DNA from: Paraburkholderia flava
GTDB lineage: Bacteria > Pseudomonadota > Gammaproteobacteria > Burkholderiales > Burkholderiaceae
Assembly: GCF_004359985.1 (NCBI RefSeq)
Contig: NZ_SMRO01000003.1
Span: forward strand, 976,206 to 1,040,205
Length of the DNA: 64,000 nucleotides
Direction: 5' to 3'
The notes under the pieces are model-generated. The model ran no database searches. It was not told the DNA's origin and was given only the letters and a program-made list of their open reading frames with translations. Each line of letters begins with the position of its first letter. Position 1 is the first letter of the stretch. The translations under genes were made by a program, and so were the position numbers. Shown piece by piece: positions 1 through 64,000 of this stretch.

Positions 1-1
1 G

Positions 2-481
2 CAGCACTACGTCGCATCCGGTGTGCAGGAAGGCGCGCGCATCGCAGCCGGCGGACGTCAGCCGCAAAACCCCGCGCTCGCGAAAGGCTGGTACTACGAG
101 CCGACCGTGATGACCGAAGCGCGCAACAGCATGCGCTTCATGCGCGACGAAATTTTTGGGCCGGTGGTCGGCGTGGTGCCGTTCAACACTGAAGACGAAC
201 TGATCGCGCTCGCGAACGACACCGAGTACGGCCTCGCCGCCGGCGTCTGGACGCAGAACATCGATCGCGCGCTGCGTTTCGCGCGCAACGTCGATGCGGG
301 CACCGTGTGGATCAACACGTATCGGTCGGCCGCGTACATGTCGGCGAACGGCGGGATGAAGCACAGCGGCTATGGCCGTCGCGGCGGCTTCGAAGTGATG
401 CGCGAGTTCTCGCGTCTGAAGAACGTCGTGATCGATTACTCGGGTGCGATGCAGGACCCGTTCGTTATCCGTCTGCGCTGA
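2..481 (+). CDS. Aldehyde dehydrogenase, C-terminal part (5' end outside window)
   Basis: The open frame enters from the left edge and ends in TGA at 479-481. It encodes the last ~159 residues of an NAD(P)-dependent aldehyde dehydrogenase. The family C-terminal blocks are present: the EIFGPV motif, the stretch around NDTEYGLAAGVWT, the AGTVWINTY motif, and a GGMKHSGYGRRGG segment near the end. The catalytic Cys/Glu part lies outside the window. A luciferase-like monooxygenase gene follows after 50 bp in the same direction, so the two probably share an operon in which the dehydrogenase oxidises an aldehyde. The substrate cannot be read from this fragment. Confidence 0.93.
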   Translation, partial: QHYVASGVQEGARIAAGGRQPQNPALAKGWYYEPTVMTEARNSMRFMRDEIFGPVVGVVPFNTEDELIALANDTEYGLAAGVWTQNIDRALRFARNVDAGTVWINTYRSAAYMSANGGMKHSGYGRRGGFEVMREFSRLKNVVIDYSGAMQDPFVIRLR

Positions 482-531
482 TGTGTTGATGCAATGACAC
501 AAGCGCCGAACCAGCAGGCCAGGAGAGCCCT

Positions 532-1608
532 ATGAAATTCGCAGTCTCGCTCAGCATGGAGCGTTTTTCGCCGACCGATTCGATGTCCGACGTGACCGCC
601 AACATGCTGAAGCTCGCGCGCGTCGCCGACGAAGGCGGCTTCGAAACGTTGTGGACCGCCGAGCATCACACGATCGAATGCACGATCTCGCCGAATCCGT
701 TCACCGTGCTCACGTGGCTCGCGCAGCACACGGAGCGCATCCGGCTCGGCACCGCGACGCTGGTCGCGCCGTACTGGTCGCCGATCCGTCTCGCCGGCGA
801 AGCGGCGATGTGCGATCACCTGACCGGCGGCCGGCTCGAATTCGGCATCGCGCGCGGCGCGTATCAGTACGAGTTCGACCGGATGGCGGGCGGCATGCCT
901 CAGCAGGAAGGCGTCGCGTACATGAAGGAGATCGTGCCCGCGGTGAAGAAGCTGTGGGAAGGCGACTACGAGCACGACGGACACTACTGGAAATTTCCGC
1001 TCGCGACATCGGTGCCGAAGCCGCTGCAACAGCCGCATCCACCGATCTGGGTCGCGACGCGCGATCCGGCGAGCTTCGACTGGGCCGTCGGCATCGGCGC
1101 GAACATCCTGTCGACGCCGCTGTCCGCACCGCCCGCCGAGGTCGCGGTGCTCGGCGACAAGTTTCGCAAGGCGGTGGCCGATCATCCGGAGCATCCACGG
1201 CCACGCTTCATGATGCAGCGCCGGACCTGCGTGTACGACCGTCCGGACGACTGGGAGGTCGCGGTGCGGCACAGCGTCGATTACGGGCGCACGTTCGAGA
1301 ACCTGATGCAGAACATCGGCGCGGTGACGAACGGCTTTCCCGAAGCGGTGCCGTACGAGACCGTCGCGAATCGTGCGAACTACGATCCGCAGAGCATCCG
1401 CGACAATCTGATGTTCGGCACGCCGGACGAAGTGATCGAGAAGCTCGCGATCTACGAGGCGCAGGGCGTCGATCAGTATTGCCTCGGGTTGTCGTTCAAC
1501 CTGCCGTTCGAATTGCAGATGAAGACGCTGCGGCTTTTTATCGACGAGGTGATGCCGCATTTTGCTGAGCGCACGCGCGAGTCACGTGTTGCTACGGCCG
1601 GGTACTGA
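532..1608 (+). CDS. LLM-class flavin-dependent oxidoreductase (luciferase-like monooxygenase)
   Basis: 358 residues, the usual length for this family, preceded by an AGGAGAG ribosome site at 520-526. The F/M-SLSMERF start, the TAEHHTIE segment near residue 45, the RIRLGTATLV strand and the GRLEFGIARGAY block match bacterial-luciferase-fold monooxygenases that use reduced FMN supplied by a partner reductase. No reductase gene is visible here. The hydrolase gene begins 3 bp after its stop, so the pair is tightly linked. An oxidative cleavage of a small organic substrate followed by hydrolysis and aldehyde oxidation is a reasonable inference, but the substrate is unknown. Confidence 0.92.
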   Translation: MKFAVSLSMERFSPTDSMSDVTANMLKLARVADEGGFETLWTAEHHTIECTISPNPFTVLTWLAQHTERIRLGTATLVAPYWSPIRLAGEAAMCDHLTGGRLEFGIARGAYQYEFDRMAGGMPQQEGVAYMKEIVPAVKKLWEGDYEHDGHYWKFPLATSVPKPLQQPHPPIWVATRDPASFDWAVGIGANILSTPLSAPPAEVAVLGDKFRKAVADHPEHPRPRFMMQRRTCVYDRPDDWEVAVRHSVDYGRTFENLMQNIGAVTNGFPEAVPYETVANRANYDPQSIRDNLMFGTPDEVIEKLAIYEAQGVDQYCLGLSFNLPFELQMKTLRLFIDEVMPHFAERTRESRVATAGY

Positions 1609-1611
1609 CGC

Positions 1612-2457
1612 ATGGAGCCCGACGCTTTCTCCATCGAGCCGCACGACGACTGCCGTGTGCTGAACGTGCGCGGTGTCGAACTGAACTATCGGCTGCAGGG
1701 CACCGGATCGCTGCCGCTGGTGTGCGTGCACGGCGTCGGTTCGTATCTCGAGGCATGGGACGGCGTCGCAGCGCGGCTCGGCGACGCGTGCCGGATTCTC
1801 ACGTTCGATCTGCGCGGTCACGGGCGGTCGTCGAAGGTGAGAGGACGCTATGAGATCGACGATTTTGTCGGCGACGTGCTTGCGCTGGCCGCACATGCGG
1901 GCTTCGAACGGTTCGCGCTCGCGGGCTTTTCGCTTGGTGGACTGATTGCGCAGCGGCTCGCGCTCACGCGTCCCGATGCGTTGACGCACCTTGTGCTGCT
2001 TGCGACCGTCGCGGGACGCACGCCGGACGAACGCGAGCGCGTTGCCGCGCGGCTCGCTGCATTGCAGGCCGGCGATCGCGGCGCGCATTACGACGCGTCG
2101 CTGTCGCGCTGGCTTACCGAGGCGTTTCAGGAACGTCATCCGGAACTCGTCGCGCAGCTGCGCAAGCGCAACGCGGAGAACGACCCGGATTGTTACGCGT
2201 CCGCGTATCGGGTGCTCGCGCAAACCGACTTCGGCGGATTGATCGACCGGATCGGCGTGCCGACGCTGATCGCCACCGGCGCCGACGACACTGGCTCGAA
2301 CCCGCGCATGGCGCACTTCATGCACCAGTGCATTCCGCACTCGCAGCTCGAAATCCTGCCGGGTCTGCGGCACTCGATCCTCGTCGAAGCGCCCGACCAG
2401 GTAGCCACCCTGATGCGGCGCTTCCTGATTGACGCACCACAGGAGGCGCGGCGATGA
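1612..2457 (+). CDS. Alpha/beta hydrolase
   Basis: 281 residues with a complete catalytic triad pattern: the nucleophile elbow GFSLGG near residue 104, an acid in GADDTGSNP near residue 224, and the histidine in LRHSILVE near residue 249. The VCVHGVGSYLEAWD segment gives the oxyanion-hole HG motif. It is similar in layout to 3-oxoadipate enol-lactonase-type and ring-product hydrolases. The gene overlaps the next start codon by 4 bp (ATGA), so translation is coupled. The substrate is not predictable; the neighbours suggest an ester, lactone or C-C bond made by the upstream monooxygenase. Confidence 0.92.
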   Translation: MEPDAFSIEPHDDCRVLNVRGVELNYRLQGTGSLPLVCVHGVGSYLEAWDGVAARLGDACRILTFDLRGHGRSSKVRGRYEIDDFVGDVLALAAHAGFERFALAGFSLGGLIAQRLALTRPDALTHLVLLATVAGRTPDERERVAARLAALQAGDRGAHYDASLSRWLTEAFQERHPELVAQLRKRNAENDPDCYASAYRVLAQTDFGGLIDRIGVPTLIATGADDTGSNPRMAHFMHQCIPHSQLEILPGLRHSILVEAPDQVATLMRRFLIDAPQEARR

Positions 2458-2810
2458 TCGTCGAGGAGCGGATCTATCGCATCAGGAACGGTTGCATGAA
2501 CCGCTACCTGCAGCTCGTGCGCGACGAAGGTCTCGCGATCCAGCAGCCGATCCTCGGCCATCTGCTCGGCTATTTCACGACCGATATCGGCCCACTCAGT
2601 CAGGTTACGCATCTGTGGGCGTATGCCGATCTCGCGGATCGCGCGCAGCGCCGCCGTCAGCTTGCACAGGATGCGCTCTGGCAGGGTTTTCTGCCGCGAC
2701 TGTCGGAGAACATCGAACAGGCCGAAAACCGCATCCTGGTGCCGACCGATTTTTCGCCGCTGCGCCAGCTGCCGCGTTCCGCCGATTCATATCAGGAGAC
2801 AGGTCCATGA
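2454..2810 (+). CDS. NIPSNAP family protein
   Basis: 118 residues. The IVEERIYRIRNGCMNRYLQL opening and the LGYFTTDIGPLSQVTHLWAY block are typical of the NIPSNAP domain, a ferredoxin-like dimeric alpha/beta barrel often encoded next to monooxygenases and hydrolases in catabolic operons. It starts inside the hydrolase stop codon and its own stop overlaps the ABC ATPase start, so the whole block from 532 to 4940 is compactly organised. Its biochemical role is not known for the family in this setting. Confidence 0.9.
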   Translation: MIVEERIYRIRNGCMNRYLQLVRDEGLAIQQPILGHLLGYFTTDIGPLSQVTHLWAYADLADRAQRRRQLAQDALWQGFLPRLSENIEQAENRILVPTDFSPLRQLPRSADSYQETGP

Positions 2811-4006
2811 CCGAACGCTTGAAGATCGAACACGTGTACAAGGTATTCGCCGCGCGTCCCACCGACGCGCTGTCGATGCTGCGCGCAGGCAAAACCAAGA
2901 GCGACGTGCTGGAGAAGCTCGGCCAGGTGGTCGGCCTCGACGACGTGTCGCTCGACGTGCCGTCGGGTGCGATGTACATGATCATGGGACTGTCGGGCTC
3001 GGGCAAGTCGACGCTCGCGCGCTGCATCAACCGGCTCAACGAGCCGAGCGCGGGCCGCATCCTGCTCGACGGCGAAGACATCTGCGCGCTCGATGAAGAC
3101 GCGCTGCGCGACGTGCGCCGCAAACGCATCTCGATGGTGTTCCAGCATTTCGCGCTGCTGCCCAATCGACGTGTGATCGAGAACGTCGAGTTCGGTCTGA
3201 AGCTGCGCGGCATGACGGCTGCGCAGCGCCGTCAACGCGCGGAGGAAGTGCTGAACGTCGTGGGCCTCGCGCGCTGGGCGTATCACATGCCGCACGAGCT
3301 GAGCGGCGGGATGCGTCAACGTGTCGGCCTCGCGCGCGCACTCGCCACCGACGCCGACGTGCTGATCATGGACGAGGCATTCAGCGCGCTCGATCCGCTG
3401 ATCCGCACCGAGATGCAAGACGAACTGCTGCGGCTGCAGCGCACGCTCAACAAAACCATTCTGTTCATCACGCACGACTTCCAGGAAGCGCTGAAGCTCG
3501 GCACGCGCATCGCGATCATGTCGGAAGGCAGGCTCGTGCGCGAAGGTACGCCGCAGTCCATCGTGCTCGAACCCGGCAGCGATTACGTCGCCGCGTTCAC
3601 GCGCGAAGTGGATCGCGCACGGCTCTTCGATGCGGGTTCCGTGATGACGTCGCTGGTCGAGATTCTGCGCGGTCCGGATCGCATCGTGATGGGTGATGCG
3701 TCGGGGGCGCCGGGGCCGGCATTCGTCGTCGACGGCGATGCGCAGGTGATCGGTACGCTGAGTGCCGCACAACTCGAAGCGGCACGCGGCGGCGCGGCGC
3801 TGCCGCAGCCGCTGCCGGCCGGTGGTTTTACCTGCGTGCGTTCGGACATGCGGCTCGTCGACGTTGCGGGACGCTGCGGTGCCGACGGTCCGATCGGTGT
3901 CGTCGACGATGCGGGGCGGCTGGTCGGCCGGCTGGAGATGGGGCAGATGCTCGCGCGCATTGGAGCGGCTGCGGCAGCGGATACGAACGGAGGACGCCAT
4001 GTTTAA
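2807..4006 (+). CDS. Glycine betaine/proline-type ABC transporter ATPase (ProV/OpuAA-like)
   Basis: 399 residues from the ATG at 2807, which overlaps the preceding TGA. It has a long N-terminal extension before the ATPase core, as in ProV, then a Walker A (GLSGSGKST), a Q-loop (VFQHFALLPNR), the signature (LSGGMRQRV), Walker B (VLIMDEAF) and switch His (FITHDF). The last ~100 residues resemble a CBS-like regulatory tail (VVDDAGRLVGRL). It would energise uptake of a quaternary amine or similar cation with the permease that starts 8 bp before its stop and the binding protein at 5070. The cluster context suggests import of a growth substrate rather than osmoprotection; this is inference. Confidence 0.93.
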   Translation: MTERLKIEHVYKVFAARPTDALSMLRAGKTKSDVLEKLGQVVGLDDVSLDVPSGAMYMIMGLSGSGKSTLARCINRLNEPSAGRILLDGEDICALDEDALRDVRRKRISMVFQHFALLPNRRVIENVEFGLKLRGMTAAQRRQRAEEVLNVVGLARWAYHMPHELSGGMRQRVGLARALATDADVLIMDEAFSALDPLIRTEMQDELLRLQRTLNKTILFITHDFQEALKLGTRIAIMSEGRLVREGTPQSIVLEPGSDYVAAFTREVDRARLFDAGSVMTSLVEILRGPDRIVMGDASGAPGPAFVVDGDAQVIGTLSAAQLEAARGGAALPQPLPAGGFTCVRSDMRLVDVAGRCGADGPIGVVDDAGRLVGRLEMGQMLARIGAAAAADTNGGRHV

Positions 4007-4940
4007 AGCCGACGATCTTGCGGTATTGCCGATCGCCCAGTGGATTCAGGTGGGCGTGCAGTGGATCGCGCTGCATCTGCGGCCGCTGTTTCTGGTCATC
4101 AAATGGCCGGTCGAACGGTTGCTCGGTTTCAACGACAGCATGCTGCACGCGCTGCCGTTTCCGCTGATGGTGCTGCTTGTATTCGTGATCGCGTGGCGGC
4201 TCGCAAGTCTCGGCATCGGCGTGTTCAGCGCGCTCGGGCTCGTGGCGATCGCGGCGCTCGGCGTGTGGTCCGATGCAATCACGACGCTGTCGCTGATCGC
4301 GACCGCGATCGTGTTCTGCGCGGTGATCGGTATTCCGGTCGGCATCTGCTGTGCGCGCAGCGATCGCGTGTGGCGCATCGTGCGACCGATTCTCGACATC
4401 ATGCAGACCACGCCGACGTTCGTGTACCTGGTGCCCGTCGTGATGCTGTTCGGCGTCGGTACGGTGCCGGGCGAAGTCGCGGTGGTGATCACCGCGATGC
4501 CGCCGCTGATCCGCTTCACGCAGCTCGGCATCCGGATGGTCGATCACGAAATCGTCGAGGCGGGTCTCGCGTTCGGCGCGGACCGTCGACAGTTGCTGTG
4601 GGAAGTGCAGTTGCCGCTCGCGATTCCGACGATTCTCGGCGGCCTGAACCAGACGGTGCTGACTGCGATGGTGATGTCAGTGGTGGTCGCGATGATCGGC
4701 GCGGAAGGGCTCGGGCTTGTCGTGCTGCAGGGGCTCGGACGACTCGACGTCGGGCAGGCGGCGGTCGGCGGCATCGCCATCGTACTGCTCGCGATGATGC
4801 TCGACCGGATCACGCAGAAGCTCGCGCAGCCGCGGCCCGGCACGCGTTCGACGTTGCTGTCGACGATTGCGCGGCTGTTTGTCGGTGGGCGTGGGACGCC
4901 GGGGGCGGCACATCCGCACGATCCGAAGGAAGCGGTGTAA
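3999..4940 (+). CDS. ABC transporter permease (ProW/OpuAB-like)
   Basis: 313 residues from the ATG at 3999, which overlaps the ATPase gene by 8 bp and follows a GGAGG site. Several hydrophobic helices surround the permease EAA-type loop (EAGLAFGADRRQLLWEV near residue 187) that docks on the ATPase. The IMQTTPTFVYLVPVVMLFG stretch is characteristic of betaine/choline-type permeases. It forms the membrane channel for the importer with the ATPase at 2807 and the binding protein at 5070. Confidence 0.93.
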   Translation: MFKADDLAVLPIAQWIQVGVQWIALHLRPLFLVIKWPVERLLGFNDSMLHALPFPLMVLLVFVIAWRLASLGIGVFSALGLVAIAALGVWSDAITTLSLIATAIVFCAVIGIPVGICCARSDRVWRIVRPILDIMQTTPTFVYLVPVVMLFGVGTVPGEVAVVITAMPPLIRFTQLGIRMVDHEIVEAGLAFGADRRQLLWEVQLPLAIPTILGGLNQTVLTAMVMSVVVAMIGAEGLGLVVLQGLGRLDVGQAAVGGIAIVLLAMMLDRITQKLAQPRPGTRSTLLSTIARLFVGGRGTPGAAHPHDPKEAV

Positions 4941-4961
4941 CGAGCCATTGCGTGCGCAGCA

Positions 4962-5052
4962 CGGATCACACACGTGACCCGAAAGAAGCGCAGTAAAAGC
5001 ACATCGCTTACGACGCGCAGACGCGCATGGCGGCACCGCGCGGATCACACAC
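4962..5052 (+). repeat. 12-bp direct repeat in the permease/binding-protein gap
   Basis: The sequence CGGATCACACAC occurs at 4962-4973 and again at 5041-5052 in the 129-bp gap between the permease and the first binding-protein gene. It may be two regulator half-sites or a trace of a small duplication. No promoter consensus is obvious. Confidence 0.45.
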
Positions 5053-5069
5053 AAGATCTGGAGAGTTCG

Positions 5070-6113
5070 ATGAGCGCAGGAACAGGGAGACGTTGGGCGA
5101 TGCGCATGAGCATGGGCATCTGCGCGCTGCTCGTATCGGCAAGCATCGCATCCGCCGCGCAGCCCATGCCCGGCAAGGGCAAGACCATTCGCTACGCGCA
5201 GGGCGATAGCCTCGGCGGCAACTACGTGGCCGTGCAGATCATGACCAAGGGGTTGCAGATGCTCGGCTACGACGTGCGGTTGAGCACGATGTCCACGACG
5301 CTGTTCTTCCAGGCCGCCGCGCAGGGCGACGCCGATCTCGCGACCGACGTGAACTTCCCGCAGCGCGAACCGGGCTTTCATGCGGTCGAGAAGCAGGCGG
5401 AGATCGTCGGGACCGGGATGATCGTCGGCGGCGGCGTGAACGGCTATCTGATCGACCGCAAGACCGCGCTCGCGTACAACATCACGAACCTCGAACAGAT
5501 GAAGGACCCGAAGATCGCCGGACTCTTCGGTAAGGACGGCAAGGCGGAACTGATCAGCTGCGATCCGGGCTGGAGTTGCGGCGACGTCGTCGACTATCAA
5601 CTCGACAAGTTCGGTCTGAAGCAGACCGTGCACGCGGTGCGCGGCAAGTACGAAGCGTTGATGGTCGACGCGGTGGCACGCGTGAAGTCCGGCAAGCCCG
5701 CGTTCTTCTATGCGTGGAGTCCGTCGTGGGCGACCAACGATCTGATGCCTGGCCGCGACGTCGTGTGGCTGCCGACACCCGCGGATGCGCTGCCGCCGAA
5801 CGTGACGAACAAGGGCTCTGCGCTCATTGCCAACGTGACGGGTTGCGCGGGTGGCGCGAACCCGTGCCGGATGGCGATGTCGTCGTGGAACTGGGGGGCG
5901 GTCGCGAACCGGCAGTTCATCGGGGCGAATCCGGCAGTCCGCTCGCTCGTCGAGCAGGTGAAGTTTCCGGTCGCCACGTGGTCGCAATGGGAATCGGCGA
6001 TCAGCAAGAACGGCGGATCGCCTGCGCTGATCTCGAAGCTCGCGAACGAATGGCTTGCCGCTAACCCGACCCAACTGGATCAATGGGTCGCGACGGCAAG
6101 CACGGCGCACTGA
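5070..6113 (+). CDS. Periplasmic substrate-binding protein of a quaternary-amine-type ABC transporter (copy 1)
   Basis: 347 residues from the ATG at 5070, chosen because GGAGAG lies just upstream at 5059-5064 and because a normal signal peptide follows (MRMSMGICALLVSASIASAA). The mature protein has the ProX/OpuAC-like beginning (KTIRYAQGDSLGGNYVAVQI) and paired cysteines (SCDPGWSCG, GCAGGANPCR) that may form disulfides. It is clearly paralogous to the protein at 6827 along its full length. It is the likely solute receptor for the ATPase and permease just upstream. Confidence 0.92.
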   Translation: MSAGTGRRWAMRMSMGICALLVSASIASAAQPMPGKGKTIRYAQGDSLGGNYVAVQIMTKGLQMLGYDVRLSTMSTTLFFQAAAQGDADLATDVNFPQREPGFHAVEKQAEIVGTGMIVGGGVNGYLIDRKTALAYNITNLEQMKDPKIAGLFGKDGKAELISCDPGWSCGDVVDYQLDKFGLKQTVHAVRGKYEALMVDAVARVKSGKPAFFYAWSPSWATNDLMPGRDVVWLPTPADALPPNVTNKGSALIANVTGCAGGANPCRMAMSSWNWGAVANRQFIGANPAVRSLVEQVKFPVATWSQWESAISKNGGSPALISKLANEWLAANPTQLDQWVATASTAH

Positions 6114-6118
6114 CGCCG

Positions 6119-6637
6119 ATGCCGGATCGAGAAAGGAACGACGCGTTGCGCTTCGACCGCTACGACATCGCAATTCTGCGGCTGCTCGCGCGCGACGGCC
6201 GGATGACGAAGTCGCGCCTGGCCGAAGAGGTGAACCTGTCGGTGTCGCCTGCGTGGGAGCGCGTGCGGCGGCTCGAGGCGCACGGCGTGATTCGCGGCTA
6301 TCGTGCGGACGTCGACTGGTTGCAGGCGTTCAAGGGCAGCCGGATCGTCGTCGAGGTGACGCTCGCGCGGCACACGGCGCACGAGATGCGGCGTTTTGAA
6401 GCGCGCGTCGCGGCGGCGCCCGAGGTCGTGCAGTGTCTCGCGACGGGCGGCGGCGTCGACTATGTGATGCAGGTCGTCGCGCGCGACATCGATCACTATC
6501 AGCGCTTTATCGACGGGCTGCTGATGGATGAGCTGGGCATCGAGCGCTACTTCACGTACATCGTCACGAAGGTCGTGAAGAGCGTGCCGGATGGGCCGCC
6601 TGCATGGGCCGGCGATACACACGATGGTGCTGCTTAG
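6119..6637 (+). CDS. Lrp/AsnC family transcriptional regulator
   Basis: 172 residues from the ATG at 6119; a shorter form from TTG 6146, which has a better ribosome site (GAAAGGA at 6131-6137), is also possible. The N-terminal winged helix-turn-helix (FDRYDIAILRLLARDGR, then LAEEVNLSVSPAWERVRRLE) is followed by an AsnC-type ligand-binding barrel (CLATGGGVDYVMQVVARD). It lies between the two paralogous binding-protein genes and in their orientation, so it probably senses an amino acid or amine and controls this importer. Confidence 0.9.
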   Translation: MPDRERNDALRFDRYDIAILRLLARDGRMTKSRLAEEVNLSVSPAWERVRRLEAHGVIRGYRADVDWLQAFKGSRIVVEVTLARHTAHEMRRFEARVAAAPEVVQCLATGGGVDYVMQVVARDIDHYQRFIDGLLMDELGIERYFTYIVTKVVKSVPDGPPAWAGDTHDGAA

Positions 6638-6826
6638 GCACGTTTGATCTGTCCGTTGAAGCGGCGGTCTTTTACCGACGGCGCTCCTTCGGTTCGACGG
6701 AAGACGCGTTATTTTGCGTCCCCTAACGTGTGTCCCATCTTCGATACGAGGAGACCGGCGGTGCCGCTGCGCGAATCGTTGCGCCGCATCCGCTTCATTT
6801 CAATCTCACAGAGGGAAGAGACGTTC

Positions 6827-7876
6827 ATGAAAGCAATGATGCGAGCGGCCGCGATTGCGGCCTGCATGGCACTGGCAACGGCGGCGACCGCACCGTCGGC
6901 GATCGCGGCAGGCACGGCGCAGCCAGGCGCGGGCAAGACGATCCACTACGCGCAGACCGACAGCCTCGGCGCGAACTACGTCGCGGTGCAGATCGCGATC
7001 AAGGCGCTGAAAGCGCTCGGCTACCAGGTGAACCTGAGCACGATGGGCACCGTGCTGTTCTTCCAGGCCGTTGCGCAGGGTGACGTCGATATCGAAACGG
7101 ACGTCAATTTTCCGCAGAGCGAGCCGGACTTTCGCACGGTGCAGGCGCAGGCGGAACTGGTCGGCGGGGGCGAGATTATCGGCGGCGGGATCAACGGGTA
7201 TCTGATCGACAAAAAGACCGCGCTCGAGCACAACATCACGCGTCTCGATCAGATGAAGGATCCGAAGATCGCCGGGTTGTTCGGTAAGGACAGCAGCGAT
7301 GGCAAGGCGCAACTGATCAGCTGCGATCCGGGCTGGAGTTGCGGCGAGGTGGTCAACTATCAGCTCGACAAGTTCGGTCTGAAGCAGACGGTGCGGCCCG
7401 TGACCGGCAAGTACGAGGCGTTGATGGCGGACGTCGTCGCGCGCGTGAAGAGCGGCAAGCCTGCGTTCTTCTATGCGTGGAGTCCGTCGTGGACGACCAA
7501 CGTGCTCGTGCCGGGCAAGGACGTGCTGTGGCTGCCGACGCCCGTCGACGCGCTGCCTGCGAACGTGCCGAACCACGGCTCTGCGCTCGTGCCGAATGTC
7601 GAAGGCTGCGCGGGCGGCGCGAACCCGTGCCGCATGGCGATGGCGTCGTGGAACTACAGCGCGGTCGCGAACAAGACGTTCATTGCGGCGAATCCGGCGG
7701 TGAAGGCGCTGGTCGAGCAGATCCGTTTTCCGTCGGCGACGTGGTCTGCCTGGGAACTTGCGATCAGCAAGGGTAACGGCTCGACCGCCGTGATCCCGAC
7801 GCTCGCCGACCAGTGGATCAGCGCGAACCGTTCGCAGTTCGATGGATGGGTCGACGCGGGGCGTAACGCTCGGTGA
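6827..7876 (+). CDS. Periplasmic substrate-binding protein (copy 2, paralogue of the one at 5070)
   Basis: 349 residues from ATG 6827, preceded by GAGGGAAGAG, with a signal peptide ending near AIAAGTA. Most blocks are shared with the protein at 5070, including YAQTDSLGANYVAVQI, KDPKIAGLFGKD, ISCDPGWSCG and FFYAWSPSW. This indicates a gene duplication that left the Lrp regulator between the copies. No second ATPase or permease accompanies it, so both receptors may feed the same transporter with different specificities. That sharing is inference. Confidence 0.92.
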   Translation: MKAMMRAAAIAACMALATAATAPSAIAAGTAQPGAGKTIHYAQTDSLGANYVAVQIAIKALKALGYQVNLSTMGTVLFFQAVAQGDVDIETDVNFPQSEPDFRTVQAQAELVGGGEIIGGGINGYLIDKKTALEHNITRLDQMKDPKIAGLFGKDSSDGKAQLISCDPGWSCGEVVNYQLDKFGLKQTVRPVTGKYEALMADVVARVKSGKPAFFYAWSPSWTTNVLVPGKDVLWLPTPVDALPANVPNHGSALVPNVEGCAGGANPCRMAMASWNYSAVANKTFIAANPAVKALVEQIRFPSATWSAWELAISKGNGSTAVIPTLADQWISANRSQFDGWVDAGRNAR

Positions 7877-7885
7877 TGCGAAATA

Positions 7886-7915
7886 TTCCCGGTCTGCATC
7901 AACACAGGCCGGGAA
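7886..7915 (+). terminator. Possible terminator hairpin after the second binding protein
   Basis: TTCCCGG at 7886-7892 and CCGGGAA at 7909-7915 form a 7-bp stem with a 16-nt loop. There is no T-run, so it may be a weak or factor-assisted terminator. It lies between the binding-protein stop and the hrp-type box. Confidence 0.35.
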
Positions 7916-7916
7916 G

Positions 7917-7978
7917 TTCGGAACACGCGACGGCGCTTCGCGTGATGTCCGTTACGATCTATTACCACCTCCTATCTT
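7917..7978 (+). promoter_or_regulatory. hrpII/PIP-type box with correctly spaced -10
   Basis: TTCG at 7917-7920 and TTCG at 7937-7940 are separated by exactly 16 nt, and TATCTT (fits YANNNT) begins 32 nt after the second TTCG, at 7973-7978. This fits the hrpII box of HrpB (TTCG-N16-TTCG) and the HrpX PIP box (TTCGB-N15-TTCGB-N30-32-YANNNT), both known from type III secretion regulons. It lies 111 bp upstream of the harpin-like gene and points towards it. The match is seen directly; regulation by an HrpB/HrpX-type AraC activator is inference. Confidence 0.72.
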
Positions 7979-8088
7979 CGAGTCTGGGGAGCACCCGACG
8001 AAACCATCGATGCGGTATGACATCCGGTCCGGCGGCGTGCGACACGTAACCCGGCAATCGATGCCATGAATCCGCGCAGGGAGGTGCG

Positions 8089-9210
8089 ATGATTTCGACC
8101 CAGTATTCCAGTCCCGTTTCGACCGGTGTGGTGACGCAGGGCGGTGCATCCGGCTCCGCCGGCGGCATCACGCCCGCGCTCGAAGAGATTCTGAAAGAGC
8201 TTGAAGCGCTGTTGATGCAGACGCTCGGCGGCTCGCAGGGACAACCTGCGCCGACGGGGCAACAGGTTCCGATGCAAGGTGGTCAGGGGGCGCCTGGGCA
8301 GTTTTTCGCTGCGGGTGGTTTTCCTGCGGGCTCGGCGCAGTTGCCGCAGCTACCTCAGGCGTCTCTGCTACCGACGACGATCGGTATTCCCATGATGCCC
8401 TCGGCTCAGCCCACGACGTCAGGTGCAATGGCTTCGCCGCTGGCCGCACCGCAGGCGCCTGCAGCGCCCGCAGCACCGCCTGCGGCCAGTCAGAAGCCCT
8501 GCGCCGCATCGCCGGATCCGACGATGGCGCAGTTCGGAACGACGATGCCTAACGATCAGACGAAGCGTCCGCCGGGCGACAACCGCACCGCGCAGCAGAT
8601 CATCGACGACAACCCATTGCTGAAGAACCTCGGCAACCAGAGCGGCGTGAAGGACAACCTGAACAAGTTCGTCGGCGGCGACATGGCGAACAATCCGGAC
8701 CAGGCGTACAAGGCGGCCGCGCTGCTCACGTACATCAAGAGCTCGGCGAACAGCAAAGGCGATACGCGCGATACGTCGCAGGTGGGCAACGGCAAGATCG
8801 ACGGCTTCACGAAGGACGGCGATGCGCGGCACGGCACCGAAGCGGGATTGCTGCAGGACGTGGTCGGCGGCGGCGGACATCCGGGCGGCGGCTGGGACCA
8901 CCTTCAGCAGACGAAGCACGACCTCGACGTCACCAGCGATACGCATGTGAACGCCGACGGCACGAACAAGGACAATCTGCAGTGGGGCATGGAGCAGGCC
9001 GGCAAATATATCGGCGCGTTCTTCAAGGGACTGGGCAAGAGCGTTATCGATATCTTCACGAAGGGGCGTATCAATCCCGTGTCGGCGATTCTCACCGTGG
9101 TGAAGGATGTCGGTGTGTCGGAGGCGAAGACGGCGATCGAGAACAGTAGCCTGGGGGATGCTGCGAAGCAGACGGCGGGGAAGGTGTTTGGGGTGCTGGA
9201 TAATATTTGA
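8089..9210 (+). CDS. Harpin-like / type III-secreted protein candidate
   Basis: 373 residues from ATG 8089 with GGGAGGTG just upstream. The first ~25 residues are rich in S, T, Q and G without a Sec signal, as in type III-secreted proteins. Residues ~25-150 are low-complexity G/A/P/Q. The rest is soluble, with a GNGKIDGFTKDGDARHG segment and a G-rich VVGGGGHPGGGWDH loop, ending in an amphipathic region (YIGAFFKGLGKSVIDIF). There is a single cysteine. The composition and the upstream hrp-type box both suggest a harpin or HrpK-like translocon-associated effector. No type III apparatus genes occur in this window, and I cannot name an exact family. Confidence 0.65.
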   Translation: MISTQYSSPVSTGVVTQGGASGSAGGITPALEEILKELEALLMQTLGGSQGQPAPTGQQVPMQGGQGAPGQFFAAGGFPAGSAQLPQLPQASLLPTTIGIPMMPSAQPTTSGAMASPLAAPQAPAAPAAPPAASQKPCAASPDPTMAQFGTTMPNDQTKRPPGDNRTAQQIIDDNPLLKNLGNQSGVKDNLNKFVGGDMANNPDQAYKAAALLTYIKSSANSKGDTRDTSQVGNGKIDGFTKDGDARHGTEAGLLQDVVGGGGHPGGGWDHLQQTKHDLDVTSDTHVNADGTNKDNLQWGMEQAGKYIGAFFKGLGKSVIDIFTKGRINPVSAILTVVKDVGVSEAKTAIENSSLGDAAKQTAGKVFGVLDNI

Positions 9211-9225
9211 TGGGGCGAGAGAGCA

Positions 9226-9404
9226 GTTCCGGCGCAGCGTGAGCGTGAATGCGCTGTGCCCGGGACTGACCGAGACGCTGGGGCCCGGCTTACGAGATGA
9301 CGACTATCGTCGCGTTTCCGGTTTCCGGTGAATCGGGTTATCTGTCGGGGCACGCGCTGGTTGCGGATGGGGGGTATCGGTTGCCTGAAAGTGGGGCGTT
9401 GTGA
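9226..9404 (+). pseudogene. Remnant of a short-chain dehydrogenase C-terminus
   Basis: One frame reads VNALCPGLTETLGPG, the conserved post-catalytic segment of SDR enzymes. After a frame change the other reads SGYLSGHALVADGGYR, the usual SDR C-terminal block, ending at a TGA at 9402-9404. The part between is shortened and the Rossmann half is missing, so this is a decayed gene fragment directly behind the harpin-like gene. Confidence 0.7.
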
Positions 9405-9451
9405 AGATCGCTACTGAAGTTGAAGTTCAACCGTTGTCGACAAAGCAAACG

Positions 9452-9477
9452 GAGCCTGGCTTTTGCCGGGCTCTTTT
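9452..9477 (+). terminator. Rho-independent terminator
   Basis: GAGCCTGGC (9452-9460), a TTTT loop and GCCGGGCTC (9465-9473) form a 9-bp stem with one T-G pair, followed by TTTT. It ends transcription from the left before the gene at 9604. Confidence 0.75.
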
Positions 9478-9603
9478 GCATTTGTCGATTCGCTTATTGC
9501 CGGGCGGGATAATTTGTGCAACGCTGTTTGCCGCATTGGGTGGCGTAAAACAAAGCTGAATGACATTGGCCGTTAACGAGATATCAATAAATTCGGGGTG
9601 GCT

Positions 9604-10782
9604 ATGCGAAACCATCGGTGGTTGATCGGTCTTTTATGCATCGCGTTCTCGGCTGGCGTATCTGCACAAACCTCGACTTCCATCGTCGACCAGCTTCAGG
9701 CGCAGCGGCAGAAATTCGCGCAGGACGCGACGGTCGATCCTCAACAGCTCTCGCACGCCATACAGGCTGCGGTTAGCGATTCGATGGCGCTAGATCAGGC
9801 CGGCAATGACGCAGAGGCGATCAACAAGCTCTTGAGTTTGCAAAAGTACGCGCCTCTGGAGCAGTTGCCGGACCACGACGTCCAGATGCTATGCGCGAGG
9901 TTTTACACGAAGCTCGGTAATACGCATGAGGCCGAAGGCTGCCGCGAACGCGCGGCGGCGATGACGGAGATTCTTCAGAAACGCTCCGGGAGCGGAACTA
10001 CCGTTGACGATCCGGTGCGTGTCGTGACGATTGGAGAAATCGGTGAGTGGGTACGTCTGCAGTCCGCGACGATTACCGATGTTCAAGGCTTGAGTTATCA
10101 CGGCGCGAATCTGCAAAAGGTCACGTATTCGTCACCTGCGATAGAGGGGAAGCCGGTCGCCTATTTTCTGATCAATCCTCGTGTGCTCGCGTCGGTTAAC
10201 CGCGCGCGACCCGGTGTATTCGATCCGCAACCGGTCAGCGCATCCGATGGTAAATACTTTGTCGCGCTGAAGCAGGCACACGAGCAACGCACCCGGTTTC
10301 TCGCGGACCGGAGTTTCAATTATCCGGAATTGATTCAGCTGTGCAGGGAGTCGATGAAGCAGGCGGCGCAGCTTGCGCAGCAGGGCGACATCAATGGAGC
10401 GCTGTCCAGAATGAAGGATGTCGAAAAGATTCGGCCTATCCGCGAGATTCCGATCTTCAATTTTATTTCCGTCTACAGCGCGTTGCTCGGCAAAGCCGGA
10501 GATGTCGAAGCCCAGGCCGACATGAGGATCTATCTGTTCGGTATCGCGCAGGACATTGCTCATAGTGGCGATGGGCTGTCTCCTGACTCGGCCGTTCATG
10601 TGGTCGCGATCGAGGAGGAGTATGCGTGGGTAGCCGACAAGAAACTTCGCGTGACCAAGCAAGGTTTGATTCGGCAAGGCGACTTGCGATACGACGCGCT
10701 CGAGACGACGGACGCGAACGGGAAGGCGCAAACTTTTTACTTTGAGGTGAGTCAGGTTTTCGAGAGGGGGAGTCCTTTTTGA
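9604..10782 (+). CDS. Secreted protein of unknown function
   Basis: 392 residues from ATG 9604; an in-frame GTG at 9598 would add two residues. A clear Sec signal peptide (MRNHRWLIGLLCIAFSAGVSA) precedes a soluble, mostly helical N-terminal half and two similar segments of the type VVTIGEIGEWVRLQSATITDVQGL (residue ~140) and VVAIEEEYAWVADKKLRVTKQGLI (residue ~340), followed by matching strands (SYHGANLQKVTYS and RYDALETTDANGK). The protein therefore appears to be built from an internal duplication. I do not recognise a named family. It is probably periplasmic. Confidence 0.75.
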   Translation: MRNHRWLIGLLCIAFSAGVSAQTSTSIVDQLQAQRQKFAQDATVDPQQLSHAIQAAVSDSMALDQAGNDAEAINKLLSLQKYAPLEQLPDHDVQMLCARFYTKLGNTHEAEGCRERAAAMTEILQKRSGSGTTVDDPVRVVTIGEIGEWVRLQSATITDVQGLSYHGANLQKVTYSSPAIEGKPVAYFLINPRVLASVNRARPGVFDPQPVSASDGKYFVALKQAHEQRTRFLADRSFNYPELIQLCRESMKQAAQLAQQGDINGALSRMKDVEKIRPIREIPIFNFISVYSALLGKAGDVEAQADMRIYLFGIAQDIAHSGDGLSPDSAVHVVAIEEEYAWVADKKLRVTKQGLIRQGDLRYDALETTDANGKAQTFYFEVSQVFERGSPF

Positions 10783-10858
10783 GACCAGGAGAGAGGGTGA
10801 CTGGTCCGGTCGATAACAACGAAGCTCGCGCTTCGCACTACCTCGAAAGACAACCGTC

Positions 10859-12016
10859 ATGAAAGTTATTTGTCGCGCGCTAGGGGTCGTCACGATATCC
10901 GCGGCGCTTTCGCTGTTCGCCAGCTTCGCCCGTGCAGACGGCATGCGCGACGAGATCGTCCAGGTGCCGCTGAAGGATGGGCTGTTCACGGTCAAGCTCA
11001 CGACACGAATTTACGCGCCACCCGGCGATGGACCGTTTCCGCTCGTCGTCATCAACCATGGCAAGGCGCCCGGCAACGCGGCGCTGCAGAAGGACGAATC
11101 GTACTATTTTCAGGCGCTCGAATTCGTGCGACGCGGCTACGTCGTGATCGTGCCGACACGCGAGGGATTCGGCTCGTCCGGTGGTTCGTATCTGAAAACG
11201 AACTGCAATGTCGGCGACGCCGCGAGAAACTGGGCGATCAGCGTGCAGGCCGCGATCGACTACGCACGCAAGCTTCCGTACGTCGACGGCACGCATATCG
11301 TCGTGATCGGCCAATCGCAAGGCGGCATCACGACCGTGGCGCTCGGCGAGCTGAATCTTCCGGGCGTGCTGGGCATCGTCAACTTTGCAGGAGGGTCGCG
11401 CGAGGATCGCTGCCCGGGATGGCAGGACGCGCTGGTTCGTGACTATCGTAGTTTCGGCAGTCACTCGAAAGTGCCTGCGCTTTTCCTGTACGGCGACAAC
11501 GATTCGTATTGGGGCAACGGCGAACTGTCGAAGCAGTTCTTCGAAGCGTATCGCGAGGGCAACCCGAACACGCAGTATGTTGACGAGGGAGTATTCAGCA
11601 GCGGCGATTCGCATATGGTGTTTCACCGCTACAACGGCGAGTCGATCTGGCTGCAGCCAGTCGGCAGGTTTTTCGGGTCGCTGGGGTTGAACTGGAGCAC
11701 ACGCTATCTCGACTGGCATCAGGGCAATACCGTGGCGCTCGATAATCTCGATATCGTTCCGTATCGCGATCTGAATACGGCAATCGGCACTGGCATGGAA
11801 CAGTTCCTTCGCGCGGATCCGCGCGCGGGTCGCGCGATCGCGATTGCGCCGAACGGTCATTACGGGTTCGCGACGGGGAAGGACGCTCAGGCGAAGGCAG
11901 CGAAGACTTGCGAGGAGAAGGGCGGGGTGGGGTGTCAGTTGTATGCGGTTGATGATCGGCTTGTAGGGGTGGGTGAGGCGGCGGTTGCAGCGAGCGATGG
12001 TCAGGCGGGGAAATGA
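10859..12016 (+). CDS. Secreted alpha/beta hydrolase (dienelactone-hydrolase-like)
   Basis: 385 residues. A Sec signal (MKVICRALGVVTISAALSLF to ARA) is followed by an alpha/beta-hydrolase core with VVINHGKAP (oxyanion region), the nucleophile motif GQSQGG near residue 147, an acidic residue in LYGDNDSYW and a histidine in GDSHMVF. It is expected to be a periplasmic or extracellular esterase or peptidase of the dienelactone-hydrolase superfamily. The substrate is unknown. It follows the secreted protein at 9604 after 76 bp and may be co-transcribed with it. Confidence 0.88.
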   Translation: MKVICRALGVVTISAALSLFASFARADGMRDEIVQVPLKDGLFTVKLTTRIYAPPGDGPFPLVVINHGKAPGNAALQKDESYYFQALEFVRRGYVVIVPTREGFGSSGGSYLKTNCNVGDAARNWAISVQAAIDYARKLPYVDGTHIVVIGQSQGGITTVALGELNLPGVLGIVNFAGGSREDRCPGWQDALVRDYRSFGSHSKVPALFLYGDNDSYWGNGELSKQFFEAYREGNPNTQYVDEGVFSSGDSHMVFHRYNGESIWLQPVGRFFGSLGLNWSTRYLDWHQGNTVALDNLDIVPYRDLNTAIGTGMEQFLRADPRAGRAIAIAPNGHYGFATGKDAQAKAAKTCEEKGGVGCQLYAVDDRLVGVGEAAVAASDGQAGK

Positions 12017-12372
12017 AAAGGGCTTAAGGGCTTAACCGAAACCAGGCTATCGAGCGTGGTCGCTGTGCTTGCAGCATTCGCATCCGCCGGTCGAAAATCC
12101 ATCGTTGCGACTTTATGCATTATGAATTTTCATCCGCGCTCGATATTCGTGCGGAACGTCGCTGAAATGCTTTAGAAAAAATAAGACGCTAAAACAAAGA
12201 GATCGGATCAACCGCTTAAGTGACTCTCAGAACCAGCAACTGATTCGTTATCTGATCGTCCAGCATCACATGCATATCCCTCGTTTTCAGATGACACATT
12301 TTGTTGACGCGTCTAAACTTCGGCTGGACTGCGGACCACGGTTTCCTCAACAAAAAAATCTGGAAAAACAAA
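12017..12372. other. Intergenic region without recognisable gene
   Basis: 356 bp that are distinctly richer in A/T than the flanks. A short direct repeat (GGGCTTAAGGGCTTAA) lies at its left end and an A-rich stretch at ~12174-12200. No reading frame with family features was seen. It probably contains the promoter of the lipoprotein gene at 12373. Confidence 0.6.
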
Positions 12373-12852
12373 ATGCGCTTAATTACGCTTTCAGCAGCCA
12401 GTATTTTCCTCCTTGCCGCTTGCGCGGGATCTCCGACCATGACTCCTCTCCCCGCCGATCGCGGGCACGACGTTAGCGCTGCGCTTGCTGGCGGTGTGGG
12501 CGAACTGCAGATCGATACGGGATCGTTCGATATTTCGGCTGAGGCCAAATCGGATCTTCTCGGTGCGTACCATACCGAGATGGGGAAGGTCGGCATTCCG
12601 GTTACCCCGTCGGGCGCACCCGTTACGCTTCACGTCAGCGAATTCAAGACGCGGTCGACAACCGCACGGATATTGCTGGGCGTGTTGTCAGGCAGCGATC
12701 ACATCAAGGGGACCGTCAGTGTCGCGGGCACCGAGTTCGAAGTCGCCGACACAGCCGTGACAGTGGTGAGCGGGCTGGGTGTTGTCGCGAGGAACGTGGG
12801 CGTGCAGACCGCGGACGGGATTGCGCATCTGACGGGCGTTACTGTCAAGTGA
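12373..12852 (+). CDS. Putative lipoprotein
   Basis: 159 residues from ATG 12373. The N-terminus has a lipoprotein signal peptide with a lipobox ending in LLAAC near residue 17, so the mature protein should be lipid-anchored. The remainder has alternating small and hydrophobic residues typical of a beta-sandwich (VTLHVSEFKTRSTTARILLG, VSVAGTEFEVADTAVTVV). I do not recognise a named domain. The upstream frame is open to 12301 without a usable start. Confidence 0.78.
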   Translation: MRLITLSAASIFLLAACAGSPTMTPLPADRGHDVSAALAGGVGELQIDTGSFDISAEAKSDLLGAYHTEMGKVGIPVTPSGAPVTLHVSEFKTRSTTARILLGVLSGSDHIKGTVSVAGTEFEVADTAVTVVSGLGVVARNVGVQTADGIAHLTGVTVK

Positions 12853-12862
12853 CGTGATTGAG

Positions 12863-12908
12863 GCCGGTATCGGTTTGCACGGGGTATTTAAATGATGCCG
12901 ATATCGGC
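12863..12908 (+). terminator. Hairpin downstream of the lipoprotein gene
   Basis: GCCGGTATCGG (12863-12873) and CCGATATCGGC (12898-12908) pair over 11 bp with one mismatch around a 24-nt loop. There is no T-run, so it may be a weak terminator or simply a dyad. Confidence 0.35.
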
Positions 12909-13029
12909 GGCTGTCGCGCACTCGATGCGTGCGCCTGCTCAACGTTTCGCAAGTGCGGCCGTTGAGCGCTCACTCTTGATCTGAAGATTCCGTCTTGTCA
13001 GGACTTCTGCGGCAGATCCCCCCCTACCG

Positions 13030-13688
13030 CTAGAGCAGATCCTCGTACCGGCAATTGACGAGAATCTCGGCGACGCTCGCGGAATTCGGCATCTCGATCG
13101 TATTGGCAATCAGGCGTGCGATATCGTCGGGTTGCGTCATCGCCTCCGATGCGATATCCGCGATGCCGGCCGCCAGGTCCGTGTTGACGAATCCGGGGCA
13201 TATCGCCGTCGCTCGCAGGCCCTCGTCCCAACCCGTGCGTCGCACGGCATGCGAGAGTGCGACCACCGCAAACTTCGACATCTGATAGCCCGCGTTGAGG
13301 TTCTTCACACGCTTGCCTGACAGCGACGCGATCGCGCGTTGCCCGCACGACGAAGATGCGGCAGCGCTGCCTGAGCGAGCCGGAACGGTGCCTTCACATT
13401 GATGTCGAGCATCTCTTCGAGCCGTTCGTCGGTGCCGTCCTCCAGGCCGACGTGCGTGCAGATCCCCGCATTGCTCACCAGCACGTCGATGCGACCGAAG
13501 CGCTCGATGGTCGCATCGACCCAGTTGCGGCCCGCGTTCGTGTCGCGTGCTTCGTACGCGAACACGAATGCATCGAAGCGGCTACCGAGTGCGGAGGGCT
13601 CCCGCATGCCGAGGGACAGCAGGTAGCCGCGCGGCGACAACTCCACGGCGATCGTAAGCCCAATGCCGCGACCGGCGCCTGAGATCAT
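13030..13688 (-). pseudogene. Short-chain dehydrogenase/reductase, frameshifted
   Basis: The first part (13688 back to ~13340) carries the cofactor motif SGAGRGIG and the NAG strand (VLVSNAGICTHVG). The second part (from ~13335 to 13030) carries the catalytic region (IASLSGKR, then GYQMSKFAVVALSH with the YxxxK pair) and ICPGFVNTD. They lie in different frames and join near 13325-13340 with a small deletion. The upstream frame stays open (EAHAKVAM) but has no start codon, so the gene is also broken at its 5' end. Confidence 0.82.
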
Positions 13689-13739
13689 CGCTACCTTTGC
13701 ATGAGCTTCTCCGTGGACGCGTGGCCTTAGAAGCCGGCG

Positions 13740-14088
13740 TCGATGACGATTTTTGTCCCATCGCTAAAACGGTCGAGACGGAACGCGTGCGGATCGACGA
13801 GCGGCGTGTCGTTCGCCCAGCACTTCGATCGGGTCTTCAATGAACTCAGTGTAACTACGCACGTCTGGACACCACCTCTCTTCCCGCACGAGATTCTCTT
13901 CAATCGAACAAACGACGACGCGCGCGGCCGTCGCGAGTGAGGATCATATGTGCCTGACGCGCGCGGATCGTCTTGATCGTCGTCACAAAGGCACCGGAAA
14001 GATAAGTGAATTTCTCTGGACCGGTGTAGACAATGGCATCGACTTTTTGCAGTTCCATCATCTTTTGCAGTGCGGAGACGGCGGGCAT
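13740..14088 (-). pseudogene. Remnant of an M24 (creatinase/Xaa-Pro peptidase-like) gene joined to another gene's tail
   Basis: From its own ATG (14088, with AGGAGA upstream on the minus strand) it reads LQKMMELQKVDAIVYTGPEK and FTYLSGAF, typical of the N-terminal domain of creatinase-type M24 proteins. After a frameshift near 13925 it continues with YTEFIEDPIEVLG. Further left a third frame reads TPLVDPHAFRLDRFSDG and IVIDAGF followed by TAA at ~13728, resembling the tail of a FAD-dependent amine oxidoreductase. The metal-binding M24 core is deleted. With the SDR remnant it looks like the wreck of an amine-catabolic cluster. Confidence 0.65.
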
Positions 14089-14218
14089 CGTTTTCTTGGA
14101 AGTCTCCTGGATGGGAAGTTTGAGGATTGAATTAGCTGGTGTCCACGTCGCTTTTAATCTTTCACTATCAAAAAAACGCCATCAGGATCGCGGCGCGGTC
14201 AGCTTAGGAAAATCCTGA

Positions 14219-14256
14219 ATGCACTCAGCTTCAGGAATTTCCGAAGCTGAGTGCAT
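14219..14256. repeat. Perfect 14-bp inverted repeat
   Basis: ATGCACTCAGCTTC (14219-14232) and GAAGCTGAGTGCAT (14243-14256) are exact reverse complements around a 10-nt loop. It lies 135 bp upstream of the porin gene in a non-coding stretch (14089-14391). There is no T-run. It could be an operator, an RNA hairpin in the porin leader or a vestige of a mobile element end. Confidence 0.7.
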
Positions 14257-14391
14257 GAAATTCCAGATTGAGTCCAAAAAATTGGAAGAGAAAACTTCAG
14301 GCGGTCGCAAGATTTTTCTTATGGAGCTTCCAGCGACATCCGACCTTTAACCCCGATGGCGCACGGCAACGTCGCCCGATTCGTTTAGACA

Positions 14392-15546
14392 ATGATAAAA
14401 AAACAATCCTTGTACGGCGCTCTGACCGTCATGCTGTGCGCCACAGCACACGCGCAAAACAGCGTCACGCTATACGGCGTAGCCGACGATGGACTGGTTT
14501 ACGCGAATAATGCGGGAGGCCATTCGCAACTGCAGATGAATAGCGGCAACATCATGGGGAGCCGCTGGGGACTGCGCGGCACGGAGAATCTTGGCGACGG
14601 TCTGTCGGCGGTATTCGTACTCGAAAACGGATTCAGTCTCGCAAACGGAAAATTCGGTCAGGGCAATGACGAATTCGGCAGACAGGCTTACGTCGGCATA
14701 TCGCATGTGCGCGCGGGTTCGCTGACGTTGGGACGACAGTACGACTCGGTCGTCGACTTCACGGGTGCATTTGAATCGGGCACCCAATGGGCCACGTCCT
14801 TCGCCGCGCATCCGGGAGATCTCGACAACATGAATAACTCGAACCGCACCAACAATTCGATTAAATACACGAGCAGCACGATTGCGGGATTTACGCTCGG
14901 CGGTATGTACAGTCTCGGCGGCGTCGCGGGCAATATTCACCGCAATCAGATCTGGTCGGTCGGCGCCCGCTGGTCGTCGGGGCCGCTGTCAGCAGGCGCG
15001 GCATATGTCAACGTGTCCGATCCGAACTTCTCCTGGTTCGGCAACAACGCCTCATCGAGCACGACTGCCAGCAATATTACTTCAAGAGTTCTTGGCGGCT
15101 ATGCGTCCGCGAACCGCCAACAGATTTTCGCCGCAGGCGTTGCTTACGTCTTGGGTGCGTCGACGTTCGGCCTGACATATAGCAATACTGCGTTTCAGAA
15201 CGTTGGGGCAGACAGCGTAGGCACCCGGGTTAGCGCTCACGGCGATGCCCGCTTCCATAACATCGAAGCGAACTACAAATATCAGATCACGACGGCGTTG
15301 CTCGCAGGCGCTGCCTACGATTTCACCGATGGCTACGGCATTCATCACGTCCGCTATCAACAGGCAGCCGTCGGTCTCGATTATTTCTTGTCGAAACGCA
15401 CTGACGTGTACGTCACCGGCATCTATCAGCACGCTAGCGGTACGGATTCAACCGGTCAGACGGCAGTGGCGAACATCACGCTGCTTTCGCCTTCGTCCAC
15501 AGCGTCGCAGGTCGCAGCGTTAGCAGGCTTGCGCATGAAGTTTTAA
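14392..15546 (+). CDS. Gram-negative porin (Burkholderia OmpC-type)
   Basis: 384 residues. A signal peptide (MIKKQSLYGALTVMLCATAHA) is followed by the standard porin opening SVTLYGVADDGLVYANN, the SRWGLRGTENLGDGLSAVF block, and an LTLGRQYDSVVDF segment near residue 105. The chain ends in LAGLRMKF, with the C-terminal phenylalanine needed for outer-membrane insertion. It should form a trimeric 16-strand diffusion channel. Its position beside a transporter locus suggests it may aid uptake of the same nutrients. Confidence 0.95.
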   Translation: MIKKQSLYGALTVMLCATAHAQNSVTLYGVADDGLVYANNAGGHSQLQMNSGNIMGSRWGLRGTENLGDGLSAVFVLENGFSLANGKFGQGNDEFGRQAYVGISHVRAGSLTLGRQYDSVVDFTGAFESGTQWATSFAAHPGDLDNMNNSNRTNNSIKYTSSTIAGFTLGGMYSLGGVAGNIHRNQIWSVGARWSSGPLSAGAAYVNVSDPNFSWFGNNASSSTTASNITSRVLGGYASANRQQIFAAGVAYVLGASTFGLTYSNTAFQNVGADSVGTRVSAHGDARFHNIEANYKYQITTALLAGAAYDFTDGYGIHHVRYQQAAVGLDYFLSKRTDVYVTGIYQHASGTDSTGQTAVANITLLSPSSTASQVAALAGLRMKF

Positions 15547-15562
15547 TCGCGCCAGTTGCGCT

Positions 15563-16450
15563 TCAGCTGGCCGCGTCAATCAGACACTCGAGCAGCGACG
15601 CAGCAGTGCTGGGAAGGTCGGACCGGCTTTGCACAACTGCACTGGTGTTGTAGGCCTTCCACTCGTCAGTCAGTTCGATAATCCGGCATCCGTTGCCGTT
15701 GTCCCGCGCCGCGACCCGGCGCGGGACAACGGCAATGCCAACGTTGTTGGAAACCAGTCGGCAAATCGCATCGAGATTGCGAGTTCGAGCGCGATACCGC
15801 ATCGGCGCCCCTGCTTCGCGAGCGTGCGATTCAAGTTGTTCCTGAAGACGACTGCCAGGCCCCAATCCTAGAAAATCGTATGGGAGCAGATCAGCAAACG
15901 CGCAACGGCTTTGAACCTCCGTGGCGAAGTTATTACCCGTGAATGCAACGAGCGAGTCTTCCAGAAGCGGAATGATCTCTAGTGAGCCGGTTTCGACGAA
16001 CTCGCCAATAATGCCGATCTCCGCAGCGCCGCTTGAGACCGCGAAAGCGATGTCTTCGCTATGCTGTTCTTCGATGACGAGGTCCGAATTCGGATTGCTG
16101 GCGAAGAACGCCGGCGCAGCATCCGGCAGGATTTCGGAAACCGCATACGTAGTGGTATAGAGGCGCACGTTGGTACGCAAGCGGCGGGTGAAGCTAGCCA
16201 GATCTTCGTTCATGAAATCGACCTGTCTGAGCACTTTTACGGCGTGATGCATCAAAACGCGTCCAGCTTCCGTGGCAACTATCCCCGAGCGCGACCGGGA
16301 TAGCAAGGGGACGCCAACCTGGTCTTCCATTTGCTTGATGCGTTCACTCACCGACGCTACCGTCAGATGAACTCGCGAGGCGGCCTTAGTCATGGTCGCC
16401 AAATCGACGACCGCTTTAAAAATACGTAGGTCTGAGACGTCGAAGCGCAT
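15563..16450 (-). CDS. LysR-type transcriptional regulator
   Basis: 295 residues from the ATG at 16450, preferred over upstream starts because MRFDVSDLRIFKAVVDLATM is the normal LysR beginning. The helix-turn-helix (TKAASRVHLTVASVSERIKQ) and the substrate-binding half (ELVIEEQ-type strand, NVGIAVVPRRVA) are intact. It is transcribed divergently from the MHS transporter at 16552, the classical arrangement for LysR control. The coding region contains a perfect 18-bp inverted repeat at 15693-15735. Confidence 0.92.
   Translation of the reverse strand: MRFDVSDLRIFKAVVDLATMTKAASRVHLTVASVSERIKQMEDQVGVPLLSRSRSGIVATEAGRVLMHHAVKVLRQVDFMNEDLASFTRRLRTNVRLYTTTYAVSEILPDAAPAFFASNPNSDLVIEEQHSEDIAFAVSSGAAEIGIIGEFVETGSLEIIPLLEDSLVAFTGNNFATEVQSRCAFADLLPYDFLGLGPGSRLQEQLESHAREAGAPMRYRARTRNLDAICRLVSNNVGIAVVPRRVAARDNGNGCRIIELTDEWKAYNTSAVVQSRSDLPSTAASLLECLIDAAS
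15693..15735. repeat. Perfect 18-bp inverted repeat inside the LysR gene
   Basis: TTGCCGTTGTCCCGCGCC (15693-15710) is the exact reverse complement of 15718-15735, with a 7-nt loop. It lies in the coding sequence for the VVPRRVAARDNGN segment of the regulator, which stays in frame. The predicted hairpin is very GC-rich and should be stable in mRNA and ssDNA. Confidence 0.85.
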
Positions 16451-16483
16451 GGCGTACCTTTGGAAAACCCATAATTCAGTTAG

Positions 16484-16497
16484 CAATTTCCTGATTG
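16484..16497. promoter_or_regulatory. Possible LysR operator half-site dyad
   Basis: CAAT-N6-ATTG at 16484-16497 is a small perfect dyad in the 101-bp gap between the divergent LysR and MHS genes. Its position fits a LysR operator, but the motif is short. Confidence 0.28.
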
Positions 16498-16551
16498 TAC
16501 CGAGCTTTTTGTACCAACAAACTTGCTTTAAACCTCCACCACACTTCGTAT

Positions 16552-17859
16552 ATGAACAAGATCATAGACGTTTCCAGCGGGAAGAGTAACGCATCTTCGC
16601 GAGCCATCTCGGGCGCCGAGGTCATCGTCGCTACGACTATCGGCAATGCCCTCGAGTTCTTCGATTTCACGGCCTACAACTTCTTTGCGGTGTTGCTCGG
16701 CAGGTTGTATTTCCCGACACTAAGCCCGTTGTTCCAGTTGGTGATGTCTACTGGAACTTTCGCCATTGGTTATTTCTTTCGCCCACTTGGTGGCGTGCTA
16801 ATCGGCGTCTATGCCGACAAGATCGGTCGCAAAGCCGCTCTCACACTGACCGTAGGCATGATGGCGCTTAGTTCGGCGATTATCGGACTGGCACCAACCT
16901 ATGCCACCATCGGAATCTGGGCGCCGATCCTTATCTTGCTGTCGCGAATTTTGCAGGGAATCTCGGCCGGTGGCGAAGTGGGCGCATCCACGGCTTTACT
17001 CGTCGAGTATGCGGGGCACCGACGACGCGGCTACTTCGGAAGTTTCCAGTTTGCGAGCCAAAGCCTTGGCATCGCGCTGGGCGCGATTGTGAGTTCCCTT
17101 CTGTCACGTTATCTTGATCCGCAGGCGCTTGCATCCTGGGGATGGCGGACCGTGTTCCTGATGGGGACGGTGATCGCTCCAGTCGGTATCTATATCCGCG
17201 TGCGGCTTAATGAGACGCTGCATCTAAAAGCAGACGAGAAGACACAGCATTCTTTGCTTCACATTCTCGTGTCCCATACGAAGGAACTTACCCTTGGCAC
17301 TTTGCTTACCTTCGGGGGCACCTCGGCCAATTTCATCATTCTGTTCTCACTTCCGATCATCGCAATCAAGTCGCTTGGCATGTCGCAAGCAGATAGCTTG
17401 ATGGCTGGCGTTGTTACCGGCCTGGTTGGATTCATAGTCAGTCCGATTGGAGGTTTTGTTTCCGACCGCGTAGGCCGAAAGCCAGTGATCGCGATCTCGC
17501 GTTTGCTTGTCATCGTCGCGGTCCTGCCGTTGTTTGTCTGGCTCAAAGCCGATCCGAGCGTCACTCGATTGCTCGTGGTCGAAGGCGTGCTCGCCGCGCT
17601 AGCCGCCTTTGGTGGCGCAACGGCAATCGGCTGGATGACCGAACTCTTTCCTGCCAACGCTCGAGCAACCGGCATGGCGATTATCTACAGCGTTGGCGTT
17701 GCACTTGCCGGCGTCATTGCTCAGTTCGTATCGACTTACTTCGTCGGCATCAGCGCGAACATTATGCCGGCGGCGTGGTACGTGGTGATATGCCTGTTGT
17801 TCACGAGCATTGTCCTGTTTTGGCTACCGGACACAAGCCGCTCGCCGCAAAGCGAATAA
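16552..17859 (+). CDS. MFS transporter, metabolite:H+ symporter (MHS) family
   Basis: 435 residues from ATG 16552. The opening (VIVATTIGNALEFFDFTAYN), the FFRPLGGVLIGVYADKIGRK loop between helices 2 and 3, and RILQGISAGGEVGAST in helix 4 identify the MHS family of proton-coupled uptake systems for carboxylates, betaine and related metabolites. About 12 membrane segments are apparent. It is divergent from the LysR gene at 16450 and followed after 47 bp by the DUF1028 gene, so these two are probably one regulated unit. A second MHS paralogue lies at 23069. Confidence 0.93.
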   Translation: MNKIIDVSSGKSNASSRAISGAEVIVATTIGNALEFFDFTAYNFFAVLLGRLYFPTLSPLFQLVMSTGTFAIGYFFRPLGGVLIGVYADKIGRKAALTLTVGMMALSSAIIGLAPTYATIGIWAPILILLSRILQGISAGGEVGASTALLVEYAGHRRRGYFGSFQFASQSLGIALGAIVSSLLSRYLDPQALASWGWRTVFLMGTVIAPVGIYIRVRLNETLHLKADEKTQHSLLHILVSHTKELTLGTLLTFGGTSANFIILFSLPIIAIKSLGMSQADSLMAGVVTGLVGFIVSPIGGFVSDRVGRKPVIAISRLLVIVAVLPLFVWLKADPSVTRLLVVEGVLAALAAFGGATAIGWMTELFPANARATGMAIIYSVGVALAGVIAQFVSTYFVGISANIMPAAWYVVICLLFTSIVLFWLPDTSRSPQSE

Positions 17860-17906
17860 ATGTAAGTGGATTTGCCGCAGTATCTTTGAAATGGAACAGG
17901 AAAGTT

Positions 17907-18611
17907 ATGACTTACAGCATTCTTGCCAGATGCCCCGACACTGGCCGTTTCGGAATGTCGATCGCAACCTACTCGGTCGCGGTTGGACAGTGGTGCGACG
18001 GACTGCATCGACGCGCTGGGGTGACCATGAGTCAGGCATTCGTCCGCACGACAAACAATGACCTCGCGCTCAACCTCCTGAAACTTGGACACTCCGCAAA
18101 GTACGTAGTCGATGCGCTAGTACGCGACGATGACTTCGCATCCTATCGTCAGATTGGCGTTATCTCTTTGGATGGAACCGTAGATTGCCATACCGGCCCC
18201 AATACGCGAGGCTCGGCGGGCCATCAGATCGGGAAGGGTTACGTCGCAATGGGCAACGTGTTGACCGACGACCGTGTCGTGCACACCATGGCCGACGCGT
18301 TCGAGAGTTCCGTTGCTCAACCCTTCGAAGAACGCCTATTGCGTGCGCTTGAGGCAGGGCGCGATGCGGGTGGCCAAGGAAATGGCACGCGCGCGCTTGC
18401 GGAGCGTTCGAGCGGCTTGATCGTAACCGCTTCCGATAACCTTGACGCAATCAATCTTCGCGTGGATTTACATCCGCGAGCCGTCGACGAACTGCGTCGT
18501 CTGCACTCGATATGTAGCCAATATGCCGGTTACTATCGCAGCCGCGGGATCTCCCCGCCAGATGCACCCGGCCAGGAAGTGTTTGAGACGCAAAACGGCA
18601 TAGTCTGTTGA
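17907..18611 (+). CDS. DUF1028 family protein (Ntn-hydrolase-like)
   Basis: 234 residues from ATG 17907, preceded by an AGGAAAG site. The first residues (MTYSILARCPDTGRFGMSIA) and the TGPNTRGSAGHQIGKGYVAMGN block are characteristic of DUF1028, a family with an N-terminal-nucleophile hydrolase fold that occurs with amino-acid and peptide catabolic genes. Catalytic activity of the family is not established. It is in the MHS operon, so an amidase- or peptidase-type role on the imported compound is plausible but inferred. Confidence 0.88.
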   Translation: MTYSILARCPDTGRFGMSIATYSVAVGQWCDGLHRRAGVTMSQAFVRTTNNDLALNLLKLGHSAKYVVDALVRDDDFASYRQIGVISLDGTVDCHTGPNTRGSAGHQIGKGYVAMGNVLTDDRVVHTMADAFESSVAQPFEERLLRALEAGRDAGGQGNGTRALAERSSGLIVTASDNLDAINLRVDLHPRAVDELRRLHSICSQYAGYYRSRGISPPDAPGQEVFETQNGIVC

Positions 18612-18643
18612 TTCGGCATCCAGCAGAACTGCCCTTTGAAAAG

Positions 18644-18673
18644 ACCGCGATTCCTAGGAACCGCGGTTTTTTT
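18644..18673 (+). terminator. Rho-independent terminator
   Basis: ACCGCG ... CGCGGT forms the stem base around a TTCC/GGAA inner stem, followed by seven T residues. It ends the MHS-DUF1028 transcription unit. Confidence 0.85.
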
Positions 18674-18731
18674 CAACGATAGTTTCTCGCAATCGCCCTA
18701 AGCTTGGTTAACTTGTTTCGATATTTAGCAA

Positions 18732-19577
18732 TCAGCTTTTGCACCCGTCGGCGTTATATCGGTTGTGTCGCTGGCTGAACTCCCCATAAGGCACCAAGGT
18801 TTCCAGTGATGGATGGTGGGAATTGGACCTTGCAGCGTGGACGCGGTTAGCAAGATTCGCGAGGGCGCTGCTCACACCATTCGCGGCTGCCCGTATGCAT
18901 ATGTCATGATGAATCCACAGGTCGACCACCTTATCCTCAGCGGTGACACTCAACTCTTCGCCTTCGCTGATTGCAATGACGGGAACGGAAATCTGCCTGC
19001 GAATTTTGCGGAGCATATCGAGACTCAGGCCAGTCGGCATGACTGCATCGGCACCCGCGTCGGCAAAGGCTCGCATGCGCTCCAATGCCTGTTCGGCATC
19101 TTGAGTCGCCCATCCGATGTCGGTACGAGCGATGATGACAAGTTCGGAGTCGACTCGTGCATCGAGCGCAGCGCGGATGCGTGCGAGCATATGTGGCAGC
19201 GGTGCTACGCGACGTGGGCCCGATGAGTGTTTGCCGCTGACGTGATCTTCGATGTGAATAGCGGCCGCGCCAGCGCGTTCCAGCCTCGCCACTGCACGCG
19301 CAATGCCCGCGGGCTCGTGAAATCCGTCTTCCGCATCCACGATAAGCGGCACGTCGACGCAGGCCGCGATGTCGGTGACAGACGCCAGAATTTCAGTCAG
19401 GTCGAGCAGGCCGACATCGGGCACGACTAGACGCGAGGCGAGGCCAAAGCTTCCGATGTGCAGGCAGTCGAATCCGTGCCAGGTGGCAAGGCGCGCTGAT
19501 AGCGGATCGTGGACACCAATTGCGATCGATGGCATTTGAGCATTTAAGGCGGTGCGAAGAGAAGAACGAGCAAACAT
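18732..19577 (-). CDS. Isocitrate lyase/PEP mutase superfamily protein
   Basis: 281 residues. Family signatures are HDPLSARLATWHGFDCLHIG near residue 23, the metal-binding VPLIVDAEDGFHEP near residue 77, AAIHIEDHVSGKHS near residue 107 and IIARTDI near residue 148. The lyase KKCGH motif is absent; SGKHS stands in that loop, so it is not a true isocitrate lyase. It is more likely a C-C or C-P bond enzyme of the carboxyvinyl-carboxyphosphonate or oxaloacetate-hydrolase type. It is divergent from the LysR gene at 19625 with a 47-bp gap. Confidence 0.9.
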   Translation of the reverse strand: MFARSSLRTALNAQMPSIAIGVHDPLSARLATWHGFDCLHIGSFGLASRLVVPDVGLLDLTEILASVTDIAACVDVPLIVDAEDGFHEPAGIARAVARLERAGAAAIHIEDHVSGKHSSGPRRVAPLPHMLARIRAALDARVDSELVIIARTDIGWATQDAEQALERMRAFADAGADAVMPTGLSLDMLRKIRRQISVPVIAISEGEELSVTAEDKVVDLWIHHDICIRAAANGVSSALANLANRVHAARSNSHHPSLETLVPYGEFSQRHNRYNADGCKS

Positions 19578-19624
19578 GCAAAATATCTCTGAGGGAAAAC
19601 AATAGCGAGGAGAGGTGCCTACGA

Positions 19625-20587
19625 ATGAAAGATCTGAATTTGCGACGCTTTCGCTACTTCTTCGAGGTGTATCAGCGTGGATCGATTTCCGCCGCTTCCG
19701 AGTCGCTCAACACGTCGCCCTCGGTCGTCACGCGGCAAATCCAATTGCTCGAAGATGAACTTCAGACCGTCTTGTTCGAGCGTCACTCGCGCGGACTGAG
19801 GCCGACGGAAAGCGCGCGCCATCTGAGCGACTTCTGGAATGATCTGCATGCGCGCTACGAGCAGTTCGAGGATCGCTTGTCCGCGTTGCGAGGTTTGCAG
19901 GTCGGCGCGGTCCATCTCGCTGTGAGTGAGGGCTACGTCCCCGATCTCTCTGAACACGTAATAAGAAAATTCAATGCGCAGTATCCGGGCGTCGAGATCC
20001 GCGTCGACGTGATGCCGGTTGGCCACATTGTCGATTCGGTGGCCGACGGACGAGCTCATATTGGAATTGCATTTAATCCCGAGCCTCGACCCGACATCGA
20101 AGTCGTGTACAGCGTTTGCCAGCCGGCGGAGCTGCTGATTCGTGCCGATCATCCGCTCGCGCGTCGCAAGACCAGCGTGTCGATCGCCGAGCTGTTTACT
20201 TGCAAGCTTGCGTTGATGCCGGTGGAGAACGGACTTGGACAACTGCTTCATACGGTTGCGCACGACGAGAAAGTCGAACTGCGCCCCGCCTTGATCAGCA
20301 ACTCGATTGCGATGATCCGCGAGTTCGTGCTGGGTAGCAGCGGCGCGGCGTTGATAAGTGGCTTTGAACAGATGCGAAGGAAAGGAGACCATACTCTCGT
20401 GGCGTTGCCGATTGACCATCCGCTGTTGCTCAATCCGCGCGCCGCACTGATCGTGAAGAGAGGCCGTCCTCTTGGTGTCGCCGCGGAATACATGCTCACG
20501 TCGATTCCTCAGACGATGAAGCTTTTCACGAAGGTGCTTGCCCCGACTCGCAGCACTAGGCATCGGGTCGCGCTGCGAAAGGATTGA
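19625..20587 (+). CDS. LysR-type transcriptional regulator
   Basis: 320 residues from ATG 19625, preceded by GAGGAGAGG. The start (MKDLNLRRFRYFFEVYQRGS) and helix-turn-helix (ISAASESLNTSPSVVTRQIQ) are standard, followed by an intact effector domain. It lies divergent to the PEP-mutase-like gene and its 3' end overlaps the convergent transporter gene by 32 bp. It probably controls the former and possibly the genes from 20556 to 25686. Confidence 0.92.
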   Translation: MKDLNLRRFRYFFEVYQRGSISAASESLNTSPSVVTRQIQLLEDELQTVLFERHSRGLRPTESARHLSDFWNDLHARYEQFEDRLSALRGLQVGAVHLAVSEGYVPDLSEHVIRKFNAQYPGVEIRVDVMPVGHIVDSVADGRAHIGIAFNPEPRPDIEVVYSVCQPAELLIRADHPLARRKTSVSIAELFTCKLALMPVENGLGQLLHTVAHDEKVELRPALISNSIAMIREFVLGSSGAALISGFEQMRRKGDHTLVALPIDHPLLLNPRAALIVKRGRPLGVAAEYMLTSIPQTMKLFTKVLAPTRSTRHRVALRKD

Positions 20588-21848
20588 CCGCGAGAAACAG
20601 GCCTGCGAGCAACATGACAATGGCCATCAGGTAGAGGCCGGTGATCATCGAGCCGGTTGTCGTCGCAAACCAGCCAATCACGGTCGGACTGACAAACCCG
20701 CCAAGCGAACCGATGGTGTTGATTAATGCGATTCCGCCCGCTGCCGCGCTGCCGGTAAGATGCGCACTCGGCGTTGCCCAGAACACGATGTAGGCACCCC
20801 AGATCAAACCCGTCGCAAGCGAAATCAAAGCAATTGACCAGCCAAAGTCGCCGGTGATGCGGACAGCCGCCGCGAATGCAATCGCGCTTAGAATCGCTGG
20901 CACAGCGCTATGCCAGCGACGCTCCTGCGCGCGGTCGGAGAGACGCCCGAAAATGAACATTCCAAATGCGCCTGCGATATAGGGCAGCGACGAATAAATA
21001 CCGATCTTCATGGAATCGTGGATGCCATTCGCTCGAATAATGCTCGGCAACCAGAAGCTAACGGTATAGATGCTGCTGATAATGCAAAAGTAAGCCGCGG
21101 CGGCTAAATAGGTACGCGCGTCACGCACAACGCTAACGAACGAATGCTCGCGGCGCGGCCGCGCTTCGACGGTTTGCACAAGCAGCTGCTTTTCTTCGGC
21201 CGTCAGCCAGCCTGCATCGTTGGGGTGATTGGTCAACACGCGCAGAGCAAGCAATCCGAGTATCACACAAGGGAAACCCTCGACGACGAACATCCACTGC
21301 CAGCCGGAAAGTCCGCCGAAGCCCGTGAAATGGGCAAGAACATAGGCTGACGTCGGACCGCCCAGAATGCCCGCCAGTGGCGCCGCCACCATCACGATCG
21401 CCGTTGTCTGGGCAAGGCGCTTCGGACCATACCAGTACGTCAGGTAATAGATCATTGCTGGCGCAAAACCGGCTTCGAATACGCCGAGGAGGAATCGCAA
21501 CAGGTAAAAGCTGGTCGGACTGTGCGTGAACATCATGCCGGTAGACACGATTCCCCACAGGATCATTACTCGGGCCACTGTCGTGCGTGCGCCGATGCGT
21601 TCAAGCAGCAAATTGCTGGGTACTTCGAATAGGACGTATCCGATGAAGAAGATGCCGGCCCCGAGACCGTAGACCGCATCGGAAAAGCCAAGATCGGACT
21701 GCATCTGAAGCTTCGCAAAGCCAACGTTGATCTTGTCCAGACTCGCAAACGTGTAGCAGATCAACAGAAACGGAAGCACACGCCAGTTTACTTTCTGGTA
21801 CAGCTTATCAAGCGCTGTTGGCGCCTCTCCGAACCCCGCCATATCCAT
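20556..21848 (-). CDS. MFS transporter, anion:cation symporter (ACS) family
   Basis: 430 residues from ATG 21848, chosen because GGGAGG sits 6 nt upstream. The WRVLPFLLICYTFASLDKINVGFAK opening and the RFLLGVFEAGFAPAMIYYL block (split here across helices 4-5) mark the ACS family, which imports organic anions such as phthalate, tartrate or glucarate. About 12 helices are present. It is divergent from the amidase gene at 22028 and convergent with the LysR gene. Confidence 0.92.
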   Translation of the reverse strand: MDMAGFGEAPTALDKLYQKVNWRVLPFLLICYTFASLDKINVGFAKLQMQSDLGFSDAVYGLGAGIFFIGYVLFEVPSNLLLERIGARTTVARVMILWGIVSTGMMFTHSPTSFYLLRFLLGVFEAGFAPAMIYYLTYWYGPKRLAQTTAIVMVAAPLAGILGGPTSAYVLAHFTGFGGLSGWQWMFVVEGFPCVILGLLALRVLTNHPNDAGWLTAEEKQLLVQTVEARPRREHSFVSVVRDARTYLAAAAYFCIISSIYTVSFWLPSIIRANGIHDSMKIGIYSSLPYIAGAFGMFIFGRLSDRAQERRWHSAVPAILSAIAFAAAVRITGDFGWSIALISLATGLIWGAYIVFWATPSAHLTGSAAAGGIALINTIGSLGGFVSPTVIGWFATTTGSMITGLYLMAIVMLLAGLFLAVNPFAARPDA

Positions 21849-22027
21849 TCCATACCTCCCATTCAATTATCTGCTCATCCTCGAACGATGAAATGCTTGT
21901 GGCAAGAGCAATTTCGCGTCGGGAGATTTGCTGTTTTAGGCAAACCTCACAAGCCAAAAATTGACACATGAAAATGCGCGCTATTCCGGAGCGACAGGCG
22001 GAATCTAAATCATGGAAGGGAGATAAC

Positions 22028-23026
22028 ATGAGCTGGCTTGAGGAATCCATCATGGTCACGAGGGGTGTCGCGGGCAAAGACCTCGGTCGCACACATGAAT
22101 TGCCTGAATCGCGTCAAGGCACATTCCATTATACGATCGGCCCCTACTCGACACCGGTTCTTCACGTGCAGCCAGGCGACCGAATTGTGGTCGACACGCG
22201 TGACGCCTTCGACGGCAAGTTGCTCACCGAGCAAGATATGCCGACTCAACATTTGCGCATGCCGTTCCTGAACCCGCAGAACGGCCCGATTATCATCGAC
22301 GGCGCAGAGAAGGGCGACGTGGTGGCGGTGTATATCGAATCAATGCAACCGCGTGGAGAGAATCCTCGCGGCACGTGTTGCCTGATCCCAGGCTTCGGCG
22401 CATTGACCGGCACCGACGTCACTGCGCTGCTTAACGAATCGCTGCCCGAGATCACACGAAAAATTGATCTTGATGAAGAGGGCGTCTACTGGAGCAAGCG
22501 GGTTCGGTTTCCGTACCGGCCGCACATCGGCACGCTCAGTCTGTCTCCCGAGATCGACTCGATCAATTCGCTCACGCCCGACAACCATGGCGGCAACATG
22601 GATGTTCCCGATATGGGGCCGGGCAGCATCACTTATCTACCCGTGAGGTCACCGGGCGCGCGGCTTTTCATCGGCGACGCGCATGCGTGCCAGGGTGACG
22701 GTGAAGTCTGCGGTGTGGCCGTTGAGTATGCGAGTCGCACCACGATTCGAGTCGATTTGATTAAACGCTGGCCAATCGCGTGGCCTCGCCTTGAGACAGA
22801 GACTTTGCTGATGTCAATAGGCAGCGCGCGTCCGCTCGAAGATGCGACCCGTATCGCTTACAAAGAGTTGGTGCTCTGGCTCGAAGCCGATTATGGGTTC
22901 AACCGCTGGGACGCCTACATGATGCTCAGTCAATGCGGAAAAGTTCGCTTAGGTAACGTTGTCGATCCCAAGTATTCCGTCGGCGCAGCTGTCGAAAAGT
23001 ACTACCTGGCTGAGTCGGACCTGTAG
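22028..23026 (+). CDS. Acetamidase/formamidase family protein
   Basis: 332 residues from ATG 22028 with GGGAGAT upstream. Family blocks include VLHVQPGDRIVVDTRDAFDG, NPQNGPIIIDGAEKGDVVAV, TPDNHGGNMDVPDMGPGS and FIGDAHACQGDGEVCGVA. These proteins hydrolyse short amides to acid and ammonia. The next gene, an MHS transporter, starts 42 bp downstream and the M20 hydrolase follows with overlap, so the three form an operon for uptake and stepwise amide hydrolysis. Confidence 0.93.
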   Translation: MSWLEESIMVTRGVAGKDLGRTHELPESRQGTFHYTIGPYSTPVLHVQPGDRIVVDTRDAFDGKLLTEQDMPTQHLRMPFLNPQNGPIIIDGAEKGDVVAVYIESMQPRGENPRGTCCLIPGFGALTGTDVTALLNESLPEITRKIDLDEEGVYWSKRVRFPYRPHIGTLSLSPEIDSINSLTPDNHGGNMDVPDMGPGSITYLPVRSPGARLFIGDAHACQGDGEVCGVAVEYASRTTIRVDLIKRWPIAWPRLETETLLMSIGSARPLEDATRIAYKELVLWLEADYGFNRWDAYMMLSQCGKVRLGNVVDPKYSVGAAVEKYYLAESDL

Positions 23027-23068
23027 GCCTTCCACTCATCACATCTGAGCATGCCTCGAGAGAATCCT

Positions 23069-24442
23069 ATGAAATCTGCCGAAAGCGCAGTCGAAACAAT
23101 GCCGCACGTTCAAAGTGCGCTTGAAAATGTTAGCGGTGAGTTATTCGTCGGAAATGGACTCCAGCTTAGCCGACAGGCGAAACGAGTCATCGTGGTATCG
23201 ACGATCGGCAATGCGCTCGAGTGGTTTGACTTTCTCGTTTACGGCTTCTTCGCATCGATCATCGCCAGGCAGTTTTTCCCCCCTGGCAATCCCGCTGCTG
23301 CGATGCTCGCAACTTGGGCGACTTTCGGTGTCGGCTTTCTTACTCGACCACTGGGCGGAATCATAATTGGGGCGATCAGCGATCGCGCGGGGCGCAAGGC
23401 AGCCCTGTCATTGACGATTTTGCTGATGGCGGTTGGGCTCATTTGCATCGCACTCGCGCCAACCTATGCCCAAATCGGAGTGGGCGCCCCCCTACTAATG
23501 CTGGTTGGTCGCTTTTTTCAGGGCTTTTCCGCAGGCGGCGAAATCGGTTGTGCAACGGCGTACCTCGTCGAGTATGCGCCTTCCCAACGGCGCGGCTATG
23601 TCGGCAGCTTCCAGATGGTGTCCCAAGCGAGCGCGGGCGTGCTGGGCTCGCTAATCGGTGTTGCATTGACACATTGGTTGTCGCCGGAGCAACTCGCTGC
23701 ATTTGGCTGGCGCGTTCCATTTCTTTTTGGACTTTCTATCGTGCCGGTCGGCTTCTACCTGCGCAGATCGCTTGAGGAATCTCCCATCTTTTCCTCAGCG
23801 TCGGATAAGGGAACGCTCGCTCGAAATCCGGTATCGACGGTGATGGCCAACGAATGGTCTACGATCCTCGTTGCGTCAGGTTTGACGATCTTCCCCACCA
23901 TCGGAATGTACATCTTCCTGATCTATATGCCGACGCACGCCACCCGTATCCTCCACATGAATTTGCAGGATGGCCTCGTCAGTTCGGTATGCGGCTCACT
24001 TTGCTACGCCTTCGCCAGCCCTTTTATGGGCATGCTCTCGGACAAGGTCGGCCGCCGCGCTCCGATGTTCGTTGCTCTCATCTTCGGTTGCCTTGCAGCC
24101 TACCCGATCTACGCCAATCTCAATGCTCACCCGACGCTCGTCACGCTCGTGCTTTCCCAGTGTTTGATGATGCTGTGCCTGGCGCTCTATATGGGCGGTT
24201 ACCCGGCATATGTTTCGGAGCTGATGCCGACCAATGTTCGATCGACTGGAATTGCAATTTCGTACAACCTCGCCGTGATGGTCTTCGGTGGATTTGCACC
24301 TGCACTGGTTCAGTGGCTGACGCAGGCATTGAACGACCCGCTCGCGATCTGTTACTACGTCATATTCGGATGCCTGGTCTCGACAGTTGCGCTCTTCCTC
24401 GCCGGTCGGCTTCGCCCCGTTGCCAACGGAGGTCTGACATGA
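23069..24442 (+). CDS. MFS transporter, MHS family (second copy)
   Basis: 457 residues from ATG 23069, preferred over ATG 23051 because GAGAGAA lies just before it. The family blocks VVSTIGNALEWFDFLVYGFF, TRPLGGIIIGAISDRAGRK and RFFQGFSAGGEIGCATAYL are intact. It belongs to the same family as the protein at 16552. Its stop overlaps the start of the M20 hydrolase (ATGA), so transport and hydrolysis are translationally coupled. Confidence 0.93.
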   Translation: MKSAESAVETMPHVQSALENVSGELFVGNGLQLSRQAKRVIVVSTIGNALEWFDFLVYGFFASIIARQFFPPGNPAAAMLATWATFGVGFLTRPLGGIIIGAISDRAGRKAALSLTILLMAVGLICIALAPTYAQIGVGAPLLMLVGRFFQGFSAGGEIGCATAYLVEYAPSQRRGYVGSFQMVSQASAGVLGSLIGVALTHWLSPEQLAAFGWRVPFLFGLSIVPVGFYLRRSLEESPIFSSASDKGTLARNPVSTVMANEWSTILVASGLTIFPTIGMYIFLIYMPTHATRILHMNLQDGLVSSVCGSLCYAFASPFMGMLSDKVGRRAPMFVALIFGCLAAYPIYANLNAHPTLVTLVLSQCLMMLCLALYMGGYPAYVSELMPTNVRSTGIAISYNLAVMVFGGFAPALVQWLTQALNDPLAICYYVIFGCLVSTVALFLAGRLRPVANGGLT

Positions 24443-25686
24443 GCACTAGAGCATGGGATGAGGGCGATACGGATGTGCGCCGCCAGAAAGAAGGTCTCGC
24501 GATCGATGAAGTTATAGCTATTCGCCGGAAACTGCATTCGGCCCCTGAGTTAAGTTTCAGCGAATTTTGCACTGGAGCTCTGGTTGCCGAACTACTCCGG
24601 TCATGGGGTGTCGAGACACACGTGGATGTAGGGGGCACAGGTGTAGTCGGTGTACTCTCGTCTGGAAGCGGACGCCGATCTATCGGCCTTCGTGCGGATA
24701 TGGATGCACTACCTGTCGAAGAACTCAATGTTTTCGAGCATCGTTCGCAGCATAACGGTGTCATGCATGCGTGCGGTCACGATGGTCACACTGCCATGCT
24801 TCTTGGGGCAGCTCGCTACCTTGCAAAGCATCGGCAGTTCGATGGGCAAGTGGTGTTCATTTTTCAGCCCGCCGAAGAAGGCGGATATGCCGGTGCACGT
24901 GCGATGATCGAGGACGGCCTCTTTGAGCGCTTTCACGTGGACGAAGTCTACGGCATACACAACTGGCCCGGAATGCCAGCCGGAAAATTCGGTGTTCGGG
25001 TCGGTCCGATGATGGCGTCTTTGACCAATTTCGAGATTGAGGTGACGGGCAAGGGATGTCATGCCGCGATGCCGCACAGTGGTCGCGATGCCCTACTGGC
25101 AGCAAATCACATGGTCGCTGCACTCCAGACCGTAATTACGCGATCGAAAGATCCCGTTGATACTGCTGTATTGTCCGTGACGCAATTTCATGCGGGAGAC
25201 GCAATGAACGTTATCCCAGATAGCGCCACCTTTGCCGGGACTATCCGTTGCTTCTCCGAACCAGCACTTGACCAGATGGAAACGGAGTTCAACCGAATCG
25301 TAAACGGCGTTGCGCTTTCATTTGACTGCTCCGTGAAAGTGGTCATTAAGCGACTGTATCCTGCGACGACGAATCATTACGCGCCCACTCAACGAGCAAT
25401 CGAGGCAATGCGTAAGATCGTTGAAGCCTGCAATGTCGACGAATCAGTTGCTCCCACGATGGGCGCTGAAGACTTTGCTCATATGCTTTTAGAAAAGCCC
25501 GGATGTTACGCATTCCTAGGCAACGACCGTACAGCGGAGTCTGCAACAACAAAGCACGCAAACGCCTCGTTGCATTCGCCGCATTACGACTTCAACGATG
25601 GCATCGTCGAGATCGGGGTTCGCTACTGGATTAAATTGGTTGACTCGTTTTTCCACACGTTTCCAGCAGGTAATTTTATGCGGTGA
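24439..25686 (+). CDS. M20 family amidohydrolase (hippurate hydrolase/IAA-amino acid hydrolase-like)
   Basis: 415 residues from ATG 24439. Motifs are RRKLHSAPELSF, GLRADMDALPVEE, MHACGHDGHTAML (metal ligands), FQPAEEGGYAGARAMI and PTMGAEDFAHML. This is the M20D amidohydrolase pattern, enzymes that cleave N-acyl amino acids. It overlaps the MHS transporter gene. With the acetamidase it suggests use of N-acylated or amide compounds. Confidence 0.93.
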   Translation: MSTRAWDEGDTDVRRQKEGLAIDEVIAIRRKLHSAPELSFSEFCTGALVAELLRSWGVETHVDVGGTGVVGVLSSGSGRRSIGLRADMDALPVEELNVFEHRSQHNGVMHACGHDGHTAMLLGAARYLAKHRQFDGQVVFIFQPAEEGGYAGARAMIEDGLFERFHVDEVYGIHNWPGMPAGKFGVRVGPMMASLTNFEIEVTGKGCHAAMPHSGRDALLAANHMVAALQTVITRSKDPVDTAVLSVTQFHAGDAMNVIPDSATFAGTIRCFSEPALDQMETEFNRIVNGVALSFDCSVKVVIKRLYPATTNHYAPTQRAIEAMRKIVEACNVDESVAPTMGAEDFAHMLLEKPGCYAFLGNDRTAESATTKHANASLHSPHYDFNDGIVEIGVRYWIKLVDSFFHTFPAGNFMR

Positions 25687-26466
25687 CGGCCGGGTTGGGA
25701 CTACAAGCGAACGTTCGAGCAAATACACGGTGTGATTCTAGGGGTCATATTTCAGACGTTGACATCGAAAACGAGGAACTTGCGACATGAGTAAATTTGC
25801 ACCGCGCTGCGGGAGGCAGTTGGGGGCGTCCTAATTGACGTTGCGAGCAGCGCGAAGCACCTGCCGGTCGGCACGCGAGCCGAAATGCTGGCTTTTGCCC
25901 ACGCTAACGTCGCGTGGCGCGCGAGGATATTCGCCTCAGCGCAGAATGTCACGGCGAAAGAACATGAAGAAGCGCGTGCGCAATTTTCGCTGCTTTATCC
26001 GGCGCGCAACTGATGGCGTGCGGCGACGCCATCAACGACCTGCGTCGTCGCGCCCGTACTGGGCGGTCAGATCGCCAAGGATTTTTTTTCGGCGCGTCGG
26101 GCAACAGGTAGCCCGTTGGCGCAAGCGTATTGATGAAGCCAATTGCTGCGGCGCCCGTCACGAGCCACCGACGTGGCGGCCGGACGAGCAATCGCCCACG
26201 CTATGCCGAGCCGTCGGCAGCGGCACTCCATGTTCATGCGCAATTGAAGTCATGCTCGACCCTTTCGGCTTTGCGATCACGCCTTAAAATTTGACAAGGC
26301 CGCCCACGAAGTCAGGTCATCTCCGGTAAAGCGGCCAGTCAGGCGTAGCAGATCAACCCGACCGGCGACCGCGCCGTTAGTGCCAAAATACTGTCTTTAA
26401 ATGCCCTTGAGGCGTGTCTCTTCTTTACCGACGCACGACCACATCGCCCCCGTATTGGAGCGAAGC
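25687..26466. other. Decayed intergenic region with gene remnants
   Basis: About 780 bp without an intact gene. An uninterrupted plus frame from ~25800 to 26012 has no start codon; it reads AVGGVLIDVASSAKHLPVG and EMLAFAHANVAWRARIFASA, which looks like real protein sequence of unknown family. On the minus strand at ~26090-26180 a short GAAAIGFINTLA segment resembles the tail half of an MFS transporter. The rest shows nothing recognisable. Confidence 0.5.
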
Positions 26467-27363
26467 TCAAATGTTGCGCAGAAGCTCAATCGCCCAATCG
26501 ACAAATACCCGAACCTTCGCCGCGATATGTCGGTTGGCCGGATAAGCAACATGGACAGGAATTTCGGCGCCTCGCCATTCCGGGAAAAGCCGTTGCAGAC
26601 CGCCGGATTGCAGATGGGGATTCACCAGGAACTCATACGTTGTGAGCACCCCGAGACCAGCAATACCCGCGGCGAGCGCGGCGCCAGAATCGTTGACTGT
26701 GATCTGGTGGGCACCGTGTATGTCAATCACAGTCTCGTCCTTTGTGAGCGGAAACACAAAGTCACGACCCGTGCGCGGTGATGTCATCCGCACGATCGTA
26801 TGTCCCTGACCCAGGTCGGACGGACCTTGTGGTGTGCCCTGTCGGAAAAGATATGCCGGCGCCGCACAAGTCACAAGCTTCAGCGTACCTGCGGGCCTCG
26901 CGATCAGTGAATCGTTGAGCAACGGTCCGAGCCGCAGCACGCAGTCGAGATTTTCGGCAATGAGATCCACCGGTCGATTTCCTACATTCATGTCGACCTG
27001 TACATCCGGGTAGCGCGCGAAGAAATCAGGCATCGCCGGTAAAACTACGTGCTGGGCCAGCGAACTGGGCAGCTCGATCTTGATTTTGCCTTTTGGAGAG
27101 CGAGTCGCACTGAGGACGCTGCCGTCTAACGAGCCGACTTCGTCGAGTATGCGTATCGAGCCTTCGTAATAGACCTGGCCTTCCTGGGTCAGGGTGAGTT
27201 GTCTGCTGGTCCGATGCAGAAGCCGCACGCCCAATTCTTTCTCTAGTTCCTGGACCAGTCGTGTCACAGTTGATTTCGGCGTACTCATCAGATCAGCCGC
27301 CCGGGTAAATGTCCCAGAATCGACAACTCGAACGAATGCTTGCATCGCAGACAATTTATCCAT
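26467..27363 (-). CDS. LysR-type transcriptional regulator
   Basis: 298 residues. It begins MDKLSAMQAFVRVVDSGTFT, followed by a helix-turn-helix (RAADLMSTPKSTVTRLVQEL) and LHRTSRQLTLTQEG. This belongs to the subgroup whose targets are often oxidoreductase or hydrolase genes. It reads in the same direction as the hydrolase/MBL pair at 27528-29403 and lies downstream of them, so control of that pair is possible but not shown by layout. Confidence 0.92.
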   Translation of the reverse strand: MDKLSAMQAFVRVVDSGTFTRAADLMSTPKSTVTRLVQELEKELGVRLLHRTSRQLTLTQEGQVYYEGSIRILDEVGSLDGSVLSATRSPKGKIKIELPSSLAQHVVLPAMPDFFARYPDVQVDMNVGNRPVDLIAENLDCVLRLGPLLNDSLIARPAGTLKLVTCAAPAYLFRQGTPQGPSDLGQGHTIVRMTSPRTGRDFVFPLTKDETVIDIHGAHQITVNDSGAALAAGIAGLGVLTTYEFLVNPHLQSGGLQRLFPEWRGAEIPVHVAYPANRHIAAKVRVFVDWAIELLRNI

Positions 27364-27527
27364 TCATTGAACCATTGGGATGTGCAGGAAGGAAGGCATT
27401 GATCGCCGCAGGATTGGCGGCAGCGCTCTTGGGCTGGATTCTCGCACACCGGATGTGTCAACGGCGGACAGCCGCGTCCATTTACACGAGACGCAGCTTG
27501 GCCATGCTGGCCCACCAAAGAGATGGT

Positions 27528-28496
27528 CTAGGCCTCGCTCATGAATCGGACGACCGCCTCGAAAGCTTCCCGGCGATTCTTTTCAAGCATCAGCATATGA
27601 GTTGCTTCCCCGAGCTCAAGCCAGCGTTTGTCGGATGTGCCGGTCAAGTGGAGGAAATAGTCTTGGGCCAGCGCGACCGGCACGTCGACGTCCCATTCAC
27701 CGTGAATCAGAAGGACGGGTACTTCAATCTCGGCCGGGTCGTAGAACGGTCTGCTCTTGGACCAGAATTCACGAATGTCCTGTATCGGCCCATTCACAGC
27801 GCGTACCGATTGATTCGCACGAAGTTCCGCGTCAGGTTCCGAGCGCACAATGCTCTCCAGCCAAGCTTCGAAGCCGCCGGTCGGAATCAGGGTATCGCGT
27901 TTCCATTGCGGTGCTGCGCCCACCCAGCGCTCGCGAGCGTCAGCTGCACGCACGACACGATAGCCGCCAAGCGGCCCCCCAGCATCTAGCGGGATCGGTT
28001 TGTCGCTCACCCACTGAGGCGCGATAAGGCCCAGCTTGCGAACCTTGTGGCCATTGCGTGCTGTGAAGGCACCTGTGACGCTGCCGCCCCACGACATGCC
28101 AATCACATTCAATCGCGCAATTCCAGACGTGCGCAACACAAAATTGACTGCTGTCGTGAAATCGCGGATGCCGGACTCGGTTCGACCGAGCGGCTCGCTT
28201 TGCGACGCAGGGAGGTCCATCTCCTTCGGCCGGGTAGAGTCGCCGTAGCCACGGACATCGACGGCGTACACGTCGAAGCCCGCCTGTGCCAGATAGTCCA
28301 TGAACGAGTAGCCTTCGAGCGGCGTGTCGTAAAGACATCCCGACCCGTAGGTCGCGCTGTGCATTAGCATCACTGTATGGGCGTCGTCAAACTTCTCCCG
28401 CCCGGCGGGACGCTTGTTGCGAATATGGAGCTCAATGTCCGGCGTATCGCTCGGAATCATGAAATCACGAAGTTCAACTTCAGTATCCTTGGACAC
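27528..28496 (-). CDS. Alpha/beta hydrolase
   Basis: 322 residues from GTG 28496, which has AAAGAGA upstream and lies just after the MBL stop; ATG 28460 is an alternative. The catalytic pattern is complete: oxyanion region LMHSATYGSG, nucleophile motif GMSWGGS near residue 131, acid in HGEWDVDVP and histidine in GEATHMLM. The gap to the upstream MBL-fold gene is 22 bp, so the pair is an operon. The substrate is unknown. Confidence 0.9.
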   Translation of the reverse strand: MSKDTEVELRDFMIPSDTPDIELHIRNKRPAGREKFDDAHTVMLMHSATYGSGCLYDTPLEGYSFMDYLAQAGFDVYAVDVRGYGDSTRPKEMDLPASQSEPLGRTESGIRDFTTAVNFVLRTSGIARLNVIGMSWGGSVTGAFTARNGHKVRKLGLIAPQWVSDKPIPLDAGGPLGGYRVVRAADARERWVGAAPQWKRDTLIPTGGFEAWLESIVRSEPDAELRANQSVRAVNGPIQDIREFWSKSRPFYDPAEIEVPVLLIHGEWDVDVPVALAQDYFLHLTGTSDKRWLELGEATHMLMLEKNRREAFEAVVRFMSEA

Positions 28497-28518
28497 GATG
28501 TTCTCTTTGAAAAATTGA

Positions 28519-29403
28519 TTAACGAGCAATCCACTTGAACCCGGTTGCGTCGCGTTCGACAACGCCCACCGAAGTGCCCGGGAAATGACTGCTGAAAAAG
28601 GTGGCGCGATTGTCGGCTGCAAAGTTCAGCGCCCAGTAGCGTGAGCGTCGGGCGTCTTCCTGGAACTCACAATACACGGAGTTCCAGTCGGGCTTGGCAA
28701 CCTGCACCGGGTGATGCATGACATCACCGGAGAACAAGGCCAGTTCGCCCGCCGATTCAAGAGTGATCGACAGATGATCGAAGCTGTGTCCTTTGGTCTG
28801 GTGGAAAGTGAACCCGTGGACGGACTGCTGCTTCGCCGCATCGATCAGTACGGCCTGACCGGCGTCCACGATCGGCTGCACACTGTCGGCGAAGACGCCG
28901 GCGCTCGGGGTTTGCACATGCTTTTCATTTGCATAGAACTCATACTCGGGCGCAGAAAAGACATATTTCGCGTTCGGGAACGTCGGCACCCAGCGATTGC
29001 CTGCAAGCACCGTATTCCAGCCAACATGGTCGACGTGCAGGTGCGTGATAAGAACGAGATCGATGTCGGCCGGCTGTACGCCAGCGGCCGCAAGGCGGCT
29101 GAGATACGGGGTGTCGAGCTGGTTGAAGACCGGATTCAATGGGCGGCTTTTGCCGTTGCCTACGCCCGTGTCGATGAGGATCGTCTTGCCAGCGAGCCGA
29201 ACGATCCAGCTGTGTACGCTGAGCGCGACGCTTTGGCCGTCTTCAGCTGTGTTTTCCGAGTTAATCCAGTGCGGCCGAGCATCGGCCAGCACCGATCGGT
29301 CGCGATTAGGAAAAAGATAATCGGCCGGAATTTCAGATAGCGTGAGTTCGGTTACACGCGTGACTGTCGCGTTCCCGATCTGATAACTTTGAATCTTGTC
29401 CAT
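28519..29403 (-). CDS. MBL-fold metallo-hydrolase
   Basis: 294 residues from ATG 29403 (GGACGG upstream); an in-frame ATG at 29454 would lengthen it by 17 residues. The zinc motif LVLITHLHVDHVGWN (HxHxDH) and TKGHSFDHLSI are present, as is the IDTGVGN strand. Lactonases, arylsulfatases and glyoxalase-II-type enzymes share this fold. With the downstream alpha/beta hydrolase it suggests degradation of a lactone or ester. Confidence 0.9.
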   Translation of the reverse strand: MDKIQSYQIGNATVTRVTELTLSEIPADYLFPNRDRSVLADARPHWINSENTAEDGQSVALSVHSWIVRLAGKTILIDTGVGNGKSRPLNPVFNQLDTPYLSRLAAAGVQPADIDLVLITHLHVDHVGWNTVLAGNRWVPTFPNAKYVFSAPEYEFYANEKHVQTPSAGVFADSVQPIVDAGQAVLIDAAKQQSVHGFTFHQTKGHSFDHLSITLESAGELALFSGDVMHHPVQVAKPDWNSVYCEFQEDARRSRYWALNFAADNRATFFSSHFPGTSVGVVERDATGFKWIAR

Positions 29404-29639
29404 TTCGTCCGTCCTGTAAAAGGTGCCACGAAGAGTCATCAAGGCATTGTCCAAATAGTGCAGGGTAAGGAACAGACGAAGAAGCGGGCACGGACGAAAG
29501 CATCGTTGCGCAATCGCGAACGTGTGGATACTTCAAAAGGGATCGTCCAGCAATTGCGTGTGCGAAGAGCCTGGGGTTTGCAAAGGGCCTGTCCGATGTC
29601 GGCGATGGTCGCCCCGTGATCCAGCACGCGCGGTCGAGG

Positions 29640-29998
29640 CGTTTGTCGAGGTGACCGCCGGATTATCGTCCGCCAATGTGCTCGTCGAGCGGTTTCCCCG
29701 CGACGACGGAAGTTGCCGCGGAGGGTGGCTTCGAAGTGCGGCTCGAGCGCAGCGGGAAGCAACTGGTCGTCTCTCAGGGCAGCACGATCCTGCAGACACT
29801 GCGAGATGCAGGCTTGGCGGCGGCATCCTCTTGCGAGCGGGGTGTCTGCGGCGTATGCGAGTCGCGCGTGCTGTCCGGTAGCCCGACCATCGCGATCACG
29901 TGCTCACTGCTTCCGAACGGGCGAGGGGCGACACGATGATGATCTGCTGCTCGGGCCGATCCGGCAACATTTCGCGCTCAAGCGGCATCAGCTGCGCG
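29640..29998 (+). pseudogene. Remnant of a phthalate-dioxygenase-reductase/vanillate-demethylase-reductase gene
   Basis: Fragments in three frames read SSANVLVERF, then GGFEVRLERSGKQLVVSQ with the ferredoxin cysteines SCERGVCGVCESRVLSG, then DHRDHVLTASERARGDTMM and ICCSG. Together they are the plant-type 2Fe-2S C-terminal domain of class IA oxygenase reductases. Frameshifts lie near 29705 and 29880 and the flavin/NAD domains are gone. Confidence 0.8.
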
Positions 29999-30186
29999 TA
30001 TCACTCTTTCGCAAACAACTCGCCGCACGGTTCGGCGCGTGGCGCGAAATCACTGAAGTCACCCGAAATCCCTTCTCGGCTTTCTGACGGATGCTCTTTG
30101 CTGCCGACCTTCCTCATCAACCTCGGCAAGTTGACAAACCCCAGAATGACGTAGCGGACATGCGTTGCGTGCCGACGATGTAGTAT

Positions 30187-30203
30187 CGATACGATCGTTA
30201 TCG
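30187..30203. promoter_or_regulatory. Dyad upstream of the LysR gene, sharing half-sites with 33244-33273
   Basis: CGATA (30187-30191) and TTATCG (30198-30203) flank 6 nt, 34 bp before the LysR start. The same GTTATCG half-site occurs in the divergent promoter at 33250-33268. It may be an autoregulatory site. Confidence 0.35.
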
Positions 30204-30236
30204 ACGCACCGCCCGAACCGAAATCAAAGGACTCCG

Positions 30237-31199
30237 ATGGACCTACGCCAGTTGCGATACTTCACCGTGCTCGCCGCCCATCAGCATTTCGGGCGCGCTG
30301 CCGCGGTGCTGCATATCGCGCAGCCCGCGCTGAGCCGGCAGGTTCAGTTGCTGGAGGCCGAACTGGGCGTGAAGCTCGTCGAGCGTCATTCGCGCGGCGC
30401 ATCGTTGACGCGCGAAGGCGAACTGCTGCTCGATCGCGCGACGTTTTTGCTGCGCTACGCGGACCAGATTCGCGTCGACATCATGGATCTGCAGGGCACG
30501 CCACGCGGCACCGTCGCGGTGGGTTTGCCGCCTGCGTTCGCGTCGTTTTTCGTCGTGCCGCTCACGCATGCGCTGCGCGAGCACTATCCCGACGTGCGGT
30601 TGCGCGTCAGCGAGAGTTTTTCGCCGTCGTTGTCGGATGCGCTCGAACGCGGCACGCTGGACGTCGCGTTGATCAGCGGGCCGGTCGCCGCGCCGACGCA
30701 GATTCACCCCGAGCTGCTGCTCACCGAAAAGCTCTGTGCGATCGGCCCCGCGAGCGACGCGCGGCTCGACGTGCCGTCGCTCGACATTCGCGCGCTGGCC
30801 GACATTCCGCTGATTCTCGCGGGGCTACAGAAATCGGGCGTCCGTCTCGCGCTCGAACGCAGCGCGGCGCGCGTCAACATGACGCTGCACGACGTCATGG
30901 AAGTCGAGTCCGCCGACGTCGCGGCGCAACTCGTCGCGGACGGCACGGGCTGGACCGTGCATGTCGCGTCGGCGGTGCGCCGCGAAGTGGAGGCGGGTGT
31001 GTTGCGCGCGGTGCCGATCGACGGCCTCGTGCTTGAGCGTTTTCTCGCGCATTCGCGGCAGCGTCCGCCTTCGAGCGCAACGATCGCGTTGATGAGCACG
31101 ATCCGTTTGCTCGTCGCGACGATGACGGGCGCTGGCGACTGGCCGATGGCGGAAATGCATGCGCCCGCGACAGTCGATGCGGGCGCGTCCAGCGCTTAG
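30237..31199 (+). CDS. LysR-type transcriptional regulator (CatR/BenM-like subgroup)
   Basis: 320 residues from ATG 30237. The opening MDLRQLRYFTVLAAHQHFGR and AAVLHIAQPALSRQVQLLE are typical of the LysR subgroup that controls aromatic catabolism. Its effector half is intact. It is convergent with the ring-cleavage operon at 31206-33064, and its half-site motif also occurs in the divergent promoter of that operon, so control of the aromatic locus is likely. Confidence 0.92.
   Translation: MDLRQLRYFTVLAAHQHFGRAAAVLHIAQPALSRQVQLLEAELGVKLVERHSRGASLTREGELLLDRATFLLRYADQIRVDIMDLQGTPRGTVAVGLPPAFASFFVVPLTHALREHYPDVRLRVSESFSPSLSDALERGTLDVALISGPVAAPTQIHPELLLTEKLCAIGPASDARLDVPSLDIRALADIPLILAGLQKSGVRLALERSAARVNMTLHDVMEVESADVAAQLVADGTGWTVHVASAVRREVEAGVLRAVPIDGLVLERFLAHSRQRPPSSATIALMSTIRLLVATMTGAGDWPMAEMHAPATVDAGASSA
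31161..31186. terminator. GC-rich inverted repeat between convergent genes
   Basis: GCGCCCGC (31161-31168) and GCGGGCGC (31179-31186) form an 8-bp stem at the very end of the LysR gene, 20 bp before the convergent stop. It lacks a T-run on either side. Confidence 0.3.
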
Positions 31200-31205
31200 C
31201 GACGC

Positions 31206-31553
31206 TTAGGCAGATAGACCCGCGACGTCGACCGGCGACATGACGACGACCTCGGGCGGCGCCTGCAACAACGGCATCGCGGCCGCGCGATAGACGCGAT
31301 AGTGCTCGGTCTGCCGATGTGCGTCGATCGCGTCCTGCGTCGCGAAGATCTCGAAGAAGCGGAACGTCGTCGTCGGTGTTTCGCTCACGAGCAGGTCGAA
31401 GCGCAAACAGCCCGGCTCTTCGCGCGTGGGCTGCAACACCGCTTGCAACGCGCGTCGCAACTCATGTTCGTTGCCGCTTTGCGGCACGAACGCCGCGACG
31501 ATGACGATTGGCGTATCGCCGTCTTTAAATGAAAGCCCACGCGACGTCGTCAT
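31206..31553 (-). CDS. Antibiotic-biosynthesis-monooxygenase (ABM) domain protein
   Basis: 115 residues from ATG 31553, overlapping the dioxygenase stop by 4 bp. The IVIVAAFVPQSGNEHELRRA strand-helix, EEPGCLRFDLL and FRFFEIFATQDAIDAHRQTE are the ABM ferredoxin-like dimer fold. Such proteins act as cofactor-free quinol oxidases or as ligand-binding partners in aromatic operons. It probably acts on an intermediate of the ring-cleavage pathway. Confidence 0.88.
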   Translation of the reverse strand: MTTSRGLSFKDGDTPIVIVAAFVPQSGNEHELRRALQAVLQPTREEPGCLRFDLLVSETPTTTFRFFEIFATQDAIDAHRQTEHYRVYRAAAMPLLQAPPEVVVMSPVDVAGLSA

Positions 31554-32464
31554 GGCAGCGGACACATCGGCACGCGCATCGTGCCCGGCTCCAGTTTCAG
31601 ATCGAGACCGAGTCGGAAGCTGCGGTCCGGCTGCGGCTCGAAGCGCTGCAACAGCGAACCGACCGCGCCGAACACCGCGTCGCGGTACGCATTCGGATCG
31701 TCGGCATCGAAGATCTGCGTCGCGAGCGTCTTGTAGCCCTCGGCCATCACGATGAAGTGAAGATGTGCGGGCCGCATGATCGGCCGCTGCTGCGCCGCGA
31801 GCAGTTCGCCGCACGGGCCGTCGACGGGCACCGCATAGCCGGCGGGACGCACGCTATGAAACGAGAACCGTCCATCGCTGTCGGTCTGGAAGCGGCCGCG
31901 AAGATTCATCTCGACCTGCTGCGGGTCCTGGTTTTCGTAAAGACCGCCCGGTGAAGCCTGCCACGTTTCCACGCGCGCATTCGCGATCGGCGTGCCGTCG
32001 AGCGAGAGAATCCGGCCGTCGACGAACAGTTTGTCGCCCGGCGTGCCGTCGGCGGCGATGTTCGAGCCGTTCTCGCGCAGCGGTTGCGCCGCGCGCCAGA
32101 ACGGGCCGATGAGCGCGGGCTCGGTGCCGCCCGCCGCGAGCGCTTTCTTTGCATCGATGAGGCCGACCAGCGTGGCCAGCCCGAGAATATCCGCGAGCAG
32201 AATGCCCTCGTGTTTTTCGGGGCCCGTTGCCTTGCCGATGCGCACGAGAAAATCGAGGCCGATTTCCAGTTCCTGATAGCTGAGTTCGACCTCGGCCGCA
32301 AACGCATGCAGGTGGCGCAGCAGACCGTCGAGAATCTGCTTCAGGCGGGGATTCGTCGTGTCCCGGTTCGCCGCGAGCACGGCATCGAGCAGGGCCTGCG
32401 GCGTCGCGGGAAGGGGTTCGCGGCGCTCCGCGCGTGACGCGGCCGCCTGGTGGGGTTCTTTCAT
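31550..32464 (-). CDS. Intradiol ring-cleavage dioxygenase (catechol/hydroxyquinol 1,2-dioxygenase type)
   Basis: 304 residues from ATG 32464, with GGAGG 11-12 nt upstream. The N-terminal helical dimerisation domain is followed by the catalytic beta-sandwich. The iron ligands are visible as GGLYENQ (Tyr), RPAGYAVP (Tyr) and RPAHLHFIV (His-x-His). The GPFWRAA segment is typical of the hydroxyquinol/catechol group. It opens an ortho-dihydroxylated ring to a muconate or maleylacetate. The cupin gene lies 75 bp upstream on the same strand. Confidence 0.93.
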   Translation of the reverse strand: MKEPHQAAASRAERREPLPATPQALLDAVLAANRDTTNPRLKQILDGLLRHLHAFAAEVELSYQELEIGLDFLVRIGKATGPEKHEGILLADILGLATLVGLIDAKKALAAGGTEPALIGPFWRAAQPLRENGSNIAADGTPGDKLFVDGRILSLDGTPIANARVETWQASPGGLYENQDPQQVEMNLRGRFQTDSDGRFSFHSVRPAGYAVPVDGPCGELLAAQQRPIMRPAHLHFIVMAEGYKTLATQIFDADDPNAYRDAVFGAVGSLLQRFEPQPDRSFRLGLDLKLEPGTMRVPMCPLP

Positions 32465-32539
32465 GGTGTACTTCGCCTCCTGCATGTTGTACGCATTCTG
32501 CGTGCCCTGCGCGCGGCGCAAAGCGTGATCGCGTGGTCT

Positions 32540-33064
32540 TTACGCTTCGTTCTTCAGAAAACCGGTTTCGTCATACTGAAGGCCCGTGCCTTCCGCTGCC
32601 TTCAGCACGTCGGGATGCCATTCGATCCGGCCGACTTCTTCGTCCGTGCCGCCGACGACCGAATAAATGACGAGATCGTGATCGTTCGGATTGCGGAAGC
32701 CGCGCATGACGCCGGTCGGCATCGAAATGCAGTCCCACTGATTCAGTTCGAGCTGATGTTCGCCGTGGTCGCCCCAGATCACGATCATCTTGCCGTTGAG
32801 CGGAAAGAATACCTCTTCGGTCTTGTGCGAGTGCAGGTTCGCGCCCTGGCCGACCGGCACTTCGATCAGCGTGACACCGAAGCGGTGCGCGCCTTCGATC
32901 GCCGGCTGCACACCCTTGTTTTCGAGCACGCCGCGATTGATGATCTTGTAGAGCCGCTTTTCGAAGCCCGGCAGCCGGCTTTCGATGAACGTCTCGCCAT
33001 ACGGCTTGACTTGTCCCCAGCGCGCGACGCGCGTCGCTTCCATCTGTTCCGGTGTGATGTTCAT
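32540..33064 (-). CDS. Cupin domain protein
   Basis: 174 residues from ATG 33064 with AGAGGAC upstream. A single cupin is visible: GVTLIEVPVGQGANLHSHKT gives the two metal-binding His and EEVFFPLNGK supplies the Glu, followed by ISMPTGVMRGFRN. The flanks (NRGVLENKGVQPAIEGAHRF) suggest a small-molecule dioxygenase or isomerase. It is first in the minus-strand aromatic operon. Confidence 0.9.
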   Translation of the reverse strand: MNITPEQMEATRVARWGQVKPYGETFIESRLPGFEKRLYKIINRGVLENKGVQPAIEGAHRFGVTLIEVPVGQGANLHSHKTEEVFFPLNGKMIVIWGDHGEHQLELNQWDCISMPTGVMRGFRNPNDHDLVIYSVVGGTDEEVGRIEWHPDVLKAAEGTGLQYDETGFLKNEA

Positions 33065-33243
33065 GATCGATGTCCTCTGTGAACGCCTTTGAGCGTGATG
33101 GTTTGGATGAAATGTGGCCGATGCGTCTTGCCAGCCGACAATCGATCGTATTGCAGCGACCCGCATCAAATCCAACATCAAATTTCGAACGAGCCGATAA
33201 CTTTGCGGCATCGACGATGAGCCCATTGAAATGACCGATCGGC

Positions 33244-33273
33244 CGATTCCGATAACAAGCGGTTATCGAATCG
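33244..33273. promoter_or_regulatory. LysR-type dyad in the divergent aromatic promoter
   Basis: CGATAAC (33250-33256), 5 nt, GTTATCG (33262-33268) is a perfect 7-bp dyad of the ATAAC-N5-GTTAT type. It is extended outwards by CGATT on the left and AATCG on the right. It sits in the 315-bp gap between the cupin operon (minus) and the dehydrogenase operon (plus). A second half-site CCGATAAC lies at ~33199-33206. The layout suits one LysR protein controlling both operons. Confidence 0.55.
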
Positions 33274-33379
33274 AGACATATTCGGTGTTGGACCCACTCC
33301 GCATGCACCGCATACGATCTGTTTCGAGCGGCGGCCTTTAAGGGCATCGCCGGTTGAACTCATTCAAATGGAGACAGCA

Positions 33380-34318
33380 ATGGGCGACACGGCCTGTAGT
33401 TCAGTCATTGGTTCAGTCGTTGATTCCGCGGATCAAGAGGTTGTCGATATCGGCTTCGTCGGTGTCGGCAAGATCGGTTTGCCGATGGCGACGCATCTGC
33501 ATCGTCATGGCCACCGCGTGGATGCATTCGATGCGAGCGTCGAGCGCGCGAGCCTCGCGCGCGCAGCGGGCATGCCGGTGAAGGACTCGCTGGACGCGGT
33601 CGTCGATGCGGCCGACGTGCTGATCACGTCGCTGCCGAACGACGCCGCGTTCGAAGCAGTCGCGTTCGACATCGCCGCGCGGGCGCGTCCGGGCCAGTTG
33701 TATATCGATACCAGCACGGTCTCGGTGAAGGCGTCGCGGCGCGTCGCGAATGCATTCGACGAAGCCGGCATCGCCTATCTGCGCGTGACCGTCTCGGGCA
33801 ACGCGAAGATGGCCGAGCAGGCGCAGGTGACCGCGATCGCATCGGGACCGCAGGCGCAGTATCAGCGTGCGTTGCCGCTGCTTCGCCTGCTGGGACCGTC
33901 GCAGTTCTACGTCGGCGCGCAGGAGGAGGCGCGCGTGATGAAGCTGATCATCAACCTGATGGTGGCGAACACCGTCGGCATGCTCGGCGAAGCGCTCGCG
34001 ATCGGTCAGCAGGGCGGGCTTGCATGGAGCGACATGTGGCAGGTGTTGTGCGCGAGCGCCGTCGGCTCGCCGATCGTGAAGGCGAAGGCGCAGCAGCTCG
34101 TGACGCACGATTATTCGCCGACCTTCACCGTCGAGCAGATGCAAAAGGACGTCGGCCTGATTCTCGAAGCGGGCGCCGACTGGCACGTGCCGCTGCCGAT
34201 CACGTCGCTCGTCGCGCAGTCGCTGCAGCATGCATCGGCGTTCGGCTTCGGCAGCGAAGACTACGCGGCGATGATCAAGCTGTCGCTGCCTTCGGCAGTT
34301 TCTTCTTCCGACGCCTGA
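33380..34318 (+). CDS. NAD(P)-dependent oxidoreductase, 3-hydroxyisobutyrate dehydrogenase family
   Basis: 312 residues from ATG 33380, with GGAG 6 nt upstream; ATG 33368 is a longer option. The Rossmann motif GFVGVGKIGLPMATHL starts near residue 26. The catalytic-lysine helix (MKLIINLMVANTVGMLGEAL) is present. The substrate loop reads RVTVSGNAKMAE in place of the usual DAPVSGG, hinting at an atypical substrate. It heads the plus-strand operon opposite the ring-cleavage genes. Confidence 0.9.
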   Translation: MGDTACSSVIGSVVDSADQEVVDIGFVGVGKIGLPMATHLHRHGHRVDAFDASVERASLARAAGMPVKDSLDAVVDAADVLITSLPNDAAFEAVAFDIAARARPGQLYIDTSTVSVKASRRVANAFDEAGIAYLRVTVSGNAKMAEQAQVTAIASGPQAQYQRALPLLRLLGPSQFYVGAQEEARVMKLIINLMVANTVGMLGEALAIGQQGGLAWSDMWQVLCASAVGSPIVKAKAQQLVTHDYSPTFTVEQMQKDVGLILEAGADWHVPLPITSLVAQSLQHASAFGFGSEDYAAMIKLSLPSAVSSSDA

Positions 34319-34330
34319 GCGAGGTGCGAC

Positions 34331-35587
34331 ATGGCCACTTCTTCGACGCTCGTCGACTCGGCCGCCGCCCCGCGCGACGGTGAGACGGTTCGCTACGGCA
34401 TCGCGCTCGCGCTCGTCATCAGCCTGTTTTTCGCATGGGGGCTGACGTATGGCTTGCTCGACGTGCTCAACAAACATTTCCAGCAGACGCTCAACGTCAC
34501 GCGGATGCAGTCGGCGCTGCTGCAGACGTGCTATTTCGGCGCGTATTTTCTCGTGGCGATTCCGTCGGGTCTGTTCGTCAACCGCTACGGCTACAAGCGC
34601 GGCATTCTGCTCGGGCTCGTCGTGTTCGCGCTGGGCGCGGTGCTGTTCGTGCCCGCGACGGCGCACGGCCGCTTTTACCCGTTCCTGATGGCGTTATTCG
34701 TGCTCGCATGCGGTGCCGCGTGTCTCGAGAGCGCAGCGAATCCGTACATCACGGTGCTCGGCGCGGCGCAAGGCGCGGCGCGGCGGTTGAATCTCGCGCA
34801 GGCGTTCACGGGCTTCGGCGCGTTCGCGGGACCGTTCATCGGCGGGCTGTTTTTCTTTCGACACGGCGCGGCGGCGGCCGGCAATGCGGCATCGGTGCGG
34901 ATGACCTACGTCGTCATCGCGGCGGTCGTGCTGCTGCTGGCGCTGGTGTTCTGGCGCGTCGCGTTGCCCGAGCCGGGCAGGGAAGCCGCCGCAACGCAGG
35001 CGGAGGCGGTCGATGCGACGCCGCTGCGGCGCGAGCGCCGCTTCGTGTTCAGCGTCGTCACGCAGTTTTTCTACTTCTCCGCGCAGGTCGGCATCGCCGC
35101 GTTCTTCATCAATTTCGCGGTCGAGCACTGGGCGTCTCTGTCGACGGGGTCCGCCGCCTTCATGCTGTCCGGCGCGATGATCGCATTTACCGGCGGGCGC
35201 TTTCTGTCGACCGCGCTGATGCATCGCTTCGACGCGTCCGCGATGCTGGCCGTGTACTCGATCGCCGCGCTCGCGTTGTGCGTGGCGGCCTGCGCGATGC
35301 ATGGACCCGTCGCGGTGATCGCGTTGATGGCCGTGTTCTTCTTCGAGTCGATCATGTTCCCGACGATTTTCGCGCTCGGCGTCGAGGGTCTCGGCTCGCG
35401 CACCGGCCGTGCCGGCTCGCTGCACGTGATGGCGCTGTTCGGCGGCGCGGTCGCGCCGCTGCTGATGGGCGCGATCGCGGACCGCATCAGCGTCGGCGCG
35501 GCGTATCTCGTGCCTGTTTTTTGCTTCACCGTGGTGTTGTGCTTTGCCCTGTCGAGCCGGACGGCCCGACGTCGCGCACCGCTTTGA
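34331..35587 (+). CDS. MFS transporter, fucose permease-like (FHS family)
   Basis: 418 residues with about 12 helices. The FFAWGLTYGLLDVLNKHFQQ first helix and loop, SALLQTCYFGAYFLVAIPSG, and CLESAANPYITVLG are the FucP/FHS signature. It starts 12 bp after the dehydrogenase stop, so it belongs to the same operon. It probably imports the precursor of the aromatic or sugar-acid pathway; the exact substrate is unknown. Confidence 0.92.
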   Translation: MATSSTLVDSAAAPRDGETVRYGIALALVISLFFAWGLTYGLLDVLNKHFQQTLNVTRMQSALLQTCYFGAYFLVAIPSGLFVNRYGYKRGILLGLVVFALGAVLFVPATAHGRFYPFLMALFVLACGAACLESAANPYITVLGAAQGAARRLNLAQAFTGFGAFAGPFIGGLFFFRHGAAAAGNAASVRMTYVVIAAVVLLLALVFWRVALPEPGREAAATQAEAVDATPLRRERRFVFSVVTQFFYFSAQVGIAAFFINFAVEHWASLSTGSAAFMLSGAMIAFTGGRFLSTALMHRFDASAMLAVYSIAALALCVAACAMHGPVAVIALMAVFFFESIMFPTIFALGVEGLGSRTGRAGSLHVMALFGGAVAPLLMGAIADRISVGAAYLVPVFCFTVVLCFALSSRTARRRAPL

Positions 35588-35613
35588 TCTATCCAACCAG
35601 GAGTCAAATCGTC

Positions 35614-35982
35614 ATGTCAGACCTTCAGGCCGAAATTCAGCGCCTCGTCGAACCGAATCTGCGTCAGCGTTTCTACGTCGCGTTCAGCTATCCGGTCGCC
35701 TCCGTCGAAGAGACGATGCCGCATATTCCCGAGCACATCCGTTATCTGATCGAACACGAGGACAAGGTCTTTCTGTCCGGCCCGTTCGTGACGGAAGGCC
35801 ATATCGTCGGCGAGGGGATGACGGTGCTGTATGCCGAGTCGGAGCAAGAAGCCACGCAGTTTATGGACAACGAGCCGTTTATCCGTCGCGGCCTGCGCCG
35901 CTACGAACTCAAGCGGTGGGAATTGCGCGAGGGCACGCTGTCGGTGAGGACGCGTCTGTCCGCCAGCCGTTTCGAACTCTGA
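35614..35982 (+). CDS. YCII-related domain protein
   Basis: 122 residues from ATG 35614 with CAGGAG upstream. The RFYVAFSYPVASVEETMPHI start, FLSGPFVTEGHIVGEGMTVL core and NEPFIRRGLRRYELKRW end match YciI-like proteins (ferredoxin-like fold, related to muconolactone isomerase). Its place in an aromatic-pathway operon supports a role as an isomerase or dehydrochlorinase-type helper enzyme. Confidence 0.85.
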   Translation: MSDLQAEIQRLVEPNLRQRFYVAFSYPVASVEETMPHIPEHIRYLIEHEDKVFLSGPFVTEGHIVGEGMTVLYAESEQEATQFMDNEPFIRRGLRRYELKRWELREGTLSVRTRLSASRFEL

Positions 35983-36015
35983 TTGATCGGTAAAGCATTG
36001 TCGAAGGCCCCACCC

Positions 36016-36537
36016 ATGAAACCGCATTCGCCCGGCGTCACGCCGCTTCCGTTCAATCACATCGGCATGACGGTGCCCGACATCGAGCGCGCGATCCGCT
36101 GGTACGGCGACGTGCTCGGGTTCAGGCTGATTTTCCGCAGGACGCTGCAACTGAATCCCGACGTGCCCGAAGTGCAGGAGATTTTCGGTCCTGCGTTTCG
36201 GCGCGCGTTGCAGGCGCATCTCGTGTCGGCGAACGGCGTAGGGCTCGAACTGTTCCAGTTTCTCGAACCGGAAGTCGAGATGCCGGAACAGAATTTTCGC
36301 TATCAGCGGGCCGGGGTTTTTCATCTGTGCGTGACGGATCCCGATCTGCCCGCGCTGGTCGAGCGCGTCGTCGCGCACGGCGGCCGCCAGCGCACGAAGA
36401 TCTGGACGTTCCTGCCCGACCGGCCCTATCAGCTCGTGTATCTGGAGGACTGCTTCGGCAATGTCATCGAAGGCTTCTCGCATCAGTACACGGAGACGTT
36501 CGCGAACATGCCGGGATGGCATGCGGTCGACGAATGA
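36016..36537 (+). CDS. VOC family protein (glyoxalase/dioxygenase superfamily)
   Basis: 173 residues from ATG 36016. FNHIGMTVPDIERAIRWYGD with LGFRLIFRR, and the second-half VFHLCVTDPDLPALVERV and VYLEDCFGNVIEGFSHQY, give the paired beta-alpha-beta-beta-beta units and the metal ligands (His near the start, Glu near the end). It is the last gene of the plus-strand aromatic operon. Its stop overlaps the start of a decayed nuclease gene, so it marks the boundary of the intact region. Confidence 0.9.
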   Translation: MKPHSPGVTPLPFNHIGMTVPDIERAIRWYGDVLGFRLIFRRTLQLNPDVPEVQEIFGPAFRRALQAHLVSANGVGLELFQFLEPEVEMPEQNFRYQRAGVFHLCVTDPDLPALVERVVAHGGRQRTKIWTFLPDRPYQLVYLEDCFGNVIEGFSHQYTETFANMPGWHAVDE

Positions 36538-36942
36538 GCGCGACGAAGGGCAATATCAACTTGCGTTCCGCAAGTGAGCTGGCCGAGATCAAGTCCATCG
36601 AGCACCTCTATAAGATCGGCTTTTCGACGACGCCTGTGGATGGCCGCATCAAAAACGCGAGGCAGGAGCCGACCTGCTTGATGGCACCAGTCAAGATCGT
36701 GTCGGTGTTCGAGTGCTACAACCCTCAACCCGCAGAAGTTCGAGGCTTTGCTCCATACCTTCTTCGGAACGGCATGTCTCGAACTGACGGTGACGGATTC
36801 TTCCGGCAAACCACATACGCCGCGAGAGTGGTTCATCGCGCCGTTGGACTCGATTGAGCTTGCGGCGCAGCCCCTCATCAATGGCGAAATCGTCCATTGC
36901 CGCTACGACCCGGACTTGCTCGAAGTGGTGGAGCGGTCATGA
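36534..36942 (+). pseudogene. GIY-YIG (T5orf172/Mug113-type) nuclease, frameshifted
   Basis: Frame one reads IKSIEHLYKIGFSTTPVDGR, then IKNARQEPTCLMAPVKIVSV and FECYN. The frame is lost at ~36720 in an ACCC run, and the second frame continues HTFFGTACLELTVTDSSGKP, HTPREWFIAPL and EVVERS to a TGA at 36940-36942. This is the C-terminal region of a GIY-YIG nuclease family used in phages and mobile elements; the proper GYIYVLRS-like start is degraded. Confidence 0.78.
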
Positions 36943-37006
36943 AGGCAGTCGTCGTTTCATTTCCACCAGCAGCCCGTGACGAACTGGTGCTTTGATGAGG
37001 TAGCCG

Positions 37007-37351
37007 ATGCGGAATATCCGCTCCTTCGACATGCTCTTTCTCGACAACTTTTTTGAGGTGGGAAACGGCTACGTCCTGACCTTCTCCAACTCTACTTTCT
37101 CGCACTTTTTTGCCGACGAGCTCAACGTCGATATTGACGATCCCTGCATGTCGAAAACGGCACGTCCAAGGGCCGGCGCCTACGCGGTTTCCTGCAGAAG
37201 GCCGATGTGCCGACTGTGGTTAAGACGCTCAAGGCCCTATGGGAATACCGTGAAGCCATCAGGATGCGCGAAGGCAAGGCCGAGCGGGTAGAGAACGCGC
37301 AAGGCCTGGCGAAACGATCAAACAGTCCAAGGTCAGTAAGCTTGCGCTGAG
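37007..37351 (+). pseudogene. Small accessory-island protein, frameshifted
   Basis: It begins MRNIRSFDMLFLDNFFEVGN and continues GYVLTFSNSTFSHFFADELN then VDIDD. After a frameshift at ~37140 a second frame continues ENGTSKGRRLRGFLQKADV, PTVVKTLKALWEYREAIRM and stops at 37349-37351. The pattern resembles a small protein found on genomic islands, possibly linked to abortive infection or restriction genes. I cannot name the family with certainty. Confidence 0.6.
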
Positions 37352-38196
37352 AGATTGGATGCTCCAGAACGCAAAAGACCTAGGAGTGGACCTCGATGGC
37401 ACCCGGACTGAGCGGCGAGAGAACGCCACGCAGGTTGCCAAACAAACTTTGAAAACCACCCCTGCATCCGATCCGGATGTTGTGGGACACGAATTAGACA
37501 CTGATGCATTGCAGCGTACGGGCAAGCTGGAGGGAACGGTTAAAGGTATTAAACTGCCGGGCGCAGCAACTACTCGAGAGTGGCTCGGATCATCCGCCCC
37601 AGCTGCGTTTCATCAGGGCGTTGCCACTGCTATTTTCCAGATGGTAGCGCTGGTCTTCGCGACAAAGGACCTCTCAGACAGCGATCGGTTTAACAAAGAC
37701 GAAAACGAGCGGAAGCTTGCTGCGTGCATTGTCTCAATTGTAGGAAATATCATCGAAACGGCTGCCGAAACTGTCGCGAAAGCCGAGACACATCCTCTTT
37801 CGGCATATATTGCTCAAGCAATGGGCCAATGCAGAGCGCTATTCTGAGATCGGCAAATACGGTGGCCGGGCGATCGGTTCAATCGCCGGCCTCGTGCTTG
37901 CAGGCTACGATCTTTTCAAAAATGCGCCTGAAGCGTTTCACGCTCAGGAATATGGCTTGTCCGCTCTCTACGTAGCAAGTGGAATTCTGGGTGCCTATGT
38001 GGCAGTCGCGGCGTTCTTCGGGACGATCCCGTTCTTCTGGCCGGTATTGGTAGCGTCGATTCTGATTGGAATTGCAATCGCCCTATATAAGGGAGCGGAA
38101 CTGAAAACGTGGATTTCGCGGTGCAAATTTAGCAAGAGCGAGTACCACACGCTCAACGAGGAGCTCGATGCATATAACTCGGCCGCCGGAGGTTAG
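37317..38196 (+). pseudogene. C-terminal remnant of a T6SS effector (BTH_I2691-like)
   Basis: The first part (to TGA 37847) contains an amphipathic region and FQMVALVFATKDLSDSDRF. The second frame from ~37808 continues LKQWANAERYSEIGKYGGRA, then two hydrophobic segments (ASILGA-like and FWPVLVASILIGIAIALYKG) and ELKTWISRC. This is the layout of the C-terminal membrane-active part of BTH_I2691-type effectors. The long N-terminal half is missing and the frame is broken near 37805. The DUF6708-like gene follows 2 bp later. Confidence 0.65.
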
Positions 38197-38198
38197 GC

Positions 38199-39283
38199 AT
38201 GGATGAACGCTTGATGAAGAAATGTATCGGCCAACCGGTGCCGGAGTGGGACATGATGCATCGGTTGCCGATAGACCGGCCAGTCGGCCCCGATATGTGG
38301 GACACAGGCACGATCTTCAGGATGAACTCGACGTATATGGACGTGACCGAACCATCGTTTCTGGAAAAGCAGTGGTTTATCACAGGAGTAGTGCTTGCAT
38401 TCGTATTTATGGGAATCGGCCCATACATCTACAATTTTACGCACAGCGGCCCCCCGCGCCGGCCTTCTGGCTGTTTGTTTTCGATTGCCTGGCACTTGCT
38501 GCCGTCGTGCTTTTCGGCGCCATTGTTTGGAGAATGGGTCGTGGGTTCTTTTTCGGCCTACGGCGCAGGCCGATCCGGTTCCACCGTGGCGAGCTCAAGC
38601 TGTACGCGATCCGCTCGCGACGCTTCCTCATGAGGCGCGGCCAAGGTGATGTTGTATGGGAGGCACCATGGACAAAGGACTCAATTTTCTGCCTGCACAA
38701 GGAAGTAACTCAGTTCAATACCGTGTATCACATCCGTCACTACACGGTAAACGAGAGTGGTAACGTGACAAGGGCATTTTCGATAGGCCGGGAGTGGACG
38801 GGATCGCCCGAGGTGGAACTTGTGCTTGTGCAATGGAATTATTGGTGCAAGTACATGAATAGCGGCCCGAACGGGTTGCCGAAACCCATGCTGTTTCATA
38901 CAGAACACGAGACGCCGCGCGAGTCGTTCCTTTTCGCGCTCTACGGGCTGGGCATGCGGGCGTCGCCGTTCTGGCGAATTATCACGATGCCACTTGTCCT
39001 GGTCTTTGCGGCAGGTCGTATCGTAGCTAATGCGAGCTGCCGTGACCCAGAATGGCCAGAATCGATCGAGAAGGTAAGCGAGATTTCGCCGGATGACCCC
39101 TATGCGGAGCCACGAGCGGGCACACCGGTTGGTTGGGCAGAAACGGTTCTGGCACAACAGCGCGGCGAGTATCCGAACGATCCGCAGGGTAAAGTCGATC
39201 ACTGGAGGGGCGAGCAGGATGGGGTAGTCAATGCGCGGCTATGGCTGACGGACCGGCCACCGAAAAATCTGTCCGGTGCCTGA
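38199..39283 (+). pseudogene. DUF6708-like T6SS-associated protein, frameshifted in a C-run
   Basis: From ATG 38199 it reads MDERLMKKCIGQPVPEWD, MWDTGTIFRMNSTYMDVTE and a membrane helix (WFITGVVLAFVFMGIGPYIY). The frame changes in the C6 run at 38449-38454; the continuation has a second helix (AFWLFVFDCLALAAVVLFGA), FHRGELKLYAIRSRRFLMRR and VWEAPW and runs to TGA 39283. Adding one C restores a single ~360-residue protein. Such two-helix proteins accompany BTH_I2691-type effectors, perhaps as immunity or accessory factors. Confidence 0.7.
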
Positions 39284-39295
39284 CAGGAATATTTC

Positions 39296-39559
39296 ATGAA
39301 GGATGAAGCTGAACGCGGCGTAATTCGCTTGAACGACAAGACGACCCACGGCGGTCATGTGACCACCGCGAGCGATGACTTCAAGGTTTTGGGAGTGCCG
39401 GTGGCTCTTGAAGGAGATAAGACCTGGTGCCCCAAATGCCAGGGTACGTTCGCGATCACCCCAAAAGACAGTACCCGCATGCATCACGACAAGGCCGTCG
39501 CCTATGACGGCGACCCCACGGAATGCGGTGCGAAGCTTATCTCCAGTGTCTCCTCCTAA
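39296..39559 (+). CDS. PAAR domain protein
   Basis: 87 residues. VIRLNDKTTHGGHVTTASDD opens a PAAR fold, with two Cys (WCPKCQG) and TRMHHDKAVAYDGDPTECG near the end providing the metal-binding and tip residues. PAAR proteins sharpen the VgrG spike of the type VI secretion system and carry effectors. No VgrG gene is present. It is the only clearly intact T6SS gene of this block. Confidence 0.88.
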   Translation: MKDEAERGVIRLNDKTTHGGHVTTASDDFKVLGVPVALEGDKTWCPKCQGTFAITPKDSTRMHHDKAVAYDGDPTECGAKLISSVSS

Positions 39560-39604
39560 GGCAACGCATAAAGCCTTTCGGCATGGTAGAGCGTAGGAGT
39601 TTTC

Positions 39605-40321
39605 GTGGAAGAATGCCGGCCCGGCACCAACGATTTACCCCTCGCGGACAAGCCTCCGGCGCAGGTCAAAGTGTTCGAAAATAGCGGGCAGAGCCTGCGC
39701 TACCGGGAAGGCAGCTTGATGAAAATTCCCGGCAGTCCGGAGCGCAGCTCTCAGGCGATTTTCAGTGCGGCGCTGTTCGGCTCGCTCGCGTTGGAGGGGC
39801 AACCTGTCCGGTTCTCGGGCATTGTGCCAGGCGTGAGCATGAGAGTCGGCACCGGGAGCCTCAGGCTCGGTGACGACGATGCGGTCATTCACGCCGCTCG
39901 AGGGATATGGCGGGAAGTTCAGCCGAGACTGATCGAATGGCTGACTTCACCTGTTGCGCCCGCTGGGCTAAAAATCGTGCTGGCGCCGGATATCAAAATC
40001 GAGTTTGGCTGGGACGGCAAGTATTTCCTGCGGCCGGGTGTCACACAGATCGATATCGAATATGACGTTGCGTTCGTCGCGTGGTTCACGCGTACCCGCC
40101 ATCCACTGATCGAAGTGCAGCCAAAGCGCAATCCCGAGCGCATGGCACAGATCAACATCGTGCGTAGTCTGGTCGCGACCGCAATACAGAAAACGGTGCA
40201 AGCGAACGATGAACTGTACGCGCGTCTTCCACCGCCAGTGCGATATCGTGCCACAGGCGCCGTCGAAGCTTGGATGCAGGTCAGGCTCGCGGCCGGTGAG
40301 TCCGGCGCCGATTTTACATAG
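39605..40321 (+). CDS. Hypothetical protein beside PAAR
   Basis: 238 residues from GTG 39605, supported by TAGGAG 6 nt upstream. It is soluble, without signal peptide or membrane helix. It has a run of beta-rich segments (LRYREGSLMKIPGSPERSSQ, KIVLAPDIKIEFGWDGKYFL, TQIDIEYDVAFVAWFTRTRH). I do not recognise it. Its place after PAAR suggests an effector, immunity protein or adaptor, which is inference. Confidence 0.55.
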   Translation: MEECRPGTNDLPLADKPPAQVKVFENSGQSLRYREGSLMKIPGSPERSSQAIFSAALFGSLALEGQPVRFSGIVPGVSMRVGTGSLRLGDDDAVIHAARGIWREVQPRLIEWLTSPVAPAGLKIVLAPDIKIEFGWDGKYFLRPGVTQIDIEYDVAFVAWFTRTRHPLIEVQPKRNPERMAQINIVRSLVATAIQKTVQANDELYARLPPPVRYRATGAVEAWMQVRLAAGESGADFT

Positions 40322-40324
40322 CGG

Positions 40325-41210
40325 CTACAGACTGACCGCTTCCTGTCGCTGATAAAACGTTTCCCGCAATTTGTCCACTAATGCGCGGGTCAATCGATGG
40401 GCGACATCGCCGTCGGCGAACGGGACGCCAATCGCAGTCTTCTCTGGCAGACGTTCAACGTACGGGAAGGCGCGCTGTATGAACCCACCGCTGCGCTACA
40501 CCGGCTGCTCGACGCTGCCTATATCGCCGACGATGTACCCGTCGGCCTGATCCGCCTGCCGGCTGACGCCGTGTGCATCGTGCCCGACCCGTCGTGGTGG
40601 GGGCGCCAGGGCGGTATAGAGGCCGTCACACTGTTCTACCCCCCCGAAGCCTGACGACAACCCTACGCCGGCCCTGTTGAGCTGCGTGACGTGGGCACAT
40701 CTGCCGGGCCCGGACCGGCACATCCAGATGGATGTTCTGCAAATTGACGCTGGTGATCCGGACATGACGATCAGGCAGGCACTGGCCGACGCAATGTCGG
40801 CGTCGCTTGAATTTGACGATGCCGAGACTGCAACCGCCGTGCTCAGGCATGGGGGCAGCGTACTCGATTATGTTATCAAGATGCTGTTCTACCTGACGGC
40901 GCGAGACGCGCACGTTGTACACGACCGGGCATATAGCAATGCACCACGCAATTTCAGTGGCCTAGGCAAACGCAAACGTGCCGAACGCCTCGCACAGATC
41001 GAGCTGTTATACGATCGGCACATTGTGGGGCGGGCCATTCTGGATGTGGAGCCGAGCGCGTCGCTGCCGGCGGACGGCAGCCAACACGAAGTTCGTGAGC
41101 ACTGGCGGCGACCGCATTTCAGGATGCAGCCCTATGGACCGAGTTCGTCGTTGCGCAAACTCGCGTTCATTGGACCAACGCTTGTACGGCCCGACCGGTT
41201 CGGACTCTAG
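40325..41210 (+). pseudogene. Accessory-island hypothetical protein, broken by a stop and a C-run frameshift
   Basis: A frame open from ~40325 reads TDRFLSLIKRFPQFVH before an in-frame TAA at 40379-40381, then SMGDIAVGERDANRSLLWQ, RLLDAAYIADDVPVGLIRLP and PSWWGRQGG. At the C7 run (40639-40645) the frame changes to PDDNPTPALLSCVTWAHLPG, later HWRRPHFRMQPYGPSSSLRK and FIGPTLVRPDRF. The last motif recurs in plasmid and island proteins of unknown function in this group. With six Cs the two halves fuse. Confidence 0.7.
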
Positions 41211-41296
41211 CGATAAGGCTGCGGGTTGCATGGGCCTGCTCAAGGATTTCCCCTCTCAGCTGCGCATAGCGGGCGCCTCCCATGCCGCCGGTCGGA

Positions 41297-42050
41297 TCAC
41301 ATGCGGGTCGGTACCACCTCTTCTCCGAGCCATGCGTTGAGTTCCGAGAAGCGAGCCTGTAACGGCTCAATTTCATTTCGGCCAGAACACACTGGCCGCC
41401 GTGTCAGCCGCACCGAACCCGCCCGTATTGCCCGGCACGATGCTGAGCAGTTGCTGCGACACGCGGTGTGCGGCGAGCAGATCGTCACGCGTCACATTCT
41501 TGATATTGAAGAACTCGTCCATCACAACGACGTCCGACACGGGTATGAGCTGGATACCGTCCTGCTCTCAGTCACGCGGCGTGCAGCGAACTCAGGTGCT
41601 CGGGCTGGCCGCACACCTCCTGGTTGATATCCGGGCGCATCAGATGAAAAACCGATCGCTGCGCGAATTCATGTGACTCCAGCCAGCCACCGCCAGCGAA
41701 CACATAGCCGCTGAAGTCCGCCTTGCGCCGCACGTATTTCGAAGAGCCGGCACGAGCTGCAGGGTTCCACCGAGCGGGTTTTGCCGCTGCTCCAGATAAC
41801 CGTTGCCGAAGGTCAGAAAATCCAGTGCGAAACGCCCGAACGCGTGACGCGAAAACCACCTGTGCGGGGTGAACGTTGATGCCAGTACGTTGACCTTGAA
41901 GAACAGTGCTGAGCCATGGTGCGTGCCAACGCAAAACGATTTCGCGGGTCCCGCCCAGCTCATCGGTGGCTCGAACCATTTGCCGTTCGACCAGCATTTG
42001 GTGTAGTCGAGAGTGTCAGCACGCTCCATGACCTGTACTGACTCGTAGAA
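41297..42050 (-). pseudogene. P2-type phage portal protein (GpQ-like), multiply frameshifted
   Basis: Reading leftwards: ERADTLDYTKCWSNGKWFEP, then HHGSALFFKVNVLASTFTPH, FSRHAFGRFALDFLTFGNGY and LEQRQNPLGGTL. After a shift near 41755 comes YVRRKADFSGYVFAGGGWLE and VFHLMRPDINQEVCG. Another shift follows at ~41575, then VTRDDLLAAHRV-type and NEIEPLQARFSELNAWLGEE. These are the successive conserved blocks of P2-family portal proteins. The segment encoding the middle helices is deleted and no other capsid genes accompany it. Confidence 0.8.
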
Positions 42051-42138
42051 CGAGCACTTCTTCGGGCGTATCGCGTCATCTGACGTGACGGACCGACTAT
42101 CGTGCGACCTGAGCGGTTGGGCTACAAATGTAGTCCGT

Positions 42139-42827
42139 ATGTGGTCGCCACGAGCCTTCAGCGGTAAAGCTGCTTTTCCATATCATGATGGACTACTACG
42201 TTTCGTATTTGTGCCGTGAGACTGGAACGGACGCGCCACAGATGCGGAGATCGAATCGCTGCCGTGTCCGTCGCCCGATGATTGTGCGTTCGGTCAAAAA
42301 GGGTAACTGCAAGCCGTATGGCCGGCTGAACGTTGTGGTCGGTGATGAAGACGAATTGGGTTCGCTCATCTTCCGCACGACCTCGTTCAACTCGATCCGC
42401 ACGCTTGCTGCGAGGCTGCGGTACTTCAGTGCAGTTTCGGGCGGGCTGCTGGAAACGATGCCGCTGGAACTGAAGCTGAGAGGAAAGTCTACGACGCAGA
42501 GCTACCGAGCCGCCATCTACTACGTCGATCTCGTTGTGCAGTCCGGGCTGACACTGGAAGAGGCGATTGGTCGGGCAACGGAATTGGACAGTCAGCGCAG
42601 GGCTGCGGGTTTCGATCAGGTGGCACTCGATTACGCAGCTAGGGTCGGGTTCGGCAATGGCGCTTTTGAAGAATCCGGGGGAGGATGTTTCGGTGGTTGC
42701 CGAGGAGTTCTATCCCGAGGAGGATGAGGAAGACAGGAGCGACACTTCCGGAAGTGTGAGTGGCTCACCAACGCTCAGGGAAAAACTTGGCTGGAAGGTT
42801 GCAAACGCAATGGGAGATGCATCGTGA
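42139..42827 (+). pseudogene. Recombination-directionality-factor-like (phage/ICE 'hydrolase or metal-binding') protein, frameshifted
   Basis: One frame gives MWSPRAFSGKAAFPYHDGLL, an in-frame stop at ~42217, then EIESLPCPSPDDCAFGQKG. A shift in the A/G run at 42296-42303 leads to NCKPYGRLNVVVGDEDELGS, TTSFNSIRTLAARLRYFSAV and RAAIYYVDLVVQSGLTLEEA. A further shift in a G-run at ~42674 leads to EDVSVVAEEFYPEEDEEDRS and KVANAMGDAS. The ordering matches proteins of integrating elements often labelled hydrolase or metal-binding protein. Confidence 0.65.
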
Positions 42828-42940
42828 CGGGGCTTGTTGCCTTCCTGTTGCTGACGGTGGCCCCGACCATTCTGATTGCAATTGGCGTTGTATGGCTGCG
42901 GGCTGGCCGCAAGCTGTGGGTCTGTCTGTTGGGGCGGTGA
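42824..42940 (+). CDS. Small single-helix membrane protein
   Basis: 38 residues from GTG 42824, overlapping the preceding TGA as GTGA. It has one hydrophobic helix (LVAFLLLTVAPTILIAIGVV) and a basic tail (RAGRKLWVCLLGR). A terminator hairpin follows directly. It may be a real small gene of the island or the tail of a lost unit. Confidence 0.4.
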   Translation: MTGLVAFLLLTVAPTILIAIGVVWLRAGRKLWVCLLGR

Positions 42941-42950
42941 TATCGCTCCG

Positions 42951-42976
42951 GCTCTCGCTTCGGGAAGAGCTTTTTT
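42951..42976 (+). terminator. Rho-independent terminator at the island end
   Basis: GCTCT (42951-42955), a 10-nt loop and AGAGC (42966-42970) followed by TTTTTT. Confidence 0.6.
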
Positions 42977-43506
42977 AGCTCGTTGATGGCTTCAGCACAT
43001 CGACTTGACGGCGCTCCCAAAACGGATTGCCAGACCTCCGCGCCACGAGACGCACGATATGGATATTTTGGCAGAAGAGCGATTTCTGTATGGGAAAACT
43101 TCAGAAACATAGAATTTTTCGAAGATGGAAAAAATGTAAAGCCGAGATTCCTCGGCATGTCCAGATTCATTGATCAAGAAAATGTTTTATGTGAATTTTT
43201 AATTTCCCTGCTTATGATTATGCGAGGCGCATATAAATCGTGCCTCGGCTTTCATGCTGCCTTCGTTTCAACGACATTTAATGATTTGAAATATTATGTA
43301 ATGTAAATATTGCGGATTAGATCTTGCCTGTGTTGTTGAAGCAAACGAGGGCTGGTAAATTAATTTCTTAACAGATAGAAACCGCAGTGCCGGCCTGACG
43401 AGCGCAGCAACGTTGACGAATTCACTGAATTCACATTCACAGCCTTTGATAAATGATTTCTAACGTTTCAATTGTTTGTTGATGTATCACGGGAAGAATT
43501 AAACGG
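42977..43506. other. AT-rich intergenic region before the type I secretion locus
   Basis: About 530 bp. From ~43060 the base composition drops sharply to AT-rich. Only a weak frame (42983-43306) without family features exists. Near 43418-43440 the sequence GAATTCAC is repeated with variation (GAATTCAC, TGAATTCAC, ATTCAC). A promoter for the secretion locus is expected here, but none could be assigned with confidence. Confidence 0.6.
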
Positions 43507-44304
43507 TTGGCATTCAATCGATATGGACTTTGTTATCAAGTGCGGCAAAGATTTAATGATGATCGGCTATTGAAGTGGGTATTATTCGGGTTGGCTATGC
43601 TTATGAAAGTCGGGGGTTTCTTGGAAAACATCGAAAAAAATAATCTAAGTATTAAAGATGTTATTTCTATTTTTTTGAAGATGGCAATAATATATTTATT
43701 TTTCGTCACCGCTACGAACTTCTCGGACGCATTGGCGGAGACAAATCCAGGTAGCCAGCCAGCGATTACTACCTCATCGGAAAGTATAAATGATGTACTT
43801 GTGGGAATTCATGAGGTGGCTCAACACGGGAATTTAATGGATATTCTTTTCTTTGAAAAGAAAATGCATATAAAAATGAATCAACTTCCCGATAAATATG
43901 CTCTATTTGGCTTCGAAATATGCGGAATTCCAGAGGATCCTGCTCTCAACGAAAATTCTCCGGCGAAATTGAGACGGTACCAATATGTCGAGGTGCCATG
44001 GTCTCTAAAAGAACCAATTGAGCACCCGAATTTCTGTTCGGCTGACTATATTGAACGCCTGGACAACCGAAACAAGATTTCGAAAAGTATGGTCAAATTG
44101 GAATTTGATATAAACCGATCTTGCACTTCAGAAGAAATGTTTTTGGAGAACTTTAAAGATGCAAGACGAGATTCTCGATCTACTGAGAATGCAATTGCAT
44201 ATTATTACAATGGCAATAACGGCTTAAGAATTAATTTTCTGTTTTATCGAAAAAAAACTTCCCCAGCATGTATCGAGGCGGCTGTATTAACACAAACATT
44301 CTGA
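43507..44304 (+). CDS. Membrane-anchored/exported hypothetical protein preceding the secreted protease
   Basis: 265 residues from TTG 43507, which has GGGAAG upstream; ATG 43597 is an alternative. A hydrophobic segment (ISIFLKMAIIYLFFVTATNF) near residues 55-75 could be a signal anchor ending at DALAE. The remainder is polar with four cysteines (EICGIPED, NFCSADY, RSCTSEE, SPACIEA) suited to two disulfides. The codon use is AT-rich, unlike the surrounding genome. It ends 10 bp before the large protease gene, so it is probably its operon partner, such as a maturation or inhibitor protein. No family was recognised. Confidence 0.6.
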   Translation: MAFNRYGLCYQVRQRFNDDRLLKWVLFGLAMLMKVGGFLENIEKNNLSIKDVISIFLKMAIIYLFFVTATNFSDALAETNPGSQPAITTSSESINDVLVGIHEVAQHGNLMDILFFEKKMHIKMNQLPDKYALFGFEICGIPEDPALNENSPAKLRRYQYVEVPWSLKEPIEHPNFCSADYIERLDNRNKISKSMVKLEFDINRSCTSEEMFLENFKDARRDSRSTENAIAYYYNGNNGLRINFLFYRKKTSPACIEAAVLTQTF

Positions 44305-44314
44305 TGAGGGACAC

Positions 44315-47300
44315 ATGACTCAAGATAATCTCAATAATGCGATCACCGCGACGTCGGCAATATGGGGGGGCAAACCTCCTTCTCAGGATGTACTCACGCA
44401 AATCAACAACAGTTCGCTCTTGGTCCAATCAATTAATCAATACGATAATGCCATACAGGATGGAACAGCTGCTCCAATAGGAACATATTTTCCTCAAGAT
44501 GGAAGCGCTTATAGTAATGGAAAGGAAACTATTGTTAATGATAATAATCAAGTGCAAATTTTATTGGGAACAATAATTACTAGTTCAACCGATACGGGTG
44601 TTTATATTTCTGCATTGACTTATGAGATGGGAAAATTTTCTTATTTCAACCAAGGTCAGGAATTATACAATGCCGTTGCGAATCTGAATCCGAATGATCC
44701 CAATTATGGGAATGCTGCAGCAGTAGTAGGAACTACTACGGAGGCTTGGTCGGCCGCCTTCAGCTACCAAGTTCAACAGCAGATGGCTTCCGCTCCAGGG
44801 GGAGCGACGTTTACAATTGATGGAGACGAGCCAGGGCACGCTAATGGCGCTATCGAGCAGACGCTCAACAATGCTTGGCAAGGGCAGAATCTGTCGAACG
44901 CTTCGTCTGCGGATGCCTTTGCGGCTTTGACCACCGCCGCATTGAACGTAATCGGGACATTCCCGGCCATTGGCTCCAATACCTACCCTGAAATTTATCA
45001 GAACAATGCTGTTGCACTCCAAGACGAGTACGGCAGAGCAGGTCTAAATGGCGTCACAACGAATCCACCTGCAGACATCACCGGTATTGTCGTCAATGAT
45101 TCGAATGGCAATCTGAGCTCATCAACGTTGACCTTCCAATCGGGTGAGCACGAAACATTAGCGTTTACCGGTAATCAGGTAAGTTCAGCAACTTATACCG
45201 ATGCATCGGGAAATATTATATCTAATATCTCCTACGTCCACAATGCGGATGGGAGTTATACCTCAACGGTAAAGGACACAACTGGTGCCGTCGTGTCCAC
45301 GCAGCAGTTTTCCAGCAATGGCTCGGAAGTCGATACGGTAACAAACGTCAACACCGCTGCCGATGTCAATGCCAGCGGGGTGACGCTGACCACCAACGCC
45401 AATACCATCGACGTGAATGGGCCAGACTACGACACGACGATTCTTAATGGCGGTCATGTTATCAACGCTCAAGCCGGTGACACGTTTCAACTGACCGGCG
45501 TTGGCTACAACGTGAATTTGTCGGCGACGGGTCCAGCATCGACAATCACGTTTAATGAAAGTACGAGTGCATCAATTGGCTCGGTCAATGGATCAGGCGC
45601 AACGATCAATGTTAACGACTCCAACGACGTGTTTACTCCAATCGACTGGAGTTCTCCCAAGCTTACCTCTCTGGAAAATGCAATCTCAGGAGGCAACAGC
45701 GCAAAGCTCCAAGAATTTGAGCAGTATGCGGATAATTCTCCAGAATATACAAAGGAACTCGACGAGATCGTAGATGGCCAACCTGCCACATTGGGTGCCC
45801 CGACCACGTGGGATACCGATTCAATTGATGTAAATGGATCGAACGACTCAATTTTGAACGCCACTGGGGGTACAACGACCATCACAGGAGATGGCGATAC
45901 ACTAACCTCTTATGGGTTCGGTGGCACGGTTAATGTTTCTGGGCAAGGTGATACGTTTGATGGTTCTAATGTGACCATTAACAGTCAAGACGGCACCTCG
46001 CTTACGGTGGATGGATCGGCCAATTCGGTTAGCGGCGGATCTGATAGCACGATCGATATAGAAGGGTCTGGCGATACCCTGACATCTGTAGGGGGTGGGA
46101 GCACCGTTGATGTTTCTGGTTTTAGTCAAACAGTCGATGCTTCAAGCGCTACAATTAATGGGGAAGGTCAGTTCGCAATTAACGGATCAAGTGATTCTAT
46201 TGACCTGGATGCTCCCGGTGATACTGCAACTGTTAATGGAAGCAGTGACACGATAAATTCTAGTATCCAGGGAAGTGATTTCACAGTTTCTGGTCAAGAT
46301 GACATTCTTAATGTGTCAGGCGGATCAATTGATGACGCAAATGCATCCTCAATTTTGACCGATACGCTCTCTGTTAATGGGTCCGGTGACACTATCTCGG
46401 ATAGAGGAGATGATATTCTGGATGTCAGCGGTGGAAGTAACGTATTAGAGACCGACGCAGGAAGTACAATCGATATTTCTGGTGAAAATAATTCTATCTA
46501 CTCGTCAAGTACCACCGTAGAGGGTCAGAACAGTGACTCATTATATATAACCGGTTCCAGCAATATAGTTTCTGATGGCCAGGGCAGTACAACTACAATA
46601 GACGGTAATGATAATACACTGTCTTCCATTGGCGCTAGCAGTATTGTTGATAACACTGGCCAAAATAACACCATAGACCTTGATGGCAGCAGTTCGACCA
46701 CGAATTTTTCAGCGGGATCCAGTGGGACAGTTGATGGAGCGGGAGACACCGTTAACGGTCAAGGTAGTGATTCACTCACGATCAACGGATCGGGCGATAC
46801 GATTACCGACGGGGCTAGCAGTACGACCAATATTGATGGTAACGACGATACATTGTCGGACGTCGGTGCGGGGAGCACCGTTGGGGTATCTGGGCAGAAT
46901 TACACTGTCGATCTGATTTCAGATAGCAACTCTCTGGTGAATTTGGCAGCAGACTCCAGCGGTACCGTCAACGGGTCAGGAAATACCGTCGATTTAACCG
47001 GCAACGGCATTACCGTCAATGCAAGTGATGACACATTCACTCACGCCGCCGGCATTTCAGGAGATATTGTTGACGGAAGCAACGATTCGGGTGTTATGGG
47101 TGTCTCCGGGTTGGATTACATCGATTCCGATAGCGGCAACCCCACTGGTGGTGGAGATGACGGCGGTGGAGATGACGGCGGTGGAGATGACGGTGGTGGA
47201 GATGACGGCGGCGGAGATGACGGCGGGGGAGATGGCAGTGGTGGCTACTATGGGGGGTATGGATTCTCCGGAAACCGGAATGCGGTCCAGAAGGAGCTGT

Positions 47301-48085
47301 CGGGCGGCAGTATCAGCGGAATCGCGCAATACGATCTGAATCAGGGGAACGACCAGGCAGCTATGGCCGCGCAAGGTGGATTCCGGCAGGCAGCAGAAAT
47401 GGCAAGGGACACCGCTACTTCGGCGGGTACAGGGCCGAATGTACTTGAAGGTGCACGCTGGAGTGCAGACACGATCACGTGGAGTCTCTCCAGTCTGTCA
47501 GGCATCGATGGCGCGTCGTTCAGCGGCCAGATGAGCAGTCAGTACGAAACGGATGTCGAGAATGCATTTGCAACGTGGGCGGCTGCATCCGGCCTCAAGT
47601 TCCAGGAGGTCTCGGACGCTTCGCAGGCTGACATCAACATTGGATGGGGCAATCTGAATACGGCGACGACCGGAGAGGTGGGTTACACCGGCTATCGTGC
47701 TGCTGGCGGAGTGATGTCGTCTGCCGCGATCGAATTGGAGAATCCGACCCAGGATGCGCTGGCAAGCGGAGCGGACGGCGCGCTGACCTATTCGACCGGC
47801 GCCACGCTTTCGCAGGTGCTGCTGCATGAGATCGGCCATGCGTTGGGGCTTGCCGACAATGCCGACCAGGGCTCCGTGATGAACTATGACCTCACGTCAA
47901 CCAACCAGACACTGGACAGCACGGATATCAATGCAATCCAGACACTTTATGGTTCTTCGGCGCAAACGGCGGCGTTGATCCAGGCCATGGCGGGCCAAGC
48001 TCCTTCGTCCTCTGCAAGTAGTACCTCAAACCTTCCGGCAGAACAGGCATCACAGCATGTTCAGTTGGTCGCCGGAACACACTAG
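44315..48085 (+). CDS. Large beta-repeat secreted metalloprotease (metzincin domain), likely type I secretion cargo
   Basis: 1256 residues with no Sec signal. Residues ~1-260 are a helical N-terminal domain. Residues ~360-940 are an irregular parallel-beta repeat built on patterns such as VNGSGDTI, DGNDNTLSS and GSTVDVSG. Residues 945-974 are six GGGDD-type repeats, then YYGGYGF at 978-984. The C-terminal domain (ARWSADTITWSLSS, ENAFATWAAASGLKFQEV, ADINIGWG) is matrixin-like with HEIGHALGLAD at 1171-1181 and the Met-turn SVMNYD (Met1189). The third zinc ligand is Asp1181 instead of the His of serralysins. The 5' two thirds have AT-rich codons, the protease part GC-rich codons. T1SS genes follow. 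Confidence 0.85.
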   Translation: MTQDNLNNAITATSAIWGGKPPSQDVLTQINNSSLLVQSINQYDNAIQDGTAAPIGTYFPQDGSAYSNGKETIVNDNNQVQILLGTIITSSTDTGVYISALTYEMGKFSYFNQGQELYNAVANLNPNDPNYGNAAAVVGTTTEAWSAAFSYQVQQQMASAPGGATFTIDGDEPGHANGAIEQTLNNAWQGQNLSNASSADAFAALTTAALNVIGTFPAIGSNTYPEIYQNNAVALQDEYGRAGLNGVTTNPPADITGIVVNDSNGNLSSSTLTFQSGEHETLAFTGNQVSSATYTDASGNIISNISYVHNADGSYTSTVKDTTGAVVSTQQFSSNGSEVDTVTNVNTAADVNASGVTLTTNANTIDVNGPDYDTTILNGGHVINAQAGDTFQLTGVGYNVNLSATGPASTITFNESTSASIGSVNGSGATINVNDSNDVFTPIDWSSPKLTSLENAISGGNSAKLQEFEQYADNSPEYTKELDEIVDGQPATLGAPTTWDTDSIDVNGSNDSILNATGGTTTITGDGDTLTSYGFGGTVNVSGQGDTFDGSNVTINSQDGTSLTVDGSANSVSGGSDSTIDIEGSGDTLTSVGGGSTVDVSGFSQTVDASSATINGEGQFAINGSSDSIDLDAPGDTATVNGSSDTINSSIQGSDFTVSGQDDILNVSGGSIDDANASSILTDTLSVNGSGDTISDRGDDILDVSGGSNVLETDAGSTIDISGENNSIYSSSTTVEGQNSDSLYITGSSNIVSDGQGSTTTIDGNDNTLSSIGASSIVDNTGQNNTIDLDGSSSTTNFSAGSSGTVDGAGDTVNGQGSDSLTINGSGDTITDGASSTTNIDGNDDTLSDVGAGSTVGVSGQNYTVDLISDSNSLVNLAADSSGTVNGSGNTVDLTGNGITVNASDDTFTHAAGISGDIVDGSNDSGVMGVSGLDYIDSDSGNPTGGGDDGGGDDGGGDDGGGDDGGGDDGGGDGSGGYYGGYGFSGNRNAVQKELSGGSISGIAQYDLNQGNDQAAMAAQGGFRQAAEMARDTATSAGTGPNVLEGARWSADTITWSLSSLSGIDGASFSGQMSSQYETDVENAFATWAAASGLKFQEVSDASQADINIGWGNLNTATTGEVGYTGYRAAGGVMSSAAIELENPTQDALASGADGALTYSTGATLSQVLLHEIGHALGLADNADQGSVMNYDLTSTNQTLDSTDINAIQTLYGSSAQTAALIQAMAGQAPSSSASSTSNLPAEQASQHVQLVAGTH
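47147..47236 (+). repeat. Six 15-bp tandem repeats encoding GGGDD
   Basis: The unit GGTGGTGGAGATGAC is repeated six times in frame with third-position variation; the last unit ends GATGGC. It encodes an acidic, glycine-rich linker between the beta-repeat region and the protease domain. It could change copy number by slippage. Confidence 0.92.
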
Positions 48086-48100
48086 CTGAAGGTTCGGCCA

Positions 48101-48146
48101 CCTCACTCCGCAGGCGATGACGCTCTGTCGCCTGCGGAACGTGAGG
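48101..48146 (+). terminator. Strong hairpin between protease and sulfotransferase genes
   Basis: CCGCAGGCGA (48108-48117) pairs with TCGCCTGCGG (48128-48137), extended by CCTCAC/GTGAGG (48101-48106/48141-48146). No long T-run follows; it may be a partial terminator or mRNA stabiliser that lets the cargo gene be expressed more than the export genes. Confidence 0.7.
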
Positions 48147-48172
48147 CTTAAAGTTTAAATACAAGAGATTCA

Positions 48173-48988
48173 ATGATCACGCGACTGCACTTAATTTCCG
48201 GGTTGCCCCGTTCCGGGTCGACGTTGCTCTGCGCATTACTTCGTCAGAACCCCCGTTTTTCCGCTGCGATGACCAGCCCTGTGGCCCTGCTGTGCGGGAC
48301 CGTCCATGGAAAGATGTGTGGTGGAGAGTTCAGCACGTTCTTTGACGACGGCAAGCGCACGAATATTTTGCGAGGAATATTCGACTCTTACTATCCCGGT
48401 GTTGGTGCCGATCAAGTCATCTTTGATACCAATCGAACATGGACTGGTCGAGCGTCGTTGCTCGCCGCTTTGTATCCTCAGGCACGTATTATCTGCTGCG
48501 TCAGGGAGGTTGGCTGGATTATCGATAGCGTGGAAACCATGTTGGCAAAAAACCCACTCCAGCTATCGAGAATGTTCAACTTCCAGCCCGGCAGCTCCGT
48601 GTACGCACGTGCAGAATCGTTGATGGAGACAGAGCGTGGTCTGATTGGACATCCGTGGAGTACGCTCCGTGAGGCTTGGTTTGGGGTCGAGGCAAAACGC
48701 CTCATCCTGATTTCCTACGATCGCTTGGTTCGTGAACCCGAGAACATCTTGAGGTCCCTCTATCATGAAATCGATGAGGCTTGGTTCGAGCACGATTTTG
48801 AGAATGTGGTGTACGACGAGCCCGACTACGATGCTCACCTCGGCATGCCCGGTTTGCACAAGGTAAGAAGCAAGGTCGAGTACCAATCTAGAAAGCCCTG
48901 CATTCCGCCTGACCTCTTCGCGAAATACGCTGGAACCAACTTCTGGGATAAACCAGAACTCAATACGCGGAAGGTAAAGTTACTTTGA
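48173..48988 (+). CDS. Sulfotransferase family protein (PAPS-dependent), T1SS-linked
   Basis: 271 residues from ATG 48173. The 5'-phosphosulfate loop is clear at residues 9-19 (SGLPRSGSTLL), and a 3'-phosphate-binding region follows (VIFDTNRTWTG, then IICCVREVGWI and LILISYDRLVREPENILRSL). It sits between the large secreted protein and a full set of T1SS genes on the same strand. RaxST of Xanthomonas is a tyrosylprotein sulfotransferase encoded beside T1SS genes raxA/raxB. A role in sulfating the exported protein is therefore plausible, but the acceptor is not proven by sequence. Confidence 0.87.
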   Translation: MITRLHLISGLPRSGSTLLCALLRQNPRFSAAMTSPVALLCGTVHGKMCGGEFSTFFDDGKRTNILRGIFDSYYPGVGADQVIFDTNRTWTGRASLLAALYPQARIICCVREVGWIIDSVETMLAKNPLQLSRMFNFQPGSSVYARAESLMETERGLIGHPWSTLREAWFGVEAKRLILISYDRLVREPENILRSLYHEIDEAWFEHDFENVVYDEPDYDAHLGMPGLHKVRSKVEYQSRKPCIPPDLFAKYAGTNFWDKPELNTRKVKLL

Positions 48989-49037
48989 ACTACGACATGG
49001 GCGATCAGCCCACTGGGCTTCGATAGAGGTACAGCAA

Positions 49038-51176
49038 GTGAACGCCCCCGAGAAGAACGAAGAATTTGTGCAAACGCCGGTCGATCCCGCATTGGCCTGT
49101 CTCGTCGTCATCGCAAGGTTCCACGGTATCGCTACCGACGCTGCACAGCTACGTCACGCTGCAGCGCGTGGGGGGCAGCCCTTCGATGCTGACGCACTGG
49201 TCCTGTGCGCCCGCTCGATTGGTTTGAAGGCCCGTCTCGTTCCCTTGCGGACAGATCGGCTTGATCGCTCGCCACTACCAGTGCTCTGCCTAGACAAGGC
49301 CGGGAACCATTTCATCATTGCACGCCGGGAGGGCGAATCTGTCCTGTCCTTCGAAGCCGGTTCGACTAAACCCACGCTGGTGCCGATAGAGGAGATTACC
49401 CGTCGCTCCACCGGGTACATGATCGTGTTCGCTTCCCGTGCATCTCTCACGGGAGAGTTGGCAAAATTCGATTTCTCATGGTTCATTCCTGCGGTCGTCA
49501 AGTACCGGCGACTGTTGCTGGAAGTCCTGACAATCTCGTTTGTCCTGCAGATCTTCGGACTGGTGACCCCGCTCATGTTCCAGGTGGTCATGGACAAGGT
49601 GCTGGTCAACCGGACCTACAACACGCTCGCTGTGGTTGGCATCACGCTGTTTCTCAGCTCAACCTTTGAGGTGACACTCACTGCGCTACGAAACTACATC
49701 TTCTCGCACACGACGAACCGGATCGACGTTGAGCTTGGCGCACGACTCTTTAAACATCTGATCGCCCTGCCGTTGCCTTATTTCGGAGTGCGGCGTGTGG
49801 GCGACACGATCGCACGGGTACGGGAACTCGAGAGCATCCGGAATTTCCTGACAGGCCAGGCACTGACAGCGGTCATCGATCTGTTCTTCTCGATCGTATT
49901 CATCGCGGTCATGTGTTTCTACAGTGTCTGGCTGACGATCGTGGTTGTGCTTTCGCTTCCGCTCTACGCAGGTGTCTCGGCTGCCCTCATCCCGGCTTTG
50001 CGCTACCGGCTCAACGAAAAATTTTCACGTGGTGCTGACAATCAATCGTTTCTCGTCGAGACGGTGTCCGGTGTGGAAACGGTGAAGTCGATGTCGGTCG
50101 AGCCGCAGTTCACTAAAAAATGGGAAATGCAACTGGCGGCATACGTTGCGTCGGGTTTTCGTGTCACTCAACTCGGTAACGTCGGTCAGCAACTGATCCA
50201 GTACATCGGCAAGCTCGTTTCACTCGGCACGCTCCTGCTCGGTGCCAAACTTGTGATCGACGGCAAGCTGACGATTGGCGAGTTGATTGCGTTCAACATG
50301 ATGTCGCAGCGCGTTGCAGCGCCGGTCCTACGACTCGCCCAGCTCTGGCAGGATTTCCAGCAGGTAGGCATCTCGATGAGCCGGCTGGGCGACATCCTGA
50401 ATACACGAACCGAACTGCGTCAGAGCAGCCAGCCAATGCCTGCCATCAAGGGGGAAGTTCAGTTCGAGCACGTGCGTTTCAGATACCGCCCGGATGGACA
50501 GCCCATCCTTGATGACGTGTCGCTCGATATCCGTGCTGGTCAGGTGATCGGCATCGTCGGCCGGTCTGGATCCGGCAAGAGCACGCTTACCAAGCTCCTG
50601 CAACGTCTTTACGTTCCCGAGCACGGCGCGGTACGCATCGACGGGGTGGACCTGGCGCTAGCTGATCCATCCTGGCTCAGACGGCACATCGGCGTCGTGC
50701 TTCAAGAGAACTATCTGTTCAACCGGTCGGTCCGTGAGAATATTGCGCTCGCCGATCCCGGGGCGCCGATGGCGGCCGTCGTACACGCCGCAAAACTGGC
50801 GGGTGCACACGATTTCATCAGCGAGCTTCCGCAAGCCTACGACACTGCCATAGAAGAGCACGGCGGAAATCTATCTGGGGGACAACGCCAGCGTATCGCC
50901 ATTGCACGTGCGCTATTGACCAATCCCCGTATCCTCATTTTCGATGAGGCGACCAGTGCTCTCGATTTTGAAACCGAACGTGTGATACAGAACAATATGA
51001 AGTCGATCTGCGCCGGCCGCACGGTGATCATCATCGCCCATCGGCTCAGTACCGTGCGCCACGCGAATCAGATCCTTGCGATGGACAAAGGACACATCAT
51101 CGAACGCGGCACGCACGAAACGTTGCTGGCGGCTGGCGGCTACTACGCACATCTTCTTTCCTTGCAGAACGGGTGA
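49038..51176 (+). CDS. Type I secretion ABC transporter (HlyB-type) with degenerate C39 domain
   Basis: 712 residues from GTG 49038. Residues ~15-135 form a C39-like domain in which the catalytic cysteine context is lost (DPALACLVV rather than DCG...), so it should bind rather than cleave cargo. A six-helix membrane domain (FVLQIFGLVTPLMFQVVMDK onwards) follows. The ATPase has Walker A GRSGSGKST near residue 508, LSGGQRQRIAIAR near 613 and ILIFDEATSALD near 632. This is the inner-membrane motor of a T1SS with HlyD and TolC partners encoded next. Confidence 0.95.
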   Translation: MNAPEKNEEFVQTPVDPALACLVVIARFHGIATDAAQLRHAAARGGQPFDADALVLCARSIGLKARLVPLRTDRLDRSPLPVLCLDKAGNHFIIARREGESVLSFEAGSTKPTLVPIEEITRRSTGYMIVFASRASLTGELAKFDFSWFIPAVVKYRRLLLEVLTISFVLQIFGLVTPLMFQVVMDKVLVNRTYNTLAVVGITLFLSSTFEVTLTALRNYIFSHTTNRIDVELGARLFKHLIALPLPYFGVRRVGDTIARVRELESIRNFLTGQALTAVIDLFFSIVFIAVMCFYSVWLTIVVVLSLPLYAGVSAALIPALRYRLNEKFSRGADNQSFLVETVSGVETVKSMSVEPQFTKKWEMQLAAYVASGFRVTQLGNVGQQLIQYIGKLVSLGTLLLGAKLVIDGKLTIGELIAFNMMSQRVAAPVLRLAQLWQDFQQVGISMSRLGDILNTRTELRQSSQPMPAIKGEVQFEHVRFRYRPDGQPILDDVSLDIRAGQVIGIVGRSGSGKSTLTKLLQRLYVPEHGAVRIDGVDLALADPSWLRRHIGVVLQENYLFNRSVRENIALADPGAPMAAVVHAAKLAGAHDFISELPQAYDTAIEEHGGNLSGGQRQRIAIARALLTNPRILIFDEATSALDFETERVIQNNMKSICAGRTVIIIAHRLSTVRHANQILAMDKGHIIERGTHETLLAAGGYYAHLLSLQNG

Positions 51177-51181
51177 TATCG

Positions 51182-52600
51182 ATGTTGCTTCGCCTGCACG
51201 TATTACTCGATCTGCTGCGCCGGTACCGAACCGTCTGGAGTGCAGCATGGAACATTCGCCGTCAACTGGATGGTCCCGCCAGGCTTGAATATGAACTTGC
51301 CTTTCAGCCGGCGCATCTTGAGCTGGTCGAAACGCCGGTGCATCCCGCTCCCCGGTGGACGGCTCGACTGATCATTTTGCTGGTTGCGCTGGCTATTCTG
51401 GTTGCCTGCGTTGCCAGACTCGATATCGTCGCATCGGCGAAAGGAAAACTCGTTCCCGATGCCAGAGTGAAAGTTGTTCAACCCGCAATGACAGGCGTCG
51501 TTCGGGAGATCGCTGTTCAGGATGGTCAACGGGTAAAGGCAGGCGATCTCCTGGTGAGACTCGACACCACCCAGGCTGCAGCAGACGAGGATAAAGCCAG
51601 ATCGTCCAGACTGGATGCGGCATTTGCCGCCGCCCGGTCGCAGGCGCTGCTGACCGCCTTGCAGGCGGGTCGGGAACCGGAAGTCGTCAGAGTTGATGGC
51701 GCGTCCCCTGGGCGCCAGGAAGAGGCGCAACACCTCGTTGACGGAATGTATCGTGAATACGAGGACAAGTTGAATTCCGCAAGGGACGAACTCGCAAAGC
51801 GGGAAGCAGAGCTCGACAGTACACGGCAGGAGATCGCCAAGCTTGCCGCAACGGCTCCCCTCGCCCGTAGCCAGGCCAATGACTACAAGGCGCTGGCCGC
51901 CGACAAATACGTGGCGAAGAATGACTACATCGACAAGGAACAGACGGCGTTGGAGCAAGAGCATGAACTCGATGCCCAGCGTAGCCACGCCCATGAACTG
52001 TCGGCGGGGATAGCGGAGCAACAGGCAGACATTGCGCAGACCATCTCGCAGTTTCGCCGGGAACAGCTCGATGCGCTGGAGAAGGCAAATGAGCAGCTCA
52101 CCCAGAGCAGCAACGACGAAACCAAGGCTCATACCCGAAGAGAATTGCTCAGTCTGACCGCGCCGGTTAGCGGCACGATCCAGCAGCTCGCCACACATAC
52201 GCTCGGTGGTGTCGTAACGACTGCGCAGGCACTGATGGAGATCGTGCCGGACGACGCACTGGAGGTTGAGGCGACTGTCGAGAACAAGGATGTGGGTTTC
52301 CTGAAGATCGGCCAGCGTGCAGCGGTCAAACTTGATGCTTTTCCCTATAGCCGATACGGAATGCTTGAAGGAACGGTTGTTGATCTATCCAACGATGCTG
52401 TACAGGACAGGAAGCTCGGCCTCGCTTTCACTGTTCGCATTCGACTGACATCCAACCGGATGTGGATCGATAACCGGTGGATATCGCTTACGCCGGGTAT
52501 GACCGTGAAGGCGGAGATCAAGACTGGTAGACAAACGGTTGCACAGTATCTGTTAGGCCCACTAGTTGAAGGCGCTCAGGAGAGCATGCGTGAGCGCTAG
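51182..52600 (+). CDS. HlyD family type I secretion membrane-fusion protein
   Basis: 472 residues from ATG 51182, with GGGTGA in front; GTG 51173, overlapping the HlyB stop, is the other option. One transmembrane helix (RLIILLVALAILVACVARLD) is followed by the lipoyl half-motif (VQPAMTGVVREIAVQDGQRV), long coiled coils (residues ~140-320) and the second lipoyl and beta-barrel region (LTAPVSGTIQQLA, EATVENKDVGFLKIGQ). It bridges the ABC motor and the TolC channel. Confidence 0.94.
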   Translation: MLLRLHVLLDLLRRYRTVWSAAWNIRRQLDGPARLEYELAFQPAHLELVETPVHPAPRWTARLIILLVALAILVACVARLDIVASAKGKLVPDARVKVVQPAMTGVVREIAVQDGQRVKAGDLLVRLDTTQAAADEDKARSSRLDAAFAAARSQALLTALQAGREPEVVRVDGASPGRQEEAQHLVDGMYREYEDKLNSARDELAKREAELDSTRQEIAKLAATAPLARSQANDYKALAADKYVAKNDYIDKEQTALEQEHELDAQRSHAHELSAGIAEQQADIAQTISQFRREQLDALEKANEQLTQSSNDETKAHTRRELLSLTAPVSGTIQQLATHTLGGVVTTAQALMEIVPDDALEVEATVENKDVGFLKIGQRAAVKLDAFPYSRYGMLEGTVVDLSNDAVQDRKLGLAFTVRIRLTSNRMWIDNRWISLTPGMTVKAEIKTGRQTVAQYLLGPLVEGAQESMRER

Positions 52601-54044
52601 AGTTTTGTATTGGTTACCCGTGCTTGCAATCGGTGTGGTGTCGACATGTTCGACGCTCGCATATGGCTTCGATCCATTGCGCGCTGAACAGACGATCTCG
52701 CCGAATGCTGCTGCTGGCCTCGTCACGACAGTTGATCCATGTGAATCCGGTCCTCTCAGCGAGCCGCTGACATTGGACGATGCGGTTGCGCGTGCGTTGT
52801 GCCGTAACCCGAAAACCCGTGAAGCATGGGCTGACGTCAAGGCTCAGGCGGCTGCGGTTGGCGTGGCACGAGCATCGTACCTGCCGACTATCACTGGAAA
52901 CTGGCAGGGCGTTCGGGACAATTCCGTCACGGATATTACGGGGCATCCCGAGCTGAGTTCGAACTACGCTGCGACGGTGCGTTCGGAAGGCGTGTCGCTC
53001 AACTGGCTTCTGTACGATTTCGGAGGGCGGGAGGCGGCACTCAGGAATGCATCATCGCTACTGGAGGCGGCGCAGGCTACGCAAAATGCGACATTACAGG
53101 CGACGTTCGCCACGGTTGCCAAAGATTATTACTCGGCCCAGGCGGCTCGTGCGGCGCTGGATGCGGCTCGGGACATCGAGGAGATGACAAGGCAAAGTGC
53201 CACGGTAGCGCAGGCCAGGGTCGACAGGGGGGCTGCCCCCGTCACCGATGCGTTGCAGGCACAGAGCCAGCATGAACAGGCGATACTGAGTCTCGCCAAG
53301 GCCCGGAGTGACGCCCAGTCGTCGATCGGTGCGGTGGCGGTAGACATGGGCTACGACCCCACCGTTATTACCGAAGTGCCTGCTGTGACGGATACTGTGA
53401 TTCCGGGCAGGATTTTTACGCAAGCTCTTGCACAGTTGATCGAAGAGGTGAAGCGGACTCACCCCAGCGTCGTAGCCGCAGAAGCGCAATATGATGCTGC
53501 CGTAGCGAAAGCTGCTCAGGTACGTGCGCAGGGGTTGCCAAGTATCAGTCTCACGGGGAAATACAGCCGGGACAACCAGCCTCAAAGCCTGGGGCTCGGA
53601 CTTCCAACCTTTCCGTCCAGCGGTCACGACGCCTATATCGGCATTCAGGTTTCCATTCCGATCTTCGAAGGATTCGGACGAAACTATCAGATTGATCAGG
53701 CACAGGCCGAAGCAGAACGGCAACTGGATACGCTCGAAGAAACCCGGCTCAAGGTCGCACTGGACGTCTGGGATAGCTATCATGCCCTGGAAGCCGCGTC
53801 GGAAAGCTCAGCTCACAGCAGCGCTCTGCTGGATATCTCCCAGCAGGCCTATATCGCAGCCGAACACCGTTATAGCGTTGGCGTCGGTAACATCCTCGAA
53901 CTGCTTAATACGCAGACGACTCTCGCCAATGCGAAGGAACGCCGGATTCAGACGTTGACCGAATGGGACAATGCCCGGATTGATCTCGCGTCGAAGCTGG
54001 GACGCCTCGATCTATCGTTCACTGCAACGGCAGGAACAAATTGA
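52590..54044 (+). CDS. TolC family outer-membrane channel protein
   Basis: 484 residues from GTG 52590, which has AGGAG upstream and overlaps the HlyD end by 11 bp. A signal peptide (VLYWLPVLAIGVVSTCSTLA) precedes the TolC repeats: LTLDDAVARALCRNPKTREA, SLNWLLYDFGGREAALRNAS in repeat one, and SIPIFEGFGRNYQIDQAQAE in repeat two. It is the outer-membrane duct for the T1SS. HlyB, HlyD and TolC are thus all encoded together, which favours a dedicated system. Confidence 0.94.
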   Translation: MSARVLYWLPVLAIGVVSTCSTLAYGFDPLRAEQTISPNAAAGLVTTVDPCESGPLSEPLTLDDAVARALCRNPKTREAWADVKAQAAAVGVARASYLPTITGNWQGVRDNSVTDITGHPELSSNYAATVRSEGVSLNWLLYDFGGREAALRNASSLLEAAQATQNATLQATFATVAKDYYSAQAARAALDAARDIEEMTRQSATVAQARVDRGAAPVTDALQAQSQHEQAILSLAKARSDAQSSIGAVAVDMGYDPTVITEVPAVTDTVIPGRIFTQALAQLIEEVKRTHPSVVAAEAQYDAAVAKAAQVRAQGLPSISLTGKYSRDNQPQSLGLGLPTFPSSGHDAYIGIQVSIPIFEGFGRNYQIDQAQAEAERQLDTLEETRLKVALDVWDSYHALEAASESSAHSSALLDISQQAYIAAEHRYSVGVGNILELLNTQTTLANAKERRIQTLTEWDNARIDLASKLGRLDLSFTATAGTN

Positions 54045-54160
54045 ATGACTCTCTGGAAATCATGTCTGGCCTCTCCGCATGTTTCTTTTGCCGAGCATGT
54101 TGCAGTCGAAGCTAGCAATCTCGATATGCGCTACACAACTATATTTTGTACTCCATAAGT

Positions 54161-54911
54161 ATGATCATGAAATACTCTAGGGCTGCAATCTTGATTGCCG
54201 TTGGTATAACGACAGGTTCTGCCTTTGCAGAGGACAGACCCATTGCGGCCTCAACAGCATCGGCCCAGCCTGCTTCCATGTCTGGTCAAACAGACAGGGG
54301 AATGGCTCAAGGAGGGATCGCAACTGGCTAAAGCAGGGAATCACGAAGAGGCGGTAGCCTACTTCGACAGGATCATCGATGCATATGGGAAGCAATATGA
54401 TGACAAGGGTACAAGATACTACAGTGCCCATTGGCAGATTGAGAGCTTGATGTATCTCGTTTCGTCTGCCAATGCGCATGTCAAAGCCGTGGTTGCGCCA
54501 GGAACATGGGCTTATGCCTGGTACCTGAAATCCTACGCATTGACCGGACTTGGGCGGCAGGCGGACGCGAAAGCAGCGATTCAACGGGCGGTGGACCTGT
54601 CACCTCGCAACGCGCAGTTTCTTGAAGAATGGGGAACGCTGCTCGAACTGGAAAAGAACTGGCCGCAGGCGATGAAAACATTTCAGGACGCCAAGGATGA
54701 TGCCCGTCAGTTTTCGCCGCCAGATGTCAAGAACGCAGAGCTGGGGCGGGCATGGCGAGGTCAGGCGTATGTCGATGTCGAACTGAACAGGCTGGACGAG
54801 GCAGAGGCGCTGTACCAACAATGTCTGCAACTCGATCCTCACGACGCGCGTGCTGCCGCCGAGCTTCAGGGGCTACGCCGACAACGTGCGGCAACAGGCA
54901 GTAGTCAATAG
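54161..54911 (+). pseudogene. Periplasmic tetratricopeptide-repeat protein, frameshifted after the signal peptide
   Basis: Frame one has the start MIMKYSRAAILIAVGITTGS and AFAED, a Sec signal, and ends at TAG/TAA 54331. The TPR body lies in another frame: TGEWLKEGSQLAKAGNHEEA, WYLKSYALTGLGRQADAKAA, EWGTLLELEKNWPQAMKTFQ and ELNRLDEAEALYQQCLQLDP, ending at 54911. The frame changes at ~54287-54300. Without the shift it would be a ~245-residue exported TPR protein of the T1SS locus. Either a recent mutation or a base error is possible; a start inside the TPR frame (54225) would give an unexported form. Confidence 0.65.
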
Positions 54912-55093
54912 AAATGAAAAGATCGCACTCACCCCGATGCTGCGAGGAACACACGTTGACGGCAATAACGGGTCTGCAGTTGCGTTGCAATACAGGCGCT
55001 CATGGCATCTGTGATCGGCGCCGGCTGGAGGAGCGAAGATGGCGGTCGATCCGGATACAACCCGTCTCGATCCCTGGGCGCGTTCGCCTCGGA

Positions 55094-56245
55094 ATGGCGA
55101 AACGACTGGAATTCCTGCGGGACGTTTCCCTGGCGGGCATCATGTGGATTTGCTGTTCACCTTTCGCCAGTGCGCAGATGGTCGAAACGCATCCCGATCC
55201 CTCATGCCAGCTAACAAAGAATGCGCAGGTCCAGATGACCGTGCGCAGCGGGCACTACGTCATTCCGGTCGAGATCGGTGGCCATGTGTATCCGATGGTA
55301 CTCGGTATCGGTTCCGACAGAACCGCTTTCACGCCCGAAGCGATCCAGACGCTCGGGCTGGCCGAGGATAGCCGGCGTGCCAGCGTCGTCGCAGGGCTCG
55401 GGACGGGCTCCACCTCTGAATACCCCCGTATTCTTCCTTCCCTCAGGTTTGGCGGTTCGGAGTGGGTCGATCTGCCTGTACTTCCCATGCAATCGATACC
55501 GGATGGTCCACCGGGTGCGGGTGAGCGACCAGTTGGGCTGCTCGGAGCTGACGTCCTGTCCCGTTTTGATCTGGATGTCGATTTCGTCAACAGGTCGATG
55601 AGCCTGTATACGGCTCAGGGATGCGTCGGACAGTTTTTACCCTGGCAGGGCCGGTACTTTGAATACGCGACCCGACCGGTGCCTGGCTCCAGGCACCGGT
55701 TTGTCATTCCAGTGCAACTGAATGGCGTGTCGCTCAATGCGTTGCTGAGCACCGGCACGGCGCGGTCGGCACTGAAACGCGAGGATCAGCCGAATGTGGG
55801 TGGCGTGAGCACCGGTTCGCCAAACAAAAACATCCCCAACGGAGCCTCCGGTTACGCAGGTTCTGGTGCGGTAGTGGATCGATACCGTTTTGAGAGCTTC
55901 CGGATTGGCCCGGCTACGTACCACAACGTTTTACTAAGGGTCAGCGATACCGTTCCCGAAGGCGAGGACATTGCTCTGGGTCTGGACTTCATGCACTCCC
56001 GACGGATCTGGTTTCCCCGATCGTCGGAGCAGGTGTTCATGCAGCCGTCGACTGATCGTCGCGATGTTCCGATACCTTCCGAAATCATTCAGCCAGGAAC
56101 GTCTGGATCGATCCCGGACGGGGATGACCCCGAAAGCCTTGATGCAATGATACGGAGTCGCCCCGAACTGTCGACCCATAGCCACATGACCTATTATCCG
56201 AATGTTCGGGTGATACAGCGGGCACGGTTGCAGCCGCCTCCCTGA
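55094..56245 (+). CDS. Retropepsin-like (aspartyl protease fold) exported protein with altered catalytic sites
   Basis: 383 residues from ATG 55094, chosen because a signal peptide follows (MAKRLEFLRDVSLAGIMWIC to FASAQ). Two pepsin-like half domains are visible: VIPVEIGGHVYPMVLGIGSD with GLLGADVLSRFDLDVDF, and VIPVQLNGVSLNALLSTGTA with IALGLDFMHSRRIWF. At the two positions where aspartyl proteases have D-T/S-G, this protein reads GIG and STG, so both catalytic Asp are missing. It may be a binding protein or inhibitor rather than a protease. The upstream frame to 54914 has no coding features. Confidence 0.75.
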   Translation: MAKRLEFLRDVSLAGIMWICCSPFASAQMVETHPDPSCQLTKNAQVQMTVRSGHYVIPVEIGGHVYPMVLGIGSDRTAFTPEAIQTLGLAEDSRRASVVAGLGTGSTSEYPRILPSLRFGGSEWVDLPVLPMQSIPDGPPGAGERPVGLLGADVLSRFDLDVDFVNRSMSLYTAQGCVGQFLPWQGRYFEYATRPVPGSRHRFVIPVQLNGVSLNALLSTGTARSALKREDQPNVGGVSTGSPNKNIPNGASGYAGSGAVVDRYRFESFRIGPATYHNVLLRVSDTVPEGEDIALGLDFMHSRRIWFPRSSEQVFMQPSTDRRDVPIPSEIIQPGTSGSIPDGDDPESLDAMIRSRPELSTHSHMTYYPNVRVIQRARLQPPP

Positions 56246-56339
56246 GCGGCTATCGGACAGCAGGTTGCTCGTCGAACGAAGTCGAAGTCGTGTTTATGCC
56301 GGGTCATCGACACGTTTCTGGTTGGGAGCTTACTGATAA

Positions 56340-56798
56340 GTGAATAGAAACAGACGCGTTTCGAAGTGCCTGTTGCTGCCTCTGCCTCAGGCGGTAGCTC
56401 GCAGGCGGGCACTTGAACATCATCTCGCCCTGGTTTCGTTGCAAGCAGGTGAATCGTCATCTGGCGTATTCGCCAGGCTGATGCGGGCACTCTACCTTGC
56501 GTACTTCGTTCATGAGTCGACGATCGGGCGTACAGAACTGGATGACTTCCGGGAAGCTGAAGCGTTTCTTCATCGGTGCCTTGCACGGTCCGGCGAAGAC
56601 AAACGCTGTGAAATCAACGCAGCAGATACGGACGTTCTTCAGCGGGTTCCGGCGATTCACGATCGTCAGCTTGACACATCGCCGGCCCGGATCTTTGTTG
56701 CAGCGGACAGGAGAATGGACCGGTTCCTGACCAGCAATGATGCGCTTTCCCCGATTGCTGGCAGCAGCTTGACGGAGTTGCGCGATGTCACTGATTGA
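56340..56798 (+). CDS. Hypothetical protein at the end of the T1SS locus
   Basis: 152 residues from GTG 56340. It is mostly helical, with LEHHLALVSLQAGESSSGVF, RLMRALYLAYFVHESTIGRT and FREAEAFLHRCLARSGEDKR. The codon use fits the strand. Similar-looking sequences are found as small regulators of unknown role on Burkholderia plasmids and islands, but I cannot name the family. Confidence 0.55.
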   Translation: MNRNRRVSKCLLLPLPQAVARRRALEHHLALVSLQAGESSSGVFARLMRALYLAYFVHESTIGRTELDDFREAEAFLHRCLARSGEDKRCEINAADTDVLQRVPAIHDRQLDTSPARIFVAADRRMDRFLTSNDALSPIAGSSLTELRDVTD

Positions 56799-56976
56799 TC
56801 GTTTGCTCGCCAGAACGCCGAAGCGGATGCTTCGTTTAAACTCAAAGTGGTTGTGCGGGTGTGGCTTGCCGATGACGGGTGTCGGTGCTGCCGTTTTCCC
56901 TGGGCGCTTGCCCCGTCGTCCGGTCAGTCGGCTCACGATCGACGTGTCGCCTTTCATAGAATCTGGTTTGACGTAA
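56785..56976 (+). CDS. Small hypothetical ORF
   Basis: 63 residues from ATG 56785, overlapping the previous gene by 14 bp. It begins MSLIDRLLARTPKRMLRLNS and is rich in basic residues. No family or ribosome site supports it strongly. Confidence 0.25.
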   Translation: MSLIDRLLARTPKRMLRLNSKWLCGCGLPMTGVGAAVFPGRLPRRPVSRLTIDVSPFIESGLT

Positions 56977-57060
56977 CCGTCTCGTAGTTTTTCATACTGT
57001 ATATAAGAAAATGCTCGATACCGGAGAGGCTTGCCAGTCAACGGTTTCCCGGATTCAGTT

Positions 57061-57087
57061 GCCCACGAAATTTCAAAACTCGTGGGC
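57061..57087. terminator. Inverted repeat downstream of the minus-strand pair
   Basis: GCCCACGA (57061-57068) and TCGTGGGC (57080-57087) form a perfect 8-bp stem with an 11-nt loop, 14 bp after the stop of the minus-strand gene at 57101. No T-run; possible terminator for convergent units. Confidence 0.45.
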
Positions 57088-57100
57088 GAAAATCACCTCG

Positions 57101-57415
57101 TCACTGCAACATCAGTTCGATCTTGATGCGTTTGAATGAGCCACATTTCAGCCCCGGATCGGTCTTTCCGTAACTCTGCCAGTCAACAGTCAGCCCTTGG
57201 CAACACTCGTTCTGGTGAAAGAAAACGTATGTTTCGCACACCTGCCTCGGCATCGGTTCATCGTCGGCCCACAAATCTTCGGGTGGCGCATCGACGAAGG
57301 GAACTGCCTGGTCTGGCGGTAGCGCTCGAAGTCGATCCACTTGCCGTTTGAGGATCAAGATCATCTCATCGCAATTCCAGGTCGAGGGCAGGATGGGATT
57401 CGTGTTGTCCGTCAC
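57101..57415 (-). CDS. Small hypothetical protein coupled to a helicase remnant
   Basis: 104 residues from ATG 57415, which overlaps the helicase stop (ATGA). Acidic N-terminal half (DAPPEDLWADDEPMPRQVCE), then ETYVFFHQNECCQGLTVDWQ and a basic end. I do not recognise it. The overlap shows that it was translated together with the helicase, as in several two-gene mobile or defence modules, but no such module can be named from the sequence. Confidence 0.6.
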   Translation of the reverse strand: MTDNTNPILPSTWNCDEMILILKRQVDRLRALPPDQAVPFVDAPPEDLWADDEPMPRQVCETYVFFHQNECCQGLTVDWQSYGKTDPGLKCGSFKRIKIELMLQ

Positions 57416-58790
57416 CTCACGCCCCGGCTGATCTGCTTGCCGTATGTGATCCCCAAGGGTTCAAGAAGCTCACGTAGCAACGCCAGACCCGCTTGGGTCA
57501 CCTTGGCGCGTGCGTTGACGCCGCCACGTTGTCGCTGAGCATCGCGCTTCGCTTTGAGTGCGCCGATTTTTTGCCCCACGGTCTGATACTCCCGGTCGCT
57601 TCCCGCAAGCGCCTTGAACGCGTCACCAAGTTGCCCGTCTCGGGTAAGCGCAGCCGATAGGCCGTGCACATCGATTTCGCCCCTCGCCAGTTCCCTCAAT
57701 TTTTCAACGAGCACGATCAGCTTGTTTGTTTTCTCCGCTTCGACCTTGGCCCATTCAGGAAAACGGTCACGTGCATACTGTGCCGAGAGCCAGGGCGACA
57801 TCTCACCAAAAAGTCTACGAACCTTATACAAATTGATCTTCTTCACCGCAACGGGATCATCCAGGGCAAAACCACTCATGAAGATTGCTGCAAGTTCTGT
57901 CTCAAATTCCCGCTCAAGCCGGGCGTCGTCGGAACGCCAGTTGCTCCTGTGCTCCTCAGTGAATGCATCCAGTTTAACCATCGTGCCAAGCGTGCCGGTC
58001 CTGCCGTACTCCGTACTGGCTTCGACGATTGCATCGTTATAGGCGCACTTTGCTTCAACGCGAGCTACCTTGACAATCTCTGCCTGTTCCTTGTCGATCA
58101 TCGGCGCAACTTCACACTGCACGACCTCAAAATTCTGGATCGCATTGTCCCGCACGAGAATGCTCAGTGCCGTACTGCTGTCCTGTTCGACCGGGCGGAG
58201 TAGTTTGTATGTCGTACGGTCCAACTGAAGGTGCTCTTCAAGGTAGCCGGTTAGCGTTGCTTCTTCCAGCAGACGTACTCGCACTTCCTCCCGCAGGTTG
58301 TCGCTGCCAGGGACCTTGAATTCAGCATCGGCCCGAACGTTGCCATAGATTCTCACGGAACACGGACGATCCCGACGATTTGCACGGTTAACGGTTTGAA
58401 TGATCTGATTCGTATCTGCGTCTACATGATCAAACCGGGTCCACAGAATGTCAGGCTCCCGAACGAAGTTGAGGCCGAGTCCGAAGAGCGGGCTGGAAAT
58501 CAGGATCGGCAGCGTACTGGTTCGGGCGGGCCTCGATTTCTTCAGCCGTATTCTCAGGCCGTGACACAATGACGGCCTGATCCCGCAATCCAAATCTCTC
58601 AACGAGAAGCCTGTACATCCCCATCTTCGATGTATTCAGAAGCATGACAAGTCTTGTCTTGGAAGCGATTCGCCAGCATCGAGCTTCTGTCTGAACCCCT
58701 GGAGCAGAGCAGCGAGATCGGAGTCGAAATGCTTCGTCAGCCGGATTTCGAGCGGGTTGCACTTGAACACTACGAACTCGTAGCAACAAG
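57412..58790 (-). pseudogene. C-terminal part of a superfamily II-like helicase, truncated and frameshifted
   Basis: Frame one (from ~58720 to 58520) reads KTRLVMLLNTSKMGMYRLLV and DQAVIVSRPENTAEEIEARP. After a shift near 58515-58530 the main frame continues LPILISSPLFGLGLNFVREP, TRFDHVDADTNQIIQTVNRA and NRRDRP, which look like helicase motifs V and VI. A ~330-residue C-terminal extension runs to TGA 57412. The ATP-binding motifs I-III are missing because the gene is cut by the IS66 remnant to its right. Confidence 0.65.
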
Positions 58791-58804
58791 AGTCCGGTTC
58801 GGTC

Positions 58805-59119
58805 AACGTGCCGAGCGGCGGCATATCGATGGTGTTGACTGGCAACAACGTAGCAGCAGACGCTCCCGTTTTAGCGGCCAGCTCCGCCACAAACCGCCGT
58901 CGCCACTTGAACACCATGTTGTCGTTCAGGCCGTGTTCCCGTGCAATGCGTGAGACGGATGCCCCAGGCCATAGTCAGCTCGACGATCGATCGCCGGTAC
59001 TCGTTCGTGAAGTTCGGCCGCTTCGCGGCCGCCTTCAGCGCGTCGTCAGAAGTGAGGCCTTGATACGCTTTGCATTGTACCGGCGGATATTCATTCATCT
59101 GGCTTTGTTGATCGTCCAT
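58805..59119 (-). mobile_element. IS66-family TnpA fragment
   Basis: The first frame reads RPNFTNEYRRSIVELTMAWG, and after a shift in a G-run at ~58960 the second frame reads ASVSRIAREHGLNDNMVFKW and RRRFVAELAAKTGASA. This is the helix-turn-helix TnpA (Orf1) of IS66 elements. TnpB and the transposase proper are absent. It joins the helicase remnant on its left near 58800 and ends 5 bp from the Lrp gene on its right. Confidence 0.8.
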
Positions 59120-59124
59120 AGGCT

Positions 59125-59589
59125 CTAGTAAATCGGCAACTGCGCGGTCGCCTTTATCTCCTGAAGGGAAAGGTGCGAGTTCAGGGTCACAATTCCCGGC
59201 AAGCTAGAAAAGATGTCAGTAAAGAGGTGGCCATATTCGGCAAGATCTTTCGCGACAATCTGGACAAGATAGTCTGCATCGCCGCTGACCTTGTGACAGC
59301 TAAGAACATTCCGATGAGCTGCAAGCTGTGCTTCGATCCGAGTTAATACCTTTTCCGCGTGTTCCGTGACAGTGATGTGCACGAAAGCTAAAACCCCCAG
59401 TCCTAGCAACTTCCGACTTACCACTGCCTGATAGCCTTCAATGTAGCCTTCTGCTTCTAGCCGTCTTTGGCGTCGCCAGCTGGGCGATTCACTTAGCGAA
59501 AGTTTCTCCGCAAGTTTGCCACCCGTCATGCGTCCGTCCGTTTGCAGGAGACGAAGCATGTCTTGATCGATATGGTCGAGTTTCTGCAT
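59125..59589 (-). CDS. Lrp/AsnC family transcriptional regulator
   Basis: 154 residues. LDHIDQDMLRLLQTDGRMTG and LAEKLSLSESPSWRRQRRLE form the DNA-binding half; GDADYLVQIVAKDLAEYGHL is the ligand-binding core. It is transcribed away from the operon starting at 59727 with a 137-bp gap, the usual layout for Lrp control of amino-acid metabolism or export genes such as lysE. Confidence 0.93.
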   Translation of the reverse strand: MQKLDHIDQDMLRLLQTDGRMTGGKLAEKLSLSESPSWRRQRRLEAEGYIEGYQAVVSRKLLGLGVLAFVHITVTEHAEKVLTRIEAQLAAHRNVLSCHKVSGDADYLVQIVAKDLAEYGHLFTDIFSSLPGIVTLNSHLSLQEIKATAQLPIY

Positions 59590-59612
59590 GAAAAAATCTT
59601 TCTCTTACGGGA

Positions 59613-59631
59613 AGAATTGCACGGGAATTCT
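59613..59631. promoter_or_regulatory. Dyad in the Lrp/amidohydrolase intergenic region
   Basis: AGAATT-N7-AATTCT at 59613-59631 is a perfect 6-bp dyad in an AT-rich patch, a plausible Lrp-type operator. No promoter consensus could be fixed. Confidence 0.35.
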
Positions 59632-59726
59632 CCAGAATACTAGCTCCAACCCGCGCATTTTTGCAAAGTAATTTCTGTGACGTATCGCTAGACTGATGCT
59701 ACTCAATGCGGGGATGGCGACCACAG

Positions 59727-60761
59727 ATGATCACGATATACAGCGAAGCTCACGCGTCGCACTGCGACACATATGAGGTTATGAACGGAGAACTGACTCC
59801 GTGCTTTGAGACTCCACAACGCGCCTTTTCAATTGTCAAGGAATTAAAGTTTTGCGGGCTGAGCGATATACGTCTTCCCGATTCACACGGCATATCTTCT
59901 TATGCCAGCGTGCACGACGAGGCATACGTTCGCTTTCTTTCCGACGCGTGGAAACAGTGGTCCGACGCCGGCCGCAGAGGGTCGGCATTGCCGCTTGTGT
60001 GGCCTGTTCGGGGAAATGTCACGGCGCCTCCCGATTCGATTGACGGTCGTCTCGGCTACTACTCAATGGACACGTGTGCTCCTATAACAGCCGGCACATG
60101 GGAAGCCGTCTGCGCAAGTGCTGACACGGCGTTGACCGGAGCAGGATATCTCGAGCGTGGCCATCGGGCCGCATTCGCGCTTTGTCGTCCACCTGGTCAT
60201 CACGCCAGCCGGGACTGCATGGGCGGCTACTGTTATCTCAACAATGCGGCTCTCGCAGCTCAGAAGCTGATTGATGGAGGAGCGCATCGCATCGCCATAC
60301 TTGATGTCGACTATCACCACGGCAATGGCACTCAACATATTTTCTACGATCGGGCAGACGTGCTGTTCGTGTCGCTCCACGCGGATACTCGTGTCTCATA
60401 TCCATACTTTTCAGGACGCAAAGAAGAAGTAGGTAATGGGATCGGTTACGGGTTCAACAAGAACTACCCGTTGCCGCACGGCGTCTCCTGGGGCGTCTAT
60501 GGAGATGTCCTCGCAAACGCCTGTTCTGAGATTGAGCGATATGCGCCGGATGCACTCGTTGTTTCCTTGGGCGTCGACACGCATGAGGATGACCCAATAG
60601 GACGCTTTCGCCTTCAGGAGGGAAATTACCTGCGTATGGGCGAGATCATTGGTCGTCTCGATATACCGACGCTGCTGGTTATGGAGGGGGGATATCTCAT
60701 TGAGAAGATGGCTAGCAATGTAGTGTCGGTCGTAGCATCTTTCGATGGGGTAAAAGCATGA
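59727..60761 (+). CDS. Histone-deacetylase family protein (acetylpolyamine amidohydrolase-like)
   Basis: 344 residues from ATG 59727 (ITIYSEAHASHC is the family start). The active site is complete: CRPPGHHA with H158/H159, AILDVDYHHGNGTQHIFY with the zinc Asp and His, SLHADTR, and SLGVDTHEDDP with the second Asp. Bacterial members remove acetyl or similar groups from acetylpolyamines or N-acyl amines. Its stop overlaps the next start, so it is the first gene of an Lrp-linked operon with an amino-acid binding protein, a dioxygenase and an exporter. Confidence 0.93.
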   Translation: MITIYSEAHASHCDTYEVMNGELTPCFETPQRAFSIVKELKFCGLSDIRLPDSHGISSYASVHDEAYVRFLSDAWKQWSDAGRRGSALPLVWPVRGNVTAPPDSIDGRLGYYSMDTCAPITAGTWEAVCASADTALTGAGYLERGHRAAFALCRPPGHHASRDCMGGYCYLNNAALAAQKLIDGGAHRIAILDVDYHHGNGTQHIFYDRADVLFVSLHADTRVSYPYFSGRKEEVGNGIGYGFNKNYPLPHGVSWGVYGDVLANACSEIERYAPDALVVSLGVDTHEDDPIGRFRLQEGNYLRMGEIIGRLDIPTLLVMEGGYLIEKMASNVVSVVASFDGVKA

Positions 60762-61945
60762 AAGCCATACAACGTCTCCACCGCAATTTCACCGTTACAG
60801 CACAGTGGGTGAAATTCACGATCACGGCCCTGGCTGTCTTTACATTCCATCGGTCGTATGCCGCGGACGAAGTCGTCGTCAAAGTCGGCGTGGCCACGAC
60901 GCTCACCGGAGTTGCGGCACATTTGGGAAAGGACGAAGAAAACGGCGCGCGTTTAGCAGTCGAGGATATCAATCGCGACGGCATTATGGTCGGCCCGCGT
61001 CGGGTAAGACTGGAGTTAGTCTCCGAAGACGACGCTGGCGATCCTCGTCTGGCAACCACCGCAGCCCAGCGTCTCGTTGATGAAAACGTGGTCGCCGTGG
61101 TTGGCCACATGAACTCCGGCACATCCATCCCGGCGGCACGCGTCTACGCCCAGGCGCACGTCGCCCAGGTTTCGCCGTCTGCAACCAATCCGGTGTTCAC
61201 CCATCAGGGGTTTGCCACAACCTTCAGGGTAGTTGCGACGGACGAGTCGCAAGGCCCAGCACTTGCCGAGTATGCGTCCAATGCCCTGCGCATTCGAAGC
61301 GTTGCCATCATTGACGATTCATCGGCATACGGCGTTGGCCTTGCAGATAGCTTCGAGCGATCTGCAAAACTACGTGGAATCCGGGTCCTGTCCCACGATG
61401 CGGCGAGCGACCACACCGTCGACTTCCGGGCAGTCCTCACCCGGCTCAAGGCTGAACGGCCTGATGCTCTGGTGTTTGGCGGCATGGACGAAACAGGCGC
61501 TCTACTCGTTCGCCAGGCCGCTGCGCTGTCTTTGAACATTCCGATCGTAGCCGGCGATGGGATATGTGGGGACGATTTCCCCAAGCTTGCGGGCCCCGCT
61601 GCGAACCAAGTCGTCTGCTCGATCGCGGGTGCCGCGTTGAGCGGCTTGCCTAGCGGAAAGGCGTTCGAGCTCAGATATCAGAAACGGTTTGGCGAGCCGA
61701 TACTCGGGTATGCCGCCTTCGCATACGACGCTGTGCGCGTGATCGCCGCCGCCATCGTCAAAGCCGGATCCGTCGAGCGTCCCGCAGTGCTGGCTGCGCT
61801 ACACACCACCGACTATGCGGGAGTGACTGGGCGAATTCGCTTTGACAGCAACGGCGACATACATGATCCCGTCATCGCGGTGTACGGCTATCAGGGTATG
61901 GACAAGATTCTGAAGGCCCAGCTTTCTCCACCCATCATTCATTAG
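60758..61945 (+). CDS. Branched-chain amino acid-type ABC substrate-binding protein
   Basis: 395 residues from ATG 60758. A signal peptide ends at RSYAADE. The LivJ-like type I binding fold follows: VVKVGVATTLTGVAAHLGKD, NGARLAVEDINRDG, VVAVVGHMNSGTSIPAARVY and FAYDAVRVIAAAIVKAGSV. No permease or ATPase genes accompany it, so it must share a transporter encoded elsewhere or act as a sensor. Confidence 0.93.
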   Translation: MKAIQRLHRNFTVTAQWVKFTITALAVFTFHRSYAADEVVVKVGVATTLTGVAAHLGKDEENGARLAVEDINRDGIMVGPRRVRLELVSEDDAGDPRLATTAAQRLVDENVVAVVGHMNSGTSIPAARVYAQAHVAQVSPSATNPVFTHQGFATTFRVVATDESQGPALAEYASNALRIRSVAIIDDSSAYGVGLADSFERSAKLRGIRVLSHDAASDHTVDFRAVLTRLKAERPDALVFGGMDETGALLVRQAAALSLNIPIVAGDGICGDDFPKLAGPAANQVVCSIAGAALSGLPSGKAFELRYQKRFGEPILGYAAFAYDAVRVIAAAIVKAGSVERPAVLAALHTTDYAGVTGRIRFDSNGDIHDPVIAVYGYQGMDKILKAQLSPPIIH

Positions 61946-61983
61946 ATCGCATTTTCCCTCAAATACTCAAAAGACCAACCAGC

Positions 61984-62760
61984 ATGATTCAAGAAAAAAC
62001 AATTCGCGCCCATCTTCAGGCAAATGGCTTTGCGCACTATCAACCAGCCATCGACTGCGACGATGACGATCGTCGCATACTCAATGAAGAATTTCTCTCA
62101 CTGGAATCAGACGAATTCGCACCGCCCGGTGTACATCGCTTTCGCCGCTATGGAAACGGAATCATCATTCCCTGGGCCGAAAGGGAAGAAGTCTTCTGGA
62201 TCCCGCCGGTGACCAGCGCAAACGTGTGTCGTGCCGGTTACGATCAAGGCGGCAACAATCCCGAGCATCGGAACATCCGCTACTTCAACGCGTTGAGCGA
62301 CGTATGCAAGGCAAGCCGCATTCTTCAGCGGCTCATTCTCGACGATTTTTCGCATACCTTCTGGCAACACGTTGGCCAGGAATTCCCGATCTACTTCGGC
62401 GTGCACTTTGTAAAAATCCAGGCACACGATAGTCAAGAGCTTGGTATCAGTTCGCCCAATTGTTTTCACCAGGATGGCGAACCGTTTACGTTTGCTCACC
62501 TGGTTCATCGCTCAGGTTCAACCGGCGGCGGCGTCAACTATATCGGCAAGCCATCGATTCGTGACCTCTCGCTCTATGAGGTCCAGGCTGACGATATCGT
62601 TGCCCAATTTACCTTGAATGGCTTTTTGGAGAGTTTCGCGGTTTTCGATCCGGCCGTTTGTCACTACGTCGATCCCGTGCGCAAGGCCAGCAACAGCGAC
62701 GCGATAGCGGAGCGCTGCATCATCCTCATCGATTTCTCTCAAACGAGGCAGAACATCTAA
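61984..62760 (+). CDS. 2OG-Fe(II) dioxygenase family protein (IDO/BsmA-like amino acid hydroxylase)
   Basis: 258 residues from ATG 61984. The Fe(II) ligands are visible as H162 and D164 (NCFHQDGEPFTFAHLVHR) and H227 (VCHYVDPVR), with a downstream arginine for 2-oxoglutarate (AERCIILIDF). The GGGVNYIG segment lies between. The pattern fits the family containing L-isoleucine 4-hydroxylase. It likely hydroxylates a free amino acid; the exporter gene starts within its stop codon (TAATG), implying tight coupling of hydroxylation and export. Confidence 0.88.
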   Translation: MIQEKTIRAHLQANGFAHYQPAIDCDDDDRRILNEEFLSLESDEFAPPGVHRFRRYGNGIIIPWAEREEVFWIPPVTSANVCRAGYDQGGNNPEHRNIRYFNALSDVCKASRILQRLILDDFSHTFWQHVGQEFPIYFGVHFVKIQAHDSQELGISSPNCFHQDGEPFTFAHLVHRSGSTGGGVNYIGKPSIRDLSLYEVQADDIVAQFTLNGFLESFAVFDPAVCHYVDPVRKASNSDAIAERCIILIDFSQTRQNI

Positions 62761-63683
62761 TGCAAACGCTCACGATGGCCGTTCTTCCGATACTCATTGC
62801 GCTGGCAGTGGGTTATGCCACCGGACGGATCATCAACTCCGGAGCCCGGACCAGTCTGGCCCGGCTGATCACGCCACTCGTATGGCTTCTCCTCTTTTCG
62901 ATCGGGTACCAGTTTGGTGACGTCCTTGGAAGAGCGAGTGAGGCGAGGCACGCAATCATGCTCGCGCTCCTGCTTGCCGTTCTGACGACGGCATTTCCTT
63001 GGCTATTGATTGTTCTCGCGCACCGTCCTGACGTAACGCTCGTTCGGACCGTGAATCGGGAGCGCGTGAAATCTGATGCGGTTCTAAAACCAATTAAGGA
63101 ATGCGCTATAGCACTTCTGATGGTCGTGAGCGGCGTGTTGATCAGCTTTGTCAAATTACCCGTGTTTCTGTCGGGCGTGCCGCTTCCTTCTACCAATCAG
63201 CTTCTTTATACGTTGATCTGGCTGGTGGGTGTCGATCTGGTAGGAATCACTGTCAGCAGGAAATGGCTCTCGGTCAGAACGCTCGCGATCCCTGCCCTCG
63301 TCGTACTTGGATCACTGGCGGGAGGGGTAATCGCTTCAATGGTGGGCGGGCAACCACTAAAAGTTGCGCTTGCGCTGTCAAGCGGCTTCGGGTGGTTCAC
63401 CTTGTCAGGCGTGCTGATGGCCAAGTACATGGGGAATACGTACGGCACGATAGCATTACTCACGGACCTGTTTCGGGAATTGCTTGCAATCGTACTCCTG
63501 TACAGCCTGGGGGCGCGATTTTCTCAGCCCTGTATTGGCGCGAGTGGTGCAACGGCTCTGGATTCGACACTTCCGATTATCAAGCAGACATGTCGGGCGA
63601 CTGAGGTTCCGACCGCGCTCGTCAGCGGTCTCATCCTGACGCTAATCGCCCCATTTCTGATCACTCTTTTCTTGATGAGATGA
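62760..63683 (+). CDS. LysO (YbjE)-family amino acid exporter
   Basis: 307 residues from ATG 62760. About eight hydrophobic helices are visible, with LLLFSIGYQFGDVLGRA, KLPVFLSGVPLPSTNQLLYT, ALALSSGFGWFTLSGVLMAK and TDLFRELLAIVLLYSLG, the last a hallmark of LysO/DUF340 lysine exporters. It is probably regulated by the divergent Lrp protein and exports lysine, an analogue or the hydroxylated product of the upstream dioxygenase. Confidence 0.9.
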   Translation: MQTLTMAVLPILIALAVGYATGRIINSGARTSLARLITPLVWLLLFSIGYQFGDVLGRASEARHAIMLALLLAVLTTAFPWLLIVLAHRPDVTLVRTVNRERVKSDAVLKPIKECAIALLMVVSGVLISFVKLPVFLSGVPLPSTNQLLYTLIWLVGVDLVGITVSRKWLSVRTLAIPALVVLGSLAGGVIASMVGGQPLKVALALSSGFGWFTLSGVLMAKYMGNTYGTIALLTDLFRELLAIVLLYSLGARFSQPCIGASGATALDSTLPIIKQTCRATEVPTALVSGLILTLIAPFLITLFLMR

Positions 63684-63901
63684 CTATGCAGAGCATCGAA
63701 AACAATACCGTTGTCCGACTGCGTGCAAGCGGTCTGCGTATGACGGTGAAGACACAGAACCCGGATGCAGCCAGGTTTGGGAAGGATTTTGTGTTCTGCG
63801 AGAGCGTCGTAAAAGGTAAACACGAGCACGGTTACTTCCGGCGCGATCAGCTCGTGGTGCTACGTCACAGTGTCGAGCAGGTAATGTCCGATTTCACTTA
63901 G
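63680..63901 (+). CDS. Small YodC/DUF2158-like protein
   Basis: 73 residues from ATG 63680, overlapping the exporter stop (ATGA); ATG 63686 is an alternative. TVVRLRASGLRMTV and FVFCESVVKGKHEHGYFRRD, then QLVVL, fit the small beta-barrel DUF2158 pattern. The function is unknown. The overlap shows it belongs to the operon. Confidence 0.65.
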   Translation: MTMQSIENNTVVRLRASGLRMTVKTQNPDAARFGKDFVFCESVVKGKHEHGYFRRDQLVVLRHSVEQVMSDFT

Positions 63902-63972
63902 ATTTCAATCTCCGGCGTATCCGAAAGGAAGCGAGATGTGTCGGAAGACGAACAGTCCAGTAGGGGAGAAAA

Positions 63973-64000
63973 ATGGGCCCGATCACTACGTCGCCCAGTC
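63973..64000 (+). CDS. 5' end of a further gene, cut by the window edge
   Basis: ATG 63973 with GGGGAG 6 nt upstream; the first nine codons read MGPITTSPS. It continues beyond the window and cannot be identified. Confidence 0.4.

What the first reader, a model, noticed from the sequence alone, without database searches (positions are those of the whole stretch)
43507..56245. Sulfotransferase-coupled type I secretion locus with a giant metalloprotease cargo
One strand encodes an exported partner protein, a 1256-residue beta-repeat metzincin, a PAPS-type sulfotransferase (GLPRSGSTLL loop), and a complete HlyB/HlyD/TolC set. In Xanthomonas the raxST-raxA-raxB genes combine a tyrosylprotein sulfotransferase with a T1SS that exports a small sulfated peptide. 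Here the natural cargo is a large protease, so the locus may sulfate a secreted enzyme or adhesin before export. Gene order and motifs are seen; cargo and acceptor are inferred.
Basis: partly seen in the sequence, partly recalled or inferred. Interest (0 to 1): 0.8.

Follow-up and report, generated by a model that had tools for sequence, protein, structure and literature searches.

The report
Sulfotransferase–metalloprotease type I secretion operon
A soil-type bacterium carries a gene set that exports a giant protease and probably decorates it with sulfate first, using an enzyme shaped like the one that sulfates tyrosines on animal proteins; relatives of this enzyme sit beside giant secreted proteins in other bacteria.

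The parts
43597..44304 (+). possible exported partner protein (ATG start; TTG start at 43507)
   Evidence: ORF; no family match; by phmmer a homologue only in genome G027, next to the ST (L004 232 bits; L115 231 bits), no other match among the loci of those two calls
44315..48085 (+). type I secretion cargo: beta-repeat protein with C-terminal M10 metzincin
   Evidence: relatives
47147..47245 (+). Gly/Asp (GGGDD)n tract of the cargo linker, residues 945-977
   Evidence: residues 956-977 have pLDDT under 50 in the model
47246..47266 (+). candidate acceptor tyrosines Y978, Y979, Y982 (YYGGYGF)
   Evidence: state across ST+ and ST- relatives
47456..47953 (+). M10 catalytic domain, HEIGHALGLAD motif from 47825
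48173..48988 (+). TPST-like sulfotransferase (5'-PSB loop GLPRSGSTLL from residue 10; 3'-PB with R111 and S119)
49038..51176 (+). HlyB-type ABC exporter with degenerate C39-like domain (Pro17 at the catalytic Cys position)
51173..52600 (+). HlyD-type periplasmic adaptor
52566..54044 (+). TolC-type outer membrane protein
54225..54911 (+). TPR protein, role unknown
   Evidence: no phmmer match in the loci, though an annotated TPR gene follows tolC in the ST- locus L101
54914..56245 (+). clan AA (retropepsin-like) aspartic protease, role unknown
   Evidence: a relative only in L011 (158 bits)

Best explanation
The operon is a sulfation-plus-secretion unit. The sulfotransferase, which I take to be cytoplasmic (its fold begins at residue 5, leaving no room for a signal peptide), takes sulfate from PAPS and places it on tyrosines of the Gly/Asp-rich linker just before the M10 protease region (YYGGYGF, residues 978-984). 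The modified, still unfolded chain is then exported in one step by HlyB-HlyD-TolC through its C-terminal signal, without cleavage of an N-terminal leader. Outside the cell the sulfotyrosine tract probably acts as an acidic docking or adhesion patch, or tunes the helical pro-region next to it. Shown: gene content, predicted fold, co-conservation, operonic APS kinase in relatives, covariation of tyrosine and ST in a small sample. Inferred: substrate, site, timing, and what the sulfate does.
Against: No sulfation was measured. One ST- cargo (L099, G640) keeps a Tyr-rich acidic linker although no close ST was found in its genome; a distant sulfotransferase-family protein exists there (83.6 bits to PF13469), and also in G014 and G526, none in G052 and G842. 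L102 (G970) is Tyr-rich, its contig ends at the cargo, and its genome shows one PF13469 match, in a 680-aa frame. L092 and L094 lack the tyrosine at the conserved place but have a YGL further upstream in the linker. Of 12 cargos whose longest contig has the same length as that of an ST, 8 have the motif; three others (P0129, P0184, P0207) are Tyr-rich without it and P0178 is Tyr-poor near the pro-region. L019/L005 has two STs but few linker tyrosines. Seven of 30 close STs have no metzincin in the stretch held, four of them no T1SS either (L021, L026, L027, L033). The TPST Glu-Glu position has no Glu in the profile alignment. ST- cargos number only five. No PAPS gene was found in the window, and the own genome could not be searched for one. 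In the clade-B giants 19 of 29 have no tyrosine in a strongly acidic setting.
Confidence: 0.6

Rival explanations
1. The ST sulfates the cargo, but at other sites or residues (beta-repeat Ser/Thr or Tyr, or a glycan on the cargo); the Tyr-rich linker is only a flexible spacer.
For: The paralogous STs sit by giant adhesins and autotransporters, of which 19 of 29 examined lack a strongly acidic tyrosine; 18 of the 29 have Gly-rich domains of at least 24 Gly in 60 residues, often with tyrosines, 11 do not. The tyrosine motif is not universal.
Confidence: 0.22
2. The ST makes a sulfated small molecule, lipid or surface glycan used together with the protease; the two share an operon but not a substrate.
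For: Many bacterial sulfotransferases act on small molecules or glycans (recalled); some close STs stand near phospholipase C-like genes or without cargo or T1SS (L021, L026, L027, L033).
Against: No recurrent biosynthetic genes were noticed beside the ST; the recurrent neighbours are giant exported proteins and APS kinase. TPST-like fold.
Confidence: 0.13
3. The gene neighbourhood is fortuitous or inherited by recent transfer, without functional coupling.
For: Patchy distribution: cargo in 6 of 144 genomes of the genus, ST in 6 of 98 relatives, one of them distant at 51 bits, both counts with the own genome, so the unit probably moves as a block.
Against: The same cargo-ST pair occurs where the cargo end is only 40-58% identical to the window's and in distant taxa.
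Confidence: 0.05

Closest known systems
raxX-raxSTAB of Xanthomonas (RaxST, RaxB, RaxA; passages of PMC6637879, and PMC8872720)
   Same: Sulfotransferase encoded with an ABC exporter and adaptor; sulfation precedes leader removal and export; the paper gives RaxST essential Arg-11 and Ser-118, and here R13 and S119 have nearly the same spacing.
   Different: Cargo is a 1256-residue metalloprotease, not a 60-residue GG-leader peptide; the exporter C39-like domain lacks its catalytic Cys; a tolC gene is in the operon; APS kinase in some operons. The paper reports the complete cluster only in Xanthomonas and says that raxST homologues elsewhere mostly lack raxA/raxB. No RaxST sequence was compared.
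Animal tyrosylprotein sulfotransferases TPST1/TPST2
   Same: Best fold match and best profile match; PAPS loops conserved.
   Different: 14-18% identity in the structural alignments; cytoplasmic rather than Golgi (inferred); catalytic base not assigned.
HlyB-HlyD-TolC type I secretion with protease cargo (serralysin type, recalled)
   Same: Complete exporter, protease cargo, recurrent C-terminal tail such as LLAxxH.
   Different: No RTX repeats detected in the cargo; matrixin-type M10 with Asp as third zinc ligand; sulfotransferase in the operon.

Membership tests
rax (raxX-raxSTAB) system | sulfotransferase next to an ABC exporter and adaptor | tested here: met
rax (raxX-raxSTAB) system | active C39 peptidase that removes a GG leader | tested here: not met
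   Pro17 at the position of the catalytic Cys (which column is catalytic is recalled); HlyB subfamily 996 bits against 382 for the peptide-cleaving exporters
rax (raxX-raxSTAB) system | small RaxX-like precursor peptide | not tested
   no systematic search for short GG-leader ORFs was made
rax (raxX-raxSTAB) system | sulfotransferase orthologous to RaxST | not testable with these tools
   no RaxST sequence was at hand
tyrosylprotein sulfotransferase | TPST-like fold with 5'-PSB and 3'-PB loops | tested here: met
tyrosylprotein sulfotransferase | catalytic glutamate | tested here: inconclusive
   the profile alignment puts no Glu at the TPST GEET stretch (its catalytic role is recalled); E52 is nearly invariant
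tyrosylprotein sulfotransferase | transfer of sulfate to protein tyrosine | not testable with these tools
   needs assay or mass spectrometry
type I secretion system | HlyB, HlyD and outer membrane channel | tested here: met
   HlyB and HlyD over NCBIfam cut-offs, TolC over the Pfam OEP cut-off but under the NCBIfam TolC cut-off
RTX protein | GGxGxDxUx calcium-binding repeats | tested here: not met
   no HemolysinCabind match in the cargo at E up to 0.01
Peptidase M10 metzincin | HExxHxxGxx zinc motif with Met-turn | tested here: met
   M10 68.1 bits; HEIGH, G and Met invariant in alignment A3; third ligand is D in 97 of 120 cargos, not the classical H

The most novel reading that the evidence does not exclude
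Bacteria possess a widespread protein-tyrosine sulfation pathway: a family of cytoplasmic TPST-like enzymes, often with an APS kinase gene nearby, that modifies giant exported proteins of unrelated kinds (type I metzincins, DUF4347 adhesins, type V autotransporters) before secretion.
Probability: 0.4. Interest if true: 0.9.

Novelty: new variant of a known kind. Interest (0 to 1): 0.74.

Why it matters
In the papers I saw, bacterial tyrosine sulfation by a bacterial enzyme means RaxX (passages of PMC6637879 and PMC8872720; not an exhaustive search). If this reading is right, the modification is used on whole secreted enzymes, and perhaps adhesins, in many lineages, with sulfate-activation genes at hand; and a natural set of relatives with and without ST, with and without the tyrosine, makes the function directly testable. 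It would also give a bacterial relative of TPST for biotechnology.

Tried and rejected
Linkage by chance: rejected on conservation. Linkage of the metzincin to sulfotransferases in general: the paralog group lacks it (0 of 50). Acidic tyrosines as the common acceptor of all groups: not supported in the clade-B giants (19 of 29 without); the weaker idea of Tyr in Gly-rich domains fits 18 of 29 (the 29 were 28 frames that I picked by hand and the own-genome autotransporter). Even sampling found few cargos: 1 of 369 in the class, 5 of 398 in the phylum (three of them at about 55 bits are probably other M10 proteins and were not counted). My first motif count (24 of 25 and 1 of 5) was replaced by 25 of 27 and 1 of 5 after adding L017 and L025 and scoring L022's first cargo and L038 as lacking it. 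Before the counts, 20 near-identical cargo rows and all rows under 100 bits (such as truncated ones) were dropped; L102 was set aside as unknown. Paper searches for a published link (nine searches): none listed in 51, 72, 98, 99; in the others no title or abstract start described this operon. Papers: passages of PMC6637879 and PMC8872720 seen; all others as search listing only.
Full report
What is there. The + strand from about 43597 to 56245 carries a small possible exported protein, a 1256-residue protein with an M10 (matrixin) metalloprotease domain near its C-terminal end, a 271-residue sulfotransferase, a HlyB-type exporter, HlyD, a TolC-type channel, a TPR protein and a retropepsin-like protease. 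The genome (G000, 6.97 Mb) is of the same genus as G015, whose contig of 23964 bases with a 90% identical ST matches a Paraburkholderia bannensis NBRC 103871 record in length and match position; so it is a Paraburkholderia by inference.

The exporter. HlyB scores 996 bits against the NCBIfam HlyB model (cut-off 725.55) and aligns over nearly its whole length to solved E. coli HlyB. Its N-terminal C39-like domain has Pro17 where bacteriocin exporters have the catalytic Cys (the role of that column is recalled). It should therefore not cut a leader; export through a C-terminal signal is expected. Many cargo tails end in LLAxxH or the like. No RTX repeats were detected.

Conservation of the unit. 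Of the 30 loci with ST scores of 300 bits or more, 20 have the M10 cargo by search, two more by eye (L017, L025) and one has a truncated cargo tail (L009): 23 of 30. HlyB at 400 bits or more is in 17 of 30; L028, L029 and L030 have T1SS genes but no metzincin seen; L021, L026, L027 and L033 have neither. Stretches are at most about 21 kb and often cut by contig ends. In the 50 remaining loci there is no M10 cargo and no such HlyB. On the tree the close STs are not one clade: the Rhodanobacteraceae-type rows (with one Eremiobacteraeota bin) stand apart, one long-branched paralog row (L055) falls inside, and the root is not supported. The cargo is patchy: 6 of 144 genomes of the genus, 8 of 398 of the family, each count with the own genome; 1 of 65 and 3 of 58 in two other genera of the family.

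PAPS supply. In Bradyrhizobium L029 the order is hlyB-hlyD-ST-cysD-cysNC. In L026 the kinase is divergent and adjacent; in L024 and L030 it is 3-8 kb off. In the paralog group it adjoins the ST in L045, L055, L063 and L084 and follows the giant adhesin in L070, L074, L081, L083 and L086 (one Pseudomonas lineage). In all, 15 of 80 loci (6 of 30 and 9 of 50) in 1.37 Mb, where 0.2-0.7 copies would be expected at an assumed 1-3 per 6 Mb; related loci are not independent. The five ST- loci have none, which with five says little. This is my best evidence that these STs are PAPS enzymes in use. The window has no such gene; the own genome was not searched for one.

The candidate acceptor. Just before the M10 region the cargos have a low-complexity linker, mostly Gly/Asp-rich, that ends in a short conserved segment: here SGGYYGGYGFSGN, in others YGYYGFAG or YDNYDYYGYYGFAG. 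The model leaves the linker without structure (pLDDT under 50 for residues 956-977), then shows a short strand, helices and the catalytic domain. Acidic residues near tyrosine are typical of tyrosine sulfation sites (recalled). Five cargo-bearing genomes have no close ST (G014, G052, G526, G640, G842; G526 has only a 62-bit distant one; other PF13469 proteins are present in G014, G526 and G640). In four of them hlyB directly follows the cargo. At the conserved place these read LLGFAG, EYAGLAG (twice) and SAFGFSG; G640 reads FYGLAG and is Tyr-rich. L092 and L094 do have a YGL further upstream. Tyrosine at the conserved place: 25 of 27 ST+ against 1 of 5 ST-, p 0.002 (read by eye); plain Tyr counts, 25 against 5 cargos, five choices of stretch, p 0.014 to 0.065. 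The window cargo and the ST- cargo of G842 are sister branches (support 100/100): one has ST and YYGGYGF, the other neither. The ST- state needs four changes on the tree, at least three by well supported branches. Relatedness is not otherwise corrected for, and five is few. Against: L099, L102 (unresolved), L019/L005, L022's first cargo, L038, P0178, and in all 4 of 12 contig-length-matched cargos without the motif.

The wider family. Of the 50 paralog loci, 34 have a frame of 900 residues or more within 2.5 kb of the ST (some long frames in GC-rich DNA are not genes). Seven giant neighbours, one of them from the own genome, were scanned with Pfam: three DUF4347 proteins (L041, L046, L072), three with ESPR and PATR matches of type V autotransporters (L040, L047, where ESPR is below its cut-off but the beta-domain is clear, and own genome L123) and one without a clear call (L076); L060 resembles autotransporters by NCBIfam, below cut-off for the equivalogs. 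So this genome has a second, 47% identical ST next to a 1782-residue autotransporter-like frame. Eighteen of 29 giants have a very Gly-rich domain. What recurs is a giant exported protein.

Mechanism. I commit to cytoplasmic, PAPS-dependent sulfation of linker tyrosines followed by one-step export. Shown: genes, predicted fold, conservation, APS kinase linkage, covariation in a small sample. Inferred: acceptor, order of events, effect. The likely effect is an extracellular acidic docking patch on the protease; control of the pro-region is possible.

Known or new. Two papers were seen in passages. PMC6637879 reports the complete rax cluster only in Xanthomonas and raxST homologues elsewhere mostly without raxA/raxB; PMC8872720 describes RaxX as a sulfated peptide exported by a peptidase-containing transporter. 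Nine paper searches listed no paper whose title or abstract start describes a sulfotransferase with a T1SS metzincin or DUF4347 adhesin. I rate it a new variant of a known kind: it works like rax but fails the rax test of an active leader peptidase.

Noticed in passing
L123:2591-7936 (-) and 8151-8963 (-); G000:C1: A second TPST-like sulfotransferase in the same genome (47% identical) lies beside a 1782-residue frame with ESPR and PATR matches of type V autotransporters.
   Followed up: partly
L072:10826-18217, L041, L046 and similar loci: Paralogous sulfotransferases stand directly before giant DUF4347 proteins, often a few bases away, in several cases with an APS kinase before or beyond.
   Followed up: partly
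window 47825-47860 and relatives: The third zinc-ligand position of the cargo metzincin is Asp in 97 of 120 proteins, but Glu 8, Ser 8, Tyr 3, Cys 1, Ala 1 and no motif in 2, so some family members may be altered in activity.
   Followed up: no
window 54225-56245: A TPR protein and a clan-AA aspartic protease follow tolC; by phmmer they are not part of the conserved unit, though an annotated TPR gene also follows tolC in L101.
   Followed up: partly
window 36327-42727: Genes resembling phage or mobile proteins (weak MUG113/T5orf172, DUF6708, Gp3-like recombination directionality factor) lie upstream of the operon, which fits its patchy spread.
   Followed up: no
L006, L021: In some Paraburkholderia a close sulfotransferase stands next to phospholipase C-like and sedolisin-like genes instead of a T1SS (read by eye).
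   Followed up: no
L018, L020, L022, L034: Several loci carry two or three metzincin cargos or fragments around one sulfotransferase.
   Followed up: no
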